DNA of 64,000 bases from the NCBI RefSeq assembly GCF_020179425.1, contig NZ_JAILYM010000001.1, forward strand, positions 62,001 to 126,000. Direction: 5' to 3'. Origin of the DNA: Novosphingobium percolationis. Lineage in GTDB: Bacteria; Pseudomonadota; Alphaproteobacteria; Sphingomonadales; Sphingomonadaceae. The stretch's first letter is position 1. Each line of letters begins with the position of its first letter. Positions 1 through 64,000 of the stretch are shown one piece after another. The notes under the pieces are model-generated. The model worked only from the letters and a program-made list of their open reading frames with translations. It was not told the origin of the DNA and did not search any database. A program made the translations under genes and the position numbers.

Positions 1-726
1 CTGTTCTGGGACGTGCCGCAGGAGGCTGTGGCCGAAGCCGACGCACCGGGCCTGAGCGATGGCGCGATCCGCCTGCACGGCGTGCATCTGGGCGCGCACC
101 GCTATGACTTCGCGGTGGGCAGCGGCGAACAGGTCGGCGTGATCGCCGCGCCGGGCGTCGAGCGCGGCATCGCCACGCTGCTCAAGCGGTTGCAGGCGCC
201 CGAACGCGGCTTCGTCAGCGTGGGCGGCGCCGACCTCGGCACGTTCGACATGTACCGCCTGCGTTCGGACGTGATCGTCCTGGACCGGCCGACCATCGTC
301 GAGATGACGTGCCGCCAGTTCCTGGCGCTCGCTTCGCCCGATCGCACGGGCATGATGCTCGAAGCGCTGTCGCTGGTCGGGCTGGAGCGGCGCATCGGCG
401 CATTGCCGGGCGGGCTGGACACATCGCTGTCGGGCTCGGGCTGGCCGTTGTCGGTGGGCGAGACGATGGCGCTCAAGCTCGCCGGCGCGATCCTGGCGCG
501 GCCGCGCGTGCTGGTGCTGTCGCCGCTCTACGATCTCCTGCCGCCCGACCGGCTGGACCGCGTGCTGGCCGAATTCCGCCGCCATGGCACCACCGTTCTC
601 CAGTTCACCGCGCGGCCCGAGGGCCTGATGCGTGATGCCTGGCTGTGGCTGGGCGAAACCCGGCAGCGCCGCGCGGCCAGCGCGCCCGAGGCCATGGCGG
701 CCCCTGCCGCCGGAAAGGAGGGCTGA
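1..726 (+). CDS. ABC exporter, degenerate nucleotide-binding domain (5' partial)
   Basis: C-terminal nucleotide-binding domain of an ABC exporter; the frame is open to base 1, so the membrane domain probably lies upstream. Numbering from the GTG at 13, the fold order is recognisable but the motifs are decayed. The Walker A stretch (about residues 41-57) has no GK[ST], and the Q-loop glutamine is replaced (LDRP near 90). The signature reads LSVGE (146-150), Walker B reads VLVLSPLYD (166-174) without the Asp-Glu pair, and the switch His is absent (LQFTA near 196-200). It therefore probably cannot hydrolyse ATP itself and would act as the silent half of a heteromeric exporter. A HlyD-type gene follows after 3 bases and a TolC-type gene follows that, which points to a type I secretion or tripartite export system. 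Substrate unknown. Confidence 0.75.
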   Translation: MFWDVPQEAVAEADAPGLSDGAIRLHGVHLGAHRYDFAVGSGEQVGVIAAPGVERGIATLLKRLQAPERGFVSVGGADLGTFDMYRLRSDVIVLDRPTIVEMTCRQFLALASPDRTGMMLEALSLVGLERRIGALPGGLDTSLSGSGWPLSVGETMALKLAGAILARPRVLVLSPLYDLLPPDRLDRVLAEFRRHGTTVLQFTARPEGLMRDAWLWLGETRQRRAASAPEAMAAPAAGKEG

Positions 727-729
727 ACC

Positions 730-1854
730 ATGGCGAGCCGTTCCGATACCTTCGACCATTTCCACACGCTGGCGGCGATCCGCGCGCCGCGCCTGATCGT
801 CGCGATCGGCTGGATGATCGGCATCGCCATTCCGCTGGTGGCGCTGGCGCTGGTCTTCGTGCCCTGGGTCCAAACCGCGCCGGGGCGCGGGCAGGTCGTC
901 GCGCTCGATCCGCAGGACCGGGTGCAGCAGGTCACCGCGCTCGTGCCGGGCCGCGTCGAGCGCTGGTACGTGGTCGATGGCCAGCAGGTGAAGCAGGGCG
1001 ACCCGATCGCCCGCATCGCCGACAACGATCCCGACCTGCTGGCGCGGCTGGGCGCGGAACGCGCGCAGGTTCTGGCGCAAATCGCCGCCACCGAGCAGGC
1101 GATGGCCACCGCCCGCATCGACGTCGGCCGGTCGGGCGCACTGTTCGCCGATGGCCTGGCCGCGCGGCGCGATCTCGAAGGCGCGCAGATCAAGGTGGCC
1201 GAACACGCCGCCAAGCTCGCCGAGGCGCGCGCCAAGCTCAGCCGGGTGGACATCGCGCTCAGCCGGCAGTCCGCGCAGCTGGTGCGCGCCCCGCGCGACG
1301 GGCGGATCCAGTCGCTCAACACCGCCGCCGCCGCAACGCTCGTCAGTGCGGGCGATTGGCTCGCGACGCTGGCGCCCGAGAACTCGCCCCGCGTGGTCGA
1401 GCTGATGGTCGATGGCCGCGACGTGGCGCTGGTGCGGCGCGGGCAGCCGGTGCGGCTGCACTTCGAAGGCTGGCCCGCCATCCAGTTCAGCGGCTGGCCT
1501 TCGGTGGCGCAGGGCATGTTCGATGGCCGCGTGCGCGCGATCGATCCGTCGGCGCAAGGGACCGGCCTGTTCCGCGTGCTGGTCGAACCGATGCCGGGCA
1601 AGCCGCGCTGGCCCGACGACAACTTCGTGCGGCTGGGATCCAAGGTGCGCGGCTGGATCCAGATGGAGACGGTCAGCGTCGGCTACGAACTGTGGCGCCA
1701 GCTCAACGACTTCCCGCTCGAATTCCCGACGCCGGTCGACACCGGCCCGCGCAAGGGGGCGGGCAAGGGGCTGGCCGACAAGGCCAAGGACGGCAAGAGC
1801 GCCGGAAAGGACGGCTACGGCGATGCGGCCAAGGATGGCGAGGAGGCCAAGTGA
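730..1854 (+). CDS. HlyD-family periplasmic adaptor protein
   Basis: Membrane fusion protein of 374 residues linking the inner-membrane ABC exporter to the outer-membrane channel. One N-terminal transmembrane segment lies at about residues 23-46. A first lipoyl half-motif follows (ALVPGRVERWYVVDGQQV, about 68-86), then a heptad-rich helical hairpin (about 100-165), the second lipoyl half and a beta-barrel domain. The last 35 residues are an unusual Lys/Gly/Ala/Asp-rich tail with repeated KDG units, probably disordered. The start is 3 bases after the ABC gene stop and is preceded by GGAAAGGAGGG. The stop overlaps the next start (ATGA), so the three genes form one operon. Confidence 0.85.
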   Translation: MASRSDTFDHFHTLAAIRAPRLIVAIGWMIGIAIPLVALALVFVPWVQTAPGRGQVVALDPQDRVQQVTALVPGRVERWYVVDGQQVKQGDPIARIADNDPDLLARLGAERAQVLAQIAATEQAMATARIDVGRSGALFADGLAARRDLEGAQIKVAEHAAKLAEARAKLSRVDIALSRQSAQLVRAPRDGRIQSLNTAAAATLVSAGDWLATLAPENSPRVVELMVDGRDVALVRRGQPVRLHFEGWPAIQFSGWPSVAQGMFDGRVRAIDPSAQGTGLFRVLVEPMPGKPRWPDDNFVRLGSKVRGWIQMETVSVGYELWRQLNDFPLEFPTPVDTGPRKGAGKGLADKAKDGKSAGKDGYGDAAKDGEEAK

Positions 1855-3233
1855 TGCGTCGTCTGCTCGCCCTGTTCGCGCTGTTCTTCGCTGTGCCCGT
1901 GCAGGCAGCACCGCTGACCCTCGCCGAAGTGCTCGCATCGTCCGCGCGGCACCAGCCGCTGATCCTGGAAGCCATGTCGCGCGAGCGGCAGGCCGATGCG
2001 CGTGTCCTGACTGCGCAAGGGCAGTTCGACCTGGTGTTCGAAGCCGACGCGCAGGCCAGGCCGCTCGGCTACTACGATGGCGCCAGTGCCGATCTCAAGG
2101 CAACCCGCCCGCTGCAGGGCAACGGCGGCAACATCTATGGCGGCTACCGCCTGTCGACCGGGGCCTTCCCGCTCTATGAAGGCAAGTCGGTCACCAATGC
2201 GCTTGGCGAAGTGCGCGCGGGCGCGGTCTTCGCGCTGTTGCGCGACCGGCTGATCGACGAGCGGCGGGGGCGACGCGACCTGGCGCAGGGCGATGTCGAG
2301 ATCGCCGCGTTCGAACGCGAAGTCGTGGCCATCGGCGTCCAGCGCCGCGCCATCGACGCCTATCAGCAGTGGGTCGCGGCGGGCCTGCGGCTGGCCCTCT
2401 ATCGCGAACTTGCCGATCTTGCCCGCAACCGGCAGGCCTCGATCGAAAGGCAAGTGCAGCTGGGCGCGCGGCCTGCGATCCTCGCGGTCGAAAACCGCCA
2501 GAACATCGTGCGGCGCACCGCGCTGGTGGTGCGCAGCGAACAGGAACTGGCGCTACTTGCCAACGCGCTGTCGCTGTTCCTGCGCGATGGCCTGGGGCGT
2601 CCGGTGGTCCCGGCCGCCGACCGCCTGCCGCGCGACTTGCCCGATGGCGTGCGCCCGCGCTTGCAGGAGGTCGAACTGCACCGCGCCGAACGGCCAGACC
2701 TGCGCACGCTGGTGGCGCGCATCGCGCAGGCCGATCTGCGCGCGCGCCTTGCCGAAAACGAACTGCGCCCCCGGCTCGACGTGCGCGTCGAAGGCTCGAA
2801 GGACTTCGGTGCGGGCAGCCCGACGCGCACCCCGGCCGAGGCGATGGTCGGCCTGCGCTTTTCGATGCCGCTGGAACAGCGCGCCGCGCGTGGGCGCATC
2901 GCCGAAGTCGCGGCGGAACGCGATGCCCTGTCGCATCGGCGGCGGCTGCTGGAAGAACAGATCGACGTCGATATCGCCAACCTGCAGACCCAGGTCGGCG
3001 GCGCGGGCAAGCTGGTGCAACTGGCAGGCGACGAAGCCGCGCTCGCCCGGCGCATGGCCGAAGCCGAACGCCGCCGCTTCGATCTTGGCGCCAGCGACTT
3101 CCTGCTCGTCAACCTGCGCGAAGAAAGCGCCGCCGATGCCGCCCTGCGCACGCTCGATGCCCGCCTGCGCGAAGCTGCGGCCCGCGTTGAACTGGCAGCC
3201 GTGCTGGCAGACAGGCAGGCACTGGGGCTCTGA
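1854..3233 (+). CDS. TolC-family outer-membrane channel protein
   Basis: Outer-membrane efflux protein of 459 residues. A Sec signal peptide (MRRLLALFALFFAVPVQA) fixes the start at 1854, where ATG overlaps the adaptor stop; the same frame is open further upstream but lacks a signal there. The mature protein is alpha-helical with the two repeated helical halves typical of TolC (around residues 125-215 and 330-440), rich in Ala, Arg, Glu and Leu. It would complete an inner-membrane exporter, adaptor and outer channel set with the two genes before it. Family membership is from the helical repeat pattern and context; the exported molecule is not known. Confidence 0.8.
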   Translation: MRRLLALFALFFAVPVQAAPLTLAEVLASSARHQPLILEAMSRERQADARVLTAQGQFDLVFEADAQARPLGYYDGASADLKATRPLQGNGGNIYGGYRLSTGAFPLYEGKSVTNALGEVRAGAVFALLRDRLIDERRGRRDLAQGDVEIAAFEREVVAIGVQRRAIDAYQQWVAAGLRLALYRELADLARNRQASIERQVQLGARPAILAVENRQNIVRRTALVVRSEQELALLANALSLFLRDGLGRPVVPAADRLPRDLPDGVRPRLQEVELHRAERPDLRTLVARIAQADLRARLAENELRPRLDVRVEGSKDFGAGSPTRTPAEAMVGLRFSMPLEQRAARGRIAEVAAERDALSHRRRLLEEQIDVDIANLQTQVGGAGKLVQLAGDEAALARRMAEAERRRFDLGASDFLLVNLREESAADAALRTLDARLREAAARVELAAVLADRQALGL

Positions 3234-3260
3234 CGGCAGAGGTCGGGACACTGTTCCGGT

Positions 3261-4727
3261 TCAGGCCACGCTGCCTTCCAGGATCTGCAAGGTCTTCAGG
3301 TCCGAATGGAAATCGAGCGCATAGTCGCCGCCCTCGCGCCCGATCCCCGATATGCCGATCCCGCCGAACGGTGCGGTCAGGTCGCGGATCAGGAAGGTGT
3401 TGACCCACACCGTGCCGCCGCGCACCGCGCGGCCCACACGCTCGGCGCGCTCCGCGCTGCCGGTGTAGACGATGCCCGACAGGCCATAGGCGGTCGAATT
3501 GGCGAGCGCCACGCCCTCGGCCTCGTCCCTGAAGGTCTGGAAGGTCAGCACCGGGCCGAACACCTCGCTCTGCACCACTTCGCTGTCGTTGCTTTTGGGC
3601 ACGATCAGCGTCGGCTCGATCCAGTTTGCGCTCTCCTTCCACAGCTTGCCGCCGCGCACTATGGTGTCGCCCTCCGCCCTCGCGCGCTCGATGAACCCCA
3701 GCACGCGCTCGACATGCACCGGGTGGATCAGCGCCGACATGGTCGTCGCCGGATCGCGGCTGTCGCCCATCACGTGGCCGTCGGCATAGGCATGGAACTT
3801 GGCGAGGAACTGCTCCTTCACACTCTCTTCCACGATGATCCGCGTGCCCGCCATGCACACCTGGCCGCTGTCGTCGAACTGGCCCGCTGCCTTCTTCGCG
3901 GCGGCGTCGATGTCGGCGTCGGCGAAGACCAGCAGCGGCGACTTGCCGCCAAGCTCGGCGGTGAAGGGCACGATGTTCTCGGCCGCCGCCTTGCCGATCA
4001 CGCGCGCGGTCGGCACGCTGCCGGTAAAGCTGATGCGCTTGATGCGCGGGTCGCTGACAAGGGCATTGCCCAGCTCCGATCCCAGACCCTGCACGATGTT
4101 GAACACGCCTGCGGGGAAGCCCGCCTCATCGATCAGGTCGGCCAGCAGCGAGGCCGACAGCGGCGACCAGTCGGCGGGCTTGAGGATCACCGTGTTGCCT
4201 GCCGCCAGCGCGGGCGCGCACTTCCACGTCGAGAGCATGAACGGCGCGTTCCACGGCGTGATGATCAGGGCAGGGCCGGAGGGCATCCGGATCACCCGGT
4301 TCAGCGTCCCGCGCGAGGACCACACGCGCTCTTCGTGCTCGCTCGCCAGGTCGGCATAGTTGCGGAAATTCGCCGCCCCGCGCGCGATCACGCGCAGCCG
4401 CAGGCTTTCCAGCAGCATCCCCATGTCGAGGCATTCGATCAGCGCCAGCTTTTCGACATTGGCTTCGATCAGGTCGGCGAGCCGGTGCAGATAGGCCCCG
4501 CGCTCCGCCGCGCTCAGCGCTGCCCACGCGGGGAAGGCGTCGGTCGCGGCCTGCGCGGCCAGCCCCGCCGTGGTCACGTTCCCGCGCGAAACGTCAGCCA
4601 GCTTGCGCGACCAGTAGAACGGGCAACGCGTTTCGAAGGTATAGGGCGAACGCACCCGCCTGCCGCCTATATAGTGATCGGGGGAAACGGAAATGCCTTC
4701 GATGTCAATGCGTTCGCGCGTAGTCAT
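3261..4727 (-). CDS. aldehyde dehydrogenase, HpaE-like
   Basis: NAD(P)-dependent aldehyde dehydrogenase of 488 residues from the ATG at 4727; an in-frame ATG at 4742 is possible but overlaps the upstream gene. Catalytic Cys291 (DSGQVCMAG), general base Glu258 (TAELGGKSP) and Asn160 (ITPWNAP) are all present. The overall pattern resembles 5-carboxymethyl-2-hydroxymuconate semialdehyde dehydrogenase and other ring-cleavage semialdehyde dehydrogenases, which fits the HpaD-like extradiol dioxygenase at 7512. It is the last gene of a leftward unit P450, gamma-glutamyl ligase, ALDH. Oxidation of a gamma-glutamyl-aminoaldehyde, as by PuuC, is the main alternative. Confidence 0.85.
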   Translation of the reverse strand: MTTRERIDIEGISVSPDHYIGGRRVRSPYTFETRCPFYWSRKLADVSRGNVTTAGLAAQAATDAFPAWAALSAAERGAYLHRLADLIEANVEKLALIECLDMGMLLESLRLRVIARGAANFRNYADLASEHEERVWSSRGTLNRVIRMPSGPALIITPWNAPFMLSTWKCAPALAAGNTVILKPADWSPLSASLLADLIDEAGFPAGVFNIVQGLGSELGNALVSDPRIKRISFTGSVPTARVIGKAAAENIVPFTAELGGKSPLLVFADADIDAAAKKAAGQFDDSGQVCMAGTRIIVEESVKEQFLAKFHAYADGHVMGDSRDPATTMSALIHPVHVERVLGFIERARAEGDTIVRGGKLWKESANWIEPTLIVPKSNDSEVVQSEVFGPVLTFQTFRDEAEGVALANSTAYGLSGIVYTGSAERAERVGRAVRGGTVWVNTFLIRDLTAPFGGIGISGIGREGGDYALDFHSDLKTLQILEGSVA

Positions 4728-4738
4728 GGGATCGCTTC

Positions 4739-6064
4739 TCAAACGTAGTGGAGGTAGTATGGGACGTGGTCCTCGGGCGCGGTTTCGCCCAGGATGCGCA
4801 CTTCCTCGCGCTTGATCGCCACGTAGTTGGCGATCAGATCCGGCCCCACGGCCTGCGTCAGCAGGCTGTCGGCCTCCAGCGCATCCAGCGCCGCGCCCAG
4901 ATCGTGCGGAGTGTGGCGATCGGTGTTGATCGTCTCCAGCCCGTCGTTGGTTTCAGCAGGCGGCAGGGCATAGCCGTTTTCCACGCCCAGCAGCGCCGCC
5001 TGCAACATCGCGGCGATGGCGAAGTAGGGGCTGGCCGCGCAATCGGCGAGCCGATGCTCGATCCGCGCCGCAGGGCCGGTCTCGGCGGAGACACGCACGG
5101 TCACGCTGCGATGGTCCACGCCCCAGTTGGCCCAGTATCCCGAAAGGCTCGCGGGCTGGAGCCGGGCATAGGAGTTGGTGGTGGGGGCAAGGATCGCCGA
5201 CAGCGCCTCGTGGTGGTGCAGCAGCCCCGCGATCGCGCCCTTCATCACGTCCGAAAGCTGGCCCGTCGCCACGTCGTCGGCAAACACATTGCTGCCGTCG
5301 GACTGGTTGAAGCTCAGGTTGAAGTGCAGCCCGCTGCCGCTCTTGTCGGCAAAGGGCTTGGGCAGGAACGACAGCAGGTAGCCGCGCTTGTACAGGATCT
5401 CGCGCGCCATCTGGCGGAACAGGAAGGCATCGTCTGCCGCCTTCATCGCATCGGCATAGCGCAACGTCAGCTCGAACTGCGGCGCATCGTATTCGGCATT
5501 GATCGATTCGATCGGAATGCCGCAGGCCTGCGCCATGTCCCAGATATCGTCGATCAGTCCGGCGGGGTCGGTGAACGGCCCGGTGCCGTACACGAAGGCG
5601 CCCGGCGTATCATAGGGCACCCATTGCCCATCGGCATCGCGCTGGAAGACATAGGCTTCCATCTCGATCCCCACCATCGGATCCAGCCCGCGCGCGCGCC
5701 ACGCCGCGATCGCGTTCTTCAGCGCGGTGCGGCCGCACAGCGCAAAGGGCTGGCCCTTGAACCACAGCTCGCCCAGCGCGATCTGCGTGCTCGCCTCCCA
5801 CGAAGGGCGCAGGGCTTGCGGATCGAAGCGCACTTCCATGTCGGGCAGGCCGTCGAGCATCCCGCCGCCGGGCGCGGCGACCAGCGCCTTGTCATAGGTG
5901 ACGGCAAAGGTGCCCACGCACATCCGCGCATGGCCCTTGCGCGCTTCGGACATCGGCACGTACTTGCCGCGCGCAAGGTTGAGCTGGTCGGCGAACAGCA
6001 CGCGGCATCGCTGCGTGGTTGCCGCTTGCGCCAGCGGCGCCGGGATCGTCGACATGGTGTTCAT
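4739..6064 (-). CDS. glutamine-synthetase-like gamma-glutamyl amide ligase
   Basis: ATP-dependent ligase of 441 residues in the glutamine synthetase superfamily, expected to join the gamma-carboxyl of glutamate to an amine. Visible motifs are the Glu pair in GIEMEAY (about 132-138), the GSGLHFNLSF glycine/His motif and the C-terminal RIEHRLADCAASPY active-site segment. It is more like PuuA and gamma-glutamylanilide synthetases (TdnQ/AtdA1 type) than nitrogen-assimilating GlnA, and no adenylylation Tyr motif was recognised. The start at 6064 has GGGGAGA 4 bases upstream. It lies between a P450 and an aldehyde dehydrogenase, with a class I amidotransferase and gabDT nearby, so amine catabolism rather than ammonium assimilation is inferred. 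Confidence 0.8.
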   Translation of the reverse strand: MNTMSTIPAPLAQAATTQRCRVLFADQLNLARGKYVPMSEARKGHARMCVGTFAVTYDKALVAAPGGGMLDGLPDMEVRFDPQALRPSWEASTQIALGELWFKGQPFALCGRTALKNAIAAWRARGLDPMVGIEMEAYVFQRDADGQWVPYDTPGAFVYGTGPFTDPAGLIDDIWDMAQACGIPIESINAEYDAPQFELTLRYADAMKAADDAFLFRQMAREILYKRGYLLSFLPKPFADKSGSGLHFNLSFNQSDGSNVFADDVATGQLSDVMKGAIAGLLHHHEALSAILAPTTNSYARLQPASLSGYWANWGVDHRSVTVRVSAETGPAARIEHRLADCAASPYFAIAAMLQAALLGVENGYALPPAETNDGLETINTDRHTPHDLGAALDALEADSLLTQAVGPDLIANYVAIKREEVRILGETAPEDHVPYYLHYV

Positions 6065-6075
6065 TTGTCTCCCCA

Positions 6076-7341
6076 TCAGCGCGCTTGGACGCGCACCGGC
6101 AAATATTTGATTCCGTGAATGAAATTGGACCGCAGATAGCTGTGGTCGGAAACCTGCTCGATCGCGGTCAGGCGCTTGGCCAGTTCCTGCATCACGATCG
6201 CCACTTCCAGCTTGGCCAGCCACATGCCGAGGCAGATGTGCGGGCCGCCCTGGCCGAACGACAGGAACGGATTGCGCGCCCGGCTCAGGTCGATGTCATA
6301 GGGCCGCTCGATCGCGGTCTCGTCGCGGTTGCCCGAAAGGAACCACAGCAGCACCTTGTCGCCGGCCTGCACCTGCTTGCCGTGGAACTCGAACGCGCGC
6401 GTCGCGGTGCGGCGGAAATGCGTGGTGGGCGAGGCATAGCGGATCATCTCGTCCGCCGCCGCTTCCCAGCTGTGGAACTCGCCGTTCTGCAACTGGCGCA
6501 GGATCTGCGGGTTGTTGGCGATGGCGTGGATCGTGGCCGAGATCGAATAGCGGGTGGTGTCATTGCCCGCCGCCACCAGCAGGCAGAAGAAGTTGCGGAA
6601 CTCGTCGCGGCTCATCCGTTGGCCGGTGCTGGTCGGCTCGCGCACCAGGTTCAGCACGCCGATCTGTTCGCCCGCGTCCATGCGGTCGAGCAGGTCGTTT
6701 GCGTAATCGAACAGTTCCATCGCAGCGGGCGAACGGAACGGCAGCATCCTGTAGGCATCGGTGTTGACCTGATCGACCACGAAATCGGTGTAGTCGGGGT
6801 CGGAATTGGAAATCAGCGCGTCGCCCTTTTCCACCAGCCATGGCCCGTCTTCCTGCGGCACGCCCATGATCTGCGCCAGCATCTGCATCGGCAGGCGGCG
6901 GGCGATGCGGTCCACCGCGTCGAACTCGCCTTCGGCCAGGCCCACGTCGAGCAACTCGGTCACGATCTTGCGGATCTGGTCCTCGAAGGTGGCAACGGTG
7001 CCCTTGGCAAAGGCCTTGGACACCAGCGCGCGGAAGCCGCGATGGTGCGGGGCGTCGGTTTCCTGAAAGGTCTTGCGCGCCTCGAACTCCTCTTCAGTCT
7101 GGTCCTCCATTCGGATGCCCTTGGCCGAGGATAGCAGGTCGGCCTGCCGGTTCAGTTCCAGCAGGTCGGCATGGCGCGTGACCGACCAGAAGCCCTTGTC
7201 GCCGTTCAGCATCTCGCTCCAGGCCATCGGATCTTCGCGGCGCATCCGCGCGAAGGTGGCGAACGGCGCGCCTTCGTTGAACGCGTCGAGCGAGGAAAGA
7301 TCGACGTGTGCGTCGGTCGAGCGCGAAAAGGGAAACTGCAT
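6076..7341 (-). CDS. cytochrome P450 (CYP125-like heme loop)
   Basis: Bacterial class I P450 monooxygenase of 421 residues. The oxygen-binding I-helix reads AAGNDTTR (about 257-264), the ExxR motif is EMIR (298-301), and the heme ligand is Cys370 in FGQGGPHICLG. This loop has the extra residue also seen in CYP125-like enzymes. It is soluble with no membrane anchor and needs a ferredoxin and reductase, neither of which is encoded nearby. It ends 11 bases before the gamma-glutamyl ligase start, and the divergent promoter region upstream (7342-7511) contains a tandem repeat. It may hydroxylate the amine, its gamma-glutamyl adduct, or the ring before cleavage. Confidence 0.9.
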   Translation of the reverse strand: MQFPFSRSTDAHVDLSSLDAFNEGAPFATFARMRREDPMAWSEMLNGDKGFWSVTRHADLLELNRQADLLSSAKGIRMEDQTEEEFEARKTFQETDAPHHRGFRALVSKAFAKGTVATFEDQIRKIVTELLDVGLAEGEFDAVDRIARRLPMQMLAQIMGVPQEDGPWLVEKGDALISNSDPDYTDFVVDQVNTDAYRMLPFRSPAAMELFDYANDLLDRMDAGEQIGVLNLVREPTSTGQRMSRDEFRNFFCLLVAAGNDTTRYSISATIHAIANNPQILRQLQNGEFHSWEAAADEMIRYASPTTHFRRTATRAFEFHGKQVQAGDKVLLWFLSGNRDETAIERPYDIDLSRARNPFLSFGQGGPHICLGMWLAKLEVAIVMQELAKRLTAIEQVSDHSYLRSNFIHGIKYLPVRVQAR

Positions 7342-7392
7342 TCGAAGGCCTCCTGTCCTGAGGCTGTGCTAGTCCGGCAGGTGGCCGCGGGA

Positions 7393-7434
7393 CTTGGCAG
7401 AACCGGACAGACTCTTGGCAGAAGCGGTCAGACT
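7393..7434. promoter_or_regulatory. tandem 21-bp direct repeat in divergent P450/dioxygenase promoter
   Basis: Two adjacent 21-base copies (7393-7413 and 7414-7434) both start CTTGGCAGAA and end CAGACT; they differ at only two positions. Direct half-sites about 21 bases apart, on one face of the helix, are the usual arrangement bound by AraC-family proteins. The AraC-type gene at 9318-10322 is the nearest candidate. The element sits between the divergent P450 (start 7341) and dioxygenase (start 7512). Binding is inference. Confidence 0.6.
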
Positions 7435-7511
7435 GGGCGGGGGCTATTCAGGTCGGCAGCCAAGGTCCCTACTAGGGCAGGCGATCCAGTAGCTTTAAGG
7501 GAGAGCCTGCC

Positions 7512-8384
7512 ATGGGCGAGATCATCGGAGCCGGCCTTGTCGCACATGCGCCGACCATCATGTTGCCGAAGGAAATCCGTTACGAACTGAACGAAGGCAA
7601 GGAGATCAGCCTCGTTCCCGGCCTCCAGCGGCTCAAGCGCGAAGTGCTCGACGTGTTGAAGCCCGACACCATCGTGCTGTTCGATTCGCATTGGTTCACG
7701 ATCGTCGAATTCTGCATCGCCGCGCAGGACCGCCGCTCCGGTCTTTATACTTCGGATGAACTTCCGCGTGGAATGTGCAGGATTCCCTATGATCTGAAGG
7801 GAAGTCCCGCGCTCGCCCACGCCATGGCCGATGGCGCCAGCGCCGCCGGCGTGCGTACCACCGCGATCGACGATCCCTACCTTCCGGTTCACTATCCCAC
7901 GGTGAACCTGTCGACCTACCTCAACGGTGGCGAGGAATGGGTCTCGGTCAGCCACGCCTATTCGGCGGAACCCGACGACTTCCTGAAAGTGGGCGAAGGT
8001 ATTGGAAAAGCCATCGCCGAATCCGACAAGCGCGTGGTGCTGATCGCCAGCGGATCGATGAGCCACCGTTTCTGGCCCTTCAAGCAGATCCCGCTGCACG
8101 AATCCTCTGACCCGATCCACATCTCCACCCCCGAAGCGCGCGAGGCCGATTACGAACGCCTGCGCTGGTTCGCGGAAGGGAACCACGCCGCCGTGATCGA
8201 CACGATGCCCGAATACCTGCGCCACGCCCCCGAGGCGCGCTTCGGACATTACCTGATGATGGCGGCGGCTTGCGGCGGGCGGAACTGGAAGGCGAAGGGG
8301 CGGCAGTTTTCGGACTACGAGAACGCCACCGGGACCAGCCAGGTCCACGTCTGGTTCGACAAGCCGGAGGATGGCTGGAACTGA
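7512..8384 (+). CDS. class III extradiol ring-cleavage dioxygenase, HpaD/HpcB-like
   Basis: LigB-superfamily Fe(II) dioxygenase of 290 residues. The probable metal ligands are His12 (GLVAHAP), His60 (LFDSHWF) and Glu241 (PEARFGHY), with the catalytic base His185 in GSMSHR. TIVLFDSHWF and GLYTSDELPRG match the pattern of 3,4-dihydroxyphenylacetate (homoprotocatechuate) 2,3-dioxygenase better than that of protocatechuate 4,5-dioxygenase. It would cleave a catechol meta to the hydroxyls, giving a semialdehyde for an HpaE-like dehydrogenase. It is a single-gene unit transcribed away from the P450, with GGGAGAGCC before the ATG, and is followed by a strong hairpin. An aminophenol substrate is possible given the amine-related neighbours. 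Confidence 0.85.
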   Translation: MGEIIGAGLVAHAPTIMLPKEIRYELNEGKEISLVPGLQRLKREVLDVLKPDTIVLFDSHWFTIVEFCIAAQDRRSGLYTSDELPRGMCRIPYDLKGSPALAHAMADGASAAGVRTTAIDDPYLPVHYPTVNLSTYLNGGEEWVSVSHAYSAEPDDFLKVGEGIGKAIAESDKRVVLIASGSMSHRFWPFKQIPLHESSDPIHISTPEAREADYERLRWFAEGNHAAVIDTMPEYLRHAPEARFGHYLMMAAACGGRNWKAKGRQFSDYENATGTSQVHVWFDKPEDGWN

Positions 8385-8401
8385 TTGTTTCGGGTACGAA
8401 A

Positions 8402-8425
8402 AAGGGGGGGCTTCAGGCCCCCCTT
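8402..8425. terminator. bidirectional terminator hairpin
   Basis: AAGGGGGG pairs with CCCCCCTT (8402-8409 and 8418-8425) around an 8-base loop, with an A-run on the left. It lies between the convergent dioxygenase (ends 8384) and amidotransferase (ends 8454), so it could stop both transcripts. Confidence 0.75.
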
Positions 8426-8445
8426 GGTATCGCTCGGGTCGCTTT

Positions 8446-8465
8446 AGGTGTCGTTAGGTGTCGTT
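8446..8465. repeat. tandem 10-bp repeat AGGTGTCGTT x2
   Basis: Two abutting copies of AGGTGTCGTT; the second forms the last codons and stop of the amidotransferase gene. The same 10-mer recurs twice at 37503-37533, also just past a terminator and at the 3' end of a leftward gene. Confidence 0.6.
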
Positions 8466-9296
8466 CAGGACACGCGTTTCGATCCATGCGATGATCTCGG
8501 CGCGGCGGGTGCGGTCGCAGGTCACGTCCTCGTCCACGCCCAGCTGCCAGGCGAGGCCCGCCTGCGAAGGGTCGGCGGCCAGCGCGGCGATCTTGTCGCG
8601 ATAGGCGGCAAGGTCTGCCTGATCGGCGAAAAAACCCTGCGAAATCATGTCGTCGGCATAAAGCGTGTAGAGCTGGACGAGCTGCGCCAGATCGAACTCG
8701 GGATGGTACTGCACCGCCCACACCTCGCTGCGCCCCAACGGGATCACCGCCGCCTGCACCTGGCTGTGCGTATTGGACGCCAGCAAGGTCGCCCCCTCGG
8801 GCAACCGCACCACTTCGTCGTAGTGGATGCAGGGCGCATCGAACACGGGTGCTTTATCGCGGAACATCAGATGCTTGGAGCCCTGATCGTTGAGCGCGAT
8901 CTTGCGCGCGAACCCCACTTCGCGGCCCTTGGGATTGAACGCCACTTCGCCGCCCGCCGCCACCGCCGCGATCTGCAGGCCCCAGCACGATCCGAAGATC
9001 GGCAGCCCTGCTTCCGCAGCCTCTGCCACCAGCGCGATCTGGTTTGTGACGGCGAAATCGGGATCGTAAGCGTGGAGCGAGGAGCCGGTGATGACGACGC
9101 CGGCATAGTCGGCCCATGTCCGTCCTCCGGGGATCTGTTCGCCCGGATCGGCGCCGTTGAGGACGTCGAGCGCGATTTCCGGGAAGTGCGCAGCGATCGC
9201 CTGCGCGTAGATTTCACTTGAGCTTCGCACGCCAAGTTGCTGCGCCTTGGCGCGTTTGTCGGCGGTGTTGCCTTCCAGAAGAAGCAGTCGGGTCAT
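8454..9296 (-). CDS. class I glutamine amidotransferase-like protein
   Basis: Cytoplasmic amidotransferase/gamma-glutamyl hydrolase-fold protein of 280 residues from the ATG at 9296. The triad is complete: nucleophile Cys104 (GSCWGLQ), His198 and Glu200 (QYHPEF). No synthetase domain is attached, so it is not a full GMP synthase. Homologues beside glutamine-synthetase-like ligases act on gamma-glutamyl amides (PuuD in putrescine use; AtdA2/TdnT-type proteins in aniline use). Here the ligase is at 4739-6064 and gabDT at 11726-14433, so hydrolysis of a gamma-glutamyl intermediate is the favoured role. It is downstream of the AraC gene on the same strand with a 21-base gap, so probably co-transcribed. 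Confidence 0.8.
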   Translation of the reverse strand: MTRLLLLEGNTADKRAKAQQLGVRSSSEIYAQAIAAHFPEIALDVLNGADPGEQIPGGRTWADYAGVVITGSSLHAYDPDFAVTNQIALVAEAAEAGLPIFGSCWGLQIAAVAAGGEVAFNPKGREVGFARKIALNDQGSKHLMFRDKAPVFDAPCIHYDEVVRLPEGATLLASNTHSQVQAAVIPLGRSEVWAVQYHPEFDLAQLVQLYTLYADDMISQGFFADQADLAAYRDKIAALAADPSQAGLAWQLGVDEDVTCDRTRRAEIIAWIETRVLNDT

Positions 9297-9317
9297 GGGA
9301 TCTCTCAGGCTCTGCAA

Positions 9318-10322
9318 TCAGTGCGCGGTGCGGGCGAGGCTGGCGCGCCAGGCGTGGGGCGAGGTGCCGGTCCAGCGGTGGAACGCGCGGGTGAAGTTGC
9401 TGTGTTCGGCATAGCCGAGCCGCAGCGCGATCTGCGCGATCGACAGATCGGGCCGGGTGCGGAACTCGAACAGCGCCTGCCGCATCCGGCATTCGTCGAG
9501 CACCTGCTGGAACGAGGAGCCTTCCTCGGCCAGCTTTCGCCGCATCGTCCGGCTCGACATGCCGATTTCGCGGGCGATCCGTTCCTGCTCGATGCCGTGG
9601 CTGTTGAGATCGCGGTAGACCACTTGCGCCAGCCGTTCCACCAGCGGGGTGCGGCGGCGCTGTTCGACGATGGTGCGCCCGATCTGGCGCACGTCCACGG
9701 TGCCCAGCGCATTTTCGGGGAGCGCGAGATCGAGCATCGCGGCGGGGAAGCGGATCTGGTTGCTGTCCGCGCCGAAGCTGCACGGCGCGCAGACCACCTT
9801 GCCGATATCGCCACGCATTTCGTACTGTTCCGCCTCGAACGAGAACTCCACCTTGTCCCAGGCGCCGCGCGTGCCGCGCCGGATGATCTGGCCGACGATG
9901 CCGAGGCTGAACATGGCATCGTGGTGGCGTGGCCAGATTTCGGGATCGAGGATGCGGTAGCTGACCGAGGCCATGTCCTCTTCGCGATCGAGCCGGATGT
10001 CAGTGCAATCCTGCAACAGTGAGAAATAGTCGACCAGCCGCCGCAGCGCGGTGCCGACCTTGCCTGCGGCGTTGATCGCATCGCCGACCACGCCGAGCGA
10101 GCCGAGGTCATAGTGCACGCCGACCAGCCAGGGGATCGCGACATCGCGGGTGCGATCGACCACGCTTTCGGAAAAACGCACGAATTCGGCGAGCGAGATG
10201 GCGCCCGGCGCGCGTTCGCAGGGGCGCGAGGAAGCCGCCGGGGCATGGGGCTCGGGCGGGGTGGCGGTGACGAAGTTTTCCCATCCTTCGAGCGCAGCAG
10301 CGCGCACGGTCGCTTCCGACAT
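9318..10322 (-). CDS. AraC-family transcriptional regulator (OruR type)
   Basis: Regulator of 334 residues. The N-terminal ~200 residues match the effector/dimerisation domain of the OruR/ArgR-like AraC group. The C-terminal two-helix-turn-helix domain (about 230-330) includes IAREIGMSSRTMRRKLAEEG and the second HTH RLGYAEHSNFTRAFHRWTG. It is divergent from the MFS-gabD-gabT unit and upstream of the amidotransferase, so it probably controls the amine cluster. The tandem 21-base repeat at 7393-7434 and the GTTTCAGAAAC palindrome at 10389-10399 are candidate targets. GGGGAGAAATC precedes the ATG. Confidence 0.88.
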   Translation of the reverse strand: MSEATVRAAALEGWENFVTATPPEPHAPAASSRPCERAPGAISLAEFVRFSESVVDRTRDVAIPWLVGVHYDLGSLGVVGDAINAAGKVGTALRRLVDYFSLLQDCTDIRLDREEDMASVSYRILDPEIWPRHHDAMFSLGIVGQIIRRGTRGAWDKVEFSFEAEQYEMRGDIGKVVCAPCSFGADSNQIRFPAAMLDLALPENALGTVDVRQIGRTIVEQRRRTPLVERLAQVVYRDLNSHGIEQERIAREIGMSSRTMRRKLAEEGSSFQQVLDECRMRQALFEFRTRPDLSIAQIALRLGYAEHSNFTRAFHRWTGTSPHAWRASLARTAH

Positions 10323-10388
10323 GATTTCTCCCCTTTGTTTGTTCTGTGGGAAGGCTACTGATTCGGATGGGACCTAGATTGATCGAAT

Positions 10389-10399
10389 GTTTCAGAAAC
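10389..10399. promoter_or_regulatory. GTTTC-A-GAAAC palindrome, divergent AraC/MFS promoter
   Basis: Perfect 5-base arms around one base in the 205-base gap between the divergent AraC gene (start 10322) and the MFS gene (start 10528). It is a possible operator, but short enough to arise by chance. Confidence 0.35.
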
Positions 10400-10527
10400 T
10401 GACTTGAAGTTGCAGCATCGTGAAAAGGGTGGCGTGCGTGCCACGCAGGCCGGAAATGTCCGCTCCTGCCAAGCCTGCGCGACGGCAGATGGTGCAGCTT
10501 CAAGGCGATCCCAGTGAAGGTCCGCCG

Positions 10528-11712
10528 ATGTCCGATCCCGAAGTCTTGCGCCACGATATCGACGTGAACGGCTGGCCCGCCGTGCTGAGCGCGGTGGTGC
10601 TGGGCACGATCGGCGTGCTGTCGTTCATCATCCAGCCCGGCATCGTGCAGGCCTATGTCACGCAGCTGAAGCTGGACGAGGCCGGGGCCGTGGGGCTGGC
10701 CGGGATTGAGATGCTGGGCGTGGCGCTGGCGACGATCTTCATGGCGGCGTGGGGCAACCGCCTGAACTGGCGGCATGTCGTAATCGGCGGCCTCGTGATC
10801 GCGGCGCTGGGCAACTTCGCCTCGATCGTCGCGCCGCAGGGACCGGCCTTCGAACTGGCGCGCTTCGTCACCGGGCTGGGCGAGGGGACGATCACCTCGA
10901 TCAGCTTCACCTTCGTCGGCCTGACGATAAAGGCCGAACGCAACGTCGCGCTCTACCTGACGCTGCTGCTGACCTATGGCGCCTTCGGGCTGTGGTATCT
11001 GCCGCAGTTCGTGGCGGCCTTCGGGCTTGCGGGGATGTTCGGCGCGTTCGGCGTGCTGACGCTGCTGGCGCTGGCGACGGCGCGCTTCGTGCCGCACGGC
11101 TATGACGCCGAAGAAATGATCAATCCCGAGGCGCGGCAGCTGTCGCGCGCGCTGCTGCTGGTCGCGTTGGCGGGCGTGCTGTCGTACAACCTGGCGCAGG
11201 GCATCGCCTGGGCGGTGCTGTTCCTCGTGGGAGTCGGCGCGGGGCTGGGCGAGCAATCGGTCGCCGATGCGCTGTTCCTTTCACAGATCCTCGCGGTCGG
11301 CGGGGCGCTGTCCTCGGTGTTTCTGGCGGGCCATGTCAGCCGCAACGGCGCGATCGCCTTCGGCATCCTGATGGGTGCGGCGAGCATCGCGCTGCTGGTG
11401 GGCCGTCCGAGCCTGCCGCTGTTCACCGCCGGGGTCTGCGGCTTCAACGTGCTGTGGAACTTCGTGCTTCCGTTCATCCTCGGCCGCGTCTGCGATTTCG
11501 ACGAAAGCGGGCGGATGATGTCGTTCGCCATTGCCATGCAGATGATCGGGCTGGGCGGCGGGCCGATCATCGCCTCGCACCTGCTCGACGGCTCGGGCTA
11601 CCGCTCGGCCGAACTGCTGTGCATCGCGCTGTTCGTCGCGAGTTTCGTCCTGCTGCTGATGCCGATGCGCCGCCACCGCGCGCTGTCGGCGCTGCGTCCT
11701 TCCACCACCTGA
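10528..11712 (+). CDS. MFS transporter
   Basis: Major facilitator inner-membrane transporter of 394 residues with about 12 hydrophobic helices. The first is AVLSAVVLGTIGVLSFII, and the loop between helices 2 and 3 is short and basic (WGNRLNWRH). The start at 10528 is chosen because GAAGG lies 7 bases upstream; the 36 extra residues available from 10420 are polar and unlike an MFS N-terminus. It is the first gene of a unit with gabD and gabT (13-base gap), so it may import an amine, GABA or a related compound. Substrate cannot be read from sequence. Confidence 0.82.
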   Translation: MSDPEVLRHDIDVNGWPAVLSAVVLGTIGVLSFIIQPGIVQAYVTQLKLDEAGAVGLAGIEMLGVALATIFMAAWGNRLNWRHVVIGGLVIAALGNFASIVAPQGPAFELARFVTGLGEGTITSISFTFVGLTIKAERNVALYLTLLLTYGAFGLWYLPQFVAAFGLAGMFGAFGVLTLLALATARFVPHGYDAEEMINPEARQLSRALLLVALAGVLSYNLAQGIAWAVLFLVGVGAGLGEQSVADALFLSQILAVGGALSSVFLAGHVSRNGAIAFGILMGAASIALLVGRPSLPLFTAGVCGFNVLWNFVLPFILGRVCDFDESGRMMSFAIAMQMIGLGGGPIIASHLLDGSGYRSAELLCIALFVASFVLLLMPMRRHRALSALRPSTT

Positions 11713-11725
11713 TCAGGGTTTCCCG

Positions 11726-13138
11726 ATGCTGTTCGAGACTGTTCCGCCGGGCGCGGGGCTGGAGGTCGTCAATCCTGCGACCGAAGCCACCGTGGCCACC
11801 GTCAAGGCTTACGATACCGGCGAAATCGCCGCGCTGATCGCCGCCGCCGATGCCGCGCGTCCGACATGGGCGGCACTGACCGCCAAGGAACGCGCCACCG
11901 TGCTGCGGCGCTGGCACGCGCTGATCCTCGACCATCAGGAGGATCTGGCCGCGCTGATCACCGCCGAATGCGGCAAGCCGCTGGCCGAGGCGCGGGGCGA
12001 AGTCGCCTATGGCGCGTCGTTCATCGAATGGTTCGCCGAGGAAGCCAAACGCGCCTACGGCGAGACCATCCCGACCTTCGCGGCGGGCAAGCGCGTGCTG
12101 ACCGTGCGCCAGCCGGTGGGCACCTGCGCAGCGATCACGCCGTGGAACTTCCCCGTGGCGATGATCACGCGCAAGGTCGGCCCGGCGCTGGCGGCGGGCT
12201 GCGCGATGATCGTCAAGCCGGCAGAGGCGACGCCGCTGTCGGCGCTGGCGCTCGAAACGCTGGCCCACCGCGCGGGCGTGCCTCGCGACGTGTTCCGCGT
12301 GACGCCAAGCGCCGATCCGGCGGCGACGGGCGCGCTGTTCTGCACCGATCCGCTGGTGCGCAAGCTGAGCTTCACCGGATCGACCCGCGTGGGCAAGATC
12401 CTGATGGCGCAGGCCGCGCACAACGTCACGCGGCTGAGCCTGGAACTGGGCGGCAACGCCCCCTTCATCGTGTTCGACGATGCCGATCTGGATGCGGCGG
12501 TCGATGGCGTGATGGTGTCGAAGTATCGCAACGCCGGCCAGACCTGCGTCTGCGCCAACCGCATTCTGGTGCAGGACGGCGTGCACGACGCCTTCGTCGC
12601 GAAACTGCGCGAGCGCGTGGCCGGGCTGGTCGTGGGCCACGGCGCGGCGGCTGGGACGACGATCGGCCCGCTGATCGAACGCGCGGCGGTGGGCAAGGTG
12701 GCAGGGCTGGTCGAGGCCGCGCTGGCCGATGGTGCGGCGCTGGTGACGGGCGGCGCGGCGGCAGACGCGGGCCCGCGCTTCTACCAGCCCACCGTGCTCA
12801 CCGGGGTGCGCCCCGACATGGCCATCGCGCAGGCCGAGATCTTCGGCCCCGTCGCTCCGGTGATCCGCTTTGCCGACGAGGCCGAGGCGATCGGCATCGC
12901 CAACGACACGCCCTACGGCCTCGCCGCCTACTTCTACGCCCGCGACATGGGTCGGGTGTGGCGGGTGATGGAAGCGCTCGAATACGGGATGGTCGGCGTC
13001 AACGATGGCATCATCTCCACCGAAGTCGCGCCGTTCGGCGGCATCAAGCAATCGGGCCTCGGCCGCGAAGGATCGCGCCATGGCCTCGATGAATATCTCG
13101 AACTCAAATACTGCCTGATGGGAGGCATCGACCGATGA
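11726..13138 (+). CDS. gabD: succinate-semialdehyde dehydrogenase
   Basis: NAD(P)+-dependent oxidation of succinate semialdehyde to succinate, the second step of the GABA shunt. The 470 residues have Cys274 in GQTCVCANR, which is characteristic of GabD-type enzymes, Glu240 (SLELGGNAP) and Asn141 (ITPWNFP). The stop overlaps the start of gabT (ATGA), giving strong translational coupling and supporting the assignment. Broad specificity for other semialdehydes, such as glutarate semialdehyde, is possible. Confidence 0.9.
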   Translation: MLFETVPPGAGLEVVNPATEATVATVKAYDTGEIAALIAAADAARPTWAALTAKERATVLRRWHALILDHQEDLAALITAECGKPLAEARGEVAYGASFIEWFAEEAKRAYGETIPTFAAGKRVLTVRQPVGTCAAITPWNFPVAMITRKVGPALAAGCAMIVKPAEATPLSALALETLAHRAGVPRDVFRVTPSADPAATGALFCTDPLVRKLSFTGSTRVGKILMAQAAHNVTRLSLELGGNAPFIVFDDADLDAAVDGVMVSKYRNAGQTCVCANRILVQDGVHDAFVAKLRERVAGLVVGHGAAAGTTIGPLIERAAVGKVAGLVEAALADGAALVTGGAAADAGPRFYQPTVLTGVRPDMAIAQAEIFGPVAPVIRFADEAEAIGIANDTPYGLAAYFYARDMGRVWRVMEALEYGMVGVNDGIISTEVAPFGGIKQSGLGREGSRHGLDEYLELKYCLMGGIDR

Positions 13139-14433
13139 CCAGCAATTCCGACCTGTGGACCCGCCGTGAAGCCGCCGTGCCGCGCGGCGTCAGCTCGATG
13201 CACCAGCGCTTCTTTGCGCGGGGCGACAATGCCGAGGCCTTCGACGCCGAGGGCAACCGCTATATCGACCTCGCCACGGGCATCGCCGTCTGCAACACAG
13301 GCCACGGCGACCCGCGCATCGTCGCGGCGGTGAAGCGCCAGCTCGACCTGTTTTCGCACTGTTCGTTCCAGGTGACGCCCTATGAAAGCTACATCGAGTT
13401 GGCCGAGCGGCTGAACGCGATCGCGCCGATCGAGGGACCGGTGAAGTCGATCTTCTTCACCACCGGGGCCGAGGCGCTGGAAAACGCGGTGAAGATCGCG
13501 CGCGCCCACACCGGGCGTCGGGGCGTGATCACGTTCCAGGGCGGCTATCACGGTCGCACGCTGCTGACGCTGGCGATGACCGGCAAGGTGCTGCCCTACA
13601 AGGCCAAGTTCGGGCCGATGCCGGGCGATGTGTTCCACACGCGCTTTCCCATCGATTACCACGGCTTTTCGGTCGAACAGGCGATGGCCGGGCTGGAGGC
13701 GCTGTTCGCGTCGTCGATCGAGCCCTCCGCCGTTGCCGCGATCGTGCTGGAGCCGGTGCTGGGTGAGGGCGGGTTCTACAACGCCAGCTATGCCTTCTTC
13801 AAAGCCCTGCGCGAGGTGTGCGATCGCCACGGCATCCTGTTGATCGCGGACGAGGTGCAGGCAGGATTTGCCCGCACCGGGCGGATGTTCGCGATGGACT
13901 GGGTGAAGGAAGCCACCGGCGTGACGCCCGACATCATGACCATCGCCAAGGCCATGGCGGGCGGCTTCCCGATCTCGGGCGTGATGGGCAAGGCCGAGAT
14001 CATGGACGCGCCCGATGCGGGCGGTCTGGGCGGCACCTATGGCGGCTCGCCGCTGGGGTGCGTGGCGGGGCTGGAAGTGCTCGACATCATCGCCAGCGAC
14101 AAGCTGTGCGAACGCGCGGTGGTGATCGGCGACCGGATCAAGGGCGCGCTGCGGGCGCTCCAGCAGGACGGCATGGCGGTGATCGGCGACGTGCGCGGGC
14201 CGGGCGCGATGATCGCGCTGGAGCTCGTCCACGATGGCGATGCCAACCGGCCCAACCCCGAACTGACCAAGGCAATCGTTCAGGAAGGCGCGAAGGAGGG
14301 GTTGCTGCTGCTGTCGTGTGGCCTTCGCGGCAACGTGGTGCGCTTCCTGCCCGCGCTGACCATGCCCGATGCCCTGCTCGACGAGGCGATCGACAAGCTC
14401 ACCCTTGTTCTCAAGCGGCTGGCACCGGCTTGA
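13135..14433 (+). CDS. gabT: 4-aminobutyrate aminotransferase
   Basis: PLP-dependent class III aminotransferase of 432 residues converting GABA and 2-oxoglutarate to succinate semialdehyde and glutamate. PLP-binding Lys272 lies in MTIAKAMAGGFP; Asp239-Glu240 begin the DEVQAGFARTGR cofactor motif; TTGAEA binds the phosphate (about 109-114). Paired with gabD upstream. Together with the gamma-glutamyl ligase and amidotransferase on the other side of the AraC gene, it completes most of a Puu-like route from an amine to succinate. A 5-aminovalerate or other omega-amino acid substrate is the alternative. Confidence 0.9.
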   Translation: MTSNSDLWTRREAAVPRGVSSMHQRFFARGDNAEAFDAEGNRYIDLATGIAVCNTGHGDPRIVAAVKRQLDLFSHCSFQVTPYESYIELAERLNAIAPIEGPVKSIFFTTGAEALENAVKIARAHTGRRGVITFQGGYHGRTLLTLAMTGKVLPYKAKFGPMPGDVFHTRFPIDYHGFSVEQAMAGLEALFASSIEPSAVAAIVLEPVLGEGGFYNASYAFFKALREVCDRHGILLIADEVQAGFARTGRMFAMDWVKEATGVTPDIMTIAKAMAGGFPISGVMGKAEIMDAPDAGGLGGTYGGSPLGCVAGLEVLDIIASDKLCERAVVIGDRIKGALRALQQDGMAVIGDVRGPGAMIALELVHDGDANRPNPELTKAIVQEGAKEGLLLLSCGLRGNVVRFLPALTMPDALLDEAIDKLTLVLKRLAPA

Positions 14434-14476
14434 ATTGGCCGGATCTGGCAAGCGGACGAGGGCCGCACACAGCAGG

Positions 14477-14490
14477 TTGAGCCTGCTCAA
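14477..14490. promoter_or_regulatory. TTGAGC-CT-GCTCAA palindrome before TonB receptor
   Basis: Perfect 6-base arms around two bases, 71 bases before the receptor start at 14562 and just past gabT. It overlaps a second inverted pair, AGCAGG/CCTGCT. It could be an operator for the receptor or part of a weak gabT terminator; there is no T-run, so an operator is favoured. Confidence 0.45.
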
Positions 14491-14561
14491 TAAACATACA
14501 CTTCGCGCTTTCCGGACCCTGAGGGACCGGGCCGGAAGGCGCGGACGGTGGGGGAAATTCC

Positions 14562-16937
14562 ATGTCGTTCATCAAGACGTCGCTCGCTTCGGTTTCGCTG
14601 ATCGCGCTGGGGGCCATGGCTGCTCCCGCGTGGGCGCAGGATGCCGCAGCTCAGGCCGGTTCTGCCGATGCGGGCCAATCGGCCACCGCCTTCGGCGATA
14701 TCGTCGTCACCGCGAACAAGCGCAGCGAGAACGCGCAGCGCGTGCCGATCGCGATCACCGCCTATTCGGGTGAGCAGCTGAAAGCGCTGGGCGTGACCGA
14801 CGCCACGCAGATCACCCAGCAGGTGCCGGGGCTCCAGCTCAACGCCTGGTCGCCCAACGTGACGATCTTCAACTTGCGCGGCATTTCGCAGAACAACTTC
14901 ACCGACTATCTCGAAGCGCCTATCGCGGTTTATGTCGATGATGCCTACATGGGGTCGATGAACGGGCTTTCGGGCCAGCTGTTCGACATCCAGCGCGTGG
15001 AAGTGCTGCGCGGGCCGCAGGGCACGCTGTTCGGGCGCAACGCGACGGGCGGCCTGATCCAGTACGTCAGCACCGACGCCAGCAAGGCTGAACTGAACGG
15101 CTACGTCAATGCCAGCTACGAACGCTTCAACCGTCGCGCGATCGAAGGTGCTGTGGGCGGCGCGCTGGCCGAGGGCTTGCGCGTCCGCGTGGCGGGCCGC
15201 GTGACCAAGGCGGATGGCTACATCAAGTCTGCCGCCGCGCTGCCGGGCGTGTTCGACGCCAATGGACAGGACCTGGGCGGCGAGAACGGCTGGGCCTTGC
15301 GCGGCACGGTGCAGGCCGACCTTGGCCCCAACGGCAAGCTGGACCTGTGGGTCAAGCACAGCGAGGACAACCACGTCGCCACCGGCGGCTATGTGTTCGA
15401 CAACTGCAACCTGCAGGACAACGGCTATTGCACCACCGATGCGGCGGGGCTTGGCAATGGCTCTGGCGGGGTGATCAACGGGATCACGGGCGCAAAGGCC
15501 AGCCCGTTCGAGAACTTCAGCAACACGCCGGGCCTGTTCAACCGCAAGACCGACATCTTCCAGGGCAAGCTCCAGTACGACCTCGGCGGGGTGAAGCTGA
15601 CCTCGATCACCAACTACACCAAGCTGTCGAAGTCCTATCAGGAGGATGGCGACGCGCTGCCGGTGACGGTGATCGTGTTCCAGACGCAGGCGCGCTATCA
15701 GCAGTTCAGCGAGGAACTGCGCCTTTCGGGCGAGATGGACCGCTTCCGCTGGCAGGCGGGCGCGTACTACCTCGACATGAAGATCAAGGGCCACATGGCC
15801 ACGATCGGCGCGCCTGCCGTGGGCGCGGCGCTGGCGGCGGGGTTGCCGGGCGTCGATCCGACGATCGACGAGGACTATGACCTGCATTCGAAGAACTGGT
15901 CGGTGTTCGGTCAGGCGGAGGTCGACCTTGCCGACAAGCTGACGCTGATCGGAGGCCTGCGCTATTCCAAGGACACCAAGACGGTCGACTACCTGTCGAG
16001 CGTGGTCGAAGGCGGGCAATCCGCGCCGATCGCCTCGGACGAGAGCTTTTCGGCCACGCGGCCCGGCGCCTCGCGGATCTCGCATGGCGACGTCGCCGCG
16101 CGGGTGACGCTGAACTACAAGGCGAACAGCGACACGCTGCTGTTTGCATCGTGGAACCGGGGCATCAAGGGTGGCAACTTCACGCTCAACGGCTACGTCA
16201 CCGCCGATACCTTCCAGCACAAGCCGGAGACGCTCAATTCGTTCGAAGGCGGGGTGAAGTGGTCGAACCCGACGCACAGCGTACGGGTCAACGCCACCGT
16301 CTATCACTACATCTACAACGACTACCAGACTTTCGCGCTGATCGGGGGCGTGCCGCAGGTGGGCAACAGCAACGCCCATGCAACGGGGGCGGAACTGGAA
16401 ACGTTCTTCCAGCCCAACAGGCACATCAACATCAACCTGGGCGCGACCTGGGAAACGTCGAAGGTCGACGTGGTGCAGGCGGCGGGCTCGCAGTACCTGT
16501 CTGTGCTGGTGCCGGGCGCTTCGGTGCCGAAGTACTGCACCGACCAGAATGATGGCACGTACTTCTGCAACTACCCGGCCAAGACCGTCACCGGCGGGCG
16601 GTTCCCCAACCAGCCCAAGTTCAGCCTGAACTACGTGCTGCGCTACAATTTCGACGCGCTGGGCGGCAACGTGGCGGCACAGCTGGATGGCGTGTGGTAC
16701 GACAAGCAGTACCTGGAAGTGACCAACGGCCAGTCCTCGATCCAGCCTGCCTATAACGTCACCAACGCCTCGCTCAGCTGGACGTCGGACAACGACCGCT
16801 TCTCGGTGCAGGTGTTCGGCCGCAACGTGTTCGACAAGGCCTATCGCGCCTACACGCTCAACCTCGGCCCGCTCGGCACGACTTCGGTCTATGCCAAGCC
16901 CGCGACTTATGGGGTTTCCGCCACCGTCAAGTGGTGA
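14562..16937 (+). CDS. TonB-dependent outer-membrane receptor
   Basis: Outer-membrane active-transport barrel of 791 residues. The signal peptide ends at PAWAQ (about residue 26), the TonB-box-like stretch is GDIVVTANKR (about 48-57), and a plug domain follows with VEVLRGPQGTLFGRNATGG (about 146-165). A 22-strand barrel ends in a short terminal strand (SATVKW). It is of the sphingomonad group often linked to uptake of hydrophobic or aromatic compounds rather than of a known siderophore receptor. A long structured leader with inverted TTCCGG/CCGGAA precedes it. No paired FecR/sigma gene is present, so control is probably by the nearby AraC protein. Confidence 0.92.
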   Translation: MSFIKTSLASVSLIALGAMAAPAWAQDAAAQAGSADAGQSATAFGDIVVTANKRSENAQRVPIAITAYSGEQLKALGVTDATQITQQVPGLQLNAWSPNVTIFNLRGISQNNFTDYLEAPIAVYVDDAYMGSMNGLSGQLFDIQRVEVLRGPQGTLFGRNATGGLIQYVSTDASKAELNGYVNASYERFNRRAIEGAVGGALAEGLRVRVAGRVTKADGYIKSAAALPGVFDANGQDLGGENGWALRGTVQADLGPNGKLDLWVKHSEDNHVATGGYVFDNCNLQDNGYCTTDAAGLGNGSGGVINGITGAKASPFENFSNTPGLFNRKTDIFQGKLQYDLGGVKLTSITNYTKLSKSYQEDGDALPVTVIVFQTQARYQQFSEELRLSGEMDRFRWQAGAYYLDMKIKGHMATIGAPAVGAALAAGLPGVDPTIDEDYDLHSKNWSVFGQAEVDLADKLTLIGGLRYSKDTKTVDYLSSVVEGGQSAPIASDESFSATRPGASRISHGDVAARVTLNYKANSDTLLFASWNRGIKGGNFTLNGYVTADTFQHKPETLNSFEGGVKWSNPTHSVRVNATVYHYIYNDYQTFALIGGVPQVGNSNAHATGAELETFFQPNRHININLGATWETSKVDVVQAAGSQYLSVLVPGASVPKYCTDQNDGTYFCNYPAKTVTGGRFPNQPKFSLNYVLRYNFDALGGNVAAQLDGVWYDKQYLEVTNGQSSIQPAYNVTNASLSWTSDNDRFSVQVFGRNVFDKAYRAYTLNLGPLGTTSVYAKPATYGVSATVKW

Positions 16938-16949
16938 GCCGGAGCGGAT

Positions 16950-18008
16950 CTACCCTGACTGGGCGCCGTCGGTTCTCAAACCGGCGGCGCTCTTTGTTTC
17001 CGTCCCCGTTCCACCATTGCGGAAGCGGTGCGGAGGCTGGCCGAAGTGGCGCGCAAAGCTGCGAATGAAGCTGGCGCTTTCGGAATAGCCGACAGCCAGT
17101 GCGATCGCGCTGATGCTGCGGCGGCTTTCACGCAACAGGCGCGAGGCGGCGACCATGCGGTGGTCCTGCAACAGCTCGCGCCAGCCGGTGCCTTCGGCGC
17201 GGAGGCGGCGATGCAGCGTCGGCACCGACAGGCCGAGCCGGTCGGCGGTATCGGCGACGCAGGGCGGTGCATCGAGCGGCGCCGCCGCGATCAGCGCCTT
17301 CACCCGGTGGGCGTAGGAACCGGCCAGCGCCTCTCCCGCCTTGCGGCGAAGGTGGTCCTCCAGGATGGGGTGCAGGCTTGAACTCAGCACGCGCCCGCGC
17401 AGGTCGAGGAAGCGGCCTTCCATGGTGAAGGCGTTGCAATCCTGTTCGAAGAACACGTCGCAGCCGAAATGGTCGCGATAGCGGGCATAGTCGCCCACGC
17501 GTTCGTGTTCGAAGCGTACCTCGCGCAGCTCGATCTCGCCCCCGGTGAACTGGCGGGCGAGGCTGAACATCGCGCTGATCGAATATTCGGCGTCCTGCCG
17601 CCTGCGCGTCAGCGACTGGTCGAGCACGCCGTAGGAGAACGTCGCCCAGCCGCCTTCGTCGTCGAACTGGTTGCGCGCGGCCTGCTGCATCGTCGAAAGG
17701 TAGCGGGTGAAGCTGGCAAACGCGGTGCGCAGCGTCGGCGCGCTGAGGAACAGGAAGCTCAAGGGGCCGAGGCTGTCCGAGCCCGAAAGGCGGCCCGCGT
17801 GCAGCCCGAAATGGGGATTGCGCAGCAGGGCCGCCGCATCTTCGAAGAAGGACAGGAAGTGGGCGAGGGGGATCAGCCCTTCGGGATCTTCCAGCAGATC
17901 GCGCGACACGGCGATGCGGTCGAGCAGTCCTGCGGCGGAATGACCGGTCAGTTCGACGCAATTGGCGACGTGGCGCAGGATCTGCGCCGAGATCGTCGGC
18001 TCTCCCAT
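16950..18008 (-). CDS. AraC-family transcriptional regulator
   Basis: Regulator of 352 residues from the ATG at 18008 (GGGGA just upstream); an upstream ATG at 18056 would overlap the preceding gene. It has an N-terminal OruR-type effector domain and a C-terminal AraC DNA-binding domain (ADRLGLSVPTLHRRLRAEG, then AVGYSESASFIRSFARHFGQ). It is last in a leftward run after the FAH-family gene and the ALDH at 18040, with a 31-base gap, and convergent with the TonB receptor. Likely regulates this run or the receptor. Its last codons lie inside the intergenic hairpin at 16963-16990. Confidence 0.85.
   Translation of the reverse strand: MGEPTISAQILRHVANCVELTGHSAAGLLDRIAVSRDLLEDPEGLIPLAHFLSFFEDAAALLRNPHFGLHAGRLSGSDSLGPLSFLFLSAPTLRTAFASFTRYLSTMQQAARNQFDDEGGWATFSYGVLDQSLTRRRQDAEYSISAMFSLARQFTGGEIELREVRFEHERVGDYARYRDHFGCDVFFEQDCNAFTMEGRFLDLRGRVLSSSLHPILEDHLRRKAGEALAGSYAHRVKALIAAAPLDAPPCVADTADRLGLSVPTLHRRLRAEGTGWRELLQDHRMVAASRLLRESRRSISAIALAVGYSESASFIRSFARHFGQPPHRFRNGGTGTETKSAAGLRTDGAQSG
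16963..16990. terminator. terminator hairpin between convergent genes
   Basis: A 12-base stem (16963-16974 with 16979-16990, one G-T type mismatch) has a CTCA loop and is followed by TCTTTGTTT on the + strand. It terminates the TonB receptor transcript and overlaps the 3' coding end of the AraC gene. Confidence 0.75.
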
Positions 18009-18039
18009 GGTCCCCAGCTTATCGGCCCGGTTCCCGCAA

Positions 18040-19467
18040 TCAAGCCTCAGCGCCACCGTAGATCGATTTCACTTCGAGAAATTCCTCCAGCCCGAAGCGG
18101 CCCCATTCGCGGCCGTTGCCCGACATCCTGTAGCCACCGAACGGCGCGGCGCTATCGAGCGAGGCCCCGTTGAGGTGGACCATGCCGGTGCGCAGCCGCC
18201 GCGCGACGGCGCGGGCGTCTGCCATGCTGGCGCCCCAGACATAGCCCGACAGGCCGTATGGACTGTCGTTGGCGAGCGCGACCGCTTCGTCCACGCTGTC
18301 GTAGGCCAGCACTGCCAGCACCGGGCCGAACACTTCCTCGCGCGCGATGGTCATGGCCGGGGTGACATCGCGGAAGATCGTCGGGGGCACGAACAGCCCG
18401 CCTTCAAGCCCTGCGGGCGGCGTCGCCCCACCGGTGAGCAGCGTCGCGCCCTCGGCCACGGCCTGTTCGATCATGGCGATGACTCGCGCGTATTGCGCGG
18501 CGTTGGCGACCGGCCCCATGTCCGGGTCGTCGGTCGGCAGGCCGACGCGGATGGCTTCCGCTGCTTGCTTGGCCAGCGCGCAGGCCTCGTCCAGTCGGGC
18601 GCGGGGCACGAGCAGGCGGGTGGGGGCGTTGCAGCTTTGCCCGGTGTTGAGCATGCATCCGCGTACGGTGGCGGGGATGGCGGCGGCAAAATCGGCGTCG
18701 GGCAGGACGATGCAGGCGCTCTTGCCGCCCAGTTCCAGCGCGACGCGTTTGATCGTGGGCGCGGCATTGGTGGCGATGGCGACGCCCGCGCGGGTCGAGC
18801 CGGTGAAGCTGACCATGTCCACGTCCGGGTGGCCGGTCAGTGCATTGCCGATCTCCGGCCCGGAGCCGTGGACGAGGTTGAACACGCCCTTGGGCACGCC
18901 CGCCGCCTCGATGATCTCGGCGAGGATAGCGGCGTCGAGCGGGGCGACCTCGCTGGGCTTAAGCACCATGGTGCACCCGGCGGCGAGCGCGGGCGCGACC
19001 TTGGTGGCGATCTGGTTGATCGGCCAGTTCCAGGGCGTGATCAGCACGCAGACGCCGATCGCCTCGCGCTGGAGCAGGGTGGAGCCGAGCGGCGTTTCGA
19101 AGGGGTAGTCCTTCAGCACGCGGATCACTTCGCCGAAGTGCTGCGGCCCCGATCCTGCCTGCGCCCCGCGCGCAAGGCTCAGCGGCGCGCCCATTTCGGC
19201 CATGATCGCATCGCCGATCTCGTCCGCGCGGGCGATCAGCGCGGCGTTGATCTTTTCAAGGATCGTCAGCCGCTCCTCGCGCGTGGAGGCAGACCACGCG
19301 GGGAAGGCGGCCCGGGCGGCGGCGATGGCCGCTTCGGCGTCGGCGGGGGTGCCAAGGGCCACCTCGCCGACCACCGAGCGGTCGGCCGGGTTGACGATCG
19401 CCGCGCGCGCGTCACCCGAAGGCGCGACCCACTGGCCATCGATGTAGAAGCGGGTCGCGTCGGCCAT
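18040..19467 (-). CDS. aldehyde dehydrogenase
   Basis: NAD(P)-dependent aldehyde dehydrogenase of 475 residues with Cys279 (NTGQSCNAPTR), Glu245 (ALELGGKSA) and Asn147 (TPWNWPI). It starts 5 bases after the HpaG-like gene stop, whose own last codons supply the GAAGAAG ribosome site, so the two are coupled. GQSCNAPTR is typical of a broad alpha-proteobacterial ALDH group with varied substrates. In context it could oxidise a meta-cleavage semialdehyde before the HpaG-like isomerase/decarboxylase step. Specific substrate not assigned. Confidence 0.85.
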   Translation of the reverse strand: MADATRFYIDGQWVAPSGDARAAIVNPADRSVVGEVALGTPADAEAAIAAARAAFPAWSASTREERLTILEKINAALIARADEIGDAIMAEMGAPLSLARGAQAGSGPQHFGEVIRVLKDYPFETPLGSTLLQREAIGVCVLITPWNWPINQIATKVAPALAAGCTMVLKPSEVAPLDAAILAEIIEAAGVPKGVFNLVHGSGPEIGNALTGHPDVDMVSFTGSTRAGVAIATNAAPTIKRVALELGGKSACIVLPDADFAAAIPATVRGCMLNTGQSCNAPTRLLVPRARLDEACALAKQAAEAIRVGLPTDDPDMGPVANAAQYARVIAMIEQAVAEGATLLTGGATPPAGLEGGLFVPPTIFRDVTPAMTIAREEVFGPVLAVLAYDSVDEAVALANDSPYGLSGYVWGASMADARAVARRLRTGMVHLNGASLDSAAPFGGYRMSGNGREWGRFGLEEFLEVKSIYGGAEA

Positions 19468-19472
19468 GGCGC

Positions 19473-20363
19473 TTACTTCTTCTCGTCGAGCGCGGATTCG
19501 TAGAAGGCCGCGCCCTGTCCGCCCGCGGCGCGCAGGCCGCGGAATTCCCAGTCGCCGCCCATCGCGGTGGAGATCACTTCCTCGCTCTCGGTCGGCTGCG
19601 CGCCGCAATCGTCGCGGATCGGCGTGGGGCCGTGGACGATGGTGTTCGACAGGCGACCCAGCCCTTCGACCTCGACATCCACCACGTCGCCGATCTGCAC
19701 CGGGCGGCTGTTGGCGGGCGTGCCCGAGAGCAGCACGTCGCCCGGTTCGAGCGTGATGGTCCGCGCGATGTCGGCCACCAGGTAGTGCATGTCCCATTCC
19801 ATGTTGTTGGTGTTGTCTTCCTGCTTCAAGACGCCGTTGACGTAGGTGCGGATCATCTTGTCGCGGAAGTCCCAGCCGGTGACGAGGCCGGGGCCGATCG
19901 GGCAGAGCGTGTCCGAACCCTTCACGCGCAGCATCGAGCCCGCGTCGGTGTCGCGGAAATCGTGGAGGCCGTAGTCATTCGAGACCGAGTAACCGAGAAT
20001 GTAGTCGCCGGCCTCTGCGGGCGAGATGTTGCGGCAGGTCTTGCCGATGACGATGGCGATCTCGCCTTCGTAGTTCAGCCACTTGCAGCGTTCGGGGCGC
20101 ACGATTGCGCCCTTGTGGGTGTTGAGCGCGGTCAGCGGCTTCTGGAAGTAGGTCGGCGCGGGCGGCAGCTTGGTGATGAATTCCTGCACGCGGCTGTGAT
20201 AGTTGAGGTGGACGCAGATGATCTTGCTGGGGTTGCACGGGGCAAGGTGCACGGCATCGTCCACGCCGATCGCGCGTCCATCGCGGGTGACAAGCTCGTC
20301 GCCATGGCGGGTGGTGAGGATCGGGTAGCCATCGAGCAGGATGCGGCGGTATTCGGTGGTCAT
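19473..20363 (-). CDS. fumarylacetoacetate hydrolase family protein, HpaG-like
   Basis: Metal-dependent FAH-fold enzyme of 296 residues. Visible motifs are the NYEGEIAIVIGK acidic metal ligands, GYSVSNDYGLHDFRD, the KGSDTLCPIGP lid/substrate segment and LLSGTPANS. Close relatives act as 2-hydroxyhepta-2,4-diene-1,7-dioate isomerase, 5-oxopent-3-ene-1,2,5-tricarboxylate decarboxylase or acylpyruvase. With the HpaD- and HpaE-like genes at 7512 and 3261 this could be a third step of a homoprotocatechuate-type meta pathway. First gene of the leftward run, divergent from 20496 across a palindromic promoter. The start at 20363 matches the usual N-terminus; the frame is open upstream without good coding character. 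Confidence 0.82.
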   Translation of the reverse strand: MTTEYRRILLDGYPILTTRHGDELVTRDGRAIGVDDAVHLAPCNPSKIICVHLNYHSRVQEFITKLPPAPTYFQKPLTALNTHKGAIVRPERCKWLNYEGEIAIVIGKTCRNISPAEAGDYILGYSVSNDYGLHDFRDTDAGSMLRVKGSDTLCPIGPGLVTGWDFRDKMIRTYVNGVLKQEDNTNNMEWDMHYLVADIARTITLEPGDVLLSGTPANSRPVQIGDVVDVEVEGLGRLSNTIVHGPTPIRDDCGAQPTESEEVISTAMGGDWEFRGLRAAGGQGAAFYESALDEKK

Positions 20364-20423
20364 CGTGTGGCCCTTCGTGGAATCTCTGGGCCATAGTTCT
20401 AGCGCGGATGCCTCGTTCGGGCT

Positions 20424-20440
20424 TTGGCCGTTGCGGCCAA
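20424..20440. promoter_or_regulatory. TTGGCC-N5-GGCCAA palindrome, divergent promoter
   Basis: Perfect 6-base arms with a 5-base spacer in the 132-base region between the divergent HpaG-like gene (start 20363) and the acetoacetate-decarboxylase-like gene (start 20496). It is placed where one regulator could control both; a partial TTGGC recurs at 20455-20460. Confidence 0.45.
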
Positions 20441-20495
20441 GCTGACGTCTTCGGTTTGGCGCACAACCGCTCTCGGAGAAATCTTCGAGGGAACC

Positions 20496-21302
20496 ATGAG
20501 CGAACTGAAGGGCCTGTTCTATCCGCGCACGCCGACCGGCAAGGCGAGCATCGTGCCGCCCGTGCCGTGGCACTATTCGGGTGAGCTGATCACGCTGGAA
20601 TATCGCACCGACCCGGCCAAGGTTGCCGCGCTGCTGCCCGAAGGGTTCAGCCTGGCCGACGAGGATCCGGGCGCGGTCGCCGCGATCTGGGCGGACTGGC
20701 AATCGACCGGGGAAGACCCGGCGCAGTTGCTCGACCCCATCCGCGTGCAGTACAAGGAGATGTTCATCGTCGTCCGCTGCAAGTTCCAGGGGAAGACCTA
20801 TTCGCGCTGCGTCTACATCTGGGTGGACAAGGAATTCGCCATGCTGCGCGGGCAGCATCAGGGCTATCCCAAGAAGCTGGGCTCGATCCACATGAGCCGC
20901 CCGGTCAACGTGGGCAAGGCTGGGCCGAAGCTGGAAGCGGGCGGCACGTTCGGCGTGACGCTGGCCGCGTTCGACCGCCGTCTGGCGGAGGGACGCTTCA
21001 CCATCACCGAGCCTTGCGACAAGCCCGGCTTTGTCAACGGCCACCCGATGGCGCACAACCGCTGGATGCCCGCGATCGAGACCGACGGGACGCAGAGCCT
21101 GAACGAGGTCGTGACGATGTCGAGCTATGACGTCGACTTCGGGCGGTGCTTCAAGGGCGACTTCGACCTGTCGTACTTCGACAGCCCGGTCGAGGAACTG
21201 CTCGACATCGCGCCGCAGGAGATGATCGCCGGATACTGGCACGAAGTCGGCGTGTCGTGGCGCGCGGGCACGACGCTGTGGCGGGACAATCTGGTGGGCT
21301 GA
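20496..21302 (+). CDS. acetoacetate decarboxylase-like protein
   Basis: Protein of 268 residues in the acetoacetate decarboxylase superfamily. The Schiff-base lysine region GYPKKLGS (Lys126/Lys127) is conserved, as is the HYSGELITLEYRTDP N-terminal strand. Many members of this superfamily are not true acetoacetate decarboxylases but act on other enols or keto acids (aldolase-dehydratase or hydratase types). It is preceded by GAGGGAACC and is monocistronic, ending in a hairpin. Divergent from the HpaG-like/ALDH run, so a role in removing a keto-acid product of that pathway is inferred. Confidence 0.75.
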   Translation: MSELKGLFYPRTPTGKASIVPPVPWHYSGELITLEYRTDPAKVAALLPEGFSLADEDPGAVAAIWADWQSTGEDPAQLLDPIRVQYKEMFIVVRCKFQGKTYSRCVYIWVDKEFAMLRGQHQGYPKKLGSIHMSRPVNVGKAGPKLEAGGTFGVTLAAFDRRLAEGRFTITEPCDKPGFVNGHPMAHNRWMPAIETDGTQSLNEVVTMSSYDVDFGRCFKGDFDLSYFDSPVEELLDIAPQEMIAGYWHEVGVSWRAGTTLWRDNLVG

Positions 21303-21327
21303 TCCCTTCAGCCGCTGGCAAGGATAG

Positions 21328-21354
21328 GGCCCGCACGGTTCGCCCGCGCGGGCC
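21328..21354. terminator. terminator hairpin
   Basis: GGCCCGC (21328-21334) pairs with GCGGGCC (21348-21354) around a 13-base loop, followed by TTTCC. It lies between the convergent decarboxylase-like gene and the amidohydrolase. Confidence 0.65.
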
Positions 21355-21366
21355 TTTCCATGTCGC

Positions 21367-23085
21367 TTATTCCCGGCGGTAGACCCGTTCGCCGCCGATG
21401 TAGGTTTCCAGCACGCGCGTATCGTGGATCTGGCCGAGCGGGGCGGTCAACGGATCGCGGTCGAGCACGATCAGGTCGGCTTCCTTGCCCACTTCGATCG
21501 TGCCGCCCCGGTCGAGCCGGCCCATCAGCGCCGCGCCGTTGCGGGTGAAGATGGTGATGGCCTCGGCCCTTGTGATGCGCTCGGCCTCGCCTTCGGTTGG
21601 GCCAGTCGCGCCCGGGGCCTGGCGGGAGACCATGGTTTCGATCGCCAGCCAGGGATTGACCGAGGGCACCACCGGCCAGTCGGACCCCGAGACGACCAGC
21701 GCGCGGCTGTCGAGCCCTTCGCGGATCGGCCAGAGCCGCTTCATCCGCTCTGCCCCCACGGCGCGGGCGATATCGACCGAGGTGATCGGCGTGGGCCACC
21801 AGATGTAGGGAGAGAACTCCCACGCAAAGCCCAGCCCGGCGGCGCGGGCGAGGTCGGCGGGCGCGATGAAGGTGTTGTGGCCGACTTCGTGACGCGGGCC
21901 GGCAAAGCCGTTGGCAGCGCGCGCGGCGGCGATGGCATCCACGGCGGCGCGGGTCGCACCATCGCCCGCGGCATGGAACTTCACTTCGAGGCCCTGCCGG
22001 TCGAAGCCGGTGACGAGCGCGTTCAGCTCTGCCTGCGCGATCAGCAACATGCCGCGCTCGTTATCGTGGGCGTCGCCATGCGCATGGGCACCGGCGCCTG
22101 CGGCATAGGGCTCGATCATCGCGCCGGTGCGGCTTTCGGTGGGCACGCCATCGAGGAACAGCTTCACGCAATCGAGCCGAAGGTTCCCGCCCGACAGGGC
22201 CTGCCGCTGTGCCACCAGCCCTTCGCTGCCGACCGAGTTCGGTCCCCACACCACGCAGCCGCGCGCGTGCTGCTTGAGGCCGCCCGCCTTGGCATAGCGT
22301 GATAGGCCCTCGACATTGGCCTTGCGCACGGCGGCGTCGGTGAAGCCGACGATGCCGTAGGACAGCATCTCGTCGCTGGCAGCCTTCACTGCCGCGACCT
22401 GCGCCTCGACGCCGGGGGCGGGGGCCTTGTCCTCCACCAGCCGCGTGGCCAGTTCGCGCAGCACGCCGGTCGGCTCGCCGCGCGCGTCGCGGTCGATGCG
22501 CCCGCCTTGCGGATCGGGCGTGGCGCGGGTCACGCCCGCCAGCGCCAGCGCGCGCGAATTGACCCAGACGCTGTGCAGCGCTTCGTCGTTCAGCAGCACC
22601 GGGTTGTTCGGCGCCGCGGCGTCGAGCGCCTTGCGCGTCTGTTCGCCGGGAGGGAAGGCCGCGCCGACCCAGCTGCCGCCGATGATCCACTCGCCCTGTT
22701 CGGCTTTGCCTGCGCAGGCGCGCACGGCAGCAGCGATGGCCTTGACGCCCGCGCCCTGCGGCAGCTTGCAGGAGAGCTTGTCCTGCCCGGCCATGAAGAC
22801 GTGCACGTGCATGTCGTAGAGCCCCGGCATCAGCGTCCTGCCGGAAAGGTCGACCACTTCCGCGCCGTCGTGGGGCAGGGCGAGCACGTCGGCATCGCTG
22901 CCCACGGCAACGATCGCCTTGCCCCGCACCGCGACGGCCTGCGCCACGCCATCGGGCGTGATGACGTTGCCATGGAGGAACAGGCGGTCGGCGCGCGGCG
23001 CATCCTGGGCGTGTGCGGTGCCGGCAATCACGAGGGCCAGCGCGGTAGCGCATCCGGCGAAGGTTGGACGGTCGAAGCGGTTCAT
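21367..23085 (-). CDS. exported amidohydrolase (amidohydrolase 3 family)
   Basis: Metal-dependent hydrolase of 572 residues, YtcJ-like. The N-terminal signal peptide ends at AHAQD (about residue 27), so the enzyme acts in the periplasm; ATG 23085 has GGGGAGA upstream. Metal motifs include MHVHVF (about 97-102), a His in FHAAGDGATRA and the C-terminal Asp in SGSDWPVVPS. The family hydrolyses amide or C-N bonds in diverse small molecules. It is divergent from an AraC gene at 23334 that probably regulates it. Release of an amine or acid from an imported conjugate is plausible but unproven. Confidence 0.82.
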   Translation of the reverse strand: MNRFDRPTFAGCATALALVIAGTAHAQDAPRADRLFLHGNVITPDGVAQAVAVRGKAIVAVGSDADVLALPHDGAEVVDLSGRTLMPGLYDMHVHVFMAGQDKLSCKLPQGAGVKAIAAAVRACAGKAEQGEWIIGGSWVGAAFPPGEQTRKALDAAAPNNPVLLNDEALHSVWVNSRALALAGVTRATPDPQGGRIDRDARGEPTGVLRELATRLVEDKAPAPGVEAQVAAVKAASDEMLSYGIVGFTDAAVRKANVEGLSRYAKAGGLKQHARGCVVWGPNSVGSEGLVAQRQALSGGNLRLDCVKLFLDGVPTESRTGAMIEPYAAGAGAHAHGDAHDNERGMLLIAQAELNALVTGFDRQGLEVKFHAAGDGATRAAVDAIAAARAANGFAGPRHEVGHNTFIAPADLARAAGLGFAWEFSPYIWWPTPITSVDIARAVGAERMKRLWPIREGLDSRALVVSGSDWPVVPSVNPWLAIETMVSRQAPGATGPTEGEAERITRAEAITIFTRNGAALMGRLDRGGTIEVGKEADLIVLDRDPLTAPLGQIHDTRVLETYIGGERVYRRE

Positions 23086-23156
23086 GAAAGTCTCCCCGAT
23101 TTCCGCCGGATGTCCGGCCTGCCTGCGGGCCAAGTCAACAAAGCGCTGGCCTCGCC

Positions 23157-23175
23157 CCGAATATGGCCGAATATG
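23157..23175. promoter_or_regulatory. CCGAATATG direct repeat, 10-bp period
   Basis: Two copies of CCGAATATG (23157-23165, 23167-23175) lie exactly one helical turn apart in the 248-base region between the divergent amidohydrolase and AraC genes. The rest of that gap shows no gene. This is a candidate AraC contact site. Confidence 0.4.
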
Positions 23176-23333
23176 ACAAGCCCCGCTGAGACGGCGGGGA
23201 TCATTCATGGGGCCGCAGGAACCGGGCGAGGTGCGGGACAGACACGCATCCACCTGGAACGAGGAACAGTCCCGCGACGGGTGCGCATCTGCGCCCCGCG
23301 TGGTCCATTGCTCGCCCTGCGGAGGGAGAAGGT

Positions 23334-24260
23334 ATGACCAGCACGCCGTACAACGTGGCGAAGGATTTCGAGGCGGGCCTCGATGTCGTCTATGGCAAGT
23401 TCAGTTCCCGCGAGACCGGCGCGCGCAGCCGCTATCATATCTCGTGCAACGAAAACCATTTCCTGCGGCCGGTGCGGATCGTGTCGCAGTGCCTTGTCAC
23501 CCATCGCCAGGCCAATGGCCTCAACAGCGAATGGGACGAGCACTTCTTCATCATGCAGCAGGTCTCTGGGCAGATGCGCTTGGCCAGCAACGCCAGCACC
23601 GGAATGCTGCGCGCCAACGACATGGTGCTGCTCGATTCCTGCTCTGCCTATGAATACCTCAACGCCCGTTCCAGCGAGACGGTGCTGGTGCCGTTCCACT
23701 TTGATTTCGTGGAAAGCCGCCGCAACCTGTTCGCCTCGTGCGGGCAGCGCATCGACGGATCGGCCGGTGTGGGCAAGGTGCTCGCAACGACGCTGTCTTC
23801 GCTGCTCAACCTGGGCGACACGCCGTGTGAGGCGGACCGCCGCGCGATGCTCGATGCGGTGCGCGTGCTGCTGTCGCGCGTACTGGACCAGGCTCCGGCA
23901 GAGGCGCCCAGCGGGGGCAGGGGCCTGCTCGCCATGGCCGAACAGATCGTGCTGCGCGACCTGGCCGATCCGGCGCTGTCGCCCGACGCGATCGCTGATG
24001 CGATCGGACTGTCGCGGCGCCAGCTCTATCGCCTGTTCGCCGAACAGGGCACCACGCCATCGAGTTGGCTGTGGCGGATGCGGCTGGCCGAAGCGCATGC
24101 CCGCATCGTCTCGACAGAATGGAGCGGCGTTTCGCTGACGCAGATCGCCTTCGACGTCGGCTTCAACGACATGGCGCACTTCTCGCGCCTTTATCGCGCG
24201 CAATTCGGCACGGCCCCGCGCGACATGCGCCGTCGCCACGCTTGTCCGGCCGCGCGGTGA
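23334..24260 (+). CDS. AraC-family transcriptional regulator (XylS-like N-domain)
   Basis: Regulator of 308 residues. Its N-terminal ligand domain is of the AraC_binding_2 (XylS/FeaR-like) kind, different from the three OruR-type regulators elsewhere in the window. The C-terminal DNA-binding domain spans about residues 200-300 (AIGLSRRQLYRLFAEQG and DVGFNDMAHFSRLYRAQFG). GGAGGGAGAAGGT precedes the ATG. It sits between the divergent amidohydrolase and a TonB receptor 119 bases downstream on the same strand, so both are likely targets. XylS-like proteins usually respond to aromatic acids or amines; the effector here is unknown. Confidence 0.88.
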   Translation: MTSTPYNVAKDFEAGLDVVYGKFSSRETGARSRYHISCNENHFLRPVRIVSQCLVTHRQANGLNSEWDEHFFIMQQVSGQMRLASNASTGMLRANDMVLLDSCSAYEYLNARSSETVLVPFHFDFVESRRNLFASCGQRIDGSAGVGKVLATTLSSLLNLGDTPCEADRRAMLDAVRVLLSRVLDQAPAEAPSGGRGLLAMAEQIVLRDLADPALSPDAIADAIGLSRRQLYRLFAEQGTTPSSWLWRMRLAEAHARIVSTEWSGVSLTQIAFDVGFNDMAHFSRLYRAQFGTAPRDMRRRHACPAAR

Positions 24261-24379
24261 GCGGCACCACGAGACAAGTCGCGGTGGCACGCAGGGGCAA
24301 GAACGAGGCTGCCGCCTGATCTAGCATCCCCGGCATAGGGAACGCGGCCTGTCCAGGGCCGCCTGTCAGGGGGAAACGC

Positions 24380-26698
24380 ATGAACACGCACACTTCGGCC
24401 CGGATGCTCGCCAGCCTGCTGGCCTCCACCGCCGTCCTGCTTCCGCTCGGCGCGCAGGCACAGGAAACCGGGGCTTCGTCGGATGCAGCGGCGGGCGAGA
24501 TCGTCGTCACCGCGCAAAAGCGCAGCCAGGGCATCAACGACGTGCCGATCGCGATCACAGCGCTCGCCGGAACCACGCTGGCCGATGGCGGTATCAAGTC
24601 GCTCGATCGCCTTTCGGCGGTGACGCCGGGTCTCAACGTGTCGGAGACCTCGGCCACGGGCGTGCCGATCTACACCATTCGCGGCATCGGCTTCTCCGAC
24701 TATTCGACCAGCGCCTCGTCCACCGTGGGGCTCTACGCCGATGAAGTGGCGCTGCCCTATGCGGTGATGAGCCGCGGCGCGTTCTTCGATGTCGGTCAGG
24801 TCGAAGTCCTCAAGGGCCCGCAGGGCGATCTCTATGGCCGCAACACCACCGCTGGCCAGATCAACGTCAACAGCGCCCGCCCGACCGACCACTTCGCTGC
24901 CGGACTTTCGGCAGAGGTCAACAACTTCGGCGAAACCGACGTGGAAGGCTACGTCAGCGGGCCTCTCGCCGAGGGCCTGAACGCGCGGCTTGCGGGCAAG
25001 TCCACGCAGGGCGGTGCCTGGCAGCGCAGCCTGACCCGTCAGGGCGATACGCTGGGCGACAAGAACGTCCTCGCGCTGCGCGGATCGGTCGAATACAAGG
25101 GCACCCCGGGGCTGGACCTGTTCCTGTCCGCGCACTGGATCCGCGACAAGTCGGACAACCTTGCCCCCACCGCCTATGACGGCGCGCTGATCGGCCAGCC
25201 GACGCTGCGCCTGCCGGTCGATACCAGCGGCCCGGACGGATCGCCGGTCGACGTGTTCAGCACCGGCGACAACCGCGCCGCCGACTGGTCGAACGGCATC
25301 TTCACCCCGCGCCGCGACAACGAACTGGCGGGCTTCGTCGCCAAGGCGAGCGTCGACCTCGGCCTCGCTTCGCTGACCTCGGTCACGGGCTACGACCACT
25401 TCCGCCGCCGCGAGGCCAACGACTGGGACGGCTGGGCCGGCAACGATTCCGGCAACATCAACGTCACCAGCATCAACGTGTTCAGCGAGGAGCTGCGCCT
25501 GTCGTCCAACGGCAACGGTCCGCTCAGCTGGATCGTCGGCGGCTACTACTCGCGCGACACGATGCACGAGAACTACAACTACTTCATGCAGGACAGCTTC
25601 TACGCGCTCGTCCTCGGCATCCGCACGCTCGATACGCGCTATGAACAGACCACGCGCTCGCTGGCCGGTTTCGGCCATGTCGAGCTGAAGCTGGGCGATG
25701 GCTGGCGCGTGCTGGGTGGCCTTCGCTACACCGACGAAAAGCGCAAGTGGACCGGCTGCACCTATGACAGCGGCGACGGATCGCTGGGCGGTTTCCTCGG
25801 CATCCCGGCGGGTGCCTGCGGCGTGTTCGACGATATCGCGGGCACGCCCGATTTCGGCACGACGGCAGTGTTCTCCGACACGATCACCACCCGCCGCGCG
25901 ATGTGGAAGGCGGGCATCGACAAGAAGATCGGCCGCAACCTGCTCTACGCCACCGTTTCCAACGGCTTCAAGTCGGGCGGCTTCAGCGGCGTGAACAGCA
26001 ACCTGTGGTCGCAGCTGCTGCCCTACAAGCCGGAAACCGTCACCGCCTATGAAGTGGGCGCCAAGCTGGTGCTGGCGCACAACAGCCTGCGCCTCAACGG
26101 CTCGGCCTTCTGGTATGATTACAAGGACAAGCAGGAAGCCCATTACATCAACACGTTCGTCGGCGCGCTGGTGCAGTTGACCAACGTTCCCCGCTCGCGC
26201 GTGCGCGGTGTCGAACTGGACGCGCAGTGGAAGCCGATCGAACAGCTCTCGTTCGATGGCTCGATCACGTACCTCGATGCTAAGATCACCCGCTGGCCCA
26301 ATGCGGGTGTCAACAATGGCGCCAACCTTGCCGTTGCCACCGATCTTGCGGGCGTGCGCCTTGCCAACTCGCCGCGCTGGCAAGGCAATGCCGCCGTCAC
26401 CTGGACGCAGCCGGTCAACGAACGGCTCAACGCCTTCGTCACGCTGGCGATGAACGGCCGCACAGGCACTTCGGGCCGCGTGCTGGCGCTCGATCCGGCG
26501 ACGGCGGTGCCGGGCTATGCGCTGGTCGATGCGCGCGTCGGCGTGAAACAGGCGGACGACAAGTGGCAGCTTTCGCTGTGGGTGCGCAACCTCGGCGACC
26601 GCTACTACTACACCTCGGCCTTCGTCGGGAACGGCGTGTTCGTGCGCACCAACGGCGTGCCGCGCACCTTTGGCGTCAGCGGTCGCTTCTCGTTCTGA
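24380..26698 (+). CDS. TonB-dependent outer-membrane receptor
   Basis: Outer-membrane receptor of 772 residues. A signal peptide ends near AQAQE (about residue 31), GEIVVTAQKRSQ is the TonB-box-like start of the plug, and VEVLKGPQGDLYGRNTTAG marks the plug core. The barrel ends in FGVSGRFSF with terminal Phe, as usual for BamA recognition. It lies between the AraC gene and a histone-deacetylase-like gene, from which a hairpin separates it. The substrate is likely a bulky organic compound; no siderophore genes are nearby. Confidence 0.92.
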   Translation: MNTHTSARMLASLLASTAVLLPLGAQAQETGASSDAAAGEIVVTAQKRSQGINDVPIAITALAGTTLADGGIKSLDRLSAVTPGLNVSETSATGVPIYTIRGIGFSDYSTSASSTVGLYADEVALPYAVMSRGAFFDVGQVEVLKGPQGDLYGRNTTAGQINVNSARPTDHFAAGLSAEVNNFGETDVEGYVSGPLAEGLNARLAGKSTQGGAWQRSLTRQGDTLGDKNVLALRGSVEYKGTPGLDLFLSAHWIRDKSDNLAPTAYDGALIGQPTLRLPVDTSGPDGSPVDVFSTGDNRAADWSNGIFTPRRDNELAGFVAKASVDLGLASLTSVTGYDHFRRREANDWDGWAGNDSGNINVTSINVFSEELRLSSNGNGPLSWIVGGYYSRDTMHENYNYFMQDSFYALVLGIRTLDTRYEQTTRSLAGFGHVELKLGDGWRVLGGLRYTDEKRKWTGCTYDSGDGSLGGFLGIPAGACGVFDDIAGTPDFGTTAVFSDTITTRRAMWKAGIDKKIGRNLLYATVSNGFKSGGFSGVNSNLWSQLLPYKPETVTAYEVGAKLVLAHNSLRLNGSAFWYDYKDKQEAHYINTFVGALVQLTNVPRSRVRGVELDAQWKPIEQLSFDGSITYLDAKITRWPNAGVNNGANLAVATDLAGVRLANSPRWQGNAAVTWTQPVNERLNAFVTLAMNGRTGTSGRVLALDPATAVPGYALVDARVGVKQADDKWQLSLWVRNLGDRYYYTSAFVGNGVFVRTNGVPRTFGVSGRFSF

Positions 26699-26706
26699 TT
26701 TCCCCC

Positions 26707-26738
26707 GGCGCGGCCTGTCTTGAGCAACGGGCCGCGCC
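26707..26738 (+). terminator. terminator hairpin
   Basis: GGCGCGGCC (26707-26715) pairs with GGCCGCGCC (26730-26738) around a 14-base loop, followed by ACCTTTTG. It lies between the TonB receptor and the deacetylase gene 26 bases on, so it may only attenuate read-through. Confidence 0.6.
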
Positions 26739-26763
26739 ACCTTTTGCCAAGGGGCGCCAAGCC

Positions 26764-27899
<1,136 letters not shown>

Positions 27900-27900
<1 letters not shown>

Positions 27901-27915
27901 CGGCCTTGAGGCCGC
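27900..27915 (+). terminator. GC-rich hairpin after deacetylase gene
   Basis: GCGGCC-TTGA-GGCCGC directly overlaps the end of the deacetylase gene. There is no T-run, so termination would be weak or factor-assisted. Confidence 0.4.
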
Positions 27916-27955
27916 CCCTGCGACCATCAGCCGTCCGGTGACGGGTGGACATCAA

Positions 27956-27972
27956 ATCTATGCTGTGTAGAC
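27956..27972. promoter_or_regulatory. operator-like ATCTA-N7-TAGAC (site 1)
   Basis: Inverted element 31 bases before the TetR start at 28003. It matches at 9 of 10 arm positions the ATCTA-N7-TAGAT element found at five other promoters between 31.2 and 39.2 kb, implying autoregulation by this TetR protein. Confidence 0.6.
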
Positions 27973-28002
27973 CGGCTGCATCCAACCAGCAGCAGGCGTT
28001 TC

Positions 28003-28707
28003 ATGGAAGAAAAAGTCGCCCGAAAGACCACTGTCGCGCGCAAGCCCAAGGCGGCGGCGGGGGCAGCAGCCCCGACGCAACGCGTGCCGCGGGCAGGGCG
28101 CCCGGCTTCGCCGCTGATCACGCGGGAGGCGGCGGCCGACGCGGCGCTCGCGATCATCGATCGCAGTGGCCTCGAGGGCCTGAGCCTGCAGGCCGTGGCG
28201 CAGCAGATGGGCGTGCGCGCGCCCTCGCTCTACCACCATTTCCGCGACAAGGAGGCGCTGCTCGTCAAGGTCGCGCGGCTGCTGCTGCACAAGATCAACG
28301 TCGAACAGGACACGTGGTCGGACGACTGGGAGACGCGCACCATCGAACTCGCCCTTGCCACCTATCGCGTCACCATGCGCCACCCCAACGCCGCACCGCT
28401 GGCGCTGCGCTTTTTCCCGCGACAGGTGGTGCTGCCCGCTTACGAACGCACCTTGGCGACCTGTCCCTATCCGCCGGAAAACCATGTCGTCGTGCTCGAA
28501 GCGATCGAGCGTTTCACGTTCGGCTTCACCCTCTTCGCCGCCGCCGCTGCGAGCCACCACACCCCGCCCACGCCCGAACCGGATCGCGAGCAGTTCCCCT
28601 TCCTTGCCGCAGCACTCGACGCCGCGCCCAAGGACGAGGAGGAAGTCTTCGTCGAAGCCCTGCGCGTCATCCTCGACGGGTTGCGCGCGCGCTATCATCC
28701 GTCCTGA
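28003..28707 (+). CDS. TetR-family transcriptional regulator
   Basis: Regulator of 234 residues. A basic Ala/Pro/Lys-rich tail of about 40 residues precedes the TetR HTH (AVAQQMGVRAPSLYHHFRDKEALL, about 65-88). The C-terminal ligand domain resembles the TetR_C (tetracycline-repressor-like) class. It carries an ATCTA-N7-TAGAC element in its own promoter and faces the 28.8-40.4 kb catabolic block in which the same element recurs, so it is the best candidate repressor of that block. Convergent with the TonB receptor gene across a shared terminator. Effector unknown; a CoA ester or the primary substrate would be usual. Confidence 0.88.
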   Translation: MEEKVARKTTVARKPKAAAGAAAPTQRVPRAGRPASPLITREAAADAALAIIDRSGLEGLSLQAVAQQMGVRAPSLYHHFRDKEALLVKVARLLLHKINVEQDTWSDDWETRTIELALATYRVTMRHPNAAPLALRFFPRQVVLPAYERTLATCPYPPENHVVVLEAIERFTFGFTLFAAAAASHHTPPTPEPDREQFPFLAAALDAAPKDEEEVFVEALRVILDGLRARYHPS

Positions 28708-28733
28708 ACGGCTGAGGGTTTCGCGCACAAAAA

Positions 28734-28762
28734 GGGGGCGGCCACCTTGCGGCGCCGCCCCC
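28734..28762. terminator. bidirectional terminator
   Basis: GGGGGCGGC (28734-28742) pairs with GCCGCCCCC (28754-28762), flanked by AAAAA on the left and TTTTT on the right. It serves both the TetR gene and the opposing TonB receptor gene. Confidence 0.85.
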
Positions 28763-28788
28763 CAGTTTTTCCCTGGGAGAGGAAAGGG

Positions 28789-31236
28789 TCAGAACTTGAA
28801 GCCGACCTCCACGAAGATTTCGCGGGGGTTATCGACGAAGGCGGACATGTCGGCCACCGTGCCGCTCGCGGTACCCGTGCCGGTGCCGCCCGCGAACGGG
28901 ATGTCGTTCGCCGCCGTCACCACCAGCTTGTTGGTCAGGTTGCGGCCGATTACCGAGACCGTCCACAGGCCGTCCTTGCCCGTCAGGCTGGCCGAGGCGT
29001 CGACCTTGGCATAGCCCTTCTGCACGGCATCGGGGCGCAGCGCGTCGGTGAAGTTGTACTTCGAGGTATAGCCGACATCGCCGTTCAGGCGCAGCGACAT
29101 GTCACCGCCCACCGGAGTCTCATACGTAAACCCGGCGCGGCCCGCGAAGTGCGGCGCCTTGGGCGGGGTGCGGCCCGAATAGTCCTGTCCGTTGAACACC
29201 CCGCCTGCGGGCAACTGGTTGCACCCTTCGGCCACGGTCTGGCCCGGATAGCACTGGCCGATGAAGTTCTGGTACTCGGCGTCGTTCAGCGCGGCCGAAC
29301 CACGCAGCGAGAAGCCGTCCAGTCCCGGCACCCGAAGGTTGAAGTCCGCTTCGATGCCCTGCGTGCGCAGCTTGCCCGCGTTGCCCGCCGTCAGCGATAC
29401 CGTTACCGGGTCGAAGAACTGCACCTGAAGATCCGAATAGACATAGCGATAGGCCGTCAGGTTGAAGCTGAGGTGCCGGTCCAGCAGCAGCGCGCGCAGG
29501 CCCACTTCGCCGCCTTCCGCCGTCTCCGACTTGTAGCGACCGGCTGCAACCGAGGCCGCCGCGGTCAGCGCCTGCGAGATGTTGAATCCGCCTGCCTTGA
29601 ACCCCTGCTTGTACGCGGCATAGAGCGTGAGGTCGCTCGAAGGCTTGTAACGCAGCGTGACCTGCGGCGACAGATTGCCCTCGTCGTATTTGTCGTTGAG
29701 ATCCTTCTTCGGCAGGAATGCGCCCGCGAACGCGATGTGGCCGGGCAGCGCGCGCTGGTAGCTGTCGCGCGATTCCCGGCTGTAACGTGCGCCGCCCGAC
29801 AGTTCGAGCTGCTGCGTCAGGTTCAGCGTCCCTTCGGCGAAGAACGACAGCGAGTCCGTGGTGAACCCGTCGTCGCGCTTGAAGGTGACATACGTGTTGT
29901 TGACCGGATCGAGCGGCACCGGGAAGATGTAGGCATCAGTGTTGAATACGAACTTGCCGTGGGCATAGAAGGCGCCGAACAGGATGTTGAACGGTCCGTC
30001 GAACTTCGACTGGAAGCGCATTTCCTCCGACACCTGCTTGAAGTCCGCATATTGCGAGAAACTGGCCGGGTAGGATTCGCCACTGACGTTGTTCAGGTCG
30101 GTCTGCTTGAAGTGGTAGTAGCCGGTGATCGAGGTGACATCGAACGGATCGCTCTCGATGGTGCCGGTCAGCACCACGTATTGCGATTTGAAGTCGGCAT
30201 AGAGCTTGCCATCGCGGGCATAGCGCATGCCGGTGGTGGCGACCTGGATGGGCAGGGCGGAGCTGTCCGCGCGACCGTCGATCTTGCAGTCGGTATTGGG
30301 GCTGGTCGGGATGCCGTTGGCCGGCAGGGGCGTGGTGCGCCCGCCACCGCACAGGCGCTCCAGCGTGTCGGTCGGTCCGCCATCGACCACGCTGGTCAGG
30401 CCCGCCTTCAACTCCAGCTTGAAGCTGTCGGTCACCTGCGCATCGATCGTGCCGCGCAGGCCATAGCTTTCCCCCCCGCCGCGACGGTCCGCGTTGCGCG
30501 TACGGAACTGGTCCGGAATGTAGTTGGTGTAGCTGTCCGCCGCCGTGTTGGTGAACGCGCCGTCGCTCTTGGAATAGCGCCCGGCGATGCGCGCGCGGAT
30601 CGTGTCACTGACCGGGCCGGAAACGAAGCCCTCGACATAGCGTTCGCGCGCCTTGAAGCCGTAGCCGCCCTTGATCCCGGCTTCGAAGGTATCGGTCGGG
30701 CCATTGCTGGTGACCGAGATCAACCCGCCGGTGGTGTTCTTGCCGAAGAACAGCGCCTGGGGGCCCTTCAGCACTTCGACGCCCTTGATGTCGAACTGCG
30801 GCAGCGCGATTTCGCGCCCACGGCTCATGGCAAGGCCGTCGATCACGAACGAGACCGACTGGTCGAAGCCGGCGCTGAGCGCGGTCGAGCCGACGCCGCG
30901 CAGGAAGATCGAGGCCGACGAACCCGACGCCGCCTTGCCCGCGATCAGCGAAGGCACCATCGTCGCGATGTCCGACACGCGCGTCGCCTGGTACTGGCTC
31001 AGCGTCTGGCCGGTCACGGCGGTGATCGCGACGGGCGCGTCGATCAGGCGTTCGGTGCGGCGGCGCGCGCTGACGATGATTTCCTCGGCATTGCCGGCCT
31101 GTGCGGCATCAGCCGCCGCAGGTGCAGTCGCGGGCGCTTCTTCTGCCGCAAAGGCAGGCGCCGCGCCAAGCAGCGCCAGCGATGTGGCCAGCGCCGATCC
31201 CAGCGGCAGCGCGCGCATGATATTGGAACGGGTCAT
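28789..31236 (-). CDS. TonB-dependent outer-membrane receptor
   Basis: Outer-membrane receptor of 815 residues from the ATG at 31236, which has GGGGAGGAAT upstream. The signal peptide ends near AFAAE; an Ala/Pro/Glu-rich linker leads to EEIIVSARRRTERL and the plug (VEVLKGPQALFFGKNTTGG); the C-terminus is VEVGFKF. The imperfect operator-like element at 31257-31273 lies just upstream, linking it to the TetR gene it converges with. It is probably the uptake gate for the substrate of the GMC/ligase/P450/Rieske genes that follow. Confidence 0.92.
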   Translation of the reverse strand: MTRSNIMRALPLGSALATSLALLGAAPAFAAEEAPATAPAAADAAQAGNAEEIIVSARRRTERLIDAPVAITAVTGQTLSQYQATRVSDIATMVPSLIAGKAASGSSASIFLRGVGSTALSAGFDQSVSFVIDGLAMSRGREIALPQFDIKGVEVLKGPQALFFGKNTTGGLISVTSNGPTDTFEAGIKGGYGFKARERYVEGFVSGPVSDTIRARIAGRYSKSDGAFTNTAADSYTNYIPDQFRTRNADRRGGGESYGLRGTIDAQVTDSFKLELKAGLTSVVDGGPTDTLERLCGGGRTTPLPANGIPTSPNTDCKIDGRADSSALPIQVATTGMRYARDGKLYADFKSQYVVLTGTIESDPFDVTSITGYYHFKQTDLNNVSGESYPASFSQYADFKQVSEEMRFQSKFDGPFNILFGAFYAHGKFVFNTDAYIFPVPLDPVNNTYVTFKRDDGFTTDSLSFFAEGTLNLTQQLELSGGARYSRESRDSYQRALPGHIAFAGAFLPKKDLNDKYDEGNLSPQVTLRYKPSSDLTLYAAYKQGFKAGGFNISQALTAAASVAAGRYKSETAEGGEVGLRALLLDRHLSFNLTAYRYVYSDLQVQFFDPVTVSLTAGNAGKLRTQGIEADFNLRVPGLDGFSLRGSAALNDAEYQNFIGQCYPGQTVAEGCNQLPAGGVFNGQDYSGRTPPKAPHFAGRAGFTYETPVGGDMSLRLNGDVGYTSKYNFTDALRPDAVQKGYAKVDASASLTGKDGLWTVSVIGRNLTNKLVVTAANDIPFAGGTGTGTASGTVADMSAFVDNPREIFVEVGFKF

Positions 31237-31256
31237 AGGTATTCCTCCCCTTTTTA

Positions 31257-31273
31257 ATCTAATGAACGTAGGA
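31257..31273. promoter_or_regulatory. operator-like ATCTA-N7-TAGGA (site 2)
   Basis: Imperfect copy of the ATCTA-N7-TAGAT element, 21 bases before the TonB receptor start at 31236. The left arm is perfect; the right arm is TAG then GAT with one extra base. Confidence 0.45.
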
Positions 31274-31323
31274 TAAAAATCAGGACGCACGAACCCCGGC
31301 ACCGGCAGAGGCCGTGCGGAATT

Positions 31324-32943
31324 TCAGGCGGCTTGGGCGAGCGTCTCCCGGTCGGCGAGAATGAGGTCCGCCGCGCGCCACGCCATGGCCATCGTCGGCC
31401 CTTGCGTGTTGCCGGCGGGGATCGCGGGCATGATCGAGGTATCGACCACGCGCAGCCCCTCCACCCCGCGCACGCTCGTCCGCGGATCGACCACAGATTC
31501 CGCGTCCTTGCCCATCCGGCACGATCCCACCGCATGATATCCGCAGGTGCCGAAGCGGTCGTACGCGGCCAGGATTTCGGCGTCGCTGGCAAAGTCCGGC
31601 CCCGGCATCGTCTCGGCCTCGATCAGCGCGGCCAACGGGCGCTGGCCTGCCCATGCGCGCACCACGCGCACCGCGCCGACCATCGCCGCGCGGTCTTCCG
31701 GCGTGGCACGATAGTTGGGCTGGAAGCTCGCCGCCGCATCGGGATCGCGCGTGGCGATGTGGATGGACCCGCGCGAAGTCGGGCGTAGCGGATAGACCAC
31801 CACGTGCATGCCCGGATGCCGCTCCACGTCCTGCCGGTTCTTGGCGAAATCGAACGAGAACGGCGCGATCAGCATCTGTGCGTCGGGGCGGTTGAGGCCG
31901 GGCCGCGTGCGGAACCAGGCCCCCAGCTCGTAGGCCGCCGCCGCCATCGGGCCGTCCTTGGCGAGATAGTAACGGAGCACCGAGCGTAGCAGCCGCCAGC
32001 CCTTGAACTCCTTGTTCTGTGACATGTCGCGCTTCAATTTCCACTGCACGATCAGCCCGCGATGCTCGATCAGGTTTTCACCGACCTCGGCGCTGGCATG
32101 GACCACCGGGATCCCCAGCGCTTCCAGTCGTGCCGGATCGCCTATCCCTGAGCGCTCGAGGATCGCCGGGCTGGCCATGGCCCCGCCGCATACGATCACT
32201 TCGCCATGGCAGCCGATCACCTCGCGCACGCCCCGGCGCAGCACTTCCACGCCGGTCGCACGCTTGCCGGCAAACACCACGCGATCGACCGTGCACTCGG
32301 TCAGCACGGTCAGGTTGGAGCGGGCTTCCGCCGGCCGCAGGAACGCGGTTGCGGCGCTCTGGCGCTTGCCCTTGTGGATCGTGCGCGGGGTATAGCCCAC
32401 CGCCTCGCCGTTGTCGGGTGCGTTGACGTCGGCCTTGCGCGGCCAGCCCATCGCTTCGCCCGCCGCGATCTGTGCATCGGACAGTGCATCCTTCAGTGTC
32501 GGCATCGACACCTTGAGCGGGCCCGCCGCCCCGCGCGTCTCGTCCGCGCCCAGTTCGTGGCTTTCCAGCGCGGCATAGGCCGGGCCGATATGCTTCCACG
32601 CCCAGTCGTCGCTCGTCACTTCGGCAATCGCGTCAAAGTCCGCCGGTTGCCCGCGCACGTACATCATGCCGTTGACCGAGCTGGACCCGCCCAGCACGCG
32701 CCCGCGCACCCACGTTTCCGAAGCGCCGCCGGTCGAAGCTTCAGGTGTGCTGGCGTGGGCCCACAGGTGCTTGGGGTCTGCCATCACCTTGGCCAGCCCC
32801 TTGGGCATGGCGATGAAGGGGTGGGTATCGCGCGGTCCGGCTTCGATCAGGCACACGCGAATCGCCGGGTCGGCAGACAGCCGATGGGCCAGCACGCACC
32901 CGGCTGCGCCAGCCCCTGCAATGATGTAGTCAAACCCTTCCAC
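31324..32943 (-). CDS. GMC-family FAD oxidoreductase
   Basis: FAD-dependent alcohol dehydrogenase/oxidase of 539 residues of the choline-dehydrogenase-like GMC family. The N-terminal dinucleotide motif is AGAGAAGCVLAHRL (about 8-22), WVRGRVLGGSSSVNGMMYVRG is the GMC signature region (about 78-98), and the C-terminal HAVGSCRMG and AGNTQGPTMAMA supply the catalytic His and FAD contacts. No signal peptide is seen, so it is cytoplasmic. It is divergent from the acyl-CoA ligase operon, and two operator-like elements lie in the shared promoter. It would oxidise a hydroxyl, perhaps the one introduced by the P450 at 34659, to a carbonyl. Substrate unknown. Confidence 0.88.
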   Translation of the reverse strand: MEGFDYIIAGAGAAGCVLAHRLSADPAIRVCLIEAGPRDTHPFIAMPKGLAKVMADPKHLWAHASTPEASTGGASETWVRGRVLGGSSSVNGMMYVRGQPADFDAIAEVTSDDWAWKHIGPAYAALESHELGADETRGAAGPLKVSMPTLKDALSDAQIAAGEAMGWPRKADVNAPDNGEAVGYTPRTIHKGKRQSAATAFLRPAEARSNLTVLTECTVDRVVFAGKRATGVEVLRRGVREVIGCHGEVIVCGGAMASPAILERSGIGDPARLEALGIPVVHASAEVGENLIEHRGLIVQWKLKRDMSQNKEFKGWRLLRSVLRYYLAKDGPMAAAAYELGAWFRTRPGLNRPDAQMLIAPFSFDFAKNRQDVERHPGMHVVVYPLRPTSRGSIHIATRDPDAAASFQPNYRATPEDRAAMVGAVRVVRAWAGQRPLAALIEAETMPGPDFASDAEILAAYDRFGTCGYHAVGSCRMGKDAESVVDPRTSVRGVEGLRVVDTSIMPAIPAGNTQGPTMAMAWRAADLILADRETLAQAA

Positions 32944-32981
32944 GCGATCTCATCCCCACACGTCGCGCCGTTGCACGATCT

Positions 32982-32998
32982 ATCTAATGCTCATAGAT
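32982..32998. promoter_or_regulatory. operator-like ATCTA-N7-TAGAT (site 3)
   Basis: Perfect inverted copy of the shared element, 39 bases upstream of the GMC gene start (32943) in the divergent promoter. Confidence 0.65.
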
Positions 32999-33048
32999 TG
33001 ACAGGTCCGAATGCATTGCGCAAGCCGGTTTAAGCGTCCGGTTAGAAA

Positions 33049-33065
33049 ATCTATTGCTATTAGGT
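33049..33065. promoter_or_regulatory. operator-like ATCTA-N7-TAGGT (site 4)
   Basis: Copy with one arm mismatch, 69 bases upstream of the acyl-CoA ligase start (33134). Its centre is 67 bases from that of site 3 in the same divergent promoter. Confidence 0.6.
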
Positions 33066-33133
33066 ATCGGCCGCGTTAGCGTCGCTCCAACACAGACAGG
33101 GGCCGGCATCGATCGGCGCGGGAAGGGGAGACA

Positions 33134-34633
33134 ATGGCGCAGACAGTGTCCAATGCGATTGCCTGGTGGGCGCGCATGAGAGGCGAACAGCCCGCCGTGA
33201 TTTTGGGCGGAGACGCGCTGACCTATCGCGATTTGCGCGACTGGTCCGAGCGCGTCGCGGCCATGCTGATCGACGCGGGGCTGCAACCGGGCGAGCGCGT
33301 CGCCATCTGCGCGACCAACAGCCTCGCGTATGTCGCGCTGATCTTCGGCACGATACGCGCAGGCGGCATCGTCAGCCCGATCAACTTCCGCTACAAGCCG
33401 CGCGAGATCGCCGAGCTTGCCGAAACCACCGAGCCGACGCTTGTTTTCGCCGCGCCCGATCAGACGCACGCCGTGCGCGAAGCAGGCCTCGATCCGCGCC
33501 CGATGGATGATGTGCTGGCCCTGCGCCTCGGCGATCGCGCCGGCGTCGCGCACGATCCCGAACCCGATGCCGCCGTGGTCATCATCGCCACATCGGGTTC
33601 GACCGCCAAGCCCAAGGGCGTCGTCTACACCAACCGCACGATGACCGCCTATGCCGCCAACTGGTCGGTCGAGGAAACCTCCGCCGCTGCGGGCGCGCGC
33701 GTCATCACGCTCGCCCCGCTCAACACCTCCGCGGGCTTCGTCCAGCTGGTCCACTACACCACGCTTGGCTGCACGCTCTACATGGAGCCGCAGTTCGACC
33801 CGGCGCGCGCGCTGCACCTGATCCAGCACGAACGCATCACCTGCTTCGGCGCGGTCCCGGCCTTCTTCGAATTCATCGCCGCGCTGCCCGAATTTGCCGA
33901 CGCGGACCTCTCCTCGCTGCGCCTCGCCACCGCAGGCGGCGCGCGCGTCAGCCGGCAATTGCTCGAGACCTACCGCGCCAAGGGCGTCGTCATCCGCCAG
34001 ATCTACGGCCAGACCGAAGTCGGCGGCAACGCCACGATCATGCCCGAACACCTCGCGCTCGCGGCCCCCGAAAAGTGCGGCTGGGGCGGGGCCTTCATCG
34101 ACATCCGCGTCGTCCGCCCCGATGGCACCGATTGCGATCCGGGCGAACAGGGCGAGATCGTGATGCGCTCGCCCGGCATGATGATCGGCTACTGGCGCAA
34201 CCCGCAGGAAACCGCGAAGGTCCTCCGCGACGGCTGGCTCTGGTCCGGCGACATCGGCGTGCTCGACGAACACGGGCTGCTGACGTTCGTCGATCGCCTC
34301 AAGGACCTGATCATCTCGGGCGGCCTCAACATCTCCGCCGCCGAAGTCGAGCGCGTGGTGTGCGAATTTCCCGGCGTGACCGAGGCGCTGGCCATCGCCG
34401 CGCCCGATCCGAAGTTCGGGGAAACCCCGCTCGTCGTCTATCACGGCCCTGCCGCAGTCGATGTGCCCGCGCTGATCGCCCACTGCGACGCCAATCTCTC
34501 GAACTACAAGGTGCCGCGCTACGTCGCCTTCTCGGCCGAGCCGCTGCCGCGCCTCGCCACCGGCAAGCTGTCCAAGCCCGCCGTGCGGGAAGCTTACGCA
34601 GGCGCGCACGAACGCCTTCCCAAAGTCCGCTGA
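33134..34633 (+). CDS. acyl-CoA synthetase (AMP-forming)
   Basis: ANL-superfamily ligase of 499 residues activating a carboxylic acid to its CoA thioester via an adenylate. The phosphate-binding loop is ATSGSTAKPKGV (about 156-167), followed by IYGQTEVGGN, the hinge SGDIGVLDEHGLLTFVDRLK and the C-terminal catalytic Lys in LPRLATGKLSK. GGAAGGGGAGAC precedes the ATG. It leads an operon with a P450, a DUF35 protein and a thiolase-fold protein, which resembles side-chain degradation sets for sterols and related isoprenoids. Acid chain type cannot be read from sequence. Confidence 0.9.
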   Translation: MAQTVSNAIAWWARMRGEQPAVILGGDALTYRDLRDWSERVAAMLIDAGLQPGERVAICATNSLAYVALIFGTIRAGGIVSPINFRYKPREIAELAETTEPTLVFAAPDQTHAVREAGLDPRPMDDVLALRLGDRAGVAHDPEPDAAVVIIATSGSTAKPKGVVYTNRTMTAYAANWSVEETSAAAGARVITLAPLNTSAGFVQLVHYTTLGCTLYMEPQFDPARALHLIQHERITCFGAVPAFFEFIAALPEFADADLSSLRLATAGGARVSRQLLETYRAKGVVIRQIYGQTEVGGNATIMPEHLALAAPEKCGWGGAFIDIRVVRPDGTDCDPGEQGEIVMRSPGMMIGYWRNPQETAKVLRDGWLWSGDIGVLDEHGLLTFVDRLKDLIISGGLNISAAEVERVVCEFPGVTEALAIAAPDPKFGETPLVVYHGPAAVDVPALIAHCDANLSNYKVPRYVAFSAEPLPRLATGKLSKPAVREAYAGAHERLPKVR

Positions 34634-34658
34634 CATTTCTCCGACAGGGAGTGAACCC

Positions 34659-35882
34659 ATGACCGAAACCCTTGCCATCGCGCGGGCGATCCCGCCGCAC
34701 GTGCCCGCCCACCTCGTGTTCGATTTCGACATCTATGCCGACGAACGCATCGGCAGCGACGTCCACGGCACCTATGTCGCCGCCATCGCCGATGCGCCCG
34801 ACATCTTCTGGACCCCGCTCAATGGCGGACACTGGATGGTCCGCCGCATGGATGCGATCGCCGCCGTCGCCACCGATCCCGAACACTTCTCGGTGCGCGA
34901 AATGCAGATCCCGCGCGTGCCCAACCCGCCGTTCTTCATCCCGCTCAGCCTCGATCCGCCGGAAAACCTGCCCTACCGCCGCGCCATGGCGCCGCTGTTC
35001 GGTCCGGTCGCGGTCAAGGCGATGGAGCCGGGCCTGCGCGAATGGGCGGGCAAGATCATCGACGCCGCGCTGGCCAAGGACAGCGTCGATTTCATGGCCG
35101 ACGTCGCCAAGGTCTTCCCGGTCAGCGTGTTCATGGAACTGATGGGCATGGACCTGTCGCGCCTCGGCGAATTCCGCGACATCGCCGAACGCTTCTTCGA
35201 GAACCAGAACGATGCCGCGCAGATCGAAGCGCTCAGCGGCCAGATCCTCGGCATTCTCAAGGGGCTGGTGGACGACAAGCGCGCCAACCCCGACGGCAAG
35301 CTGATGAGCCACTTCATCGAAGCCGACATGGGCGACGGCCGCCGCATGAGCGAGGAGGAAATCCTCGCCATGAGCTTCGTGCTGTTCCTCGGCGGCATGG
35401 ACACCGTCACCAACGTCACCGGCTTCGCCTTCCAGCAACTCGCGCAAATGCCCGATCTTCAGGCGCGCATCGCCGCCGATCCCGAGGGCCTGTCTACGGC
35501 CTTCGCCGATGAAGCCGTGCGCCTGTTCGGCGTGGTCAACACGCCGCGCCTCGTGGTCAAGGACATCGACCTGCTGGGCGTGCCGTTCCGCGAAGGCGAC
35601 ATGGTGCTGAACCTCTTGCCCTGCGGCAGCCGCGACGATCGCAAGTTCGACCAACCGAACGTGCTCGATATCGACCGCAAGAAGACCACGCACATCACCT
35701 TTTCGACCGGCCCGCACTTGTGCATCGGCCACGTCCTCGGCCGCGCCGAAATCCGCGTTCTGACCGAGGAATGGTTCAAGCGCGTCAAATCCTTCCGCCT
35801 CGCCACCGACGATCCGCGCCCGTTCCGCACCGGCACGGTCATGGCCCTCGAAGCCCTGCCGATTGTCTGGGACGTGAAATGA
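34659..35882 (+). CDS. cytochrome P450
   Basis: Soluble P450 monooxygenase of 407 residues. The I-helix is GGMDTVTN, ExxR is EAVR, and the heme Cys lies in FSTGPHLCIGHVLGR. It belongs with short bacterial class I P450s that use ferredoxin. GGGAGTGA is 6 bases before the start, which lies 25 bases after the ligase gene. The stop overlaps the DUF35 gene start (ATGA), so it is translationally coupled. Probable role is hydroxylation of the CoA-activated substrate or its parent acid. No ferredoxin gene is in the window. Confidence 0.9.
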   Translation: MTETLAIARAIPPHVPAHLVFDFDIYADERIGSDVHGTYVAAIADAPDIFWTPLNGGHWMVRRMDAIAAVATDPEHFSVREMQIPRVPNPPFFIPLSLDPPENLPYRRAMAPLFGPVAVKAMEPGLREWAGKIIDAALAKDSVDFMADVAKVFPVSVFMELMGMDLSRLGEFRDIAERFFENQNDAAQIEALSGQILGILKGLVDDKRANPDGKLMSHFIEADMGDGRRMSEEEILAMSFVLFLGGMDTVTNVTGFAFQQLAQMPDLQARIAADPEGLSTAFADEAVRLFGVVNTPRLVVKDIDLLGVPFREGDMVLNLLPCGSRDDRKFDQPNVLDIDRKKTTHITFSTGPHLCIGHVLGRAEIRVLTEEWFKRVKSFRLATDDPRPFRTGTVMALEALPIVWDVK

Positions 35883-36295
35883 ACCATCGCCTCGACGGGG
35901 CCGACGCCCCCTACTGGCAGGGCCTTGAACAGGGCCGCCTGCTCCTGCCGCGCTGCGCGCATTGCGCGTGCTGGCTCTGGCCCGCCGGGCACCGCTGCGC
36001 CAGTTGCGGCGGCATCGGCATGGTCTGGGAAGAACGGCCGCTGCGCGCCACGCTCTATTCGTGGACGCGCACCTGGCACCGCTTCGGCTTCACCGAAAGC
36101 CTCGATCTGCCCTACGTCAGCGTGGTGGCCGAAGTCGAAGATTGCGGCGTCCGCCTGATGGGCCGCATGGACGATGTGCGAAACGGGGCTGGGCCCGACA
36201 ACCCCCGCATCGGGGAAGCCCTCGTCGGCCGCATCGGCGAAACCGTGGTCGGCGACGACCGCATTCCCACGATCATCTGGAGCCGCGCGGCATGA
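35879..36295 (+). CDS. DUF35 / OB-fold zinc-ribbon protein
   Basis: Small protein of 138 residues with an N-terminal rubredoxin-like zinc ribbon (Cys pairs in RCAHC and RCASC, about residues 26-44) and a C-terminal OB fold. Such proteins pair with thiolase-fold partners and bind acyl-CoA; the ChsH2 DUF35 domain with Ltp2 in cholesterol side-chain degradation is the defined example. Both ends overlap neighbours by ATGA with the P450 and the thiolase-fold gene, strongly suggesting a stoichiometric complex with the latter. Confidence 0.85.
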   Translation: MNHRLDGADAPYWQGLEQGRLLLPRCAHCACWLWPAGHRCASCGGIGMVWEERPLRATLYSWTRTWHRFGFTESLDLPYVSVVAEVEDCGVRLMGRMDDVRNGAGPDNPRIGEALVGRIGETVVGDDRIPTIIWSRAA

Positions 36296-37461
36296 CGCAT
36301 CCCCTCTACGGCACCACCGCCATCGCGGGCGTCGGTCTGCGCCAGTTCAAGCGCGGCACCGCGCCGCTGCCCGAACGCAGCCTGCTGGTCGAAGCGATCC
36401 TTGATGCCTGCGCCGAAGCCGGGCTGGACCCGGCCGAAGTCGACGGCTTCGTCTCCTATGGCGACGACAAGAACGAACCCGTCCGCCTGATGGGTGATCT
36501 CGGCACGCGCCGCCTGTCCTACTCCGCCGCGGTCTGGGGCGGCGGCGGGGGCGGCATCGCCGGGGCTTTCGGCGTCGCGGCGGGCGCGATCCTTTCGGGG
36601 CAGGCGAGCGCGGTGATCGTGTTCCGCGCTCTGGCCGAAGGCGCAAGCGGGCGCATGTCCGCCGCCGTCATGGCGCACCACCTCAACGACCACCTGCTCG
36701 CCGCAGGCCTCGTCGCGCCCGCGCAGATGTGCGCCATCCGCGCCCAGCGCCTGTTCGAACACCACGGCGTAGATCCCCGCATCGTCGAGGATCTCGTCCG
36801 CGCCTCCTACCACCACGGACGCGCCAACCCGGAGGCGGTCGCCTACGGCGAGGACTTCGACATCGAGACGCTGCGCACCAGCCGCTGGATCGCCGAACCC
36901 TTCCGCCTCTACGATTGCAGTCGCGAAAACGACGGGGCAGGGGCGCTGCTCCTCGTCAGCGCCGAACGCACCCGCGATCTGGCGAAACCGCCGGTCTACC
37001 TGCTCGGCTGCGCGCAAGGCACCGAGGCGGGTTGGGGCGACCTGATGGAGAACGACGCCGACGCGCTCTACGCCACCGGCGGCTTCCGCCCCGTCGCGCG
37101 CGATCTCTACGCCCAGACCGGCCTTACGCCGTCCGACATCGACTGCGTCCAGCTCTACGAGAACTTCGACGCGCAAGGCGTGATGTCGCTGATCGACCAC
37201 GGCTTTTGCACGGTCGAGAACGCCGCCGAGGTGATCCGCTTCGACAACCTCATCGCGCAAGGCGGCAAGCTGCCCGTGAACACCGCTGGCGGCAATCTGG
37301 CGCAGGGTTTCATCCACGGCATCGGCCTGCCCATCGAAGCGGTCCGCCAACTGCGCGGGGAGAGTTCCAACCCGGTTTCGGGCGCTCGCACCTGCCTGCT
37401 CGCGGGCGGTCCGGGGGCGCCCACCGTCAGTTCCGCGATCTTCGCCAGTCAGGTGCTTTGA
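36292..37461 (+). CDS. thiolase-fold acyl-CoA lyase/aldolase-like protein
   Basis: Thiolase-superfamily (lipid-transfer-protein type) enzyme of 389 residues. The segment where thiolases carry the nucleophilic Cys is instead a six-glycine run (VWGGGGGGIAG, about 81-91), while the C-terminal NTAGGNLAQGFIHGIG and TCLLAGG segments remain. Loss of that Cys argues against Claisen thiolysis. Together with the coupled DUF35 protein it points to a retro-aldol lyase like Ltp2-ChsH2(DUF35), which removes a short chain from a hydroxyacyl-CoA. Last gene of the ligase operon, ending at a strong terminator. A non-catalytic role cannot be excluded. Confidence 0.82.
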   Translation: MTHPLYGTTAIAGVGLRQFKRGTAPLPERSLLVEAILDACAEAGLDPAEVDGFVSYGDDKNEPVRLMGDLGTRRLSYSAAVWGGGGGGIAGAFGVAAGAILSGQASAVIVFRALAEGASGRMSAAVMAHHLNDHLLAAGLVAPAQMCAIRAQRLFEHHGVDPRIVEDLVRASYHHGRANPEAVAYGEDFDIETLRTSRWIAEPFRLYDCSRENDGAGALLLVSAERTRDLAKPPVYLLGCAQGTEAGWGDLMENDADALYATGGFRPVARDLYAQTGLTPSDIDCVQLYENFDAQGVMSLIDHGFCTVENAAEVIRFDNLIAQGGKLPVNTAGGNLAQGFIHGIGLPIEAVRQLRGESSNPVSGARTCLLAGGPGAPTVSSAIFASQVL

Positions 37462-37467
37462 AGTGCC

Positions 37468-37497
37468 GTTCCGGGGGGCCTTGGTGCCCCCCGGAAC
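37468..37497. terminator. strong hairpin terminator
   Basis: Perfect 12-base stem GTTCCGGGGGGC/GCCCCCCGGAAC (37468-37479, 37486-37497) with a 6-base loop. It lies between the convergent thiolase-fold gene and aldehyde dehydrogenase; there is no long T-run. Confidence 0.75.
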
Positions 37498-37502
37498 ATT
37501 CT

Positions 37503-37533
37503 AGGTGTCGTTCAGGTGCGTTTAGGTGTCGTT
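37503..37533. repeat. AGGTGTCGTT repeats x2
   Basis: Copies at 37503-37512 and 37524-37533, 21 bases apart, with a partial copy (AGGTGCGTTT) between. The same 10-mer occurs in tandem at 8446-8465 in an equivalent post-terminator position. Confidence 0.55.
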
Positions 37534-37537
37534 CGGG

Positions 37538-39031
37538 TCACCCCTGCAAAACGCGGGGAACCTGTGGCAGGAACACCGTCTTGGTCTCGCAGAAGGCCTC
37601 CAGTCCCTCGACCCCACCTTCGCGACCGATCCCCGATTTCTTGAACCCTCCGAAGGGGTTAGTCAGGTCGAACTCGCGCCCGTTCTGCGTGAACGTGCCC
37701 GTGCGGATACGGCGCGCCACGGCATAGGCGCGGTCGGTGTCGGGCGTGAACACCCCGCCCGACAATCCGAAGTCGCTGGCATTGGCGAAGGCGATCGCCT
37801 CCTCCTCGCTGTCATAGGGGATCACCGCCGTGACCGGACCGAAGATTTCCTCCTGCGCGATGGCCATGTCATTGGTCGCATTGGCAAAAACGGTCGGCTC
37901 GATGAAATAGCCGCGCTCCAGCGCCGCGGGACGCACGCCGCCTGTTGCCAGCCGCGCCCCTTCAGCAAGGCCTTGTTCCACATAGGAAAAGACCTTGTCC
38001 CGATGTCGCGCCATGGCCAGCGGCCCCATCATCGTCCCCGCCGCTTCGGGATCGCCCACCACGACCGCCTTCATCGCGGCGGCTAGGCTCTCGACATAGG
38101 CGTCATGCTTGGAACGCGGCACCAGCACGCGGCTGAAATTGATGCAGACCTGCCCGCACAGCAGCGTGATCAACGGCGCCAGCGCCGGGCCGAGCGCGGC
38201 GGGATCGAAATCGTCGAGCACGATCGCCGCCGATTTTCCGCCCAATTCCATGGTATAGCGCGCCATCCTTCCAGCGCAGACCTGCGCGATGTGCAGACCC
38301 ACGGCGGTCGATCCGGTGAAGGCCACCTTGTCCACGCCGGGGTGCCGCACCAGCAGGTCCGATGCCTCGCGGTCGGCGGGCAGCAGGTTGACGACGCCGG
38401 GGGGCAGGTCGGCTTCCTCCGCCGCTTCGGCCAGCAGGAAGGCTTCGAGCGGCGTTTCGGGCGAGGGCTTGAGGATCACCGTGCAGCCTGCCGCAAGGGC
38501 AGGGGCCAGCTTGACCAGCAGCGAGGCGAGGGGGCCATTCCACGGCGCGATCGCCGCGACCACGCCCGCCGCTTCCTTCACCACCACGGCGGTCTTGCAC
38601 ACCATGCCCTGCGCCGGGCCGACGCGCTCGAAGGGATAGGTTTCGGCCATGGCTGCATACATGTCGAGCAGCCCCGCCGCGCCCGCGCTCGCGCCAGTGG
38701 CCATCCACGCCGGCACGCCCACCTGTCCCAGCCAGCAGGCATCCGCCGCCGCGCCACGCCGGGCGAGCGCGGCGGACAGGCGGCGCATGGCAGCGGCCCG
38801 CTCGGCAGGCGCCATGCGCGGCCAGGGGCCGTGGTCGAAGGCGTCGCGCGCGGCGGCGACGGCCTTGTCCACTTCGGCAGGGCCAGCGGCGGCGACATCC
38901 TGCAAGGGCTGTTCGGTCGCCGGGTTGACCGGGCGCAGCCGCGCGGTTCCGGCAACGTCGATCCAGCGCCCGCCGATGAACAGGCGGTCGGGCTGCGAAA
39001 CGCGCGCCTGCGCAGCGGAAATCGTGGTCAT
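37538..39031 (-). CDS. aldehyde dehydrogenase
   Basis: NAD(P)-dependent aldehyde dehydrogenase of 497 residues. Cys296 lies in [12 protein letters not shown], Glu262 in TMELGGKSA, and Asn165 in APWNGP. The Cys motif with INFSRV is unlike the other three aldehyde dehydrogenases in the window, indicating a separate subfamily. It is divergent from the Rieske oxygenase, with two operator-like elements in the shared promoter, so it belongs to the same regulon as the ligase and GMC units. It probably oxidises an aldehyde generated by the GMC enzyme or the lyase. Confidence 0.85.
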
Positions 39032-39071
39032 GCATCTCTCCCCAAGGTCGCGCGAGGCGCGCCGATGCTTA

Positions 39072-39088
39072 ATCTAACACCATAAGAT
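39072..39088. promoter_or_regulatory. operator-like ATCTA-N7-AAGAT (site 5)
   Basis: One arm mismatch to the shared element; 41 bases upstream of the aldehyde dehydrogenase start at 39031. Confidence 0.55.
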
Positions 39089-39130
39089 AAGTGACCCGGC
39101 AAGTGATTTTGCGGCGCGCCCCGTGCATAT

Positions 39131-39147
39131 ATCTATTGTCGATAGAT
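39131..39147. promoter_or_regulatory. operator-like ATCTA-N7-TAGAT (site 6)
   Basis: Perfect copy, 53 bases upstream of the Rieske oxygenase start. Symmetry extends inward to ATCTAT/ATAGAT. Confidence 0.65.
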
Positions 39148-39199
39148 TTAAGCGATGATACCCCAATGGGCGAATCAGAAATGAAAGAGGATGATCCCG

Positions 39200-40387
39200 A
39201 TGAACGCTCCCGCTGCGCTTGAGGCCGGTCCCGCGATGCCGCTGGTCCAGACCTTCGACATGCTGAGCGAGAGCCAGCGCGCCGCGATGAAGCGCATCGT
39301 CGCGCACGATGCCGCGCCCGCGCCACAGATCGAGTTCACGACGCCCGCATCGATGTTCACTTGTCCCGAACGCTTTGCGCTTGAGCAGCAGCACCTGTTC
39401 CGCGCGCGCGCCGTGCCGCTGGCGGTGTCCGCACTGGTGGCCGAACCCGGCACCGCGATGGGCCACGATGCGCTGGGCATCCCGCTGATCATTTCGCGCG
39501 ACAAGCAGGGCGAAATCCACGTCTTCCTCAACGCCTGCCAGCACAAGGGCGCCAAGCTGCTGGAAAGCTGCGATCCGGTGAAGTCGGCGCGGATGACCTG
39601 CCCGTACCACGCCTGGACCTTCGGCCTCGATGGCAAGCTGATCGCGGTGGCGCGGCCCGAAACTTTCGCCAATCTCGACAAGTCCAGCCGCAACCTTGCC
39701 GAACTGCCTGCGCGCGAACATGGCGGGATCATCTGGGTGATGCTCGACCGCACGGCAGAGCCCGACTTCTCGCCGCTGGTGCCTGACCTCGCCTCGGATC
39801 TGGAAGCGCTCGATCTGCCGCGCCTCCATGTCTACGGGCGCAAGCGGTTCGAGATCGCCGCGAACTGGAAGCTGGTGCTCGAACCCTTCCTTGAAGGCTA
39901 TCACGTCCAGCGCCTGCACGCGCAGACGGTCGGCCCGATGTTCGCCGACGTGCCCAACGTGGTCGACCTGCTCGGCCCCACGATCCGCCAGATTTCGGGC
40001 AAGGCCAACTTCGCCCCCGCTGACCTCGATATCGAGGGCGAGAACATCCACAAGACCGTCACCACGGTCTACAACATGTTCCCCAACTGCGTGGTCATCA
40101 CCAGCCCGTGGTACGTTTCGGTAATGCTGCTGCACCCGCGCGCGGCGGACCACACCACGGTCGAATACCACATGCTGACCCGCGCCAAGCCCGACAATCC
40201 CAAGGCCGAGGAGCTTTACGCCAAGTCCTATGCGATGATCCTCAACGTCTTCGGCAACGAGGACTTCCGCGCGGCGGAGATCAGCCACGCCGGGCTTTCC
40301 ACCGGCGCGCTGGATACGTGCGTCTATTCGGGTCTCGAAGCCTCGATCGCCACCTATTACGGGGTTCTCGACAGCTACCTTCCGTGA
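39200..40387 (+). CDS. Rieske non-heme iron oxygenase, catalytic subunit
   Basis: Terminal oxygenase of 395 residues. The Rieske 2Fe-2S ligands are Cys113/His115 (CQHKG) and Cys134/His137 (CPYHAW). Mononuclear iron ligands His235 and His240 lie in LEGYHVQRLH, with Glu232 where many dioxygenases carry the bridging Asp; a Glu here is also known in carnitine oxygenase CntA. The start at 39200 gives a 9-base spacing from GAGG; an in-frame ATG at 39191 abuts it. No beta subunit, ferredoxin or reductase follows, so it is likely a homo-oligomer using a reductase encoded elsewhere. Hydroxylation or demethylation of the lipid substrate is inferred. Confidence 0.88.
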   Translation: MNAPAALEAGPAMPLVQTFDMLSESQRAAMKRIVAHDAAPAPQIEFTTPASMFTCPERFALEQQHLFRARAVPLAVSALVAEPGTAMGHDALGIPLIISRDKQGEIHVFLNACQHKGAKLLESCDPVKSARMTCPYHAWTFGLDGKLIAVARPETFANLDKSSRNLAELPAREHGGIIWVMLDRTAEPDFSPLVPDLASDLEALDLPRLHVYGRKRFEIAANWKLVLEPFLEGYHVQRLHAQTVGPMFADVPNVVDLLGPTIRQISGKANFAPADLDIEGENIHKTVTTVYNMFPNCVVITSPWYVSVMLLHPRAADHTTVEYHMLTRAKPDNPKAEELYAKSYAMILNVFGNEDFRAAEISHAGLSTGALDTCVYSGLEASIATYYGVLDSYLP

Positions 40388-40436
40388 CGATGCAATTGCT
40401 CTGGATTCCGCGCAAGCAGCGTGGGAAGGGGTAATT

Positions 40437-40450
40437 TAATCGAACGATTA
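40437..40450. promoter_or_regulatory. TAATCG-AA-CGATTA palindrome
   Basis: Perfect 6-base arms around two bases, 16 bases before the CoA-transferase start at 40467, close enough to the start to block initiation. It differs from the ATCTA-N7-TAGAT sites in spacing and sequence. Confidence 0.5.
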
Positions 40451-40466
40451 GGAAGCGCTGATTCAC

Positions 40467-42743
40467 ATGAGCACGATTGCGGTTGACCGTCCGCTGGCGG
40501 GGATTCGGATTGTCGATGCGGTAGGTGGGCCGCTGGCCGCGATCACCCGCCACCTTGCCGATCTGGGCGCGCGGGTCGACCGCTTCGGCAGCAGTGAAGC
40601 CGCGTCGCCGTGGCAGGCGGGCAAGGTGCTGCACGATGCGCCGGTGACGTCGGACGAAGGCATGGCCGCCGCGCGCGCCGCGCATATCGTCTTGGTCGAT
40701 GCCGCGCTCTGGCCCGCGCTGGCCCCGCTGCGTGGCCACCGGCCCGATCTCGTGACCATGGCGGTCAGTCCCTTCGGCACCGGCACCTGCCTGTCGGACT
40801 GGCACGCGACCGGGCCGGTGATCCATGCGCTGACGGCGATGCTGTCGCGCTCGGGCATCGGGCTCAACCAGCCGTTGCTGCCGCCGGGCGATCTGGCGCA
40901 GCTCTGCGCGGCGGCGCAGGCCGGGTTCGCGCTCGTCAGCGCGCTCTATCGCGCGCTCGGCAGCGGACGGGGCGCGCACTTCGATTTCTCGGCGCTCGAA
41001 GGCGCGGTGCAGGCGCTCGATCCGGGCTTCGGCATCAATGGCAGCGCCACGCTGGGCAAGCCGGTGGGCCTGCTCGATCGTGCGCGTCCGCCCAAGGGCA
41101 CGCTCTACCCGATCTTCCCCTGCGCCGATGGCTACGTGCGCATCTGCCTGCTGGCCAAGCGGCAGTGGCGGGGCATGTTCACCTGGATGGGCGAGCCCGA
41201 ACAGTTTGCCTCGCCCGAGTTCGACCAGCTCGCGCACCGCTATGCCTCGCCCGATCTGGTGCCCTACATGGCCGCGTTCTTTGTCACGCGCACCCGCGCC
41301 GAATGCGAGCGCGACGGGCAGGTGCATGGCGTGCCGATCGCGGGCTTGCGCGACATGGCCGAATTCATCGCCTCCGACCATGCCGTGGCGCGCGGGGCCG
41401 TGACGACGCTCGCCGACGGGCGCGTACTGCCCAATGGCATGACCACCGTGGACGGCGCGCGCATGGGGCCGCTGGCCGCTCCGGTGGAGGCCGATTTCGG
41501 AACGGCGCGAGAGACGACGCCGTACGGTCTGCCCTTCGCGGGTCTGAAGGTGCTGGACTTCGGCGTGATCGTGGTCGGCGCGGAGCAGAGCCGCTTGCTG
41601 GGCGATTACGGCGCCGACGTGCTCAAGATCGAAAGCCAGGCCTTTCCCGACGGCAGCCGCCAGTCCTACCTGCGGCACGGCATGTCGGTCAGCTTCGGCG
41701 CGGGTCATCGCAACAAGCGCAGCATCGGACTCGATCTGCGGTCGGAGACAGGCCGCGCGCTGTTCCTCGATCTGGTGCGGCAGGCGGATGTGATCTGCTC
41801 CAACTTCAAGCCGGGCACGCTGGAAAAGCTGGGCTTGGGGCGCGACGTGCTGCGCGCCGCCAACCCGCGCATCGTGCTGTCCGAAAGCTCGGCCTTTGGG
41901 GACAGCGGGCCGTGGAGCGGACGCATGGGCTATGGCCCGCTGGTGCGCGCGGCCACCGGCCTGACGCTGGCTTGGCGTTATGACAACGATCCGACAAGCT
42001 TCAGCGATGCGATCACCGTCTATCCCGACCACGTCGCCGGGCGGATCTGCGCGATCGGCGTGGTCGCGCTGCTGATCCGCCGCCTGCGCACGGGCGCGGG
42101 TGGGCTGTCGTGCGTTTCGCAGGCCGAGGTCATGCTCTCGCACTTCGCCGACTATGTGGAGCAGGGCGCGATCACGCCCGCGCGGGAGGCGCCGTGGGGC
42201 GTGTTCCCGGCCAAGGGCGAGGACGAATGGGTGGCGGTGACGGTGCGCTCGACCGCCGACTGGCTGGCGCTGGCGGGCGTGATCGGCTTTCCGGGCGCAG
42301 CCGCGCTCGACAGCGCCGACAAGCGTTTCGCCGCGCGCGATGCTATCGGTGCGGCGCTGACCGCATGGCTGGCGAGCCGCACTCCGGTGGAGGCCGCGCA
42401 GGCGCTTCAGGCCCTCGGCGTGCCCGCTGCGCCGATGCTGCGCCTTGCCGAACTGCCCGAACATCCCTGGTATCGCGAACGCGGCTTCTTCCGCGTGGAG
42501 GATCATCCGTGGATGCTCGAAAAGGTGATGGGCGAGGGCTTCGTTGCCCATGGCGCGGATATTCCGCCGCCGCCTGCTGTGCCCGCGCCGCTGGCGGGCG
42601 AACAGACGCTGGAAGCGCTGGGCGACTGGCTGGGGCTGGACGCCGCGACACTGGCAGGGCTGACCGAAGGCGGCGTGCTGGAGCCGACCGCCGAGGCGGT
42701 GCTGGTCGAAGCCCGCAAGCACCTGGCGAGCGCGCCCGCGTAA
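40467..42743 (+). CDS. CaiB/BaiF family III CoA-transferase, two-domain
   Basis: Tandem fusion of 758 residues containing two family III CoA-transferase domains (about 8-340 and 350-740); most members are about 400 residues. The second half has the classic start GLKVLDFGVIVVGAEQSRLLGDYGADV and a candidate catalytic Asp in YPDHVAGR. The first half is more divergent and has a possible equivalent Asp in PPGDLAQL. It would move CoA between a carboxylic acid and an acyl-CoA without ATP. It is 79 bases after the Rieske gene with its own palindromic promoter element, and is followed by a LysR gene on the same strand. Confidence 0.87.
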   Translation: MSTIAVDRPLAGIRIVDAVGGPLAAITRHLADLGARVDRFGSSEAASPWQAGKVLHDAPVTSDEGMAAARAAHIVLVDAALWPALAPLRGHRPDLVTMAVSPFGTGTCLSDWHATGPVIHALTAMLSRSGIGLNQPLLPPGDLAQLCAAAQAGFALVSALYRALGSGRGAHFDFSALEGAVQALDPGFGINGSATLGKPVGLLDRARPPKGTLYPIFPCADGYVRICLLAKRQWRGMFTWMGEPEQFASPEFDQLAHRYASPDLVPYMAAFFVTRTRAECERDGQVHGVPIAGLRDMAEFIASDHAVARGAVTTLADGRVLPNGMTTVDGARMGPLAAPVEADFGTARETTPYGLPFAGLKVLDFGVIVVGAEQSRLLGDYGADVLKIESQAFPDGSRQSYLRHGMSVSFGAGHRNKRSIGLDLRSETGRALFLDLVRQADVICSNFKPGTLEKLGLGRDVLRAANPRIVLSESSAFGDSGPWSGRMGYGPLVRAATGLTLAWRYDNDPTSFSDAITVYPDHVAGRICAIGVVALLIRRLRTGAGGLSCVSQAEVMLSHFADYVEQGAITPAREAPWGVFPAKGEDEWVAVTVRSTADWLALAGVIGFPGAAALDSADKRFAARDAIGAALTAWLASRTPVEAAQALQALGVPAAPMLRLAELPEHPWYRERGFFRVEDHPWMLEKVMGEGFVAHGADIPPPPAVPAPLAGEQTLEALGDWLGLDAATLAGLTEGGVLEPTAEAVLVEARKHLASAPA

Positions 42744-42790
42744 GCCGGGGGCGGTTGCCCGATCGCGTGCGCCGCGCCACAGTGCGCGCG

Positions 42791-43687
42791 ATGGTCAATC
42801 TCTCCCGCTTCGATCTCAACCTGCTGCGCGTGTTCGATGCCGTGTTCGAATGGAACGGCGTGTCGACCGCCGCCCGCCACCTCAACCTGTCGCAGCCCGC
42901 CGTCAGCCATGCGCTGGCCAAGTTGCGCGCCGAATTGTCTGATCCGCTGTTCGTGCGGCAGGGCAACCGGCTGGTGCCCACGCCCGTTGCCAACACCATC
43001 GCCGTGCCGGTGCGCGAGGCGCTGCGCCGGATCGAGACCGCGCTTGCCAGCACCACCACCTTCGCACCCGAGCATTCGACGCGCGAATTTCGCATCGGCA
43101 TTCGCGCCACGGGCGAAACGCCGCGCTTTTCGTCGCTGTTCACGCGCGTGCGGGACAAGGCGCCCAATGTGCGGCTGGCCAGTATCAGCTTCCGTCGGCG
43201 CGACGTGTACCGCCTGCTGGCGAGCGGCGAATGCGACGTGATCATCGACATCGACCTGCCGCACGACGATCGGCTGTGCCGCGAGCGGCTGACCTCCGAG
43301 CCGATGGCCGTGGTCGCGCGCTTCGATCATCCCGCTGTCCGGGGCGGACTGTCGCTGGAAACCTACCTTGCCGCTGACCACGTGGTCGCCTCGCCACGTC
43401 CGCGCGGGGCGGGGCTGGAGGATACCGTGCTGGGGCAGGCGGGGCTGCAGCGCCGCATCGTCGCGCGCTGCCAGCACGCTTTTACCGCCTGCCAGATCGT
43501 GGCGGGCACCGATCTGTTCTGCACGCTGCCGCGCCGCCATGCCGAAAGCATCGCGCAGGCCTGGCCGCTTGCGATGTTCGACCTGCCGATCACGGTCCCG
43601 GCCAATCCGGTCACGGTCTACTGGCACCGCGACAGCAGCACCGATCCCGGCAACGTCTGGCTGCGTGCGCAGATCGCGCGGGGGTGA
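42791..43687 (+). CDS. LysR-family transcriptional regulator
   Basis: Regulator of 298 residues. The N-terminal winged HTH (about 5-64) has FDLNLLRVFDAVFEW and HLNLSQPAVSHALAKLR, followed by a periplasmic-binding-protein-like co-inducer domain. The ATG at 42791 matches the standard LysR N-terminus; the frame is open far upstream inside the CoA-transferase gene and was rejected. Unlike most LysR genes it is not divergent from a target; it lies between the CoA-transferase and an acyl-CoA dehydrogenase, both on the same strand. It resembles NodD/NahR-type LysR proteins in the conserved LSQPAVSHAL motif. Confidence 0.88.
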   Translation: MVNLSRFDLNLLRVFDAVFEWNGVSTAARHLNLSQPAVSHALAKLRAELSDPLFVRQGNRLVPTPVANTIAVPVREALRRIETALASTTTFAPEHSTREFRIGIRATGETPRFSSLFTRVRDKAPNVRLASISFRRRDVYRLLASGECDVIIDIDLPHDDRLCRERLTSEPMAVVARFDHPAVRGGLSLETYLAADHVVASPRPRGAGLEDTVLGQAGLQRRIVARCQHAFTACQIVAGTDLFCTLPRRHAESIAQAWPLAMFDLPITVPANPVTVYWHRDSSTDPGNVWLRAQIARG

Positions 43688-43781
43688 TATTCTCCATGGG
43701 AATACCGCATATGCAGTGACTTCATTTCTGCGAATGCAGCAGAAGGCGTACGCTCCTCACCACATAGATGGGAGAGTGGAC

Positions 43782-45026
43782 ATGTCCTCAATCGATCTCG
43801 AAGCCGAAATGAACGACCTGCGCATGTCGGAAAAGGCGCGCCCTCTGTTCGATGCGGTCAAGCAGCACATTGCCGAAAACGTCGATCCGATCACCGAGGA
43901 ATTCTTCCGTCTGGGCGAAGGCCGTGCCGACCGCTGGAGCTGGGCGCCCGGTCAGCTCGAATTGCTCGATGGCGCCAAGGCCAAGGCCAAGGCCGCGGGC
44001 CTGTGGAACTTCTTCCTGCCGCATGGCGATACCGGCACAGCGCTGAGCAACCTCGACTATGCCTACATCGCGGCGGAACTCGGCAAGTCGCCGCTCGCTT
44101 CGGAATCGCTGAACTGCTCGGCGCCCGATACGGGCAACATGGAAGTGCTGCAGATGGTCGGCACGCCCGAGCAGCAGGAAAAGTGGCTCAAGCCGCTGCT
44201 CAACGGTGACATCCGCTCGGCCTACGTCATGACCGAACCCGACGTTGCCTCGTCGGATGCCAGCAACATCGCCACCACCGGCGTGCTTGATGGCGATGAA
44301 TGGGTGATCAACGGCGAAAAGTACTTTGCCAGCGGCGCGGGCGACCCGCGTTGCAAGATCATGATCGTGATGGTCAACACCAATCCCGGCGGCCCGCGCA
44401 AGGCCCAGCATTCGCAGATCCTCGTGCCCAAGGACACGCCCGGCGTCGAAATCCTCGGCGCGATGCACGTATTCGGCAAGGATCACGCGCCGCAGGGTCA
44501 CATGCACCTGCGCTTCACCAACGTCCGCGTGCCCAAGGACAACATGCTGCTGGGCGAGGGCCGTGGCTTCGAGATCTCGCAGCTGCGCCTCGGGCCGGGC
44601 CGCATCCACCACTGCATGCGCACCATCGGCAAGTGCGAGCGTGCGCTCGACCTGATGGTCAAGCGCGGCAATTCGCGCACCGCTTTCGGCAAGCCGCTGT
44701 CGATGCTGGGCAAGAACATCGAAGTGATCTCGCGCGCAAGGATCGAGATCGAGGCGATGCGCCTGATCGTGCTAAAGGCGGCCAAGGCGATGGACGTGCT
44801 CGGCAACCGCGAGGCGCGCGTGTGGGTGTCGATGGCCAAGGCCATGGTGCCCGAACGTGCCTGCAAGATCATCGACGATGCCATGCAGATCCATGGCGCG
44901 ACGGGTATCTCGCAGTGGACGCCGCTGGCCGAGCTCTATGCCGACATCCGCCACCTGCGCTTTGCCGATGGCCCGGATGAAGTCCACCACATGGTCGTCG
45001 GCCGCGCCGAACTCGGCCGTCACTGA
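43782..45026 (+). CDS. acyl-CoA dehydrogenase (ACAD10/11-like)
   Basis: FAD acyl-CoA dehydrogenase of 414 residues. AYVMTEPDVASSDASN is the flavin/substrate loop (about 146-161), LGPGRIHHCMRTIG the central helix, and the terminal segment FADGPDEVHHM takes the place of the YEGT-type catalytic region of short-chain enzymes. The ATG at 43782 follows GGGAGAG. A close paralogue is encoded at 49236-50513. Monocistronic and followed by a hairpin. Introduces the 2,3-double bond in an acyl-CoA; ACAD10/11-type proteins may handle branched or hydroxylated chains. Confidence 0.88.
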   Translation: MSSIDLEAEMNDLRMSEKARPLFDAVKQHIAENVDPITEEFFRLGEGRADRWSWAPGQLELLDGAKAKAKAAGLWNFFLPHGDTGTALSNLDYAYIAAELGKSPLASESLNCSAPDTGNMEVLQMVGTPEQQEKWLKPLLNGDIRSAYVMTEPDVASSDASNIATTGVLDGDEWVINGEKYFASGAGDPRCKIMIVMVNTNPGGPRKAQHSQILVPKDTPGVEILGAMHVFGKDHAPQGHMHLRFTNVRVPKDNMLLGEGRGFEISQLRLGPGRIHHCMRTIGKCERALDLMVKRGNSRTAFGKPLSMLGKNIEVISRARIEIEAMRLIVLKAAKAMDVLGNREARVWVSMAKAMVPERACKIIDDAMQIHGATGISQWTPLAELYADIRHLRFADGPDEVHHMVVGRAELGRH

Positions 45027-45032
45027 GGGGAA

Positions 45033-45052
45033 GGGCGTGCTGCGGCACGCCC
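45033..45052. terminator. terminator hairpin
   Basis: GGGCGTGC-TGCG-GCACGCCC, an 8-base perfect stem between the acyl-CoA dehydrogenase and the opposing cobQ. Confidence 0.7.
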
Positions 45053-45071
45053 TCCTGCGCCTGCCGTCGCG

Positions 45072-46535
45072 CTAGATCCGCGTGGCGCCCTGCGCGCAGG
45101 CCAGCAGCGCGTCGACGTCGAGATGCGTTTCGAGGCCTTCGGCAATGGCATCGAGCGCGGCGTCGACGCTGGCTGCATGGTCCGCCCCATCGGAATCCAC
45201 GCCCAGCGCGGCCAGCAGCGCCCCGCGCAACGCCGTCCCGCCCAGCGCCCCGTGGACATAGCTGCCCATGACCTGGCCATTCGCGCTGCACGCGCCATCG
45301 GTGCGCCCGTCGTCGATCATCGCGAAGGGGCGGCTGCAATCGGGACCGGCGGTTTCGCCCATGTGCATCTCGTAGCCTTCGAACGGTTGACCCAGCGCCT
45401 GGCCGCGAACGCGGCGCAGCGCCTTGTCCTGCGTCAGCACGGTTTCCACGTCGAGCAGGCCCAGCCCGTCGATCGCCCGGTCCGGCCCTTCGATGCCATG
45501 GGGGTCCAGGATGCGGCGGCCCAGCATCTGGTAGCCCCCGCAGATGCCCAGGATGCGGCCACCCCGGCGATGGTGCGCCAGAATGTCGATATCCCACCCC
45601 TGCTGCCGCATCGCCGCCATGTCGGCGATCGTGGCCTTCGATCCGGGCAGGACGACCAGCGCGCAATCGGCGGGGATCGGCTGCCCCGGCGGAACCATCA
45701 CCAGCTGGACCGCGCTTTCGGCCTTGAGCGGGTCCAGATCGTCGAAGTTGGCGATGCGCGGCAGAATCGGGCAGGCGATGCGGATCGTGCCTGCCGCGTG
45801 CCGCGCATGGCGTTCCAGTACCACCGCATCCTCGCTCGGCAGGCGCGCGCTCGCGGCGAGCCAGGGCACGACGCCAAAGCCGCGCCACCCGGCCAGCGCC
45901 TCGATCTGGCGATAGCCGTCCTCGAACAGCGCGGAATCGCCGCGAAACTTGTTGATGATGAAGCCCTGGATCATGACGGCGTCGGTCGGATCGAGCACCG
46001 CGCGGGTGCCGACGATCGCCGCGATCACCCCGCCACGGTCGATATCGCCGACCAGCACGACCGGCACGTTGGCGGCGCGGGCGAAGCCCATGTTGGCGAT
46101 GTCGCCCGCGCGCAGGTTGATCTCGGCGGGCGAACCTGCGCCTTCGACCACGACGATATCGCACTGCGCGCGCAGCCGTGCCCAGCTTTCCAGCACTTCG
46201 GGCAGGAGCGTGCCGCGCTTTGCGCGAAAGTTGCCGCCGCCCAGCGTTCCGCGCACGCGCCCATGCACGATCAGTTGCGAGGTGTGGTCGGCCTGCGGCT
46301 TGAGCAGCACCGGGTTCATGTCGGTGTGCGGCTCTGCCCGGCACGCCAGCGCCTGCAAGGCCTGCGCCCGCCCGATCTCTCCGCCATCGACCGTGACGGC
46401 GGCATTGTTCGACATGTTCTGCGGCTTGAACGGCAGCACGCGCAAGCCGCGATTGGCGAAGGCGCGGCACAGCCCGGCGACCAGCACCGACTTGCCGACA
46501 TCCGACCCCGTGCCCTGCAACATCAGCGCGCCCAT
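45072..46535 (-). CDS. cobQ: adenosylcobyric acid synthase
   Basis: Glutamine-dependent amidation of the b, d, e and g side chains of adenosylcobyrinic a,c-diamide in cobalamin synthesis. The 487-residue protein has an N-terminal P-loop GTGSDVGKS (about 8-16), [10 protein letters not shown] and [12 protein letters not shown] of the synthetase domain, and a C-terminal class I amidotransferase with the Cys in [10 protein letters not shown]. The start ATG at 46535 gives 6-base spacing from AGGGAGG; an ATG at 46541 is too close to it. No other cobalamin gene and no recognisable cobalamin riboswitch is next to it. Divergent from the globin chemoreceptor. Confidence 0.92.
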
Positions 46536-46692
46536 CGTCATCCTCCCTCGCACCGCGCGCTTCTATGCGAAAGCAGGGCTGAGGCAAGGTCCGCACCGAT
46601 GCGCGCGCCATAGTGGTTTGTGGCAATGGCGCAGCCAAAGATGGTTAAATTTCCTGTGCGAAACGTGGTGGGCCGATTGGAGAATCCTGCCC

Positions 46693-48183
46693 GTGAGAAA
46701 CGCCCGGAACGACAGCGCCGCCCCGCTCGATGTCATCCATCCGCTCGATGACGGCAATTACCGCCACTACGGGCGGATCAAGTCGATGGTGGGCCGCTAT
46801 GCGCAAGGCGCGCTGGACAAGCTCTACGATGCGATCGCGCGCAATGCGGCCACCGCGAAGATCCTGCCCGAAGCCGAGCAGCGCCAGCGCGCGTCCACCG
46901 CGCAATACGCGCATTGGCAGGCGCTCTTTTCCGGGCCCTTCGACGCGGAAAACCGTGCCCGCTCGCAACGCATCGGCCAGATCCACGCCGACGTGGGGCT
47001 GAGCCCCGGCTACTACATCAGCTCCTACGCCTTCGTGATCGAGGAGATCATCACCCGCGCGCTGTCGCGCACCGTGGTCACGCCGCTCAACGGCAGGGCC
47101 ACCGGCAAGATGATCGGCACTTTCGTCAAGGCCGCGCTGCACGACATGGCGACCGCGCTGGGCGCCTATTTCGATGCCGAGACGAGGGGGCGCGAACGGG
47201 TCATTTCGGAAATGAGCCGGGCGCTGGGCGAAGTTTCCAAGGGCGACCTGCGCGCGCAGCTCGACGAGTTGCCGCCCAGCTATCAGGAACTGGCGAAGCA
47301 CTTCCATGCGATGCGCTACAATATCAGTTCACTGGTCACCCAGATGACGGATTCGGCCGCCAGCGTGCGGATCGGTGCGGAAGAGATCAGCTCGGCCGCC
47401 AACGACCTCGCCAGCCGCACCGAAGTCCAGGCCGCCACGACCACGCGCATTGCGCAGGTGATGCGCGACGCCACGCATTCCATCGGGCGCACGGCGGCAC
47501 TGGCACAGGAAGTCGATGCCAGCATGGCCGATCTTTCGCGCCACGCCGAACATGGCGGCAAGGTGATGAGCCAGGCCGTCACCGCGATGGACAAGATTCA
47601 GGATTCCTCGGCGGAGATCGCCAAGATCATCGAGGTGATCGACGCGATCGCCTTCCAGACCAACCTGCTGGCGCTGAACGCCGGGGTGGAGGCCGCGCGT
47701 GCCGGGGATGCGGGCAAGGGCTTCGCCGTGGTCGCCTCGGAAGTGCGCGCGCTGGCGCAGCGCACCAGCGAATCCGCCAGCATGATCAAGCAACTGGTCG
47801 TGACGTCGACCGGCGACGTGCAGGTCGGCGTCGATCTCGTCGGGCAGACGCGCCAGTCGCTGGGCACGATCATCTCGGGCCTCGAAGGCGCATCGACCAA
47901 GGCGGCGGAAATCTCCACCTTCGCGCGCGATCAGGCCTCGAGCATCCAGATCCTCAACGGCGATCTCGAAAAGATCGATCTCAATTCGCAGCACAATGCC
48001 GCGATGGTGGAGCAGTCCAACGCCGCCGCGCGCAGTCTGTCGCAGGAAGCGCAGACGATGGCGTCGATCATCGGCACGTTCAAGTTCGAACGCCGTTCGT
48101 CCTTGCGCCCCCCCGGCGAGGCGAAAGGCCATGGAGCAGCCACTTCCGACAGCGCGGCGGCGAAGCGGCGGGCAGCCGCCTGA
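46693..48183 (+). CDS. globin-coupled methyl-accepting chemotaxis protein (HemAT-like)
   Basis: Soluble aerotaxis-type receptor of 496 residues. The N-terminal protoglobin domain (about 25-185) has candidate heme-proximal His98 in [20 protein letters not shown], the typical globin-coupled sensor signature. A HAMP-like linker ([14 protein letters not shown]) follows, then the MCP signalling hairpin with the conserved tip ([19 protein letters not shown] and [15 protein letters not shown]). No transmembrane segment is predicted, so it senses cytoplasmic O2 or another gas. The start is GTG at 46693 with GGAGAA upstream. No che genes are nearby and no C-terminal CheR-tethering pentapeptide is seen. 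Confidence 0.88.
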
Positions 48184-48195
48184 TGCGCCGGTGCG

Positions 48196-48537
48196 TCAGC
48201 GCTGCTTCTTGGCGATGGTCGCGGTGAAATCGGGGTCCTTGTTCGCCACCCAGTCGACGAACTTGCGCACCGCCGGGTTGGCGAGCAGGCCCTCCACGTC
48301 CATCCCGAAGCGCTGAAGCTCCGAATTGGTGAAGTTGACGATCAGCGTCTGCTGGCAGATCGAATGCATCGGCACCACGTCGCGCCCGCCCCGGCTCTTG
48401 GGGACGGGGTGATGCCACACGATGGTCGAGCCGGTGGGGCGCCCGCACAGCCAGCAGGGGACGGGCGGCGGCGCTTCTTCCTCGCTCTCGTCCTGCCAGT
48501 CGTCGCGGTAACCGTGCTTGGAATGCTTGCGCGCCAT
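48196..48537 (-). CDS. small HNH-endonuclease-like zinc protein
   Basis: Protein of 113 residues with a Cys28-x2-Cys31 pair, the His42-His43 core (IVWHHPVPKSRGG) and a His58/Cys61 pair, an arrangement like compact HNH/zinc-finger nucleases. The ATG at 48537 removes an unlikely Cys-rich N-terminal extension that is also open. Convergent with the chemoreceptor, with a 12-base gap. Whether it cleaves DNA is not certain; such small HNH proteins are common and often uncharacterised. Confidence 0.65.
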   Translation of the reverse strand: MARKHSKHGYRDDWQDESEEEAPPPVPCWLCGRPTGSTIVWHHPVPKSRGGRDVVPMHSICQQTLIVNFTNSELQRFGMDVEGLLANPAVRKFVDWVANKDPDFTATIAKKQR

Positions 48538-48601
48538 GGGTCTGCCTAATGCGGGGGTCAGGGCCTGCGTATAGCGGCAGCGCGCGACAATGCCACCATG
48601 C

Positions 48602-49168
48602 TCAGGACGAAGGCAGCGTTCCGGGGCGCAGGTAGGGGAACATATGCGCCACATAGTCCGCCTTGCCCAGCGGCACGCCCGCGCCGCGCAGGATCGCGTA
48701 GGCGGTCATCAGGTGGAAGTAGAACTGCGGCAGCAGCCAGTCGCGCACGTATTGCTCGGCTGTCAGGTCGAAGATCATGCCGTTGGGCAGCGCGTGCGCG
48801 ATCGGCGCGTCCGCCTCGGCGTCCAGAGCATCGGCGCCAAGGCCATCGAGCAGCGCCAGCGCCTCGGCGATGCGGGCCTTTGCCTGGGCCAGCGTGCCGG
48901 GGGCCTCGCCCGCGTCGCGCCCTTCGTTCAGCAGCACGGTCAACGAGGCGGGGAAGTCCTCGCCCTTGAGGCGGTGCACGCCTTCGTGGACCTGCACGCA
49001 GGCAAAGCGGATCTGGGTGGCGAGTGGAAACATGTCGGGCGCGAGCCGGGCGGAGAGCAGCGCATCGGCTTGCGCTGCGGGCAGGTGCCCCTGCGCCTTG
49101 TCCAGCCAGCCCGAAAGCGTGCCCAGCATCTGCCGGAAGGTCGGAACAACAAGGTTGTTCAAGGACAT
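48602..49168 (-). CDS. DUF1993 domain-containing protein
   Basis: Helical protein of 188 residues of the DUF1993 family, recognised from FRQMLGTLSGWLDKA, IRFACVQVHEGVHRLKG and the C-terminal LLPQFYFHLMTAYAILRGAGVPLG segment. The family has a DinB-like four-helix fold. No signal or membrane segment is seen. The ATG at 49168 is favoured over one four codons earlier, as DUF1993 proteins usually begin close to this motif. Its molecular role is not known; it lies next to an unrelated acyl-CoA dehydrogenase gene on the same strand. Confidence 0.75.
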   Translation of the reverse strand: MSLNNLVVPTFRQMLGTLSGWLDKAQGHLPAAQADALLSARLAPDMFPLATQIRFACVQVHEGVHRLKGEDFPASLTVLLNEGRDAGEAPGTLAQAKARIAEALALLDGLGADALDAEADAPIAHALPNGMIFDLTAEQYVRDWLLPQFYFHLMTAYAILRGAGVPLGKADYVAHMFPYLRPGTLPSS

Positions 49169-49235
49169 GCGGGGCTCCATCGGTTGCGCCAGCGCTGTCT
49201 AGGCGAGGGCGCCCCGGTTCCGCAATGGTCCTCTG

Positions 49236-50513
49236 TCAGCGGGCGGGAACGGCGCGGTCGAGCTGTTCGGGCAGGGTATAGTAGCGCGTGTTGCGGCCAA
49301 GGTTCGCCCCCACGCGGGCCAGCTCGTCCCTGGCGATCAGCCGCAGGTGAACCTCGTCCGGCCCGTCAAGGAAGTGCAGCGCGCGGCCCCAGGTGTAGAG
49401 GTAGGCGAGCGGCGTGTCCGATGTCAGCCCCATCGCCCCGAACACCTGGATCGCGCGGTCGAGCACGCGCGTCTGCAACTGCGCCGCCACCAGCTTGATC
49501 GCGGACACGTCGACCTTGGCCGCCTTGTTGCCGTGGCTGTCCAATCGCGCGGCGGCCTTCAGCACCAGCAGCCGCGCCATGTCGATCTCCACGCGCGACT
49601 GCGCGATCCAGTCCTGCACGTTGGCATTGGCCGAAACCTGCCGCCCGAAGGTGCGCCGTTCGAGCGCGCGTTCGCACATCAGGTCGAGCGCCAGCTCGCA
49701 CTGGCCGATGGTCCTCATGCAATGGTGGACGCGCCCCGGCCCGAGCCGGGCCTGCGCCAGCGCGAAGCCTTCACCTTCTGCCCCCAGCAGGTTGCCGACG
49801 GGCACCCGGCAGTTGCGGAACACGATCTCGCACTGGCCCTCGATCGCGTGGTGATGCAGGATCGGGATGTTGCGCACGATCGTCATGCCGGGGGTGTCCA
49901 TCGGCACGATCACCATCGAATGCCGCGCATGGACGGACGTGTCGTCGTCATCGCCGGTCACGCCCATCACGATGGCGAACCGGCACAGCGGATGCAGCGG
50001 CCCGGTGATGAACCACTTGCGCCCGTTGAGCACGTATTCATCGCCTTCGCGGCGGATCGATGTGCGGATGTTGGTGGCATCGGACGAAGCGACGTCGGGT
50101 TCGCTCATCGCGAAGCACGAGCGGATTTCGCCTTCGAGCAGCGGCACCAGCCATTGCGCGCGCTGCTCGGGCGTGGCGAACAGGTGCAGCAGTTCCATGT
50201 TGCCGCTGTCGGGCGCGTTGCAGTTGAAGGCCTCGGACGCCCACGGCAGCCGCCCCATGATCTCGGCCAGCGGGGCGTATTCCAGGTTGGTCAGCCGCGT
50301 GCCCGGCTCGTCGTCGCGCAACGCAGGCAGGAACAGGTTCCACAAGCCCTCGGAGCGCGCGATCTGCTTGAGCGGTTCCATGATATCCAGGGGAAAGCGC
50401 CCGGCCATGGTCTCGCGGTGCCATTGCGCGTTGTAGGGCAGCATGTAGCGGTCGAGGAACTCCTCCACCTGCTGGCGTAACGCATTGACCCTCGCGCTGA
50501 ATTCGAAATCCAT
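49236..50513 (-). CDS. acyl-CoA dehydrogenase (ACAD10/11-like)
   Basis: FAD acyl-CoA dehydrogenase of 425 residues, paralogous to the one at 43782. Shared segments include APDSGNMELL, MSEPDVASSDATN, LGPGRVHHCMRTIGQCE and the C-terminal FLDGPDEVHL. The family uses FAD and passes electrons to electron-transfer flavoprotein. It is divergent from the acyl-CoA dehydrogenase pair at 50710/51930 across a 196-base promoter holding an 8-base inverted repeat, so the three are probably co-regulated. Substrate chain not assignable. Confidence 0.88.
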   Translation of the reverse strand: MDFEFSARVNALRQQVEEFLDRYMLPYNAQWHRETMAGRFPLDIMEPLKQIARSEGLWNLFLPALRDDEPGTRLTNLEYAPLAEIMGRLPWASEAFNCNAPDSGNMELLHLFATPEQRAQWLVPLLEGEIRSCFAMSEPDVASSDATNIRTSIRREGDEYVLNGRKWFITGPLHPLCRFAIVMGVTGDDDDTSVHARHSMVIVPMDTPGMTIVRNIPILHHHAIEGQCEIVFRNCRVPVGNLLGAEGEGFALAQARLGPGRVHHCMRTIGQCELALDLMCERALERRTFGRQVSANANVQDWIAQSRVEIDMARLLVLKAAARLDSHGNKAAKVDVSAIKLVAAQLQTRVLDRAIQVFGAMGLTSDTPLAYLYTWGRALHFLDGPDEVHLRLIARDELARVGANLGRNTRYYTLPEQLDRAVPAR

Positions 50514-50612
50514 GGCCTTCGCCTCCGACGATCGTCCCCTCGCGCTGTCGGTTGGAGAGCAGCGCTGATGGCTCCGCCTTTGGCCAGCGCGGGGTCGCGG
50601 TCATTGTCCTCG

Positions 50613-50649
50613 ATCAATCGTCGGCGGGGTCATTAATTATTCGATTGAT
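50613..50649. promoter_or_regulatory. ATCAATCG-N21-CGATTGAT inverted repeat
   Basis: Perfect 8-base arms (50613-50620, 50642-50649) with an AT-rich spacer half, midway between divergent acyl-CoA dehydrogenase genes starting at 50513 and 50710. Likely operator; the TetR gene at 54139-54816 is the nearest candidate regulator. Confidence 0.5.
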
Positions 50650-50709
50650 TGACGGGCGATCGCCTCTGCCTCTAAGCCAGCACGCAGGAGCGGGTGAACG
50701 GGAAAATAC

Positions 50710-51915
50710 ATGGACATCGCATTCAGCGCCGAGCTTGAGGCCTTCCGGCGCGAGGTCGCCGCATTTCTCGACACTGCGCCCACGCCGGAAATCCGCGAGG
50801 CAGGCGCCAAGACCACCAGCGTCTTCGCCCCGTTCGAACAGGTCATGGCCTGGCAGAAGATCCTCCATGCCAAGGGCTGGGCCGCGCCGGGCTGGCCGAA
50901 AGAATACGGCGGCACCGGCTGGTCGGTCGAACAGCGCTACATCTTCGCCGAGGAATACTGGGCGCGCGACCTGCCGCCCTTGCTGCCCAACGGCCTTGGT
51001 ATGGTTGGGCCGCTGCTGATGGAGCTGGGCACCGAGGAGCAGAAGGCCAAGTACCTGCCGGGCATCCTCTCGGGCGAGGACTACTGGACGCAAGGCTATT
51101 CCGAACCCGGCGCCGGGTCCGACCTTGCCAGCCTCAGCTGTTCCGCTGTGGCCGATGGCGACGACTACGTCATCAACGGCAGCAAGATCTGGACGACGCT
51201 GGCGCACAAGGCCAACCGCATGTTCATGCTCGTGCGCACCAGCCGCGAGGGCAAGAAGCAGCAGGGCATCACTTTCCTGCTGCTCGACCGGGTGGACTAT
51301 CCGGGCATGGAAATCCGCCCGATCGTCGGGCTCGATGGCGTGCCCGAACAATGCGAGGTGTTCTTCACCAACGTGCGCGTGCCCCAGTCGGGCCGCGTCG
51401 GGGCCGAGAACGATGGCTGGACCGTGGCCAAGGCGCTGCTCAAGCACGAACGCGGCGGTTCGGCGCAAAGCCCGGCGATGTACCGCAAGCTCGACCAGTT
51501 GCGCGCCGCGGCGGCTGCCACTGCCTCGCCCAACGGCGGCACCTTCGCCGCCGATCCCGTATTCCAGCGCGATCTGGGCGAGCTGGAGGCCGAAATCGCC
51601 GCCTACGCCGCGTTCGAGAAGATGGTGCTCACCGGCCACCCCATCGGGCGCGATCCCGCGATGCCGTCGATGAACAAGGTGATGAGTTCGGAACTCGCGC
51701 AGCGCGTCTCGGTGCTGATGACGCGCGTGGCGGGCCTCAACGGCCTGCCGCTGCAACTGGGGGCGCTGGAGGTCGATAGCGGCATCGCGCCGCTCGGCTC
51801 GATGCACGATCTGGTCGCCATGCCCTATTACCTCAATTCGCGCGCCACCACGATCTACGCCGGGACCAACGAGGTCCAGCGCGACCTGATCGCCCGCACG
51901 CTGCCTGTCGGCTGA
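50710..51915 (+). CDS. acyl-CoA dehydrogenase, subunit of probable heteromer
   Basis: Acyl-CoA dehydrogenase of 401 residues. It has the FAD-binding loop WTQGYSEPGAGSDLASL and the C-terminal IYAGTNEVQRDLIAR, where the usual YEGT reads YAGT, so the standard short-chain catalytic Glu position is Ala. It is 14 bases upstream of a second, shorter acyl-CoA dehydrogenase. Such paired genes encode alpha2beta2 enzymes in steroid side-chain and ring degradation (FadE/ChsE type), where catalytic and FAD roles are divided between subunits. Weak AAAATAC leader; start fixed by homology of MDIAFSAELEAFR. Confidence 0.88.
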   Translation: MDIAFSAELEAFRREVAAFLDTAPTPEIREAGAKTTSVFAPFEQVMAWQKILHAKGWAAPGWPKEYGGTGWSVEQRYIFAEEYWARDLPPLLPNGLGMVGPLLMELGTEEQKAKYLPGILSGEDYWTQGYSEPGAGSDLASLSCSAVADGDDYVINGSKIWTTLAHKANRMFMLVRTSREGKKQQGITFLLLDRVDYPGMEIRPIVGLDGVPEQCEVFFTNVRVPQSGRVGAENDGWTVAKALLKHERGGSAQSPAMYRKLDQLRAAAAATASPNGGTFAADPVFQRDLGELEAEIAAYAAFEKMVLTGHPIGRDPAMPSMNKVMSSELAQRVSVLMTRVAGLNGLPLQLGALEVDSGIAPLGSMHDLVAMPYYLNSRATTIYAGTNEVQRDLIARTLPVG

Positions 51916-51929
51916 AGGAGCACGCCCCC

Positions 51930-53003
51930 ATGGATTTCACCTTCACTCCCGAACAGCAGATGCTGACCGATTCGCTCTCGCGCCTGCTCGGCCAGCACTA
52001 TGCCTTCGACCAGCGCCGCAAGATCGTGGCTTCGCCCGAGGGCCGCTCGACGCGCGTCTGGAACGAATTGCGCGACATGGGCCTGCTGGCCCTGCCATTG
52101 CCCGAAAGCCTTGGCGGGCTCGGCGGGTCGATCGTCGATGTCGTTGCCATCGGGGAACTGATGGGGCGCCATATCGTGGTCGAGCCGTGGTTGACGTCGG
52201 CTGCGGTTGCCGCTGCCGTCGTCGCCGCGACCGATCCCGCGCGCGCCGAAGCCCTGCTCGATGGTTCGGCGCTGGCCGCGCTGGCGCACGAGGAAGGCGC
52301 AGGCACCGCAGACCCTGCCACGATCGCCACGCGCATCGACGCGGCGGGGCGCCTGACCGGCGAAAAGGCGCTGGTCATCGCGGGCGACGCCGCCTCGGTG
52401 TTCATCGTCTCGGCCAAGGGCGCGGACGGTGCGCCCGCGCTCTATCTGGTCGATGGCGCCGCCGAAGGCCTGACCCGCCAGAGCTTCACCACCATCGACG
52501 GCCGCCGCGCCGCGCACCTGCGTTTCGCAAGCGTCGCGGTCACGCCCGTCGCGGGCGATCCCGCCGCCGTGCTGCGCGAGGTGCTGGCCACCGCGCTGAT
52601 CGGCTTCAGTGCCGAAGCGGTCGGCGCAATGGGCGCGCTGCTCGAAACCACCGCCACCTATGCCTCGACGCGCAAGCAGTTCGGCGTGCCCATCGCCAGC
52701 TTCCAGGTGATCGCGCATCGCCTCGCCGACATGAAGCTGGCCTATGTCAAAGCGCGCTCGCTGCTGCTCCACACCGCCGCGCTGGCCGAGGCCGGGGTCG
52801 CCTCAGCGCGCGAACTGTCGCTGCTCAAGGCGCAGGTGGGCAGGCTCGGACGGCAACTGGGCGAAAGCGCGGTGCAGATCCACGGCGGCGTCGGCATGAC
52901 CGACGAACTGTCGGTCGGGCACTACCTCAAGCGGATCTTGTTCGTGGATGCGCTGCTGGGGGGCGCCGACTACCACCTGCAAAGGATCGGCGCTGGCGTC
53001 TAG
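51930..53003 (+). CDS. acyl-CoA dehydrogenase, second subunit of probable heteromer
   Basis: Shorter acyl-CoA dehydrogenase of 357 residues. The middle beta domain is reduced, with Ala/Asp-rich loops. The C-terminal domain has YASTRKQFGVPIASFQVIAHRLADM and IHGGVGMTDELSVGHYLKR, but no YEGT segment at the end. This is the usual partner type of the ~400-residue subunit just upstream (14-base gap, AAGGAG before the start). Together they would dehydrogenate a bulky acyl-CoA such as a steroid or terpenoid intermediate. The stop overlaps the convergent MFS gene by 4 bases. Confidence 0.87.
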   Translation: MDFTFTPEQQMLTDSLSRLLGQHYAFDQRRKIVASPEGRSTRVWNELRDMGLLALPLPESLGGLGGSIVDVVAIGELMGRHIVVEPWLTSAAVAAAVVAATDPARAEALLDGSALAALAHEEGAGTADPATIATRIDAAGRLTGEKALVIAGDAASVFIVSAKGADGAPALYLVDGAAEGLTRQSFTTIDGRRAAHLRFASVAVTPVAGDPAAVLREVLATALIGFSAEAVGAMGALLETTATYASTRKQFGVPIASFQVIAHRLADMKLAYVKARSLLLHTAALAEAGVASARELSLLKAQVGRLGRQLGESAVQIHGGVGMTDELSVGHYLKRILFVDALLGGADYHLQRIGAGV

Positions 53004-54142
53004 GCGGCGGCTCGCGGGGATCGTGAAAGCGCCGCGACCGCGGCCAGCACCACGAACACCGCGCCGCTGAACAGCAGGATCACGTCGATCGAGCCGAGCC
53101 CGACCAGCTCGCCCGCGACCGACGGCAGCAGCGCTGCGCCGCCCAGCTGGAAAGCGGTCAGGTAGAGCACCGCCTGCCGCGCCGGGTCGATCTCCACCAG
53201 CCAGCCCGCGAAGAAGGGCAGCGTGAACAACCACACGAAGCCGAAGGCCGCGCTCACGCCAAGGATCGCCGCCTGATCGGCACGCGCCAGCTGGAACAGG
53301 CCTACCAGACCCGCGCCCGCGAGCGCGCAGGTCGCAATCGTCATGCGGCTGGGCAGGCGCTCGCCGATGCGCGCGGCGACCAGCGCCCCCACCACTTGCG
53401 CGACAAGGCAGGTCGAAACCGCCGTGCCTTCGAACGCGGGCGCGTGGCCATGGTGGATCAGCCAAAGCCCGAAATAGCCCCACACCGAGACGATCGCGCC
53501 GAGGAACAGCCCCGAGCCGGACAGGGCGACCAGCGCCCGCCCGCTCAACCCGCTGCGCTGCTCGTGCGTCTCTGCGGGCCGGATCGCGGCAGGCAGCAAC
53601 AGCGCCGATCCGGCAGAGACCACCGCGAAACCGGCCAGCGCCATCAGCGCAAGGTCGGTGCGCGATCCCATGCCCGCCAGTTGCGGCAGCACCGCGGCAA
53701 CCACCGCCTGCAACAGCGTCTGCACCGCAAGGAAGATCGCGCTCGCCCGCTCGACACGCGCCACACGCGAAATGGCGACGAGCGCGACGGCCACCATCAC
53801 GCCTTCGCACAGGCCCGCCGCCGCGCGGCCCGTGCCCAGCACGGCCATGCCGCCACGCCCCCGCAGGCTCGCGTCGATGGCGGCCAACGCAAGGCTGGCA
53901 AGGCAGGCAACGAAACGCGCATCCAGCCGCTTGAGCAGCGCGATCCCGCCAATCGACCCGATGACGATGGCCAGCATCTCGATGGTGACGAGGTTGCCGA
54001 GCTGCGCATCGCCCAGCCGTTGTTCCTGCACCAGCGCGCCCAGAAATACCGGATGCACCCCCAGGATCAGCAGCCCGCACGATCCGATGACGATGGCCTG
54101 TGCCAGCGCCATGCTTCCGAGCGGCGGCGCGCGCCCGGTCAA
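53000..54142 (-). CDS. MFS transporter
   Basis: Major facilitator family membrane protein of 380 residues with about 12 short hydrophobic helices, starting ALAQAIVIGSCGLLILGVHP. It has a basic cytoplasmic loop after helix 2 and the central loop RPAETHEQRSG. It is related in style to the MFS protein at 10528, both having short loops and a degenerate loop 2-3 motif. Its start overlaps the TetR gene stop (4 bases), so the two are coupled and the transporter is probably TetR-controlled. Export of a toxic intermediate or uptake of a substrate cannot be told apart. Confidence 0.82.
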   Translation of the reverse strand: MTGRAPPLGSMALAQAIVIGSCGLLILGVHPVFLGALVQEQRLGDAQLGNLVTIEMLAIVIGSIGGIALLKRLDARFVACLASLALAAIDASLRGRGGMAVLGTGRAAAGLCEGVMVAVALVAISRVARVERASAIFLAVQTLLQAVVAAVLPQLAGMGSRTDLALMALAGFAVVSAGSALLLPAAIRPAETHEQRSGLSGRALVALSGSGLFLGAIVSVWGYFGLWLIHHGHAPAFEGTAVSTCLVAQVVGALVAARIGERLPSRMTIATCALAGAGLVGLFQLARADQAAILGVSAAFGFVWLFTLPFFAGWLVEIDPARQAVLYLTAFQLGGAALLPSVAGELVGLGSIDVILLFSGAVFVVLAAVAALSRSPRAAA

Positions 54143-54816
54143 GCGGGCTTGGTCCCGGCGGCGCGCAGCGGCAGGTATTCAGGCAGGAACGTGCGCGAAT
54201 AGGCGATCCGCGCCCGTCGCGCCTGTTCCTCCATGGCGTCGGTGATGAAGCCGTGGCGGTGGATCGACAGCGACCAGATCGCATCGCTGATCACGATCAC
54301 TTCGACCAGCCGGTCGCGCAGGTCGGGCACTTCCGGCATCACGAACAGCGCGTCCATCAGCTCCAGGCTGCGCTGTGCGGTCACGTAGTTGCTATCGTGG
54401 TCCTGTATGCCGATGTCGGGCGACCACGCCGGCCCACCCAGCAGCACCTGCCGCGCGGCGGGGTGCGCGTTGAACCACTGCTGCGCCGCGCGGAACTGGC
54501 GGGTCTGCAGATCCTGCCAGCTTTCGACGTTTTCGGGCACTTCGGTCAGCACGGTCTGTTCGAACCGGCGCAGGTAGCGTTCGGCCAGCGCGCTGAACAC
54601 CAGCTGCGGCTCGGGAAAGAAGTGATAGATCGAAGGCGGCGAAATACCGACTTCGGCAGCAATTGCGTGAATGCTGAGCGCGGCGGTGGGCAGCTTGTCT
54701 AGCAGGCGCTCGGCCCCGTCGAGGATCGCCTCGAAACGGACCTTGCTGCGCTTCTGCGCGGGGCGGCGAATTTCGGGGCGGCCGCTGGGATGGGGCGTCA
54801 GGCGAGTGTCGGACAT
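54139..54816 (-). CDS. TetR-family transcriptional regulator
   Basis: Regulator of 225 residues from the ATG at 54816. The N-terminal HTH is IAAEVGISPPSIYHFFPEPQLVFSAL (about 49-74), following a basic RPAQKRSKVRFEAIL helix. The C-terminal domain has many aromatic residues (W, F, Y around 98-135) that suit a hydrophobic ligand. It is divergent from the TonB receptor at 54951 and coupled to an MFS gene. Candidate targets are its own promoter, where CGACA-AA-TGTCG lies near 54923-54934, and the inverted repeat at 50613-50649. Confidence 0.87.
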   Translation of the reverse strand: MSDTRLTPHPSGRPEIRRPAQKRSKVRFEAILDGAERLLDKLPTAALSIHAIAAEVGISPPSIYHFFPEPQLVFSALAERYLRRFEQTVLTEVPENVESWQDLQTRQFRAAQQWFNAHPAARQVLLGGPAWSPDIGIQDHDSNYVTAQRSLELMDALFVMPEVPDLRDRLVEVIVISDAIWSLSIHRHGFITDAMEEQARRARIAYSRTFLPEYLPLRAAGTKPA

Positions 54817-54889
54817 GGCCGTAAGGATCACGCGCTTCGCATCCAAAAGCAATCGGGAGTCCGAAAAAAAGTCCATATACGAATCATTC

Positions 54890-54934
54890 TTGACACATTT
54901 TGCAATTCGGTCACTCCTATTGCGACAAATGTCG
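54890..54934 (+). promoter_or_regulatory. promoter region with -35-like TTGACA and CGACA-AA-TGTCG palindrome
   Basis: TTGACA at 54890-54895 is a consensus -35 for the TonB receptor gene (start 54951); the -10 is unclear. Downstream, CGACA and TGTCG arms (54923-54934) around two bases could be an operator for the divergent TetR protein. Confidence 0.45.
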
Positions 54935-54950
54935 AAAACGGCGATGAGGG

Positions 54951-57188
54951 ATGACGATGATGCGCGTTGCTACCCTGGTATCGGTTTCGTTGCTGGCTCT
55001 CGCGCCGCTCGCGGCAAGGGCGGAGGAGGCGCCGCCGCCCAAGGCCGAAGGGCCTAAGGCTGTGGGATTGGGGGAGATCGTCGTCACCGCGCAGCGCCGC
55101 GCCCAGAACGTGCAGGACGTGCCGATCAGCATTGCCGCGATCAGCGGCGAGGCGCTGGCGCAGGCCGGCATCCGCGATCCGCGCGACCTGTCGCTGCTGG
55201 TGCCGGGGCTGTCGTCACAGGCGGGCACGGCAGCCACCACCACGTCGCTGTTCCTGCGCGGGGTGGGCATCGGCGATTTCAACTCGAACACCACCGGCGC
55301 GGTCGGCGTCTATGTCGATGACGTGTTCCTCGGCGCCAACGCGGGCAAGCTGTTCAACGTGTTCGACAGCGACGGGATCGAGGTGCTGAAGGGGCCGCAG
55401 GGTACGCTCTATGGCCGCAATACCACGGCGGGCGCGATCCGCTTCACATCGCGCAAGCCGACCGACACCTTCACCGCCAACGGCTCGGCCTCCTATGGCC
55501 GCTACAACGAGATCCAGCTCGAAGGCGGCGTCGGCGGCCCGATCGCGGGCGATGTGTTGAAGGCGCGCGTTTCGGGCACCTATCTCAAGCGCGATGGCTG
55601 GCTGCTCAACCGCGTCACCGGGCACAAGCTCAACGATCTCGATATGTGGGCGGGCCGCGCGATCGTGGACTTCACGCCCAACGCCGACACGCTGATCCGC
55701 GCCATCGTCCACGGCGGGCAGAACCGGGGCGGCGCGCGGCAGTTCCAGCATCGCGGGCAGGGCATCGATTTCGCCGGAAACCCCAACTACGCCAACGGCG
55801 TGCCGCTCGATGGGCTGGGCTATGCCGATACCGACCACAACCTCAACGCGGGCGACTACGACGTCGAGGGCAAGGAAAAGGTCGACGTGTTCGGCGCCTC
55901 GCTGACGGCCAGCGTCCAGCTAGACAAGGTCACGCTCACCTCGATCAGCGCCTATGAACAGGTGCGCCGCCACACGCTGGAAGATACCGACGCCAGCCCC
56001 AACAACGTCATCACCGCCACCTACATCGACCGGCCCGAACAGTTCAGCCAGGAACTGCGGCTGCAATCGCGCGATGGTGGCAAGGTGAACTGGATCGTCG
56101 GCGGCTACTACTTCCACGACAATCTCGTGACCAAGAGCGCCTACGACATTCTGCGCGTGTTCCGCGATCCGAACGACCTGCTCGGCACGTTCGATCCGGC
56201 CAACTCGATCGGCAACTTCGTCTTTCCCTACACGCAGAAGACCGAAAGCTGGGCCGCCTTCGCGCAGGCCGACGTCAAGCTGACAGACAAGCTGACCGTG
56301 ACCGGCGGCCTGCGCTACTCGGTCGACAAGATCGACTTCGATTTCCACTCGGCCTTCGATGACGTGATCTTCGTGCCGGTCCTCGATTTCGCCGGGTCCA
56401 AGACCTTCCGCGACCTGTCGTGGCGCGGGGCCATTTCCTATCAGGCGACCAACGACGTGCTGCTCTATGCCACCGCGTCGAAGGGCTACAACAGCGGCGG
56501 CTTTGCGGGCGGCTCGTCGAGCGATCCGGCGCAACTCAAGCCGTTCCGGTCTGAAAAGCTCTACGCCTACGAGGCGGGCTTCAAGAGCGAGGTTCTGGGC
56601 CGCACGCTGCGCTTCAACGCCGCCGCGTTCTACTACAATTATCAGGACCTGCAGGTCTTCGTGTTCGATACCTCGGGCGTGATCCCGGTGCAGCGCAAGC
56701 TCAATGCCGGCAATGCCGAGATCTATGGCGTGGAGGCAGAGCTTCAGGCGCAGCCGAGCCGCAACTTCAACGCCTTCGTCAACCTCAGCCTGCTCCACGC
56801 GCGCTACAAGACCTTTACCGCGCTGTCGGCGGCGGACTATTCGGGCAACCAGCTGGTCAACGCGCCCTCGGTCGCGATTTCGGCAGGCTTCGCGCTGACC
56901 CAGCCGCTACCCGGCGAGAGCGCGCTGCGTCTGCGCATGGACGGCAGCTTCCAGTCCGAAACCTTCCTCGCGCCCGACAACCTGCCCGGCAACCGCGTCG
57001 CGCCTTATGCGCTCGCCAATGCCCGGCTGTCGTGGCTCTCGCGCGACGAGAAGCTGGAATTCGCGCTCTGGGCCAAGAACATCACCAACACGCGCTTCAT
57101 CACCTACGTCTCGCCCGTGATCACGCAGGACGAGATCAACTACAACGACCCCGCCACCTACGGCGTGCAGGTCGTCTTCAAGTTCTGA
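54951..57188 (+). CDS. TonB-dependent outer-membrane receptor
   Basis: Outer-membrane receptor of 745 residues. The signal peptide ends at AARAEE (about residue 24), a Pro/Lys/Glu linker leads to GEIVVTAQRRAQNVQ, and the plug motif is IEVLKGPQGTLYGRNTTAG; the barrel ends in VQVVFKF. It heads a same-strand run with an aminotransferase (20-base gap), a kinase and an aldolase, so uptake of their substrate is inferred. ATG 54957 is an equally good start, two codons in. Divergent from a TetR gene that may control it. Confidence 0.92.
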   Translation: MTMMRVATLVSVSLLALAPLAARAEEAPPPKAEGPKAVGLGEIVVTAQRRAQNVQDVPISIAAISGEALAQAGIRDPRDLSLLVPGLSSQAGTAATTTSLFLRGVGIGDFNSNTTGAVGVYVDDVFLGANAGKLFNVFDSDGIEVLKGPQGTLYGRNTTAGAIRFTSRKPTDTFTANGSASYGRYNEIQLEGGVGGPIAGDVLKARVSGTYLKRDGWLLNRVTGHKLNDLDMWAGRAIVDFTPNADTLIRAIVHGGQNRGGARQFQHRGQGIDFAGNPNYANGVPLDGLGYADTDHNLNAGDYDVEGKEKVDVFGASLTASVQLDKVTLTSISAYEQVRRHTLEDTDASPNNVITATYIDRPEQFSQELRLQSRDGGKVNWIVGGYYFHDNLVTKSAYDILRVFRDPNDLLGTFDPANSIGNFVFPYTQKTESWAAFAQADVKLTDKLTVTGGLRYSVDKIDFDFHSAFDDVIFVPVLDFAGSKTFRDLSWRGAISYQATNDVLLYATASKGYNSGGFAGGSSSDPAQLKPFRSEKLYAYEAGFKSEVLGRTLRFNAAAFYYNYQDLQVFVFDTSGVIPVQRKLNAGNAEIYGVEAELQAQPSRNFNAFVNLSLLHARYKTFTALSAADYSGNQLVNAPSVAISAGFALTQPLPGESALRLRMDGSFQSETFLAPDNLPGNRVAPYALANARLSWLSRDEKLEFALWAKNITNTRFITYVSPVITQDEINYNDPATYGVQVVFKF

Positions 57189-57208
57189 CCATTCGGGAGA
57201 GGATACCC

Positions 57209-58489
57209 ATGAACCGGGCCATCGATCAGGCTTTGCGCGAACGTGCGCTGAAGGTCATTCCCAACGGCATGTACGGCCACGAATCCGTACGTCTGCTGCC
57301 CGCCAGCTTCCCGCAATTCTTCAGCAAGGGCGAGGGCGCCTACATCTGGGATGCGGACGGCAACCGCTATCTCGATTTCATGTGCGCCTATGGCCCCAGC
57401 CTGCTCGGCTATCGCCATCCGCAGGTCGATGCGGCGGCGCGCGCGCAGCTGGAAAAGGGCGATACGCTGACCGGGCCGGGGCCGGTGATGGTCGAGCTTG
57501 CCGAAACGCTCGTCGGCATGATCGACCATGCCGACTGGGTGATGTTCTGCAAGAACGGCACCGATGCCACAACCATGGCGATGAGCACGGCGCGCGCGCA
57601 GACCGGCAAGCGCGTGGTGCTGGTGGCGCAAGGGGCCTATCACGGCGCCGCGCCGTGGTGCACGCCGATCCCGGCGGGCGTCGTGGCCGAGGACCGCGCG
57701 CATATCCGCACCTACATCTACAATGATTGCGCCAGTCTGGAGCAGGCCGTGGCTGCCGCGGGCGACGATCTCGCCGCGATCTTCGCCGCGCCCTTCCGGC
57801 ACGATGCCTTCACCGATCAGGAACTGCCCGATCCGGCCTATGCCAAGCTCGCCCGAGCGCTGTGCGACCGCACCGGGGCCAAGCTGATCGTCGATGAAGT
57901 GCGCGCGGGCTTCCGCCTCGCGCGCGGCAGCAGCTGGGATGCGCTGGGGGTGCAGCCGGACCTCAGCGCCTGGGGCAAATGCTTTGCCAACGGCCACCCG
58001 ATCTCGATGCTCGCGGGCGCGGAGTCCTGCCGCGAAGGCGCGGGTTCGATCTATGCCACGGGTTCGTTCTGGCTTTCCGCCGTGCCGATGGCCGCCGCGA
58101 TCGAAACGCTGCGGATCATCCGCGAGACCGACTATCTGGAACACAGCGTCCGCCTCGGCGATGCGCTGCGCGCCGGTCTGGCCGAGGCCGCCACGCGCCA
58201 CGGCTTCACCTTGCGCCAGAGCGGCCCGGTGCAGATGCCGCAGATCCTGTTTGCCGACGATCCCGATTTCCGCATCGGCTATGCCTGGGTCGAAGAACTG
58301 CTGGCGCGCGGCATCTACATGCACCCCTGGCACAACATGTTCCTCTGCGCCGCGATGACGGAAGGTGACATCGACATGGCGCTCGCCGCCGCCGATGAGG
58401 CCTTCGCCGCCGTGCGCGCGCGGATCGACACGCTGGAGCCGCATCCCGTTCTGGTGGCTATGGCAGCCATGCTCGAACACCACGATTGA
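57209..58489 (+). CDS. class III aminotransferase (glutamate-1-semialdehyde aminomutase-like)
   Basis: PLP enzyme of 426 residues. Lys257 in SAWGKCFANGHPI carries PLP, Asp229-Glu230 begin DEVRAGFR, and CKNGTDATTMAM is the phosphate-binding region. The pattern is that of the glutamate-1-semialdehyde 2,1-aminomutase group, but HemL-specific context is absent and the enzyme sits between a TonB receptor and a sugar-kinase-type gene. It therefore probably transaminates an amino group on an imported compound. The start at 57209 follows GGGAGAGG. The PfkB gene follows after 2 bases. Confidence 0.85.
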   Translation: MNRAIDQALRERALKVIPNGMYGHESVRLLPASFPQFFSKGEGAYIWDADGNRYLDFMCAYGPSLLGYRHPQVDAAARAQLEKGDTLTGPGPVMVELAETLVGMIDHADWVMFCKNGTDATTMAMSTARAQTGKRVVLVAQGAYHGAAPWCTPIPAGVVAEDRAHIRTYIYNDCASLEQAVAAAGDDLAAIFAAPFRHDAFTDQELPDPAYAKLARALCDRTGAKLIVDEVRAGFRLARGSSWDALGVQPDLSAWGKCFANGHPISMLAGAESCREGAGSIYATGSFWLSAVPMAAAIETLRIIRETDYLEHSVRLGDALRAGLAEAATRHGFTLRQSGPVQMPQILFADDPDFRIGYAWVEELLARGIYMHPWHNMFLCAAMTEGDIDMALAAADEAFAAVRARIDTLEPHPVLVAMAAMLEHHD

Positions 58490-58491
58490 GC

Positions 58492-59415
58492 ATGGCTACC
58501 CCGCTCGATCTGATCGCCTTCGGCCTCACCACGCTCGACATCGCGGTGCACCGCGTCACCGCGCTGCCCGATGGCGAGGAAGGGCAACTGGTCGATACCA
58601 TCGCGCTGTCGCCTGCCGGAACCGCTGGCGGCACCGCGCTGGTCGCCCGCCAGCTCGGCCTTGCCAGCGCCATCGCCTCGGCGGTGGGGGATGATCCGCA
58701 AGGCCAGCTGGTGCGCGCGCTGTTCGACAAGGCGGGCGTCGATACCACGTTGCTCGCCACCGACCCCGCGCACCCCACGTCCACCACCGTCCTGCCGATC
58801 AAGGCCAATGGCGACCGGCCCAACTGGCACATGATCGGGGCCAGCCTGTTCGCGCCCGCCGGGCCGGACCTGATCGCCGCGCTCGATCGCACGGCGGCAC
58901 TGCACTGGGGCGCGGTCGGCTTTCCCGGCACGGCGGGGCAGGGCGCACAGGTGCTGCAAGCAGCGCAAGCGCGCGCCGTCTATACCACCTGCGACCTGAT
59001 CGCCCCCGGTCCCGACGCCTTGCGCGAACTCGAAGCGCTGCTGCCCCACGTCGACCTGTTCATGCCCAGCCTCGCCGAAGTCGCCGCCCTGCTCGGCACG
59101 CGCGATCCGGTCGAGGGCGCACAAGCTTTCATGGCGCGCGGCGCGCGCGGCTGCCTGATCAAGCTCGGCGCACAAGGCGCGTTGCTGGTGCGACCCGACG
59201 CCCAGATCCACATGCCGGCGCTGCCGATCACCCCGGTCGATACCACCAGCTGCGGCGACAGTCTCTGCGCCGGTTTCCACGCGGCCCGGCTGCGCGGGGC
59301 TGGCGATGAAGCCGCGCTGCGTTTCGCCGTCGCCACCGCCGCGCAAGTCGCGCTGGGCGTGGGCACGCTCGGCAAGCTGGAGAGCTACGAAAGCACGCTG
59401 GAGTTGACACAATGA
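58492..59415 (+). CDS. PfkB-family carbohydrate/nucleoside kinase
   Basis: Ribokinase-like kinase of 307 residues. The N-terminal GTAGGTALVARQLG contacts substrate. The C-terminal anion-hole and catalytic base motif is DTTSCGDSLCAGF, where most members have DTTGAGD; the catalytic Asp is kept. ATG 58492 is preferred to an upstream TTG. Its stop overlaps the aldolase start. With a class II aldolase downstream, phosphorylation followed by aldol cleavage of a sugar-like or hydroxyketone product is inferred, as in 5-deoxyribose or fuculose routes. Substrate unknown. Confidence 0.87.
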   Translation: MATPLDLIAFGLTTLDIAVHRVTALPDGEEGQLVDTIALSPAGTAGGTALVARQLGLASAIASAVGDDPQGQLVRALFDKAGVDTTLLATDPAHPTSTTVLPIKANGDRPNWHMIGASLFAPAGPDLIAALDRTAALHWGAVGFPGTAGQGAQVLQAAQARAVYTTCDLIAPGPDALRELEALLPHVDLFMPSLAEVAALLGTRDPVEGAQAFMARGARGCLIKLGAQGALLVRPDAQIHMPALPITPVDTTSCGDSLCAGFHAARLRGAGDEAALRFAVATAAQVALGVGTLGKLESYESTLELTQ

Positions 59416-60050
59416 CCGAAGCCGAAGCACGCGCCGCGCTGGTCGATGCCATGCGCGCGCTCGATGCGCGGGGCCTCAACCGCGGCACCTCGGGCAACGT
59501 CTCGATCCGTTTCGGTAACGGGATGCTGGTCACGCCCTCGGGCTTCACTCCGGACCGGCTCACGCCCGACCTGATGGTTCCCGTCAGCGCCATGGGCGAG
59601 GTGCGCGAAGGTTCGGCTCGCCCGTCGAGCGAATGGCAGATGCACATGGGCCTGCTGCGCCGCCGCCCCGACGTGGGCGCGGTGGTCCATTGCCACGCCC
59701 GCCACGCCACGATCCTGGCCTGCGCGCACCGCGCGATCCCGCCGTTGCACTACATGGTCGCGGTCAGCGGCGGCTCCTCCGTGCCCGTGGCTCCTTACGC
59801 CACCTTCGGCACCGAGGCGCTGGCCGATGCGGTGGCGGACACACTCGAAGGGCGCAACGCCTGCCTCATGGCCAACCACGGGCTGATCGCGCTCGGCCGC
59901 ACGCTCTCGCAGGCGATGGCCATCGCCGAGGAGATCGAGGAACAGGCCGCCGTCTACTGCGGCACCCTCGCCATCGGCGGCCCGCAGCTGCTGGACCAGG
60001 CCGAAATGACCCGCATCGTCGATGCCTTCTCCCGCTACGGCCAGAAGTAG
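59412..60050 (+). CDS. class II aldolase/adducin family protein
   Basis: Zn-dependent aldolase of 212 residues of the fuculose-1-phosphate/ribulose-5-phosphate-epimerase family. GTSGNVSIRFGNGMLVTPSG binds phosphate; Zn ligands are the two His of VVHCHARHATIL and a later His in MANHGLIALG; a catalytic Glu is in the SSEWQMHMG region. Start ATG overlaps the kinase stop (ATGA). The kinase-aldolase pair predicts a phosphorylated intermediate split into a three-carbon phosphate or ketone and an aldehyde. Decarboxylation of a hydroxy-keto acid is a known alternative for the family. Confidence 0.87.
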   Translation: MTEAEARAALVDAMRALDARGLNRGTSGNVSIRFGNGMLVTPSGFTPDRLTPDLMVPVSAMGEVREGSARPSSEWQMHMGLLRRRPDVGAVVHCHARHATILACAHRAIPPLHYMVAVSGGSSVPVAPYATFGTEALADAVADTLEGRNACLMANHGLIALGRTLSQAMAIAEEIEEQAAVYCGTLAIGGPQLLDQAEMTRIVDAFSRYGQK

Positions 60051-60141
60051 CGCTGCTGCCTTTGATGTGACCTGCGCCGAATGTCCTTGATCTACGTGCT
60101 TATACTGACGACAACGCCGCCGTCTTCGAGCGAGGTGGGTT

Positions 60142-61237
60142 GTGAAGGGATTGACGGCATCGTCCGATGAACTGCTGACGCTGGACTTGTTCCGGTTCCT
60201 GTCGTCGGTTGCGATCGTGTATCACCACTCGCACGAATATTTCGTTGCCCCTGCCTTTCGTGCTGCGGCAGGGCAACGCACGGCGGGGCTTGCACTATTT
60301 GTCGATCTGTTCTTTCTGATCTCCGGCTTTGTGATCGCCTTACGTCTACAGTGATCGTATCCACCAGCCGGGCGGTGTCCTGCGATTTGGACAGAAGCGA
60401 TTTGCACGGCTGTTTCCGCTGCATTGGCTGACGCTGCTTCTGTCAATTGCGCTCTGGGCCATCGTCACGCGTTTTGTGCATGTCGATCATGCGCCGTCTA
60501 CTGATCCGAAGTGCATCGTGCTGACAGCGGCGCTGCTCCAGGGAATTTTCCCCTGTGGAAACGGCATATACTACAATTTCCCGAATTGGTCGTTGAGCGT
60601 CGAGATCGCGATGTATGCACTCTACCCGCTGCTCGCTTGGCTGATCGGTGCCGGTCGGCGGATGTATCTCGGATTTTCGCTGCTGCTCTTCCTTGCCATC
60701 GGAATGTATGCGTTTCGCCTGACGACTGGCGTGCTGAACTGGACGGATTTGTACGATCCGCTGCGTGCCTTGCCATCCTTCATGCTGGGCACGGCGCTTG
60801 CCGCGAACCGCGACCTCCTCAAGGCGATTCCGGCGGCACAACCTTTGAGCCTGCTGTCATTCGCGGTCGCGGTGGCGCTGGCGTTGACGGGAGGCGCCGC
60901 GCCGCTTCAGCTTGCGGCGATGGTGCTTGCCGGCACATTCGCAATTGCTGCCGATACGCAAGGGAAGGTGGCTGGGTGGACAGCCAAGGTCGCACCATTG
61001 GGACAACTGACCTATTCGTTGTACCTTTGGCATGTCTTGGTCATCATGGTCTTGATGAACGGTATCGCGGACAAGCTGATGCGCGGCAATACGGCGGTGC
61101 TCGTGGTGTGCACCGTGCTGACGTACGTCGGCATCGCGATCCTCAGCTATCTTTCCTGGCGCTATTTCGAAACGCCTGCGCGGATATGGCTCGATGGATG
61201 GTTCCGCCGCCGCAACTCGCGAGAGGCGCGCGCCTGA
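60142..61237 (+). pseudogene. acyltransferase family 3 membrane protein, frameshifted
   Basis: Acyltransferase-3 (OafA/Nodulation X-like) integral membrane protein interrupted near 60340. Codons from the GTG at 60142 give LDLFRFLSSVAIVYHHSHEY and LFLISGFVIA, then shift to a stop at 60352-60354. The next frame reads on from there as YVYSDRIHQPGGVLRFG then KRFARLFPLHWL and continues to 61237 with about eight more helices, ending SWRYFETPARIW. Removing one T at 60339-60341 would restore a protein of about 365 residues. Codon use and lower GC than the neighbours suggest acquired DNA. A sequencing error or programmed shift is not excluded. The family acylates sugars or cell-surface polymers. Confidence 0.75.
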
Positions 61238-61363
61238 TCCTGCTGCGACCACCTGTCTGATCCCGCCAGAAACTTGGCGCACGCAGACGTTGCACAACGC
61301 GTCGTCCTTCGCGACTATCCCTCCACGAAAAGCCCCGAAGGGGTTGCGCAGGAGGATCTGAAA

Positions 61364-62872
61364 GTGAGTGACGTATTGGAGGCTGTGGCCGACGCCCGCG
61401 GCCACGCGGTCGAGGAATTCGACGTGCTCATCGTCGGGGCCGGGATTTCCGGCATCGGCAGCGCATACCATCTCCAGACGCAATGCCCCGGCAAGCGCTA
61501 CGCGATCCTGGAAGCCAAGGACGACATCGGCGGCACCTGGCACACGCACCGCTATCCCGGCGTGCGCTCGGACAGCGATCTCTACACTTTCGGCTACCGC
61601 TTCAAGCCGTGGGTCGGTCCGCCGATCGCCACCGCCGATGAAATCCGCAAGTACCTGCGCAGCGTCGTCAGCGAAAACGGCATCGACAAGACCATCCGCT
61701 TCGGCACCCATATCACGCGCTGTGCGTGGTCGAGCGCGGACAAGCGCTGGACAGTCGAGACCACCACCGCCGACGGCAAGCCGGGGCGCACCTATCGCGC
61801 CAACTTCCTGTGGATGTGCCAGGGCTACTACGACCATCACAACCCCTACATGCCCGCATGGCCGGGCATGGAAGATTACAAGGGCCTGCTCGTCCATGCG
61901 CAGAAGTGGGACGAGAGCATCGACTATGCCGGCAAGCAGGTGGTGGTGATCGGATCAGGCGCGACCGCCGCCACGGTGATCCCGGCGATGGCCGACAAGG
62001 CCGCGCACGTCACCATGTTGCAGCGCTCGCCCACCTACTTCTACGCCTATCCCAACCGCAGCGATCTGGTCGACCGCCTGAACGAGATCGGCGTGGACGA
62101 AGAGACGATCCACCACTGCGCGCGGCTCGATTACCTGCACAACCTCAAGACGATGGACCGCCGCGCGCGTGAGGAACCGGACGTCGTGTTCGAGGAACTG
62201 AAGGAGCTGATCCGGCAATATGCCGGGCCGGACTTCGATTTCACGCCGCACTTCACCCCGCGCTATCGCCCATGGCAGCAGCGGCTGGCCTTCGTGCCCG
62301 ATGGTGACATGTTCGAACAGATCCGCGACGGCAAGGTGTCGGCCGTCACAGATACCATCGACCACTTTACCGCCGATGGCATCAAGCTCGCTTCGGGGCA
62401 GGACCTGAAGGCCGACGTGGTGGTCGCGGCTACCGGCTTCAACCTGCTGGTCATGGGCGGTATCACGTTCGAGGTCGATGGCACGGTGGTCGACTGGTCG
62501 CAGACCCCGACCTATCGCGGCATGATGTTCGCAGGCGTGCCCAACCTCGTCTGGGTATTCGGCTACTTCCGCGCGGCCTGGACGCTGCGTGTCGACCTGC
62601 TGGGCGACTTCGTGTGCAGGCTGTTGCAGCACATGGACGAAAAGGGCCGGTCGGAGATCAACATCGTCGTGCCCGAGGGCCTCGGCGATGAAGCCCTGCT
62701 GCCTTGGATCGAGGACGACAACTTCAACCCCGGCTACCTCGTGCGCGACATGGACAAGCTGCCCAAGCGGCTGGGCGACCGCCCCGAATGGCGCCACACG
62801 CAGGACTATTGGCGCGAGGCCGAGGACATTCCCGCGATCGACCTCGACGGCGCGGAGTTCGCCTACAGTTGA
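61364..62872 (+). CDS. Baeyer-Villiger-type flavin monooxygenase (EthA-like)
   Basis: FAD/NADPH monooxygenase of 502 residues. First Rossmann motif IVGAGISGIGSAY (about 23-35), then GGTWHTHRYPGVRSDSD. A BVMO-like signature YKGLLVHAQKWD follows the second nucleotide-binding region start, and VVVIGSGATAATV binds NADPH. GTG 61364 has GGAGG 8 bases upstream; a TTG 30 codons earlier is less likely. Such enzymes insert oxygen next to a ketone or oxidise sulfur. It is followed by a hairpin and a convergent AraC gene. A ketone from the GMC or retro-aldol steps is a possible substrate, which is speculation. Confidence 0.9.
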   Translation: MSDVLEAVADARGHAVEEFDVLIVGAGISGIGSAYHLQTQCPGKRYAILEAKDDIGGTWHTHRYPGVRSDSDLYTFGYRFKPWVGPPIATADEIRKYLRSVVSENGIDKTIRFGTHITRCAWSSADKRWTVETTTADGKPGRTYRANFLWMCQGYYDHHNPYMPAWPGMEDYKGLLVHAQKWDESIDYAGKQVVVIGSGATAATVIPAMADKAAHVTMLQRSPTYFYAYPNRSDLVDRLNEIGVDEETIHHCARLDYLHNLKTMDRRAREEPDVVFEELKELIRQYAGPDFDFTPHFTPRYRPWQQRLAFVPDGDMFEQIRDGKVSAVTDTIDHFTADGIKLASGQDLKADVVVAATGFNLLVMGGITFEVDGTVVDWSQTPTYRGMMFAGVPNLVWVFGYFRAAWTLRVDLLGDFVCRLLQHMDEKGRSEINIVVPEGLGDEALLPWIEDDNFNPGYLVRDMDKLPKRLGDRPEWRHTQDYWREAEDIPAIDLDGAEFAYS

Positions 62873-62890
62873 GGTGAAACCCACCCCCGA

Positions 62891-62912
62891 CCCCTCCCGC
62901 TTGCGGGAGGGG
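62891..62912. terminator. hairpin CCCCTCCCGC-TT-GCGGGAGGGG
   Basis: Perfect 10-base stem with a 2-base apical spacer between the convergent monooxygenase and AraC genes. It has no T-run. Similar short GC palindromes are often dispersed in proteobacterial intergenic regions, so it may be a repeat element as well as a terminator. Confidence 0.55.
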
Positions 62913-63006
62913 CGCGAGGCTTGATGCGCCGCAGGCGAATTTAGCCGCAGCTGGGTGGGCGAACCGCGCACCGTGCCCGCCTTCGCCCCCGGGCCGTGTC
63001 GGCCTC

Positions 63007-63984
63007 TCAGGCCAGCATCTGCCGCCGATATTCCAGCGCGCCCATGCCCGACCAGCGCTTGAACGCCCGCGAAAAGCTCGAAGGTTCGGCAAAGCCCACC
63101 GCGAAGGCGATGGCTTCGATCGTCATGCGGCGGTCGGCCAGCAGTTCGCGCGAGCGGGCATAGCGCGCCTCGTCCACCATCGCCGAAAACCGCGTGCCTT
63201 CCTCGGCCAGTCGTCGGTGCAGCGTGCGTTCGGACAGCGCCAGTTGCCGCGCCGCCTCGCCCGCGCTCAGGAACTCGCCGTCCGATCGGCTGAGGAGCGC
63301 GCCCAGCCGCTGCCGCACCGGGCAATCGGCCTGCGCGCGTCCGATCATCGCATCGCAGCGCGAACTGTAGAGCGTCAGCAACTCGCTATCGGCCAGCGGC
63401 AGCGCGCGGTTCACCGATCCGGGCAGGAAGATCCATTGCGTCCGGTCGGCGTTGAACTCCACCGGGCAGGGGAAGTTGTGCCGCAGCGAAGCCCAGCCCG
63501 GCGGCGGCGGTGCCGCCACGGTCACGCGTTCGAGCGGTAATTCGCCCCCCATCAGGTCGGCCACCAGCGTGCGGATGGCGCCCAGATCGCGATATTGCGT
63601 GAAGTCGTGCAGATGGGCAGCCAGGGGGCCTCCGCCACCGATCAGCGCGCAGGCGCCGTTGGGTGCGGTTGCCAAGCGATAGTTGATCAGCGAATAGGTC
63701 AGCGCCTGATAGCGGCAGGCGATTTCCAGCGCATCGCCCAGCGTGCGCGCGGTCATCATGGCAAGGCCCAGCGAGCCGTACTTGATCGAGCGATAGCGCA
63801 AGCCGACATCGAACCACACGTTCGGCATCTGCGCCGTGCAATAGACGAAGCTCTGCTGCAACAGCAGTTCGTCCTGCGCCAGAAGCTCGCTCACCCCGTC
63901 GTCGAGGCGCACCGGCTTGATGTGGCTGTTACGGCAGAATGCGTCCCAATTGACGTTGAATTCGTTGACCAAAGTATTGCGCAT
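63007..63984 (-). CDS. AraC-family transcriptional regulator (OruR type; start near window edge)
   Basis: Regulator of at least 325 residues. The N-terminal effector domain (about 1-200) has YGSLGLAMMTARTLGDALEIACRY, typical of the OruR-like group. The C-terminal DNA-binding domain has AARQLALSERTLHRRLAEEG and AVGFAEPSSFSRAFKRWSG. The ATG at 63984 gives a normal length, but the frame stays open toward the window end, so a start beyond 64000 cannot be excluded. Convergent with the monooxygenase at 61364; its targets are probably outside the window or that gene. Confidence 0.82.
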   Translation of the reverse strand: MRNTLVNEFNVNWDAFCRNSHIKPVRLDDGVSELLAQDELLLQQSFVYCTAQMPNVWFDVGLRYRSIKYGSLGLAMMTARTLGDALEIACRYQALTYSLINYRLATAPNGACALIGGGGPLAAHLHDFTQYRDLGAIRTLVADLMGGELPLERVTVAAPPPPGWASLRHNFPCPVEFNADRTQWIFLPGSVNRALPLADSELLTLYSSRCDAMIGRAQADCPVRQRLGALLSRSDGEFLSAGEAARQLALSERTLHRRLAEEGTRFSAMVDEARYARSRELLADRRMTIEAIAFAVGFAEPSSFSRAFKRWSGMGALEYRRQMLA

Positions 63985-64000
63985 GATGCGCGCGCTGAGG

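What the first reader, a model, noticed from the sequence alone, without database searches (positions are those of the whole stretch)
54951..60050. Receptor-aminotransferase-kinase-aldolase run suggests a new uptake and cleavage pathway
A TonB receptor is followed with 20, 2 and -4 base spacing by a GSA-aminomutase-like transaminase, a PfkB kinase with the altered motif DTTSCGD, and a class II aldolase. The order predicts amine removal, phosphorylation and aldol cleavage of an imported amino-polyol or amino-sugar-like molecule. I know of no standard pathway with exactly this set.
Basis: inference. Interest (0 to 1): 0.5.

Follow-up and report, generated by a model that had tools for sequence, protein, structure and literature searches.

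The report
Amine-to-DHAP catabolic operon, substrate unassigned
A small, regulated gene set in a Novosphingobium-type bacterium appears to import an amino-alcohol (plant or fungal phytosphingosine is the best guess), remove its amine, phosphorylate it and cut it into a glycolysis intermediate plus an aldehyde; the same trio recurs in other bacteria but has no assigned substrate.

Summary
The run is real, with the stated spacings (20, 2, -4 bases) and the motif DTTSCGD. It is a conserved module, not a chance neighbourhood. A divergent TetR-MFS pair completes it; the order MFS-TetR <> TonB receptor, aminotransferase, PfkB kinase, aldolase is kept in all 8 loci whose aminotransferase is at least 78% identical. 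In 195 same-genus genomes the kinase occurs in 5, always beside the aminotransferase; in 366 genomes of the order in 4, again always beside it (two shared). The trio also clusters in Caulobacter, Hyphomonas, a gammaproteobacterium and an actinomycete. The aminotransferase is no GSA aminomutase: its closest solved relative is FumI, which deaminates hydrolysed fumonisin, a sphingoid analogue (60.8% identity). The aldolase keeps FucA's recalled zinc, acid and phosphate-site residues. Best reading: a 2-amino-1,3,4-triol is deaminated to a ketose-like ketone, phosphorylated at C1 and cleaved to dihydroxyacetone phosphate plus an aldehyde. Phytosphingosine fits FucA stereochemistry (recalled), but the substrate is not shown; sugar-type transporters in two distant relatives and absent ceramidases argue for caution.

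The parts
53000..54142 (-). MFS-like transporter, probable inner-membrane uptake; overlaps the TetR gene by 4 bases
   Evidence: PF07690, 29.3 bits, just under its cut-off of 33.4, so a weak assignment; a homologue lies beside TetR in 8 of 8 loci L003-L010
54139..54876 (-). TetR-type regulator, divergent from the catabolic genes
   Evidence: PF00440, 32.1 bits over cut-off 24
54923..54934 (.). operator-like inverted repeat CGACA-AA-TGTCG, 16 bases before the TonB receptor start
   Evidence: same repeat in L005, repeats with compensating changes at the aligned place in L006, L007, L009, L010, imperfect in L003, L004, L008; the consensus scan found no sigma-70 promoter here
54951..57188 (+). TonB-dependent outer-membrane receptor
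57209..58489 (+). FumI-type class III aminotransferase, PLP lysine K257
   Evidence: (60.8% over 411 aa to PDB 6hbs)
58492..59415 (+). PfkB/ribokinase-family kinase with DTTSCGD motif (alternative start TTG 58486)
59412..60050 (+). FucA-type class II (zinc) aldolase

Best explanation
A TetR-controlled operon for using an imported 2-amino polyol with the head HOCH2-CH(NH2)-CHOH-CHOH-R. Steps: (1) uptake by the TonB receptor and the MFS-like protein [inferred from families and linkage]; (2) the FumI-type aminotransferase moves the C2 amine to pyruvate, leaving a ketose-like 1,3,4-trihydroxy-2-ketone [inferred from 61% identity to FumI]; (3) the PfkB kinase phosphorylates the C1 hydroxyl [inferred]; (4) the FucA-type aldolase cuts C3-C4 into dihydroxyacetone phosphate and an aldehyde R-CHO [inferred from conserved active-site residues]. 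The best single substrate candidate is phytosphingosine: its C2 ketone would be (3R,4R), the configuration that FucA-type aldolases cleave (recalled chemistry), giving DHAP and pentadecanal. The confidence given is for the three-step mechanism; for phytosphingosine specifically it is about 0.35.
For: Same operon order in all 8 loci whose aminotransferase is at least 78% identical. In the genomes searched the kinase was never away from the aminotransferase (5 of 5 carriers in 195 genomes; 4 of 4 in 366 genomes; 7 distinct). Of 79 related loci counted, 16 have the kinase, and each of these has a class II aldolase-family gene (14 of the window's type, 2 closer to the OtnC type); orders differ: divergent in L034 and L036, kinase-aldolase-aminotransferase in L061, aldolase-aminotransferase-kinase in L013 and L017. 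The trio also sits in the actinomycete Nonomuraea. FumI is the closest solved relative by a wide margin, 576 bits against 179 for the next, and removes the C2 amine of hydrolysed fumonisin B1 (PMC2933618, start of abstract in the listing). The aldolase keeps N29, G44, S72, S73, E74, H93, H95, Y114 in 17 of 17 rows and H156 in the 16 rows that reach it; FucA T43 is Ser in 15 and Thr in 2 (residue roles recalled). Alanine racemase and D-amino-acid dehydrogenase genes lie in L024 and L034, as needed to recycle alanine if pyruvate is the acceptor. Amide hydrolases of the DMFA2_C family follow the aldolase in 4 of the 16 kinase loci (L005, L022, L024, L034); their nearest solved relative is an N-acetyl-beta-phenylalanine acylase, over a short stretch, so an N-acyl group may be removed first.
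Against: No substrate, product or enzyme activity is shown. Ceramidase PF04734 is absent from all 5 same-genus kinase carriers (6 of 195 genomes match at E<=0.001, 4 over the cut-off). PfkB enzymes are small-sugar kinases as a rule; none for long-chain lipids is known to me. L061 has a GPH-type MFS and GH88 in its operon and L108 an SBP_bac_1 transporter nearby, which look sugar-oriented. The receptor is not constant: in other kinase loci the TonB receptor is only 33-37% identical or not found. No fatty-aldehyde gene lies in the window operon. The FumI relatives reported active on hydrolysed fumonisin are 63.7-74.2% identical to FumI (PMC9858248, passages); the window protein, at 60.8%, is slightly outside that range.
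Confidence: 0.6

Rival explanations
1. Same three-step chemistry, but on a small hydrophilic amino-polyol or amino-sugar alcohol rather than a sphingoid base.
For: PfkB kinases and FucA aldolases act on sugars (recalled); of 309 plasmid records with a kinase match, the three more distant ones that I opened (35-40% identity) all sit with sugar ABC transporters, one with a class II aldolase and one with a gene annotated methylthioribulose-1-phosphate dehydratase; L061 has GH88 and a GPH-type transporter in its operon; L108 has an SBP_bac_1 transporter nearby.
Against: The aminotransferase is FumI-like, and FumI takes a long-chain substrate; glucosaminitol and galactosaminitol would give fructose- or tagatose-configured ketoses, the wrong stereochemistry for a FucA-type aldolase (recalled); few natural small molecules known to me carry a D-ribo 2-amino-1,3,4-triol.
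Confidence: 0.3
2. A mycotoxin (fumonisin-type) detoxification cluster.
For: FumI homology and a TonB receptor beside it.
Against: No esterase-family hit among the operon proteins or the flanking proteins scanned (window genes before 33134 were not scanned); fumonisin carries a methyl, not a hydroxymethyl, at C1 (recalled), so a kinase and DHAP-forming aldolase would have no evident role.
Confidence: 0.06
3. The kinase and aldolase serve a separate sugar pathway that is merely next to the aminotransferase.
For: The aminotransferase occurs without the kinase in 13 of 18 same-genus carriers.
Against: The reverse was not seen in the same searches (0 of 5 and 0 of 4 carriers); the linkage survives rearranged gene orders and two phyla; junctions of 2 and -4 bases in the window.
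Confidence: 0.07

Closest known systems
FumI aminopentol aminotransferase (PDB 6hbs, Sphingopyxis sp. MTA144)
   Same: 60.8% identity over 411 residues without gaps, same PLP lysine motif WGKCFANG
   Different: FumI is known from fumonisin breakdown; here the enzyme is tied to a kinase and an aldolase, which hydrolysed fumonisin would not evidently need. The gene content of the fum cluster itself could not be checked
L-fuculose-1-phosphate aldolase FucA (PDB 1fua)
   Same: 44% identity over 202 aligned residues; zinc, acid and phosphate-site residues kept apart from T43S (roles recalled)
   Different: below the FucA curated cut-off (190.8 vs 400.25 bits); the operon has no other gene recognised as fucose-related
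Sulfo-EMP pathway (YihV kinase, YihT aldolase)
   Same: PfkB-family kinase makes a ketose-1-phosphate analogue, the aldolase releases DHAP and an aldehyde (PMC9594981, passages)
   Different: its ketose comes from an isomerase, not an aminotransferase; YihT is of another (class I) aldolase family
3-oxo-tetronate kinase OtnK plus decarboxylase OtnC
   Same: a kinase plus class II aldolase-family pair; also near FumI-type aminotransferases in 5 of 79 related loci and in 3 of the 7 plasmid records opened for the aminotransferase
   Different: OtnK is not a PfkB kinase (recalled); the window aldolase scores 119.7 against the OtnC cut-off of 250 bits
Pseudomonas aeruginosa sphBCD
   Same: bacterial handling of sphingoid bases; sphBC matters for growth with phytosphingosine too (PMC11893366, passages)
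   Different: a predicted oxidoreductase, a cytochrome c and a predicted PLP-dependent aldolase; the window operon has none of these families

Membership tests
FumI / aminopentol aminotransferase | class III aminotransferase with the FumI sequence pattern and PLP lysine | tested here: met
   PF00202 at 134 bits; 576 bits to 6hbs, K257 aligned
FumI / aminopentol aminotransferase | deaminates hydrolysed fumonisin B1 | not testable with these tools
   needs purified enzyme
Fumonisin degradation cluster | carboxylesterase (FumD) near the aminotransferase (adjacency recalled) | tested here: not met
   no esterase-family hit in the operon or the flanking proteins scanned; some scanned frames had no family hit at all, and genes before 33134 were not scanned
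Glutamate-1-semialdehyde aminomutase | passes curated GSA-AM model cut-offs | tested here: not met
   223 vs 398 and 199.5 vs 527.3 bits
FucA-type class II aldolase fold and site | zinc histidines, catalytic Glu, phosphate-site residues | tested here: met
   (residue roles recalled; T43 replaced by Ser)
L-fuculose-phosphate aldolase (equivalog) | passes curated cut-off TIGR01086 | tested here: not met
   190.8 vs 400.25 bits
PfkB/ribokinase family | PF00294 domain and the Gly-Asp catalytic motif | tested here: met
   136 bits; D256 invariant in 22 of 22 rows
A named PfkB kinase (ribokinase, IolC, tagatose kinase and others in NCBIfam) | passes that model's cut-off | tested here: not met
   19 models matched, none at its cut-off; best 84.1 vs 300 bits
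3-oxo-tetronate-4-phosphate decarboxylase (OtnC) | passes NF043034 cut-off | tested here: not met
   119.7 vs 250 bits

The most novel reading that the evidence does not exclude
A bacterial route that treats phytosphingosine as a sugar: C2 deamination to a D-ribulose-configured lipid ketone, phosphorylation by a sugar-type kinase, and aldol cleavage to DHAP and pentadecanal. It would bypass sphingosine-1-phosphate lyase and feed glycolysis and fatty-acid oxidation from plant and fungal membranes.
Probability: 0.3. Interest if true: 0.8.

Novelty: new variant of a known kind. Interest (0 to 1): 0.5.

Why it matters
FumI-family enzymes are mined as mycotoxin detoxifiers (PMC9858248), yet the family's ordinary substrate is unknown to me. 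This module suggests what part of the family is for: making ketose-like ketones from 2-amino alcohols so that common kinase and aldolase chemistry can finish the job. If the substrate is phytosphingosine, it gives a testable bacterial route for one of the main sphingoid bases of plants and fungi (abundance recalled).

Tried and rejected
Ceramidase co-occurrence gave no support for a ceramide source. A structure prediction of the 670-residue unknown protein in L061 was worthless (mean pLDDT 34.5) and was not used. NCBIfam gave no name for that protein or for the two DMFA2-type hydrolases tried. The P450 beside the L083 module has macrolide P450s (P450eryF) as nearest solved relatives, not fatty-acid hydroxylases, so it does not point to lipid. 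G+C content of the operon (67.5%) equals the window's (67.0%), so it gives no sign of foreign origin. Paper searches for phytosphingosine with aminotransferase or transaminase, aldolase or DHAP, for sphingoid-base use by soil bacteria (20 of 32 listed) and for aminotransferase, PfkB and class II aldolase (10 of 18 listed) showed no title or abstract start describing this pathway; only listings were seen for most of them, and the library holds only open-licence PMC papers, so this is weak evidence. Two searches for the gene content of the fum cluster (no paper, 8 of 10 listed) showed no description of it, so whether it holds a kinase or aldolase is unchecked. The window FMO gene at 61274-62872 was rejected as part of the operon: its protein has no match in L003-L010. 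The promoter and terminator scan gave nothing above shuffles.

Rows dropped before counts: 79 of the 80 loci were counted (L082 has only an aminotransferase fragment); L033 is not counted as kinase-bearing because its kinase is cut by the contig end. Several loci are cut by contig ends, so counts are lower bounds. The same organisms recur in the locus set and in the genome searches (identical or near-identical aminotransferases), so these counts are not independent. In one search the window's own copies L001 and L090 were skipped; several of the 22 kinase rows come from near-identical genomes. In one search, L001, L090, L017 and L091 were left out as self or near-duplicates, as were short or stop-bearing rows. 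In one search, L001, L077, L080, L081 and L089 were left out where present.
Full report
WHAT IS THERE. The four genes lie exactly as described: TonB receptor 54951-57188, aminotransferase 57209-58489, kinase 58492-59415, aldolase 59412-60050, with gaps of 20, 2 and -4 bases. Pfam confirms each family. Upstream and divergent lie a TetR gene (54139-54876) and an MFS-like transporter (53000-54142; Pfam score just under its cut-off) that overlap by 4 bases. An inverted repeat, CGACA-AA-TGTCG, stands at 54923-54934, 16 bases before the receptor start. At the aligned place L005 has the same repeat, L006 and L010 have CGGATA-AA-TATCCG, and L007 and L009 have related repeats with matched arm changes, while L003, L004 and L008 are imperfect and L014 shows none. 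In the window it is the only match with up to one mismatch, against 0.39 expected, which alone is not significant.

IS IT CONSERVED. One genome-collection scan found 195 relatives of the aminotransferase and kept the best 80 loci. MFS-TetR <> TonB receptor-aminotransferase-kinase-aldolase is intact in L003-L010, the 8 loci with aminotransferases 78-83% identical to the window's: Blastomonas, Parasphingorhabdus, Novosphingobium olei and five Sphingopyxis. Of 79 loci counted, 16 have the kinase, and each of these also has a class II aldolase-family gene, 14 of the window's type and 2 (L013, L017) closer to the OtnC type; the kinase match lies 13-177 bases from the aminotransferase match in 14 of the 16, 829 in L061 (with the aldolase between) and 1111 in L036. 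The order is rearranged in Hyphomonas (L034), Caulobacter (L036), a Cellvibrionaceae MAG (L061) and two Novosphingobium (L013, L017). The receptor is less constant: outside the eight it is 33-37% identical or not found. A Nonomuraea record adds a second phylum: kinase (36.6%) directly before the aminotransferase (51.5%), with TetR and aldolase divergent.

GENOME-WIDE TEST OF LINKAGE. Among 195 genomes of the window's genus, 18 have the aminotransferase (E<=1e-80) and 5 the kinase (E<=1e-35), 5 of 5 adjacent. The aldolase search (E<=1e-25) found 11 genomes, 5 of them at this locus (3 at 67-100% identity, 2 at 40-41% on the other side of the aminotransferase). Among 366 genomes of the order, 5 have the aminotransferase and 4 the kinase, 4 of 4 adjacent; two of these are also in the genus set, so 7 distinct genomes carry the kinase. 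Among 149 drawn from the family, 2 have the aminotransferase and 1 (the window's own) the kinase and the aldolase. So the module is rare and accessory but tightly linked. These genomes overlap with the named loci and are not independent of them. The genus is Novosphingobium by inference: several unnamed same-genus genomes carry aminotransferases identical to those of named Novosphingobium contigs.

THE AMINOTRANSFERASE. Its best solved relative is 6hbs, aminopentol aminotransferase, 576 bits, against 179 for the next, a GSA aminomutase. Identity to FumI is 60.8% over 411 residues with no gaps. FumI removes the C2 amine of hydrolysed fumonisin B1 (PMC2933618, start of abstract in the listing; passages). 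Five family members are reported active on that substrate, with pyruvate in the assay of the three newest (PMC9858248, passages and one section); those three are 63.7-74.2% identical to FumI, and the fifth, FumIB, 65%. In the tree the window protein groups with the eight full-operon loci (9 rows, 100/98), apart from FumI. Sixty-six positions are near-invariant in 83 rows.

THE KINASE AND ALDOLASE. The kinase belongs to PfkB but reaches no named cut-off; its nearest solved relative is ydjH, 3h49. The Cys of DTTSCGD is constant in 22 of 22 rows and in Nonomuraea, so it marks this kinase group rather than a defect. The aldolase is 44% identical to FucA and keeps the residues recalled as zinc ligands, catalytic acid, Tyr113 and phosphate site; Thr43 is Ser in 15 of 17 rows. 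This favours a DHAP-releasing aldolase over a decarboxylase or epimerase, and FucA-type cleavage needs a C1 phosphate, which gives the kinase its role (inference from recalled FucA chemistry).

NEIGHBOURS THAT BEAR ON THE SUBSTRATE. Alanine racemase and D-amino-acid dehydrogenase genes lie directly after the aminotransferase in L034 and about 5 kb away in L024, as expected if pyruvate accepts the amine. DMFA2_C hydrolases follow the aldolase in L005, L022, L024 and L034; the solved relative is an N-acetyl-beta-phenylalanine acylase, matched over a short stretch only. Amidases sit beside the aminotransferase in Phenylobacterium loci and, at 31-34% identity to those, near it in Bradyrhizobium loci, both without the kinase. 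OtnK plus OtnC pairs occur in 5 of 79 loci, at 1-5 kb, and in three plasmid records. Against a lipid substrate: GH88 and a GPH-type transporter in the L061 operon, an SBP_bac_1 transporter near the L108 genes, and no ceramidase in any of the five same-genus carriers.

HOW IT MOST LIKELY WORKS. The order implies deamination at C2, phosphorylation at C1 and cleavage between C3 and C4. The needed head is HOCH2-CH(NH2)-CHOH-CHOH-R. Phytosphingosine has an amine at C2 and hydroxyls at C1, C3 and C4 (PMC7711896, passage). Its natural D-ribo form is 2S,3S,4R (recalled); its 2-ketone would be (3R,4R) by CIP reasoning, the same as D-ribulose and L-fuculose, which is what FucA-type aldolases cleave (recalled). 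The products would be DHAP and pentadecanal. Glucosaminitol or galactosaminitol would give the wrong configuration. No step is shown by experiment; the substrate is a guess at about 0.35, while the three-step mechanism is about 0.6.

KNOWN OR NEW. Each enzyme family is known, and kinase-plus-aldolase release of DHAP is known from sulfoquinovose (PMC9594981, passages). I saw no paper describing the aminotransferase-kinase-aldolase combination in the listings, in an incomplete library. The P. aeruginosa sphingosine genes are of other families (PMC11893366, passages).

Noticed in passing
window 60142-61237: An acyltransferase-3 gene downstream of the operon appears broken: 60142-60354 ends in a stop after 70 codons and a second piece of the same family is read from 60476.
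   Followed up: partly
window 61274-62872: FMO-like monooxygenase (FMO-like and Pyr_redox_3 hits) with a Y-K-G-x3-H-x3-W-D stretch resembling the Baeyer-Villiger motif (seen by eye in the printout; the strict F-type pattern did not match). Not conserved beside the operon in L003-L010.
   Followed up: partly
L018, L019, L020, L021, L026, L030: FumI-type aminotransferases without kinase or aldolase sit with a TonB receptor, a flavin monooxygenase and an acetyl-CoA-synthetase-like gene, suggesting another fate of the ketone, such as oxygenation and acetate release.
   Followed up: partly
L040, L047, L048, L053, L075, L086, L087, L088: OtnK- and OtnC-type genes near FumI-type aminotransferases, a second kinase plus class II aldolase-family pairing with this transaminase family.
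   Followed up: partly
window 45949-48183: Methyl-accepting chemotaxis protein with a protoglobin sensor domain.
   Followed up: no
window 33134-53003: Acyl-CoA dehydrogenases, a CoA-transferase, a Rieske oxygenase, a P450 and an AMP-binding ligase look like a separate aromatic, steroid or fatty-acid catabolic region.
   Followed up: no
L014:3769-4914: A phage-type integrase lies about 3 kb from the Erythrobacter copy of the module, hinting at spread on a mobile element.
   Followed up: no
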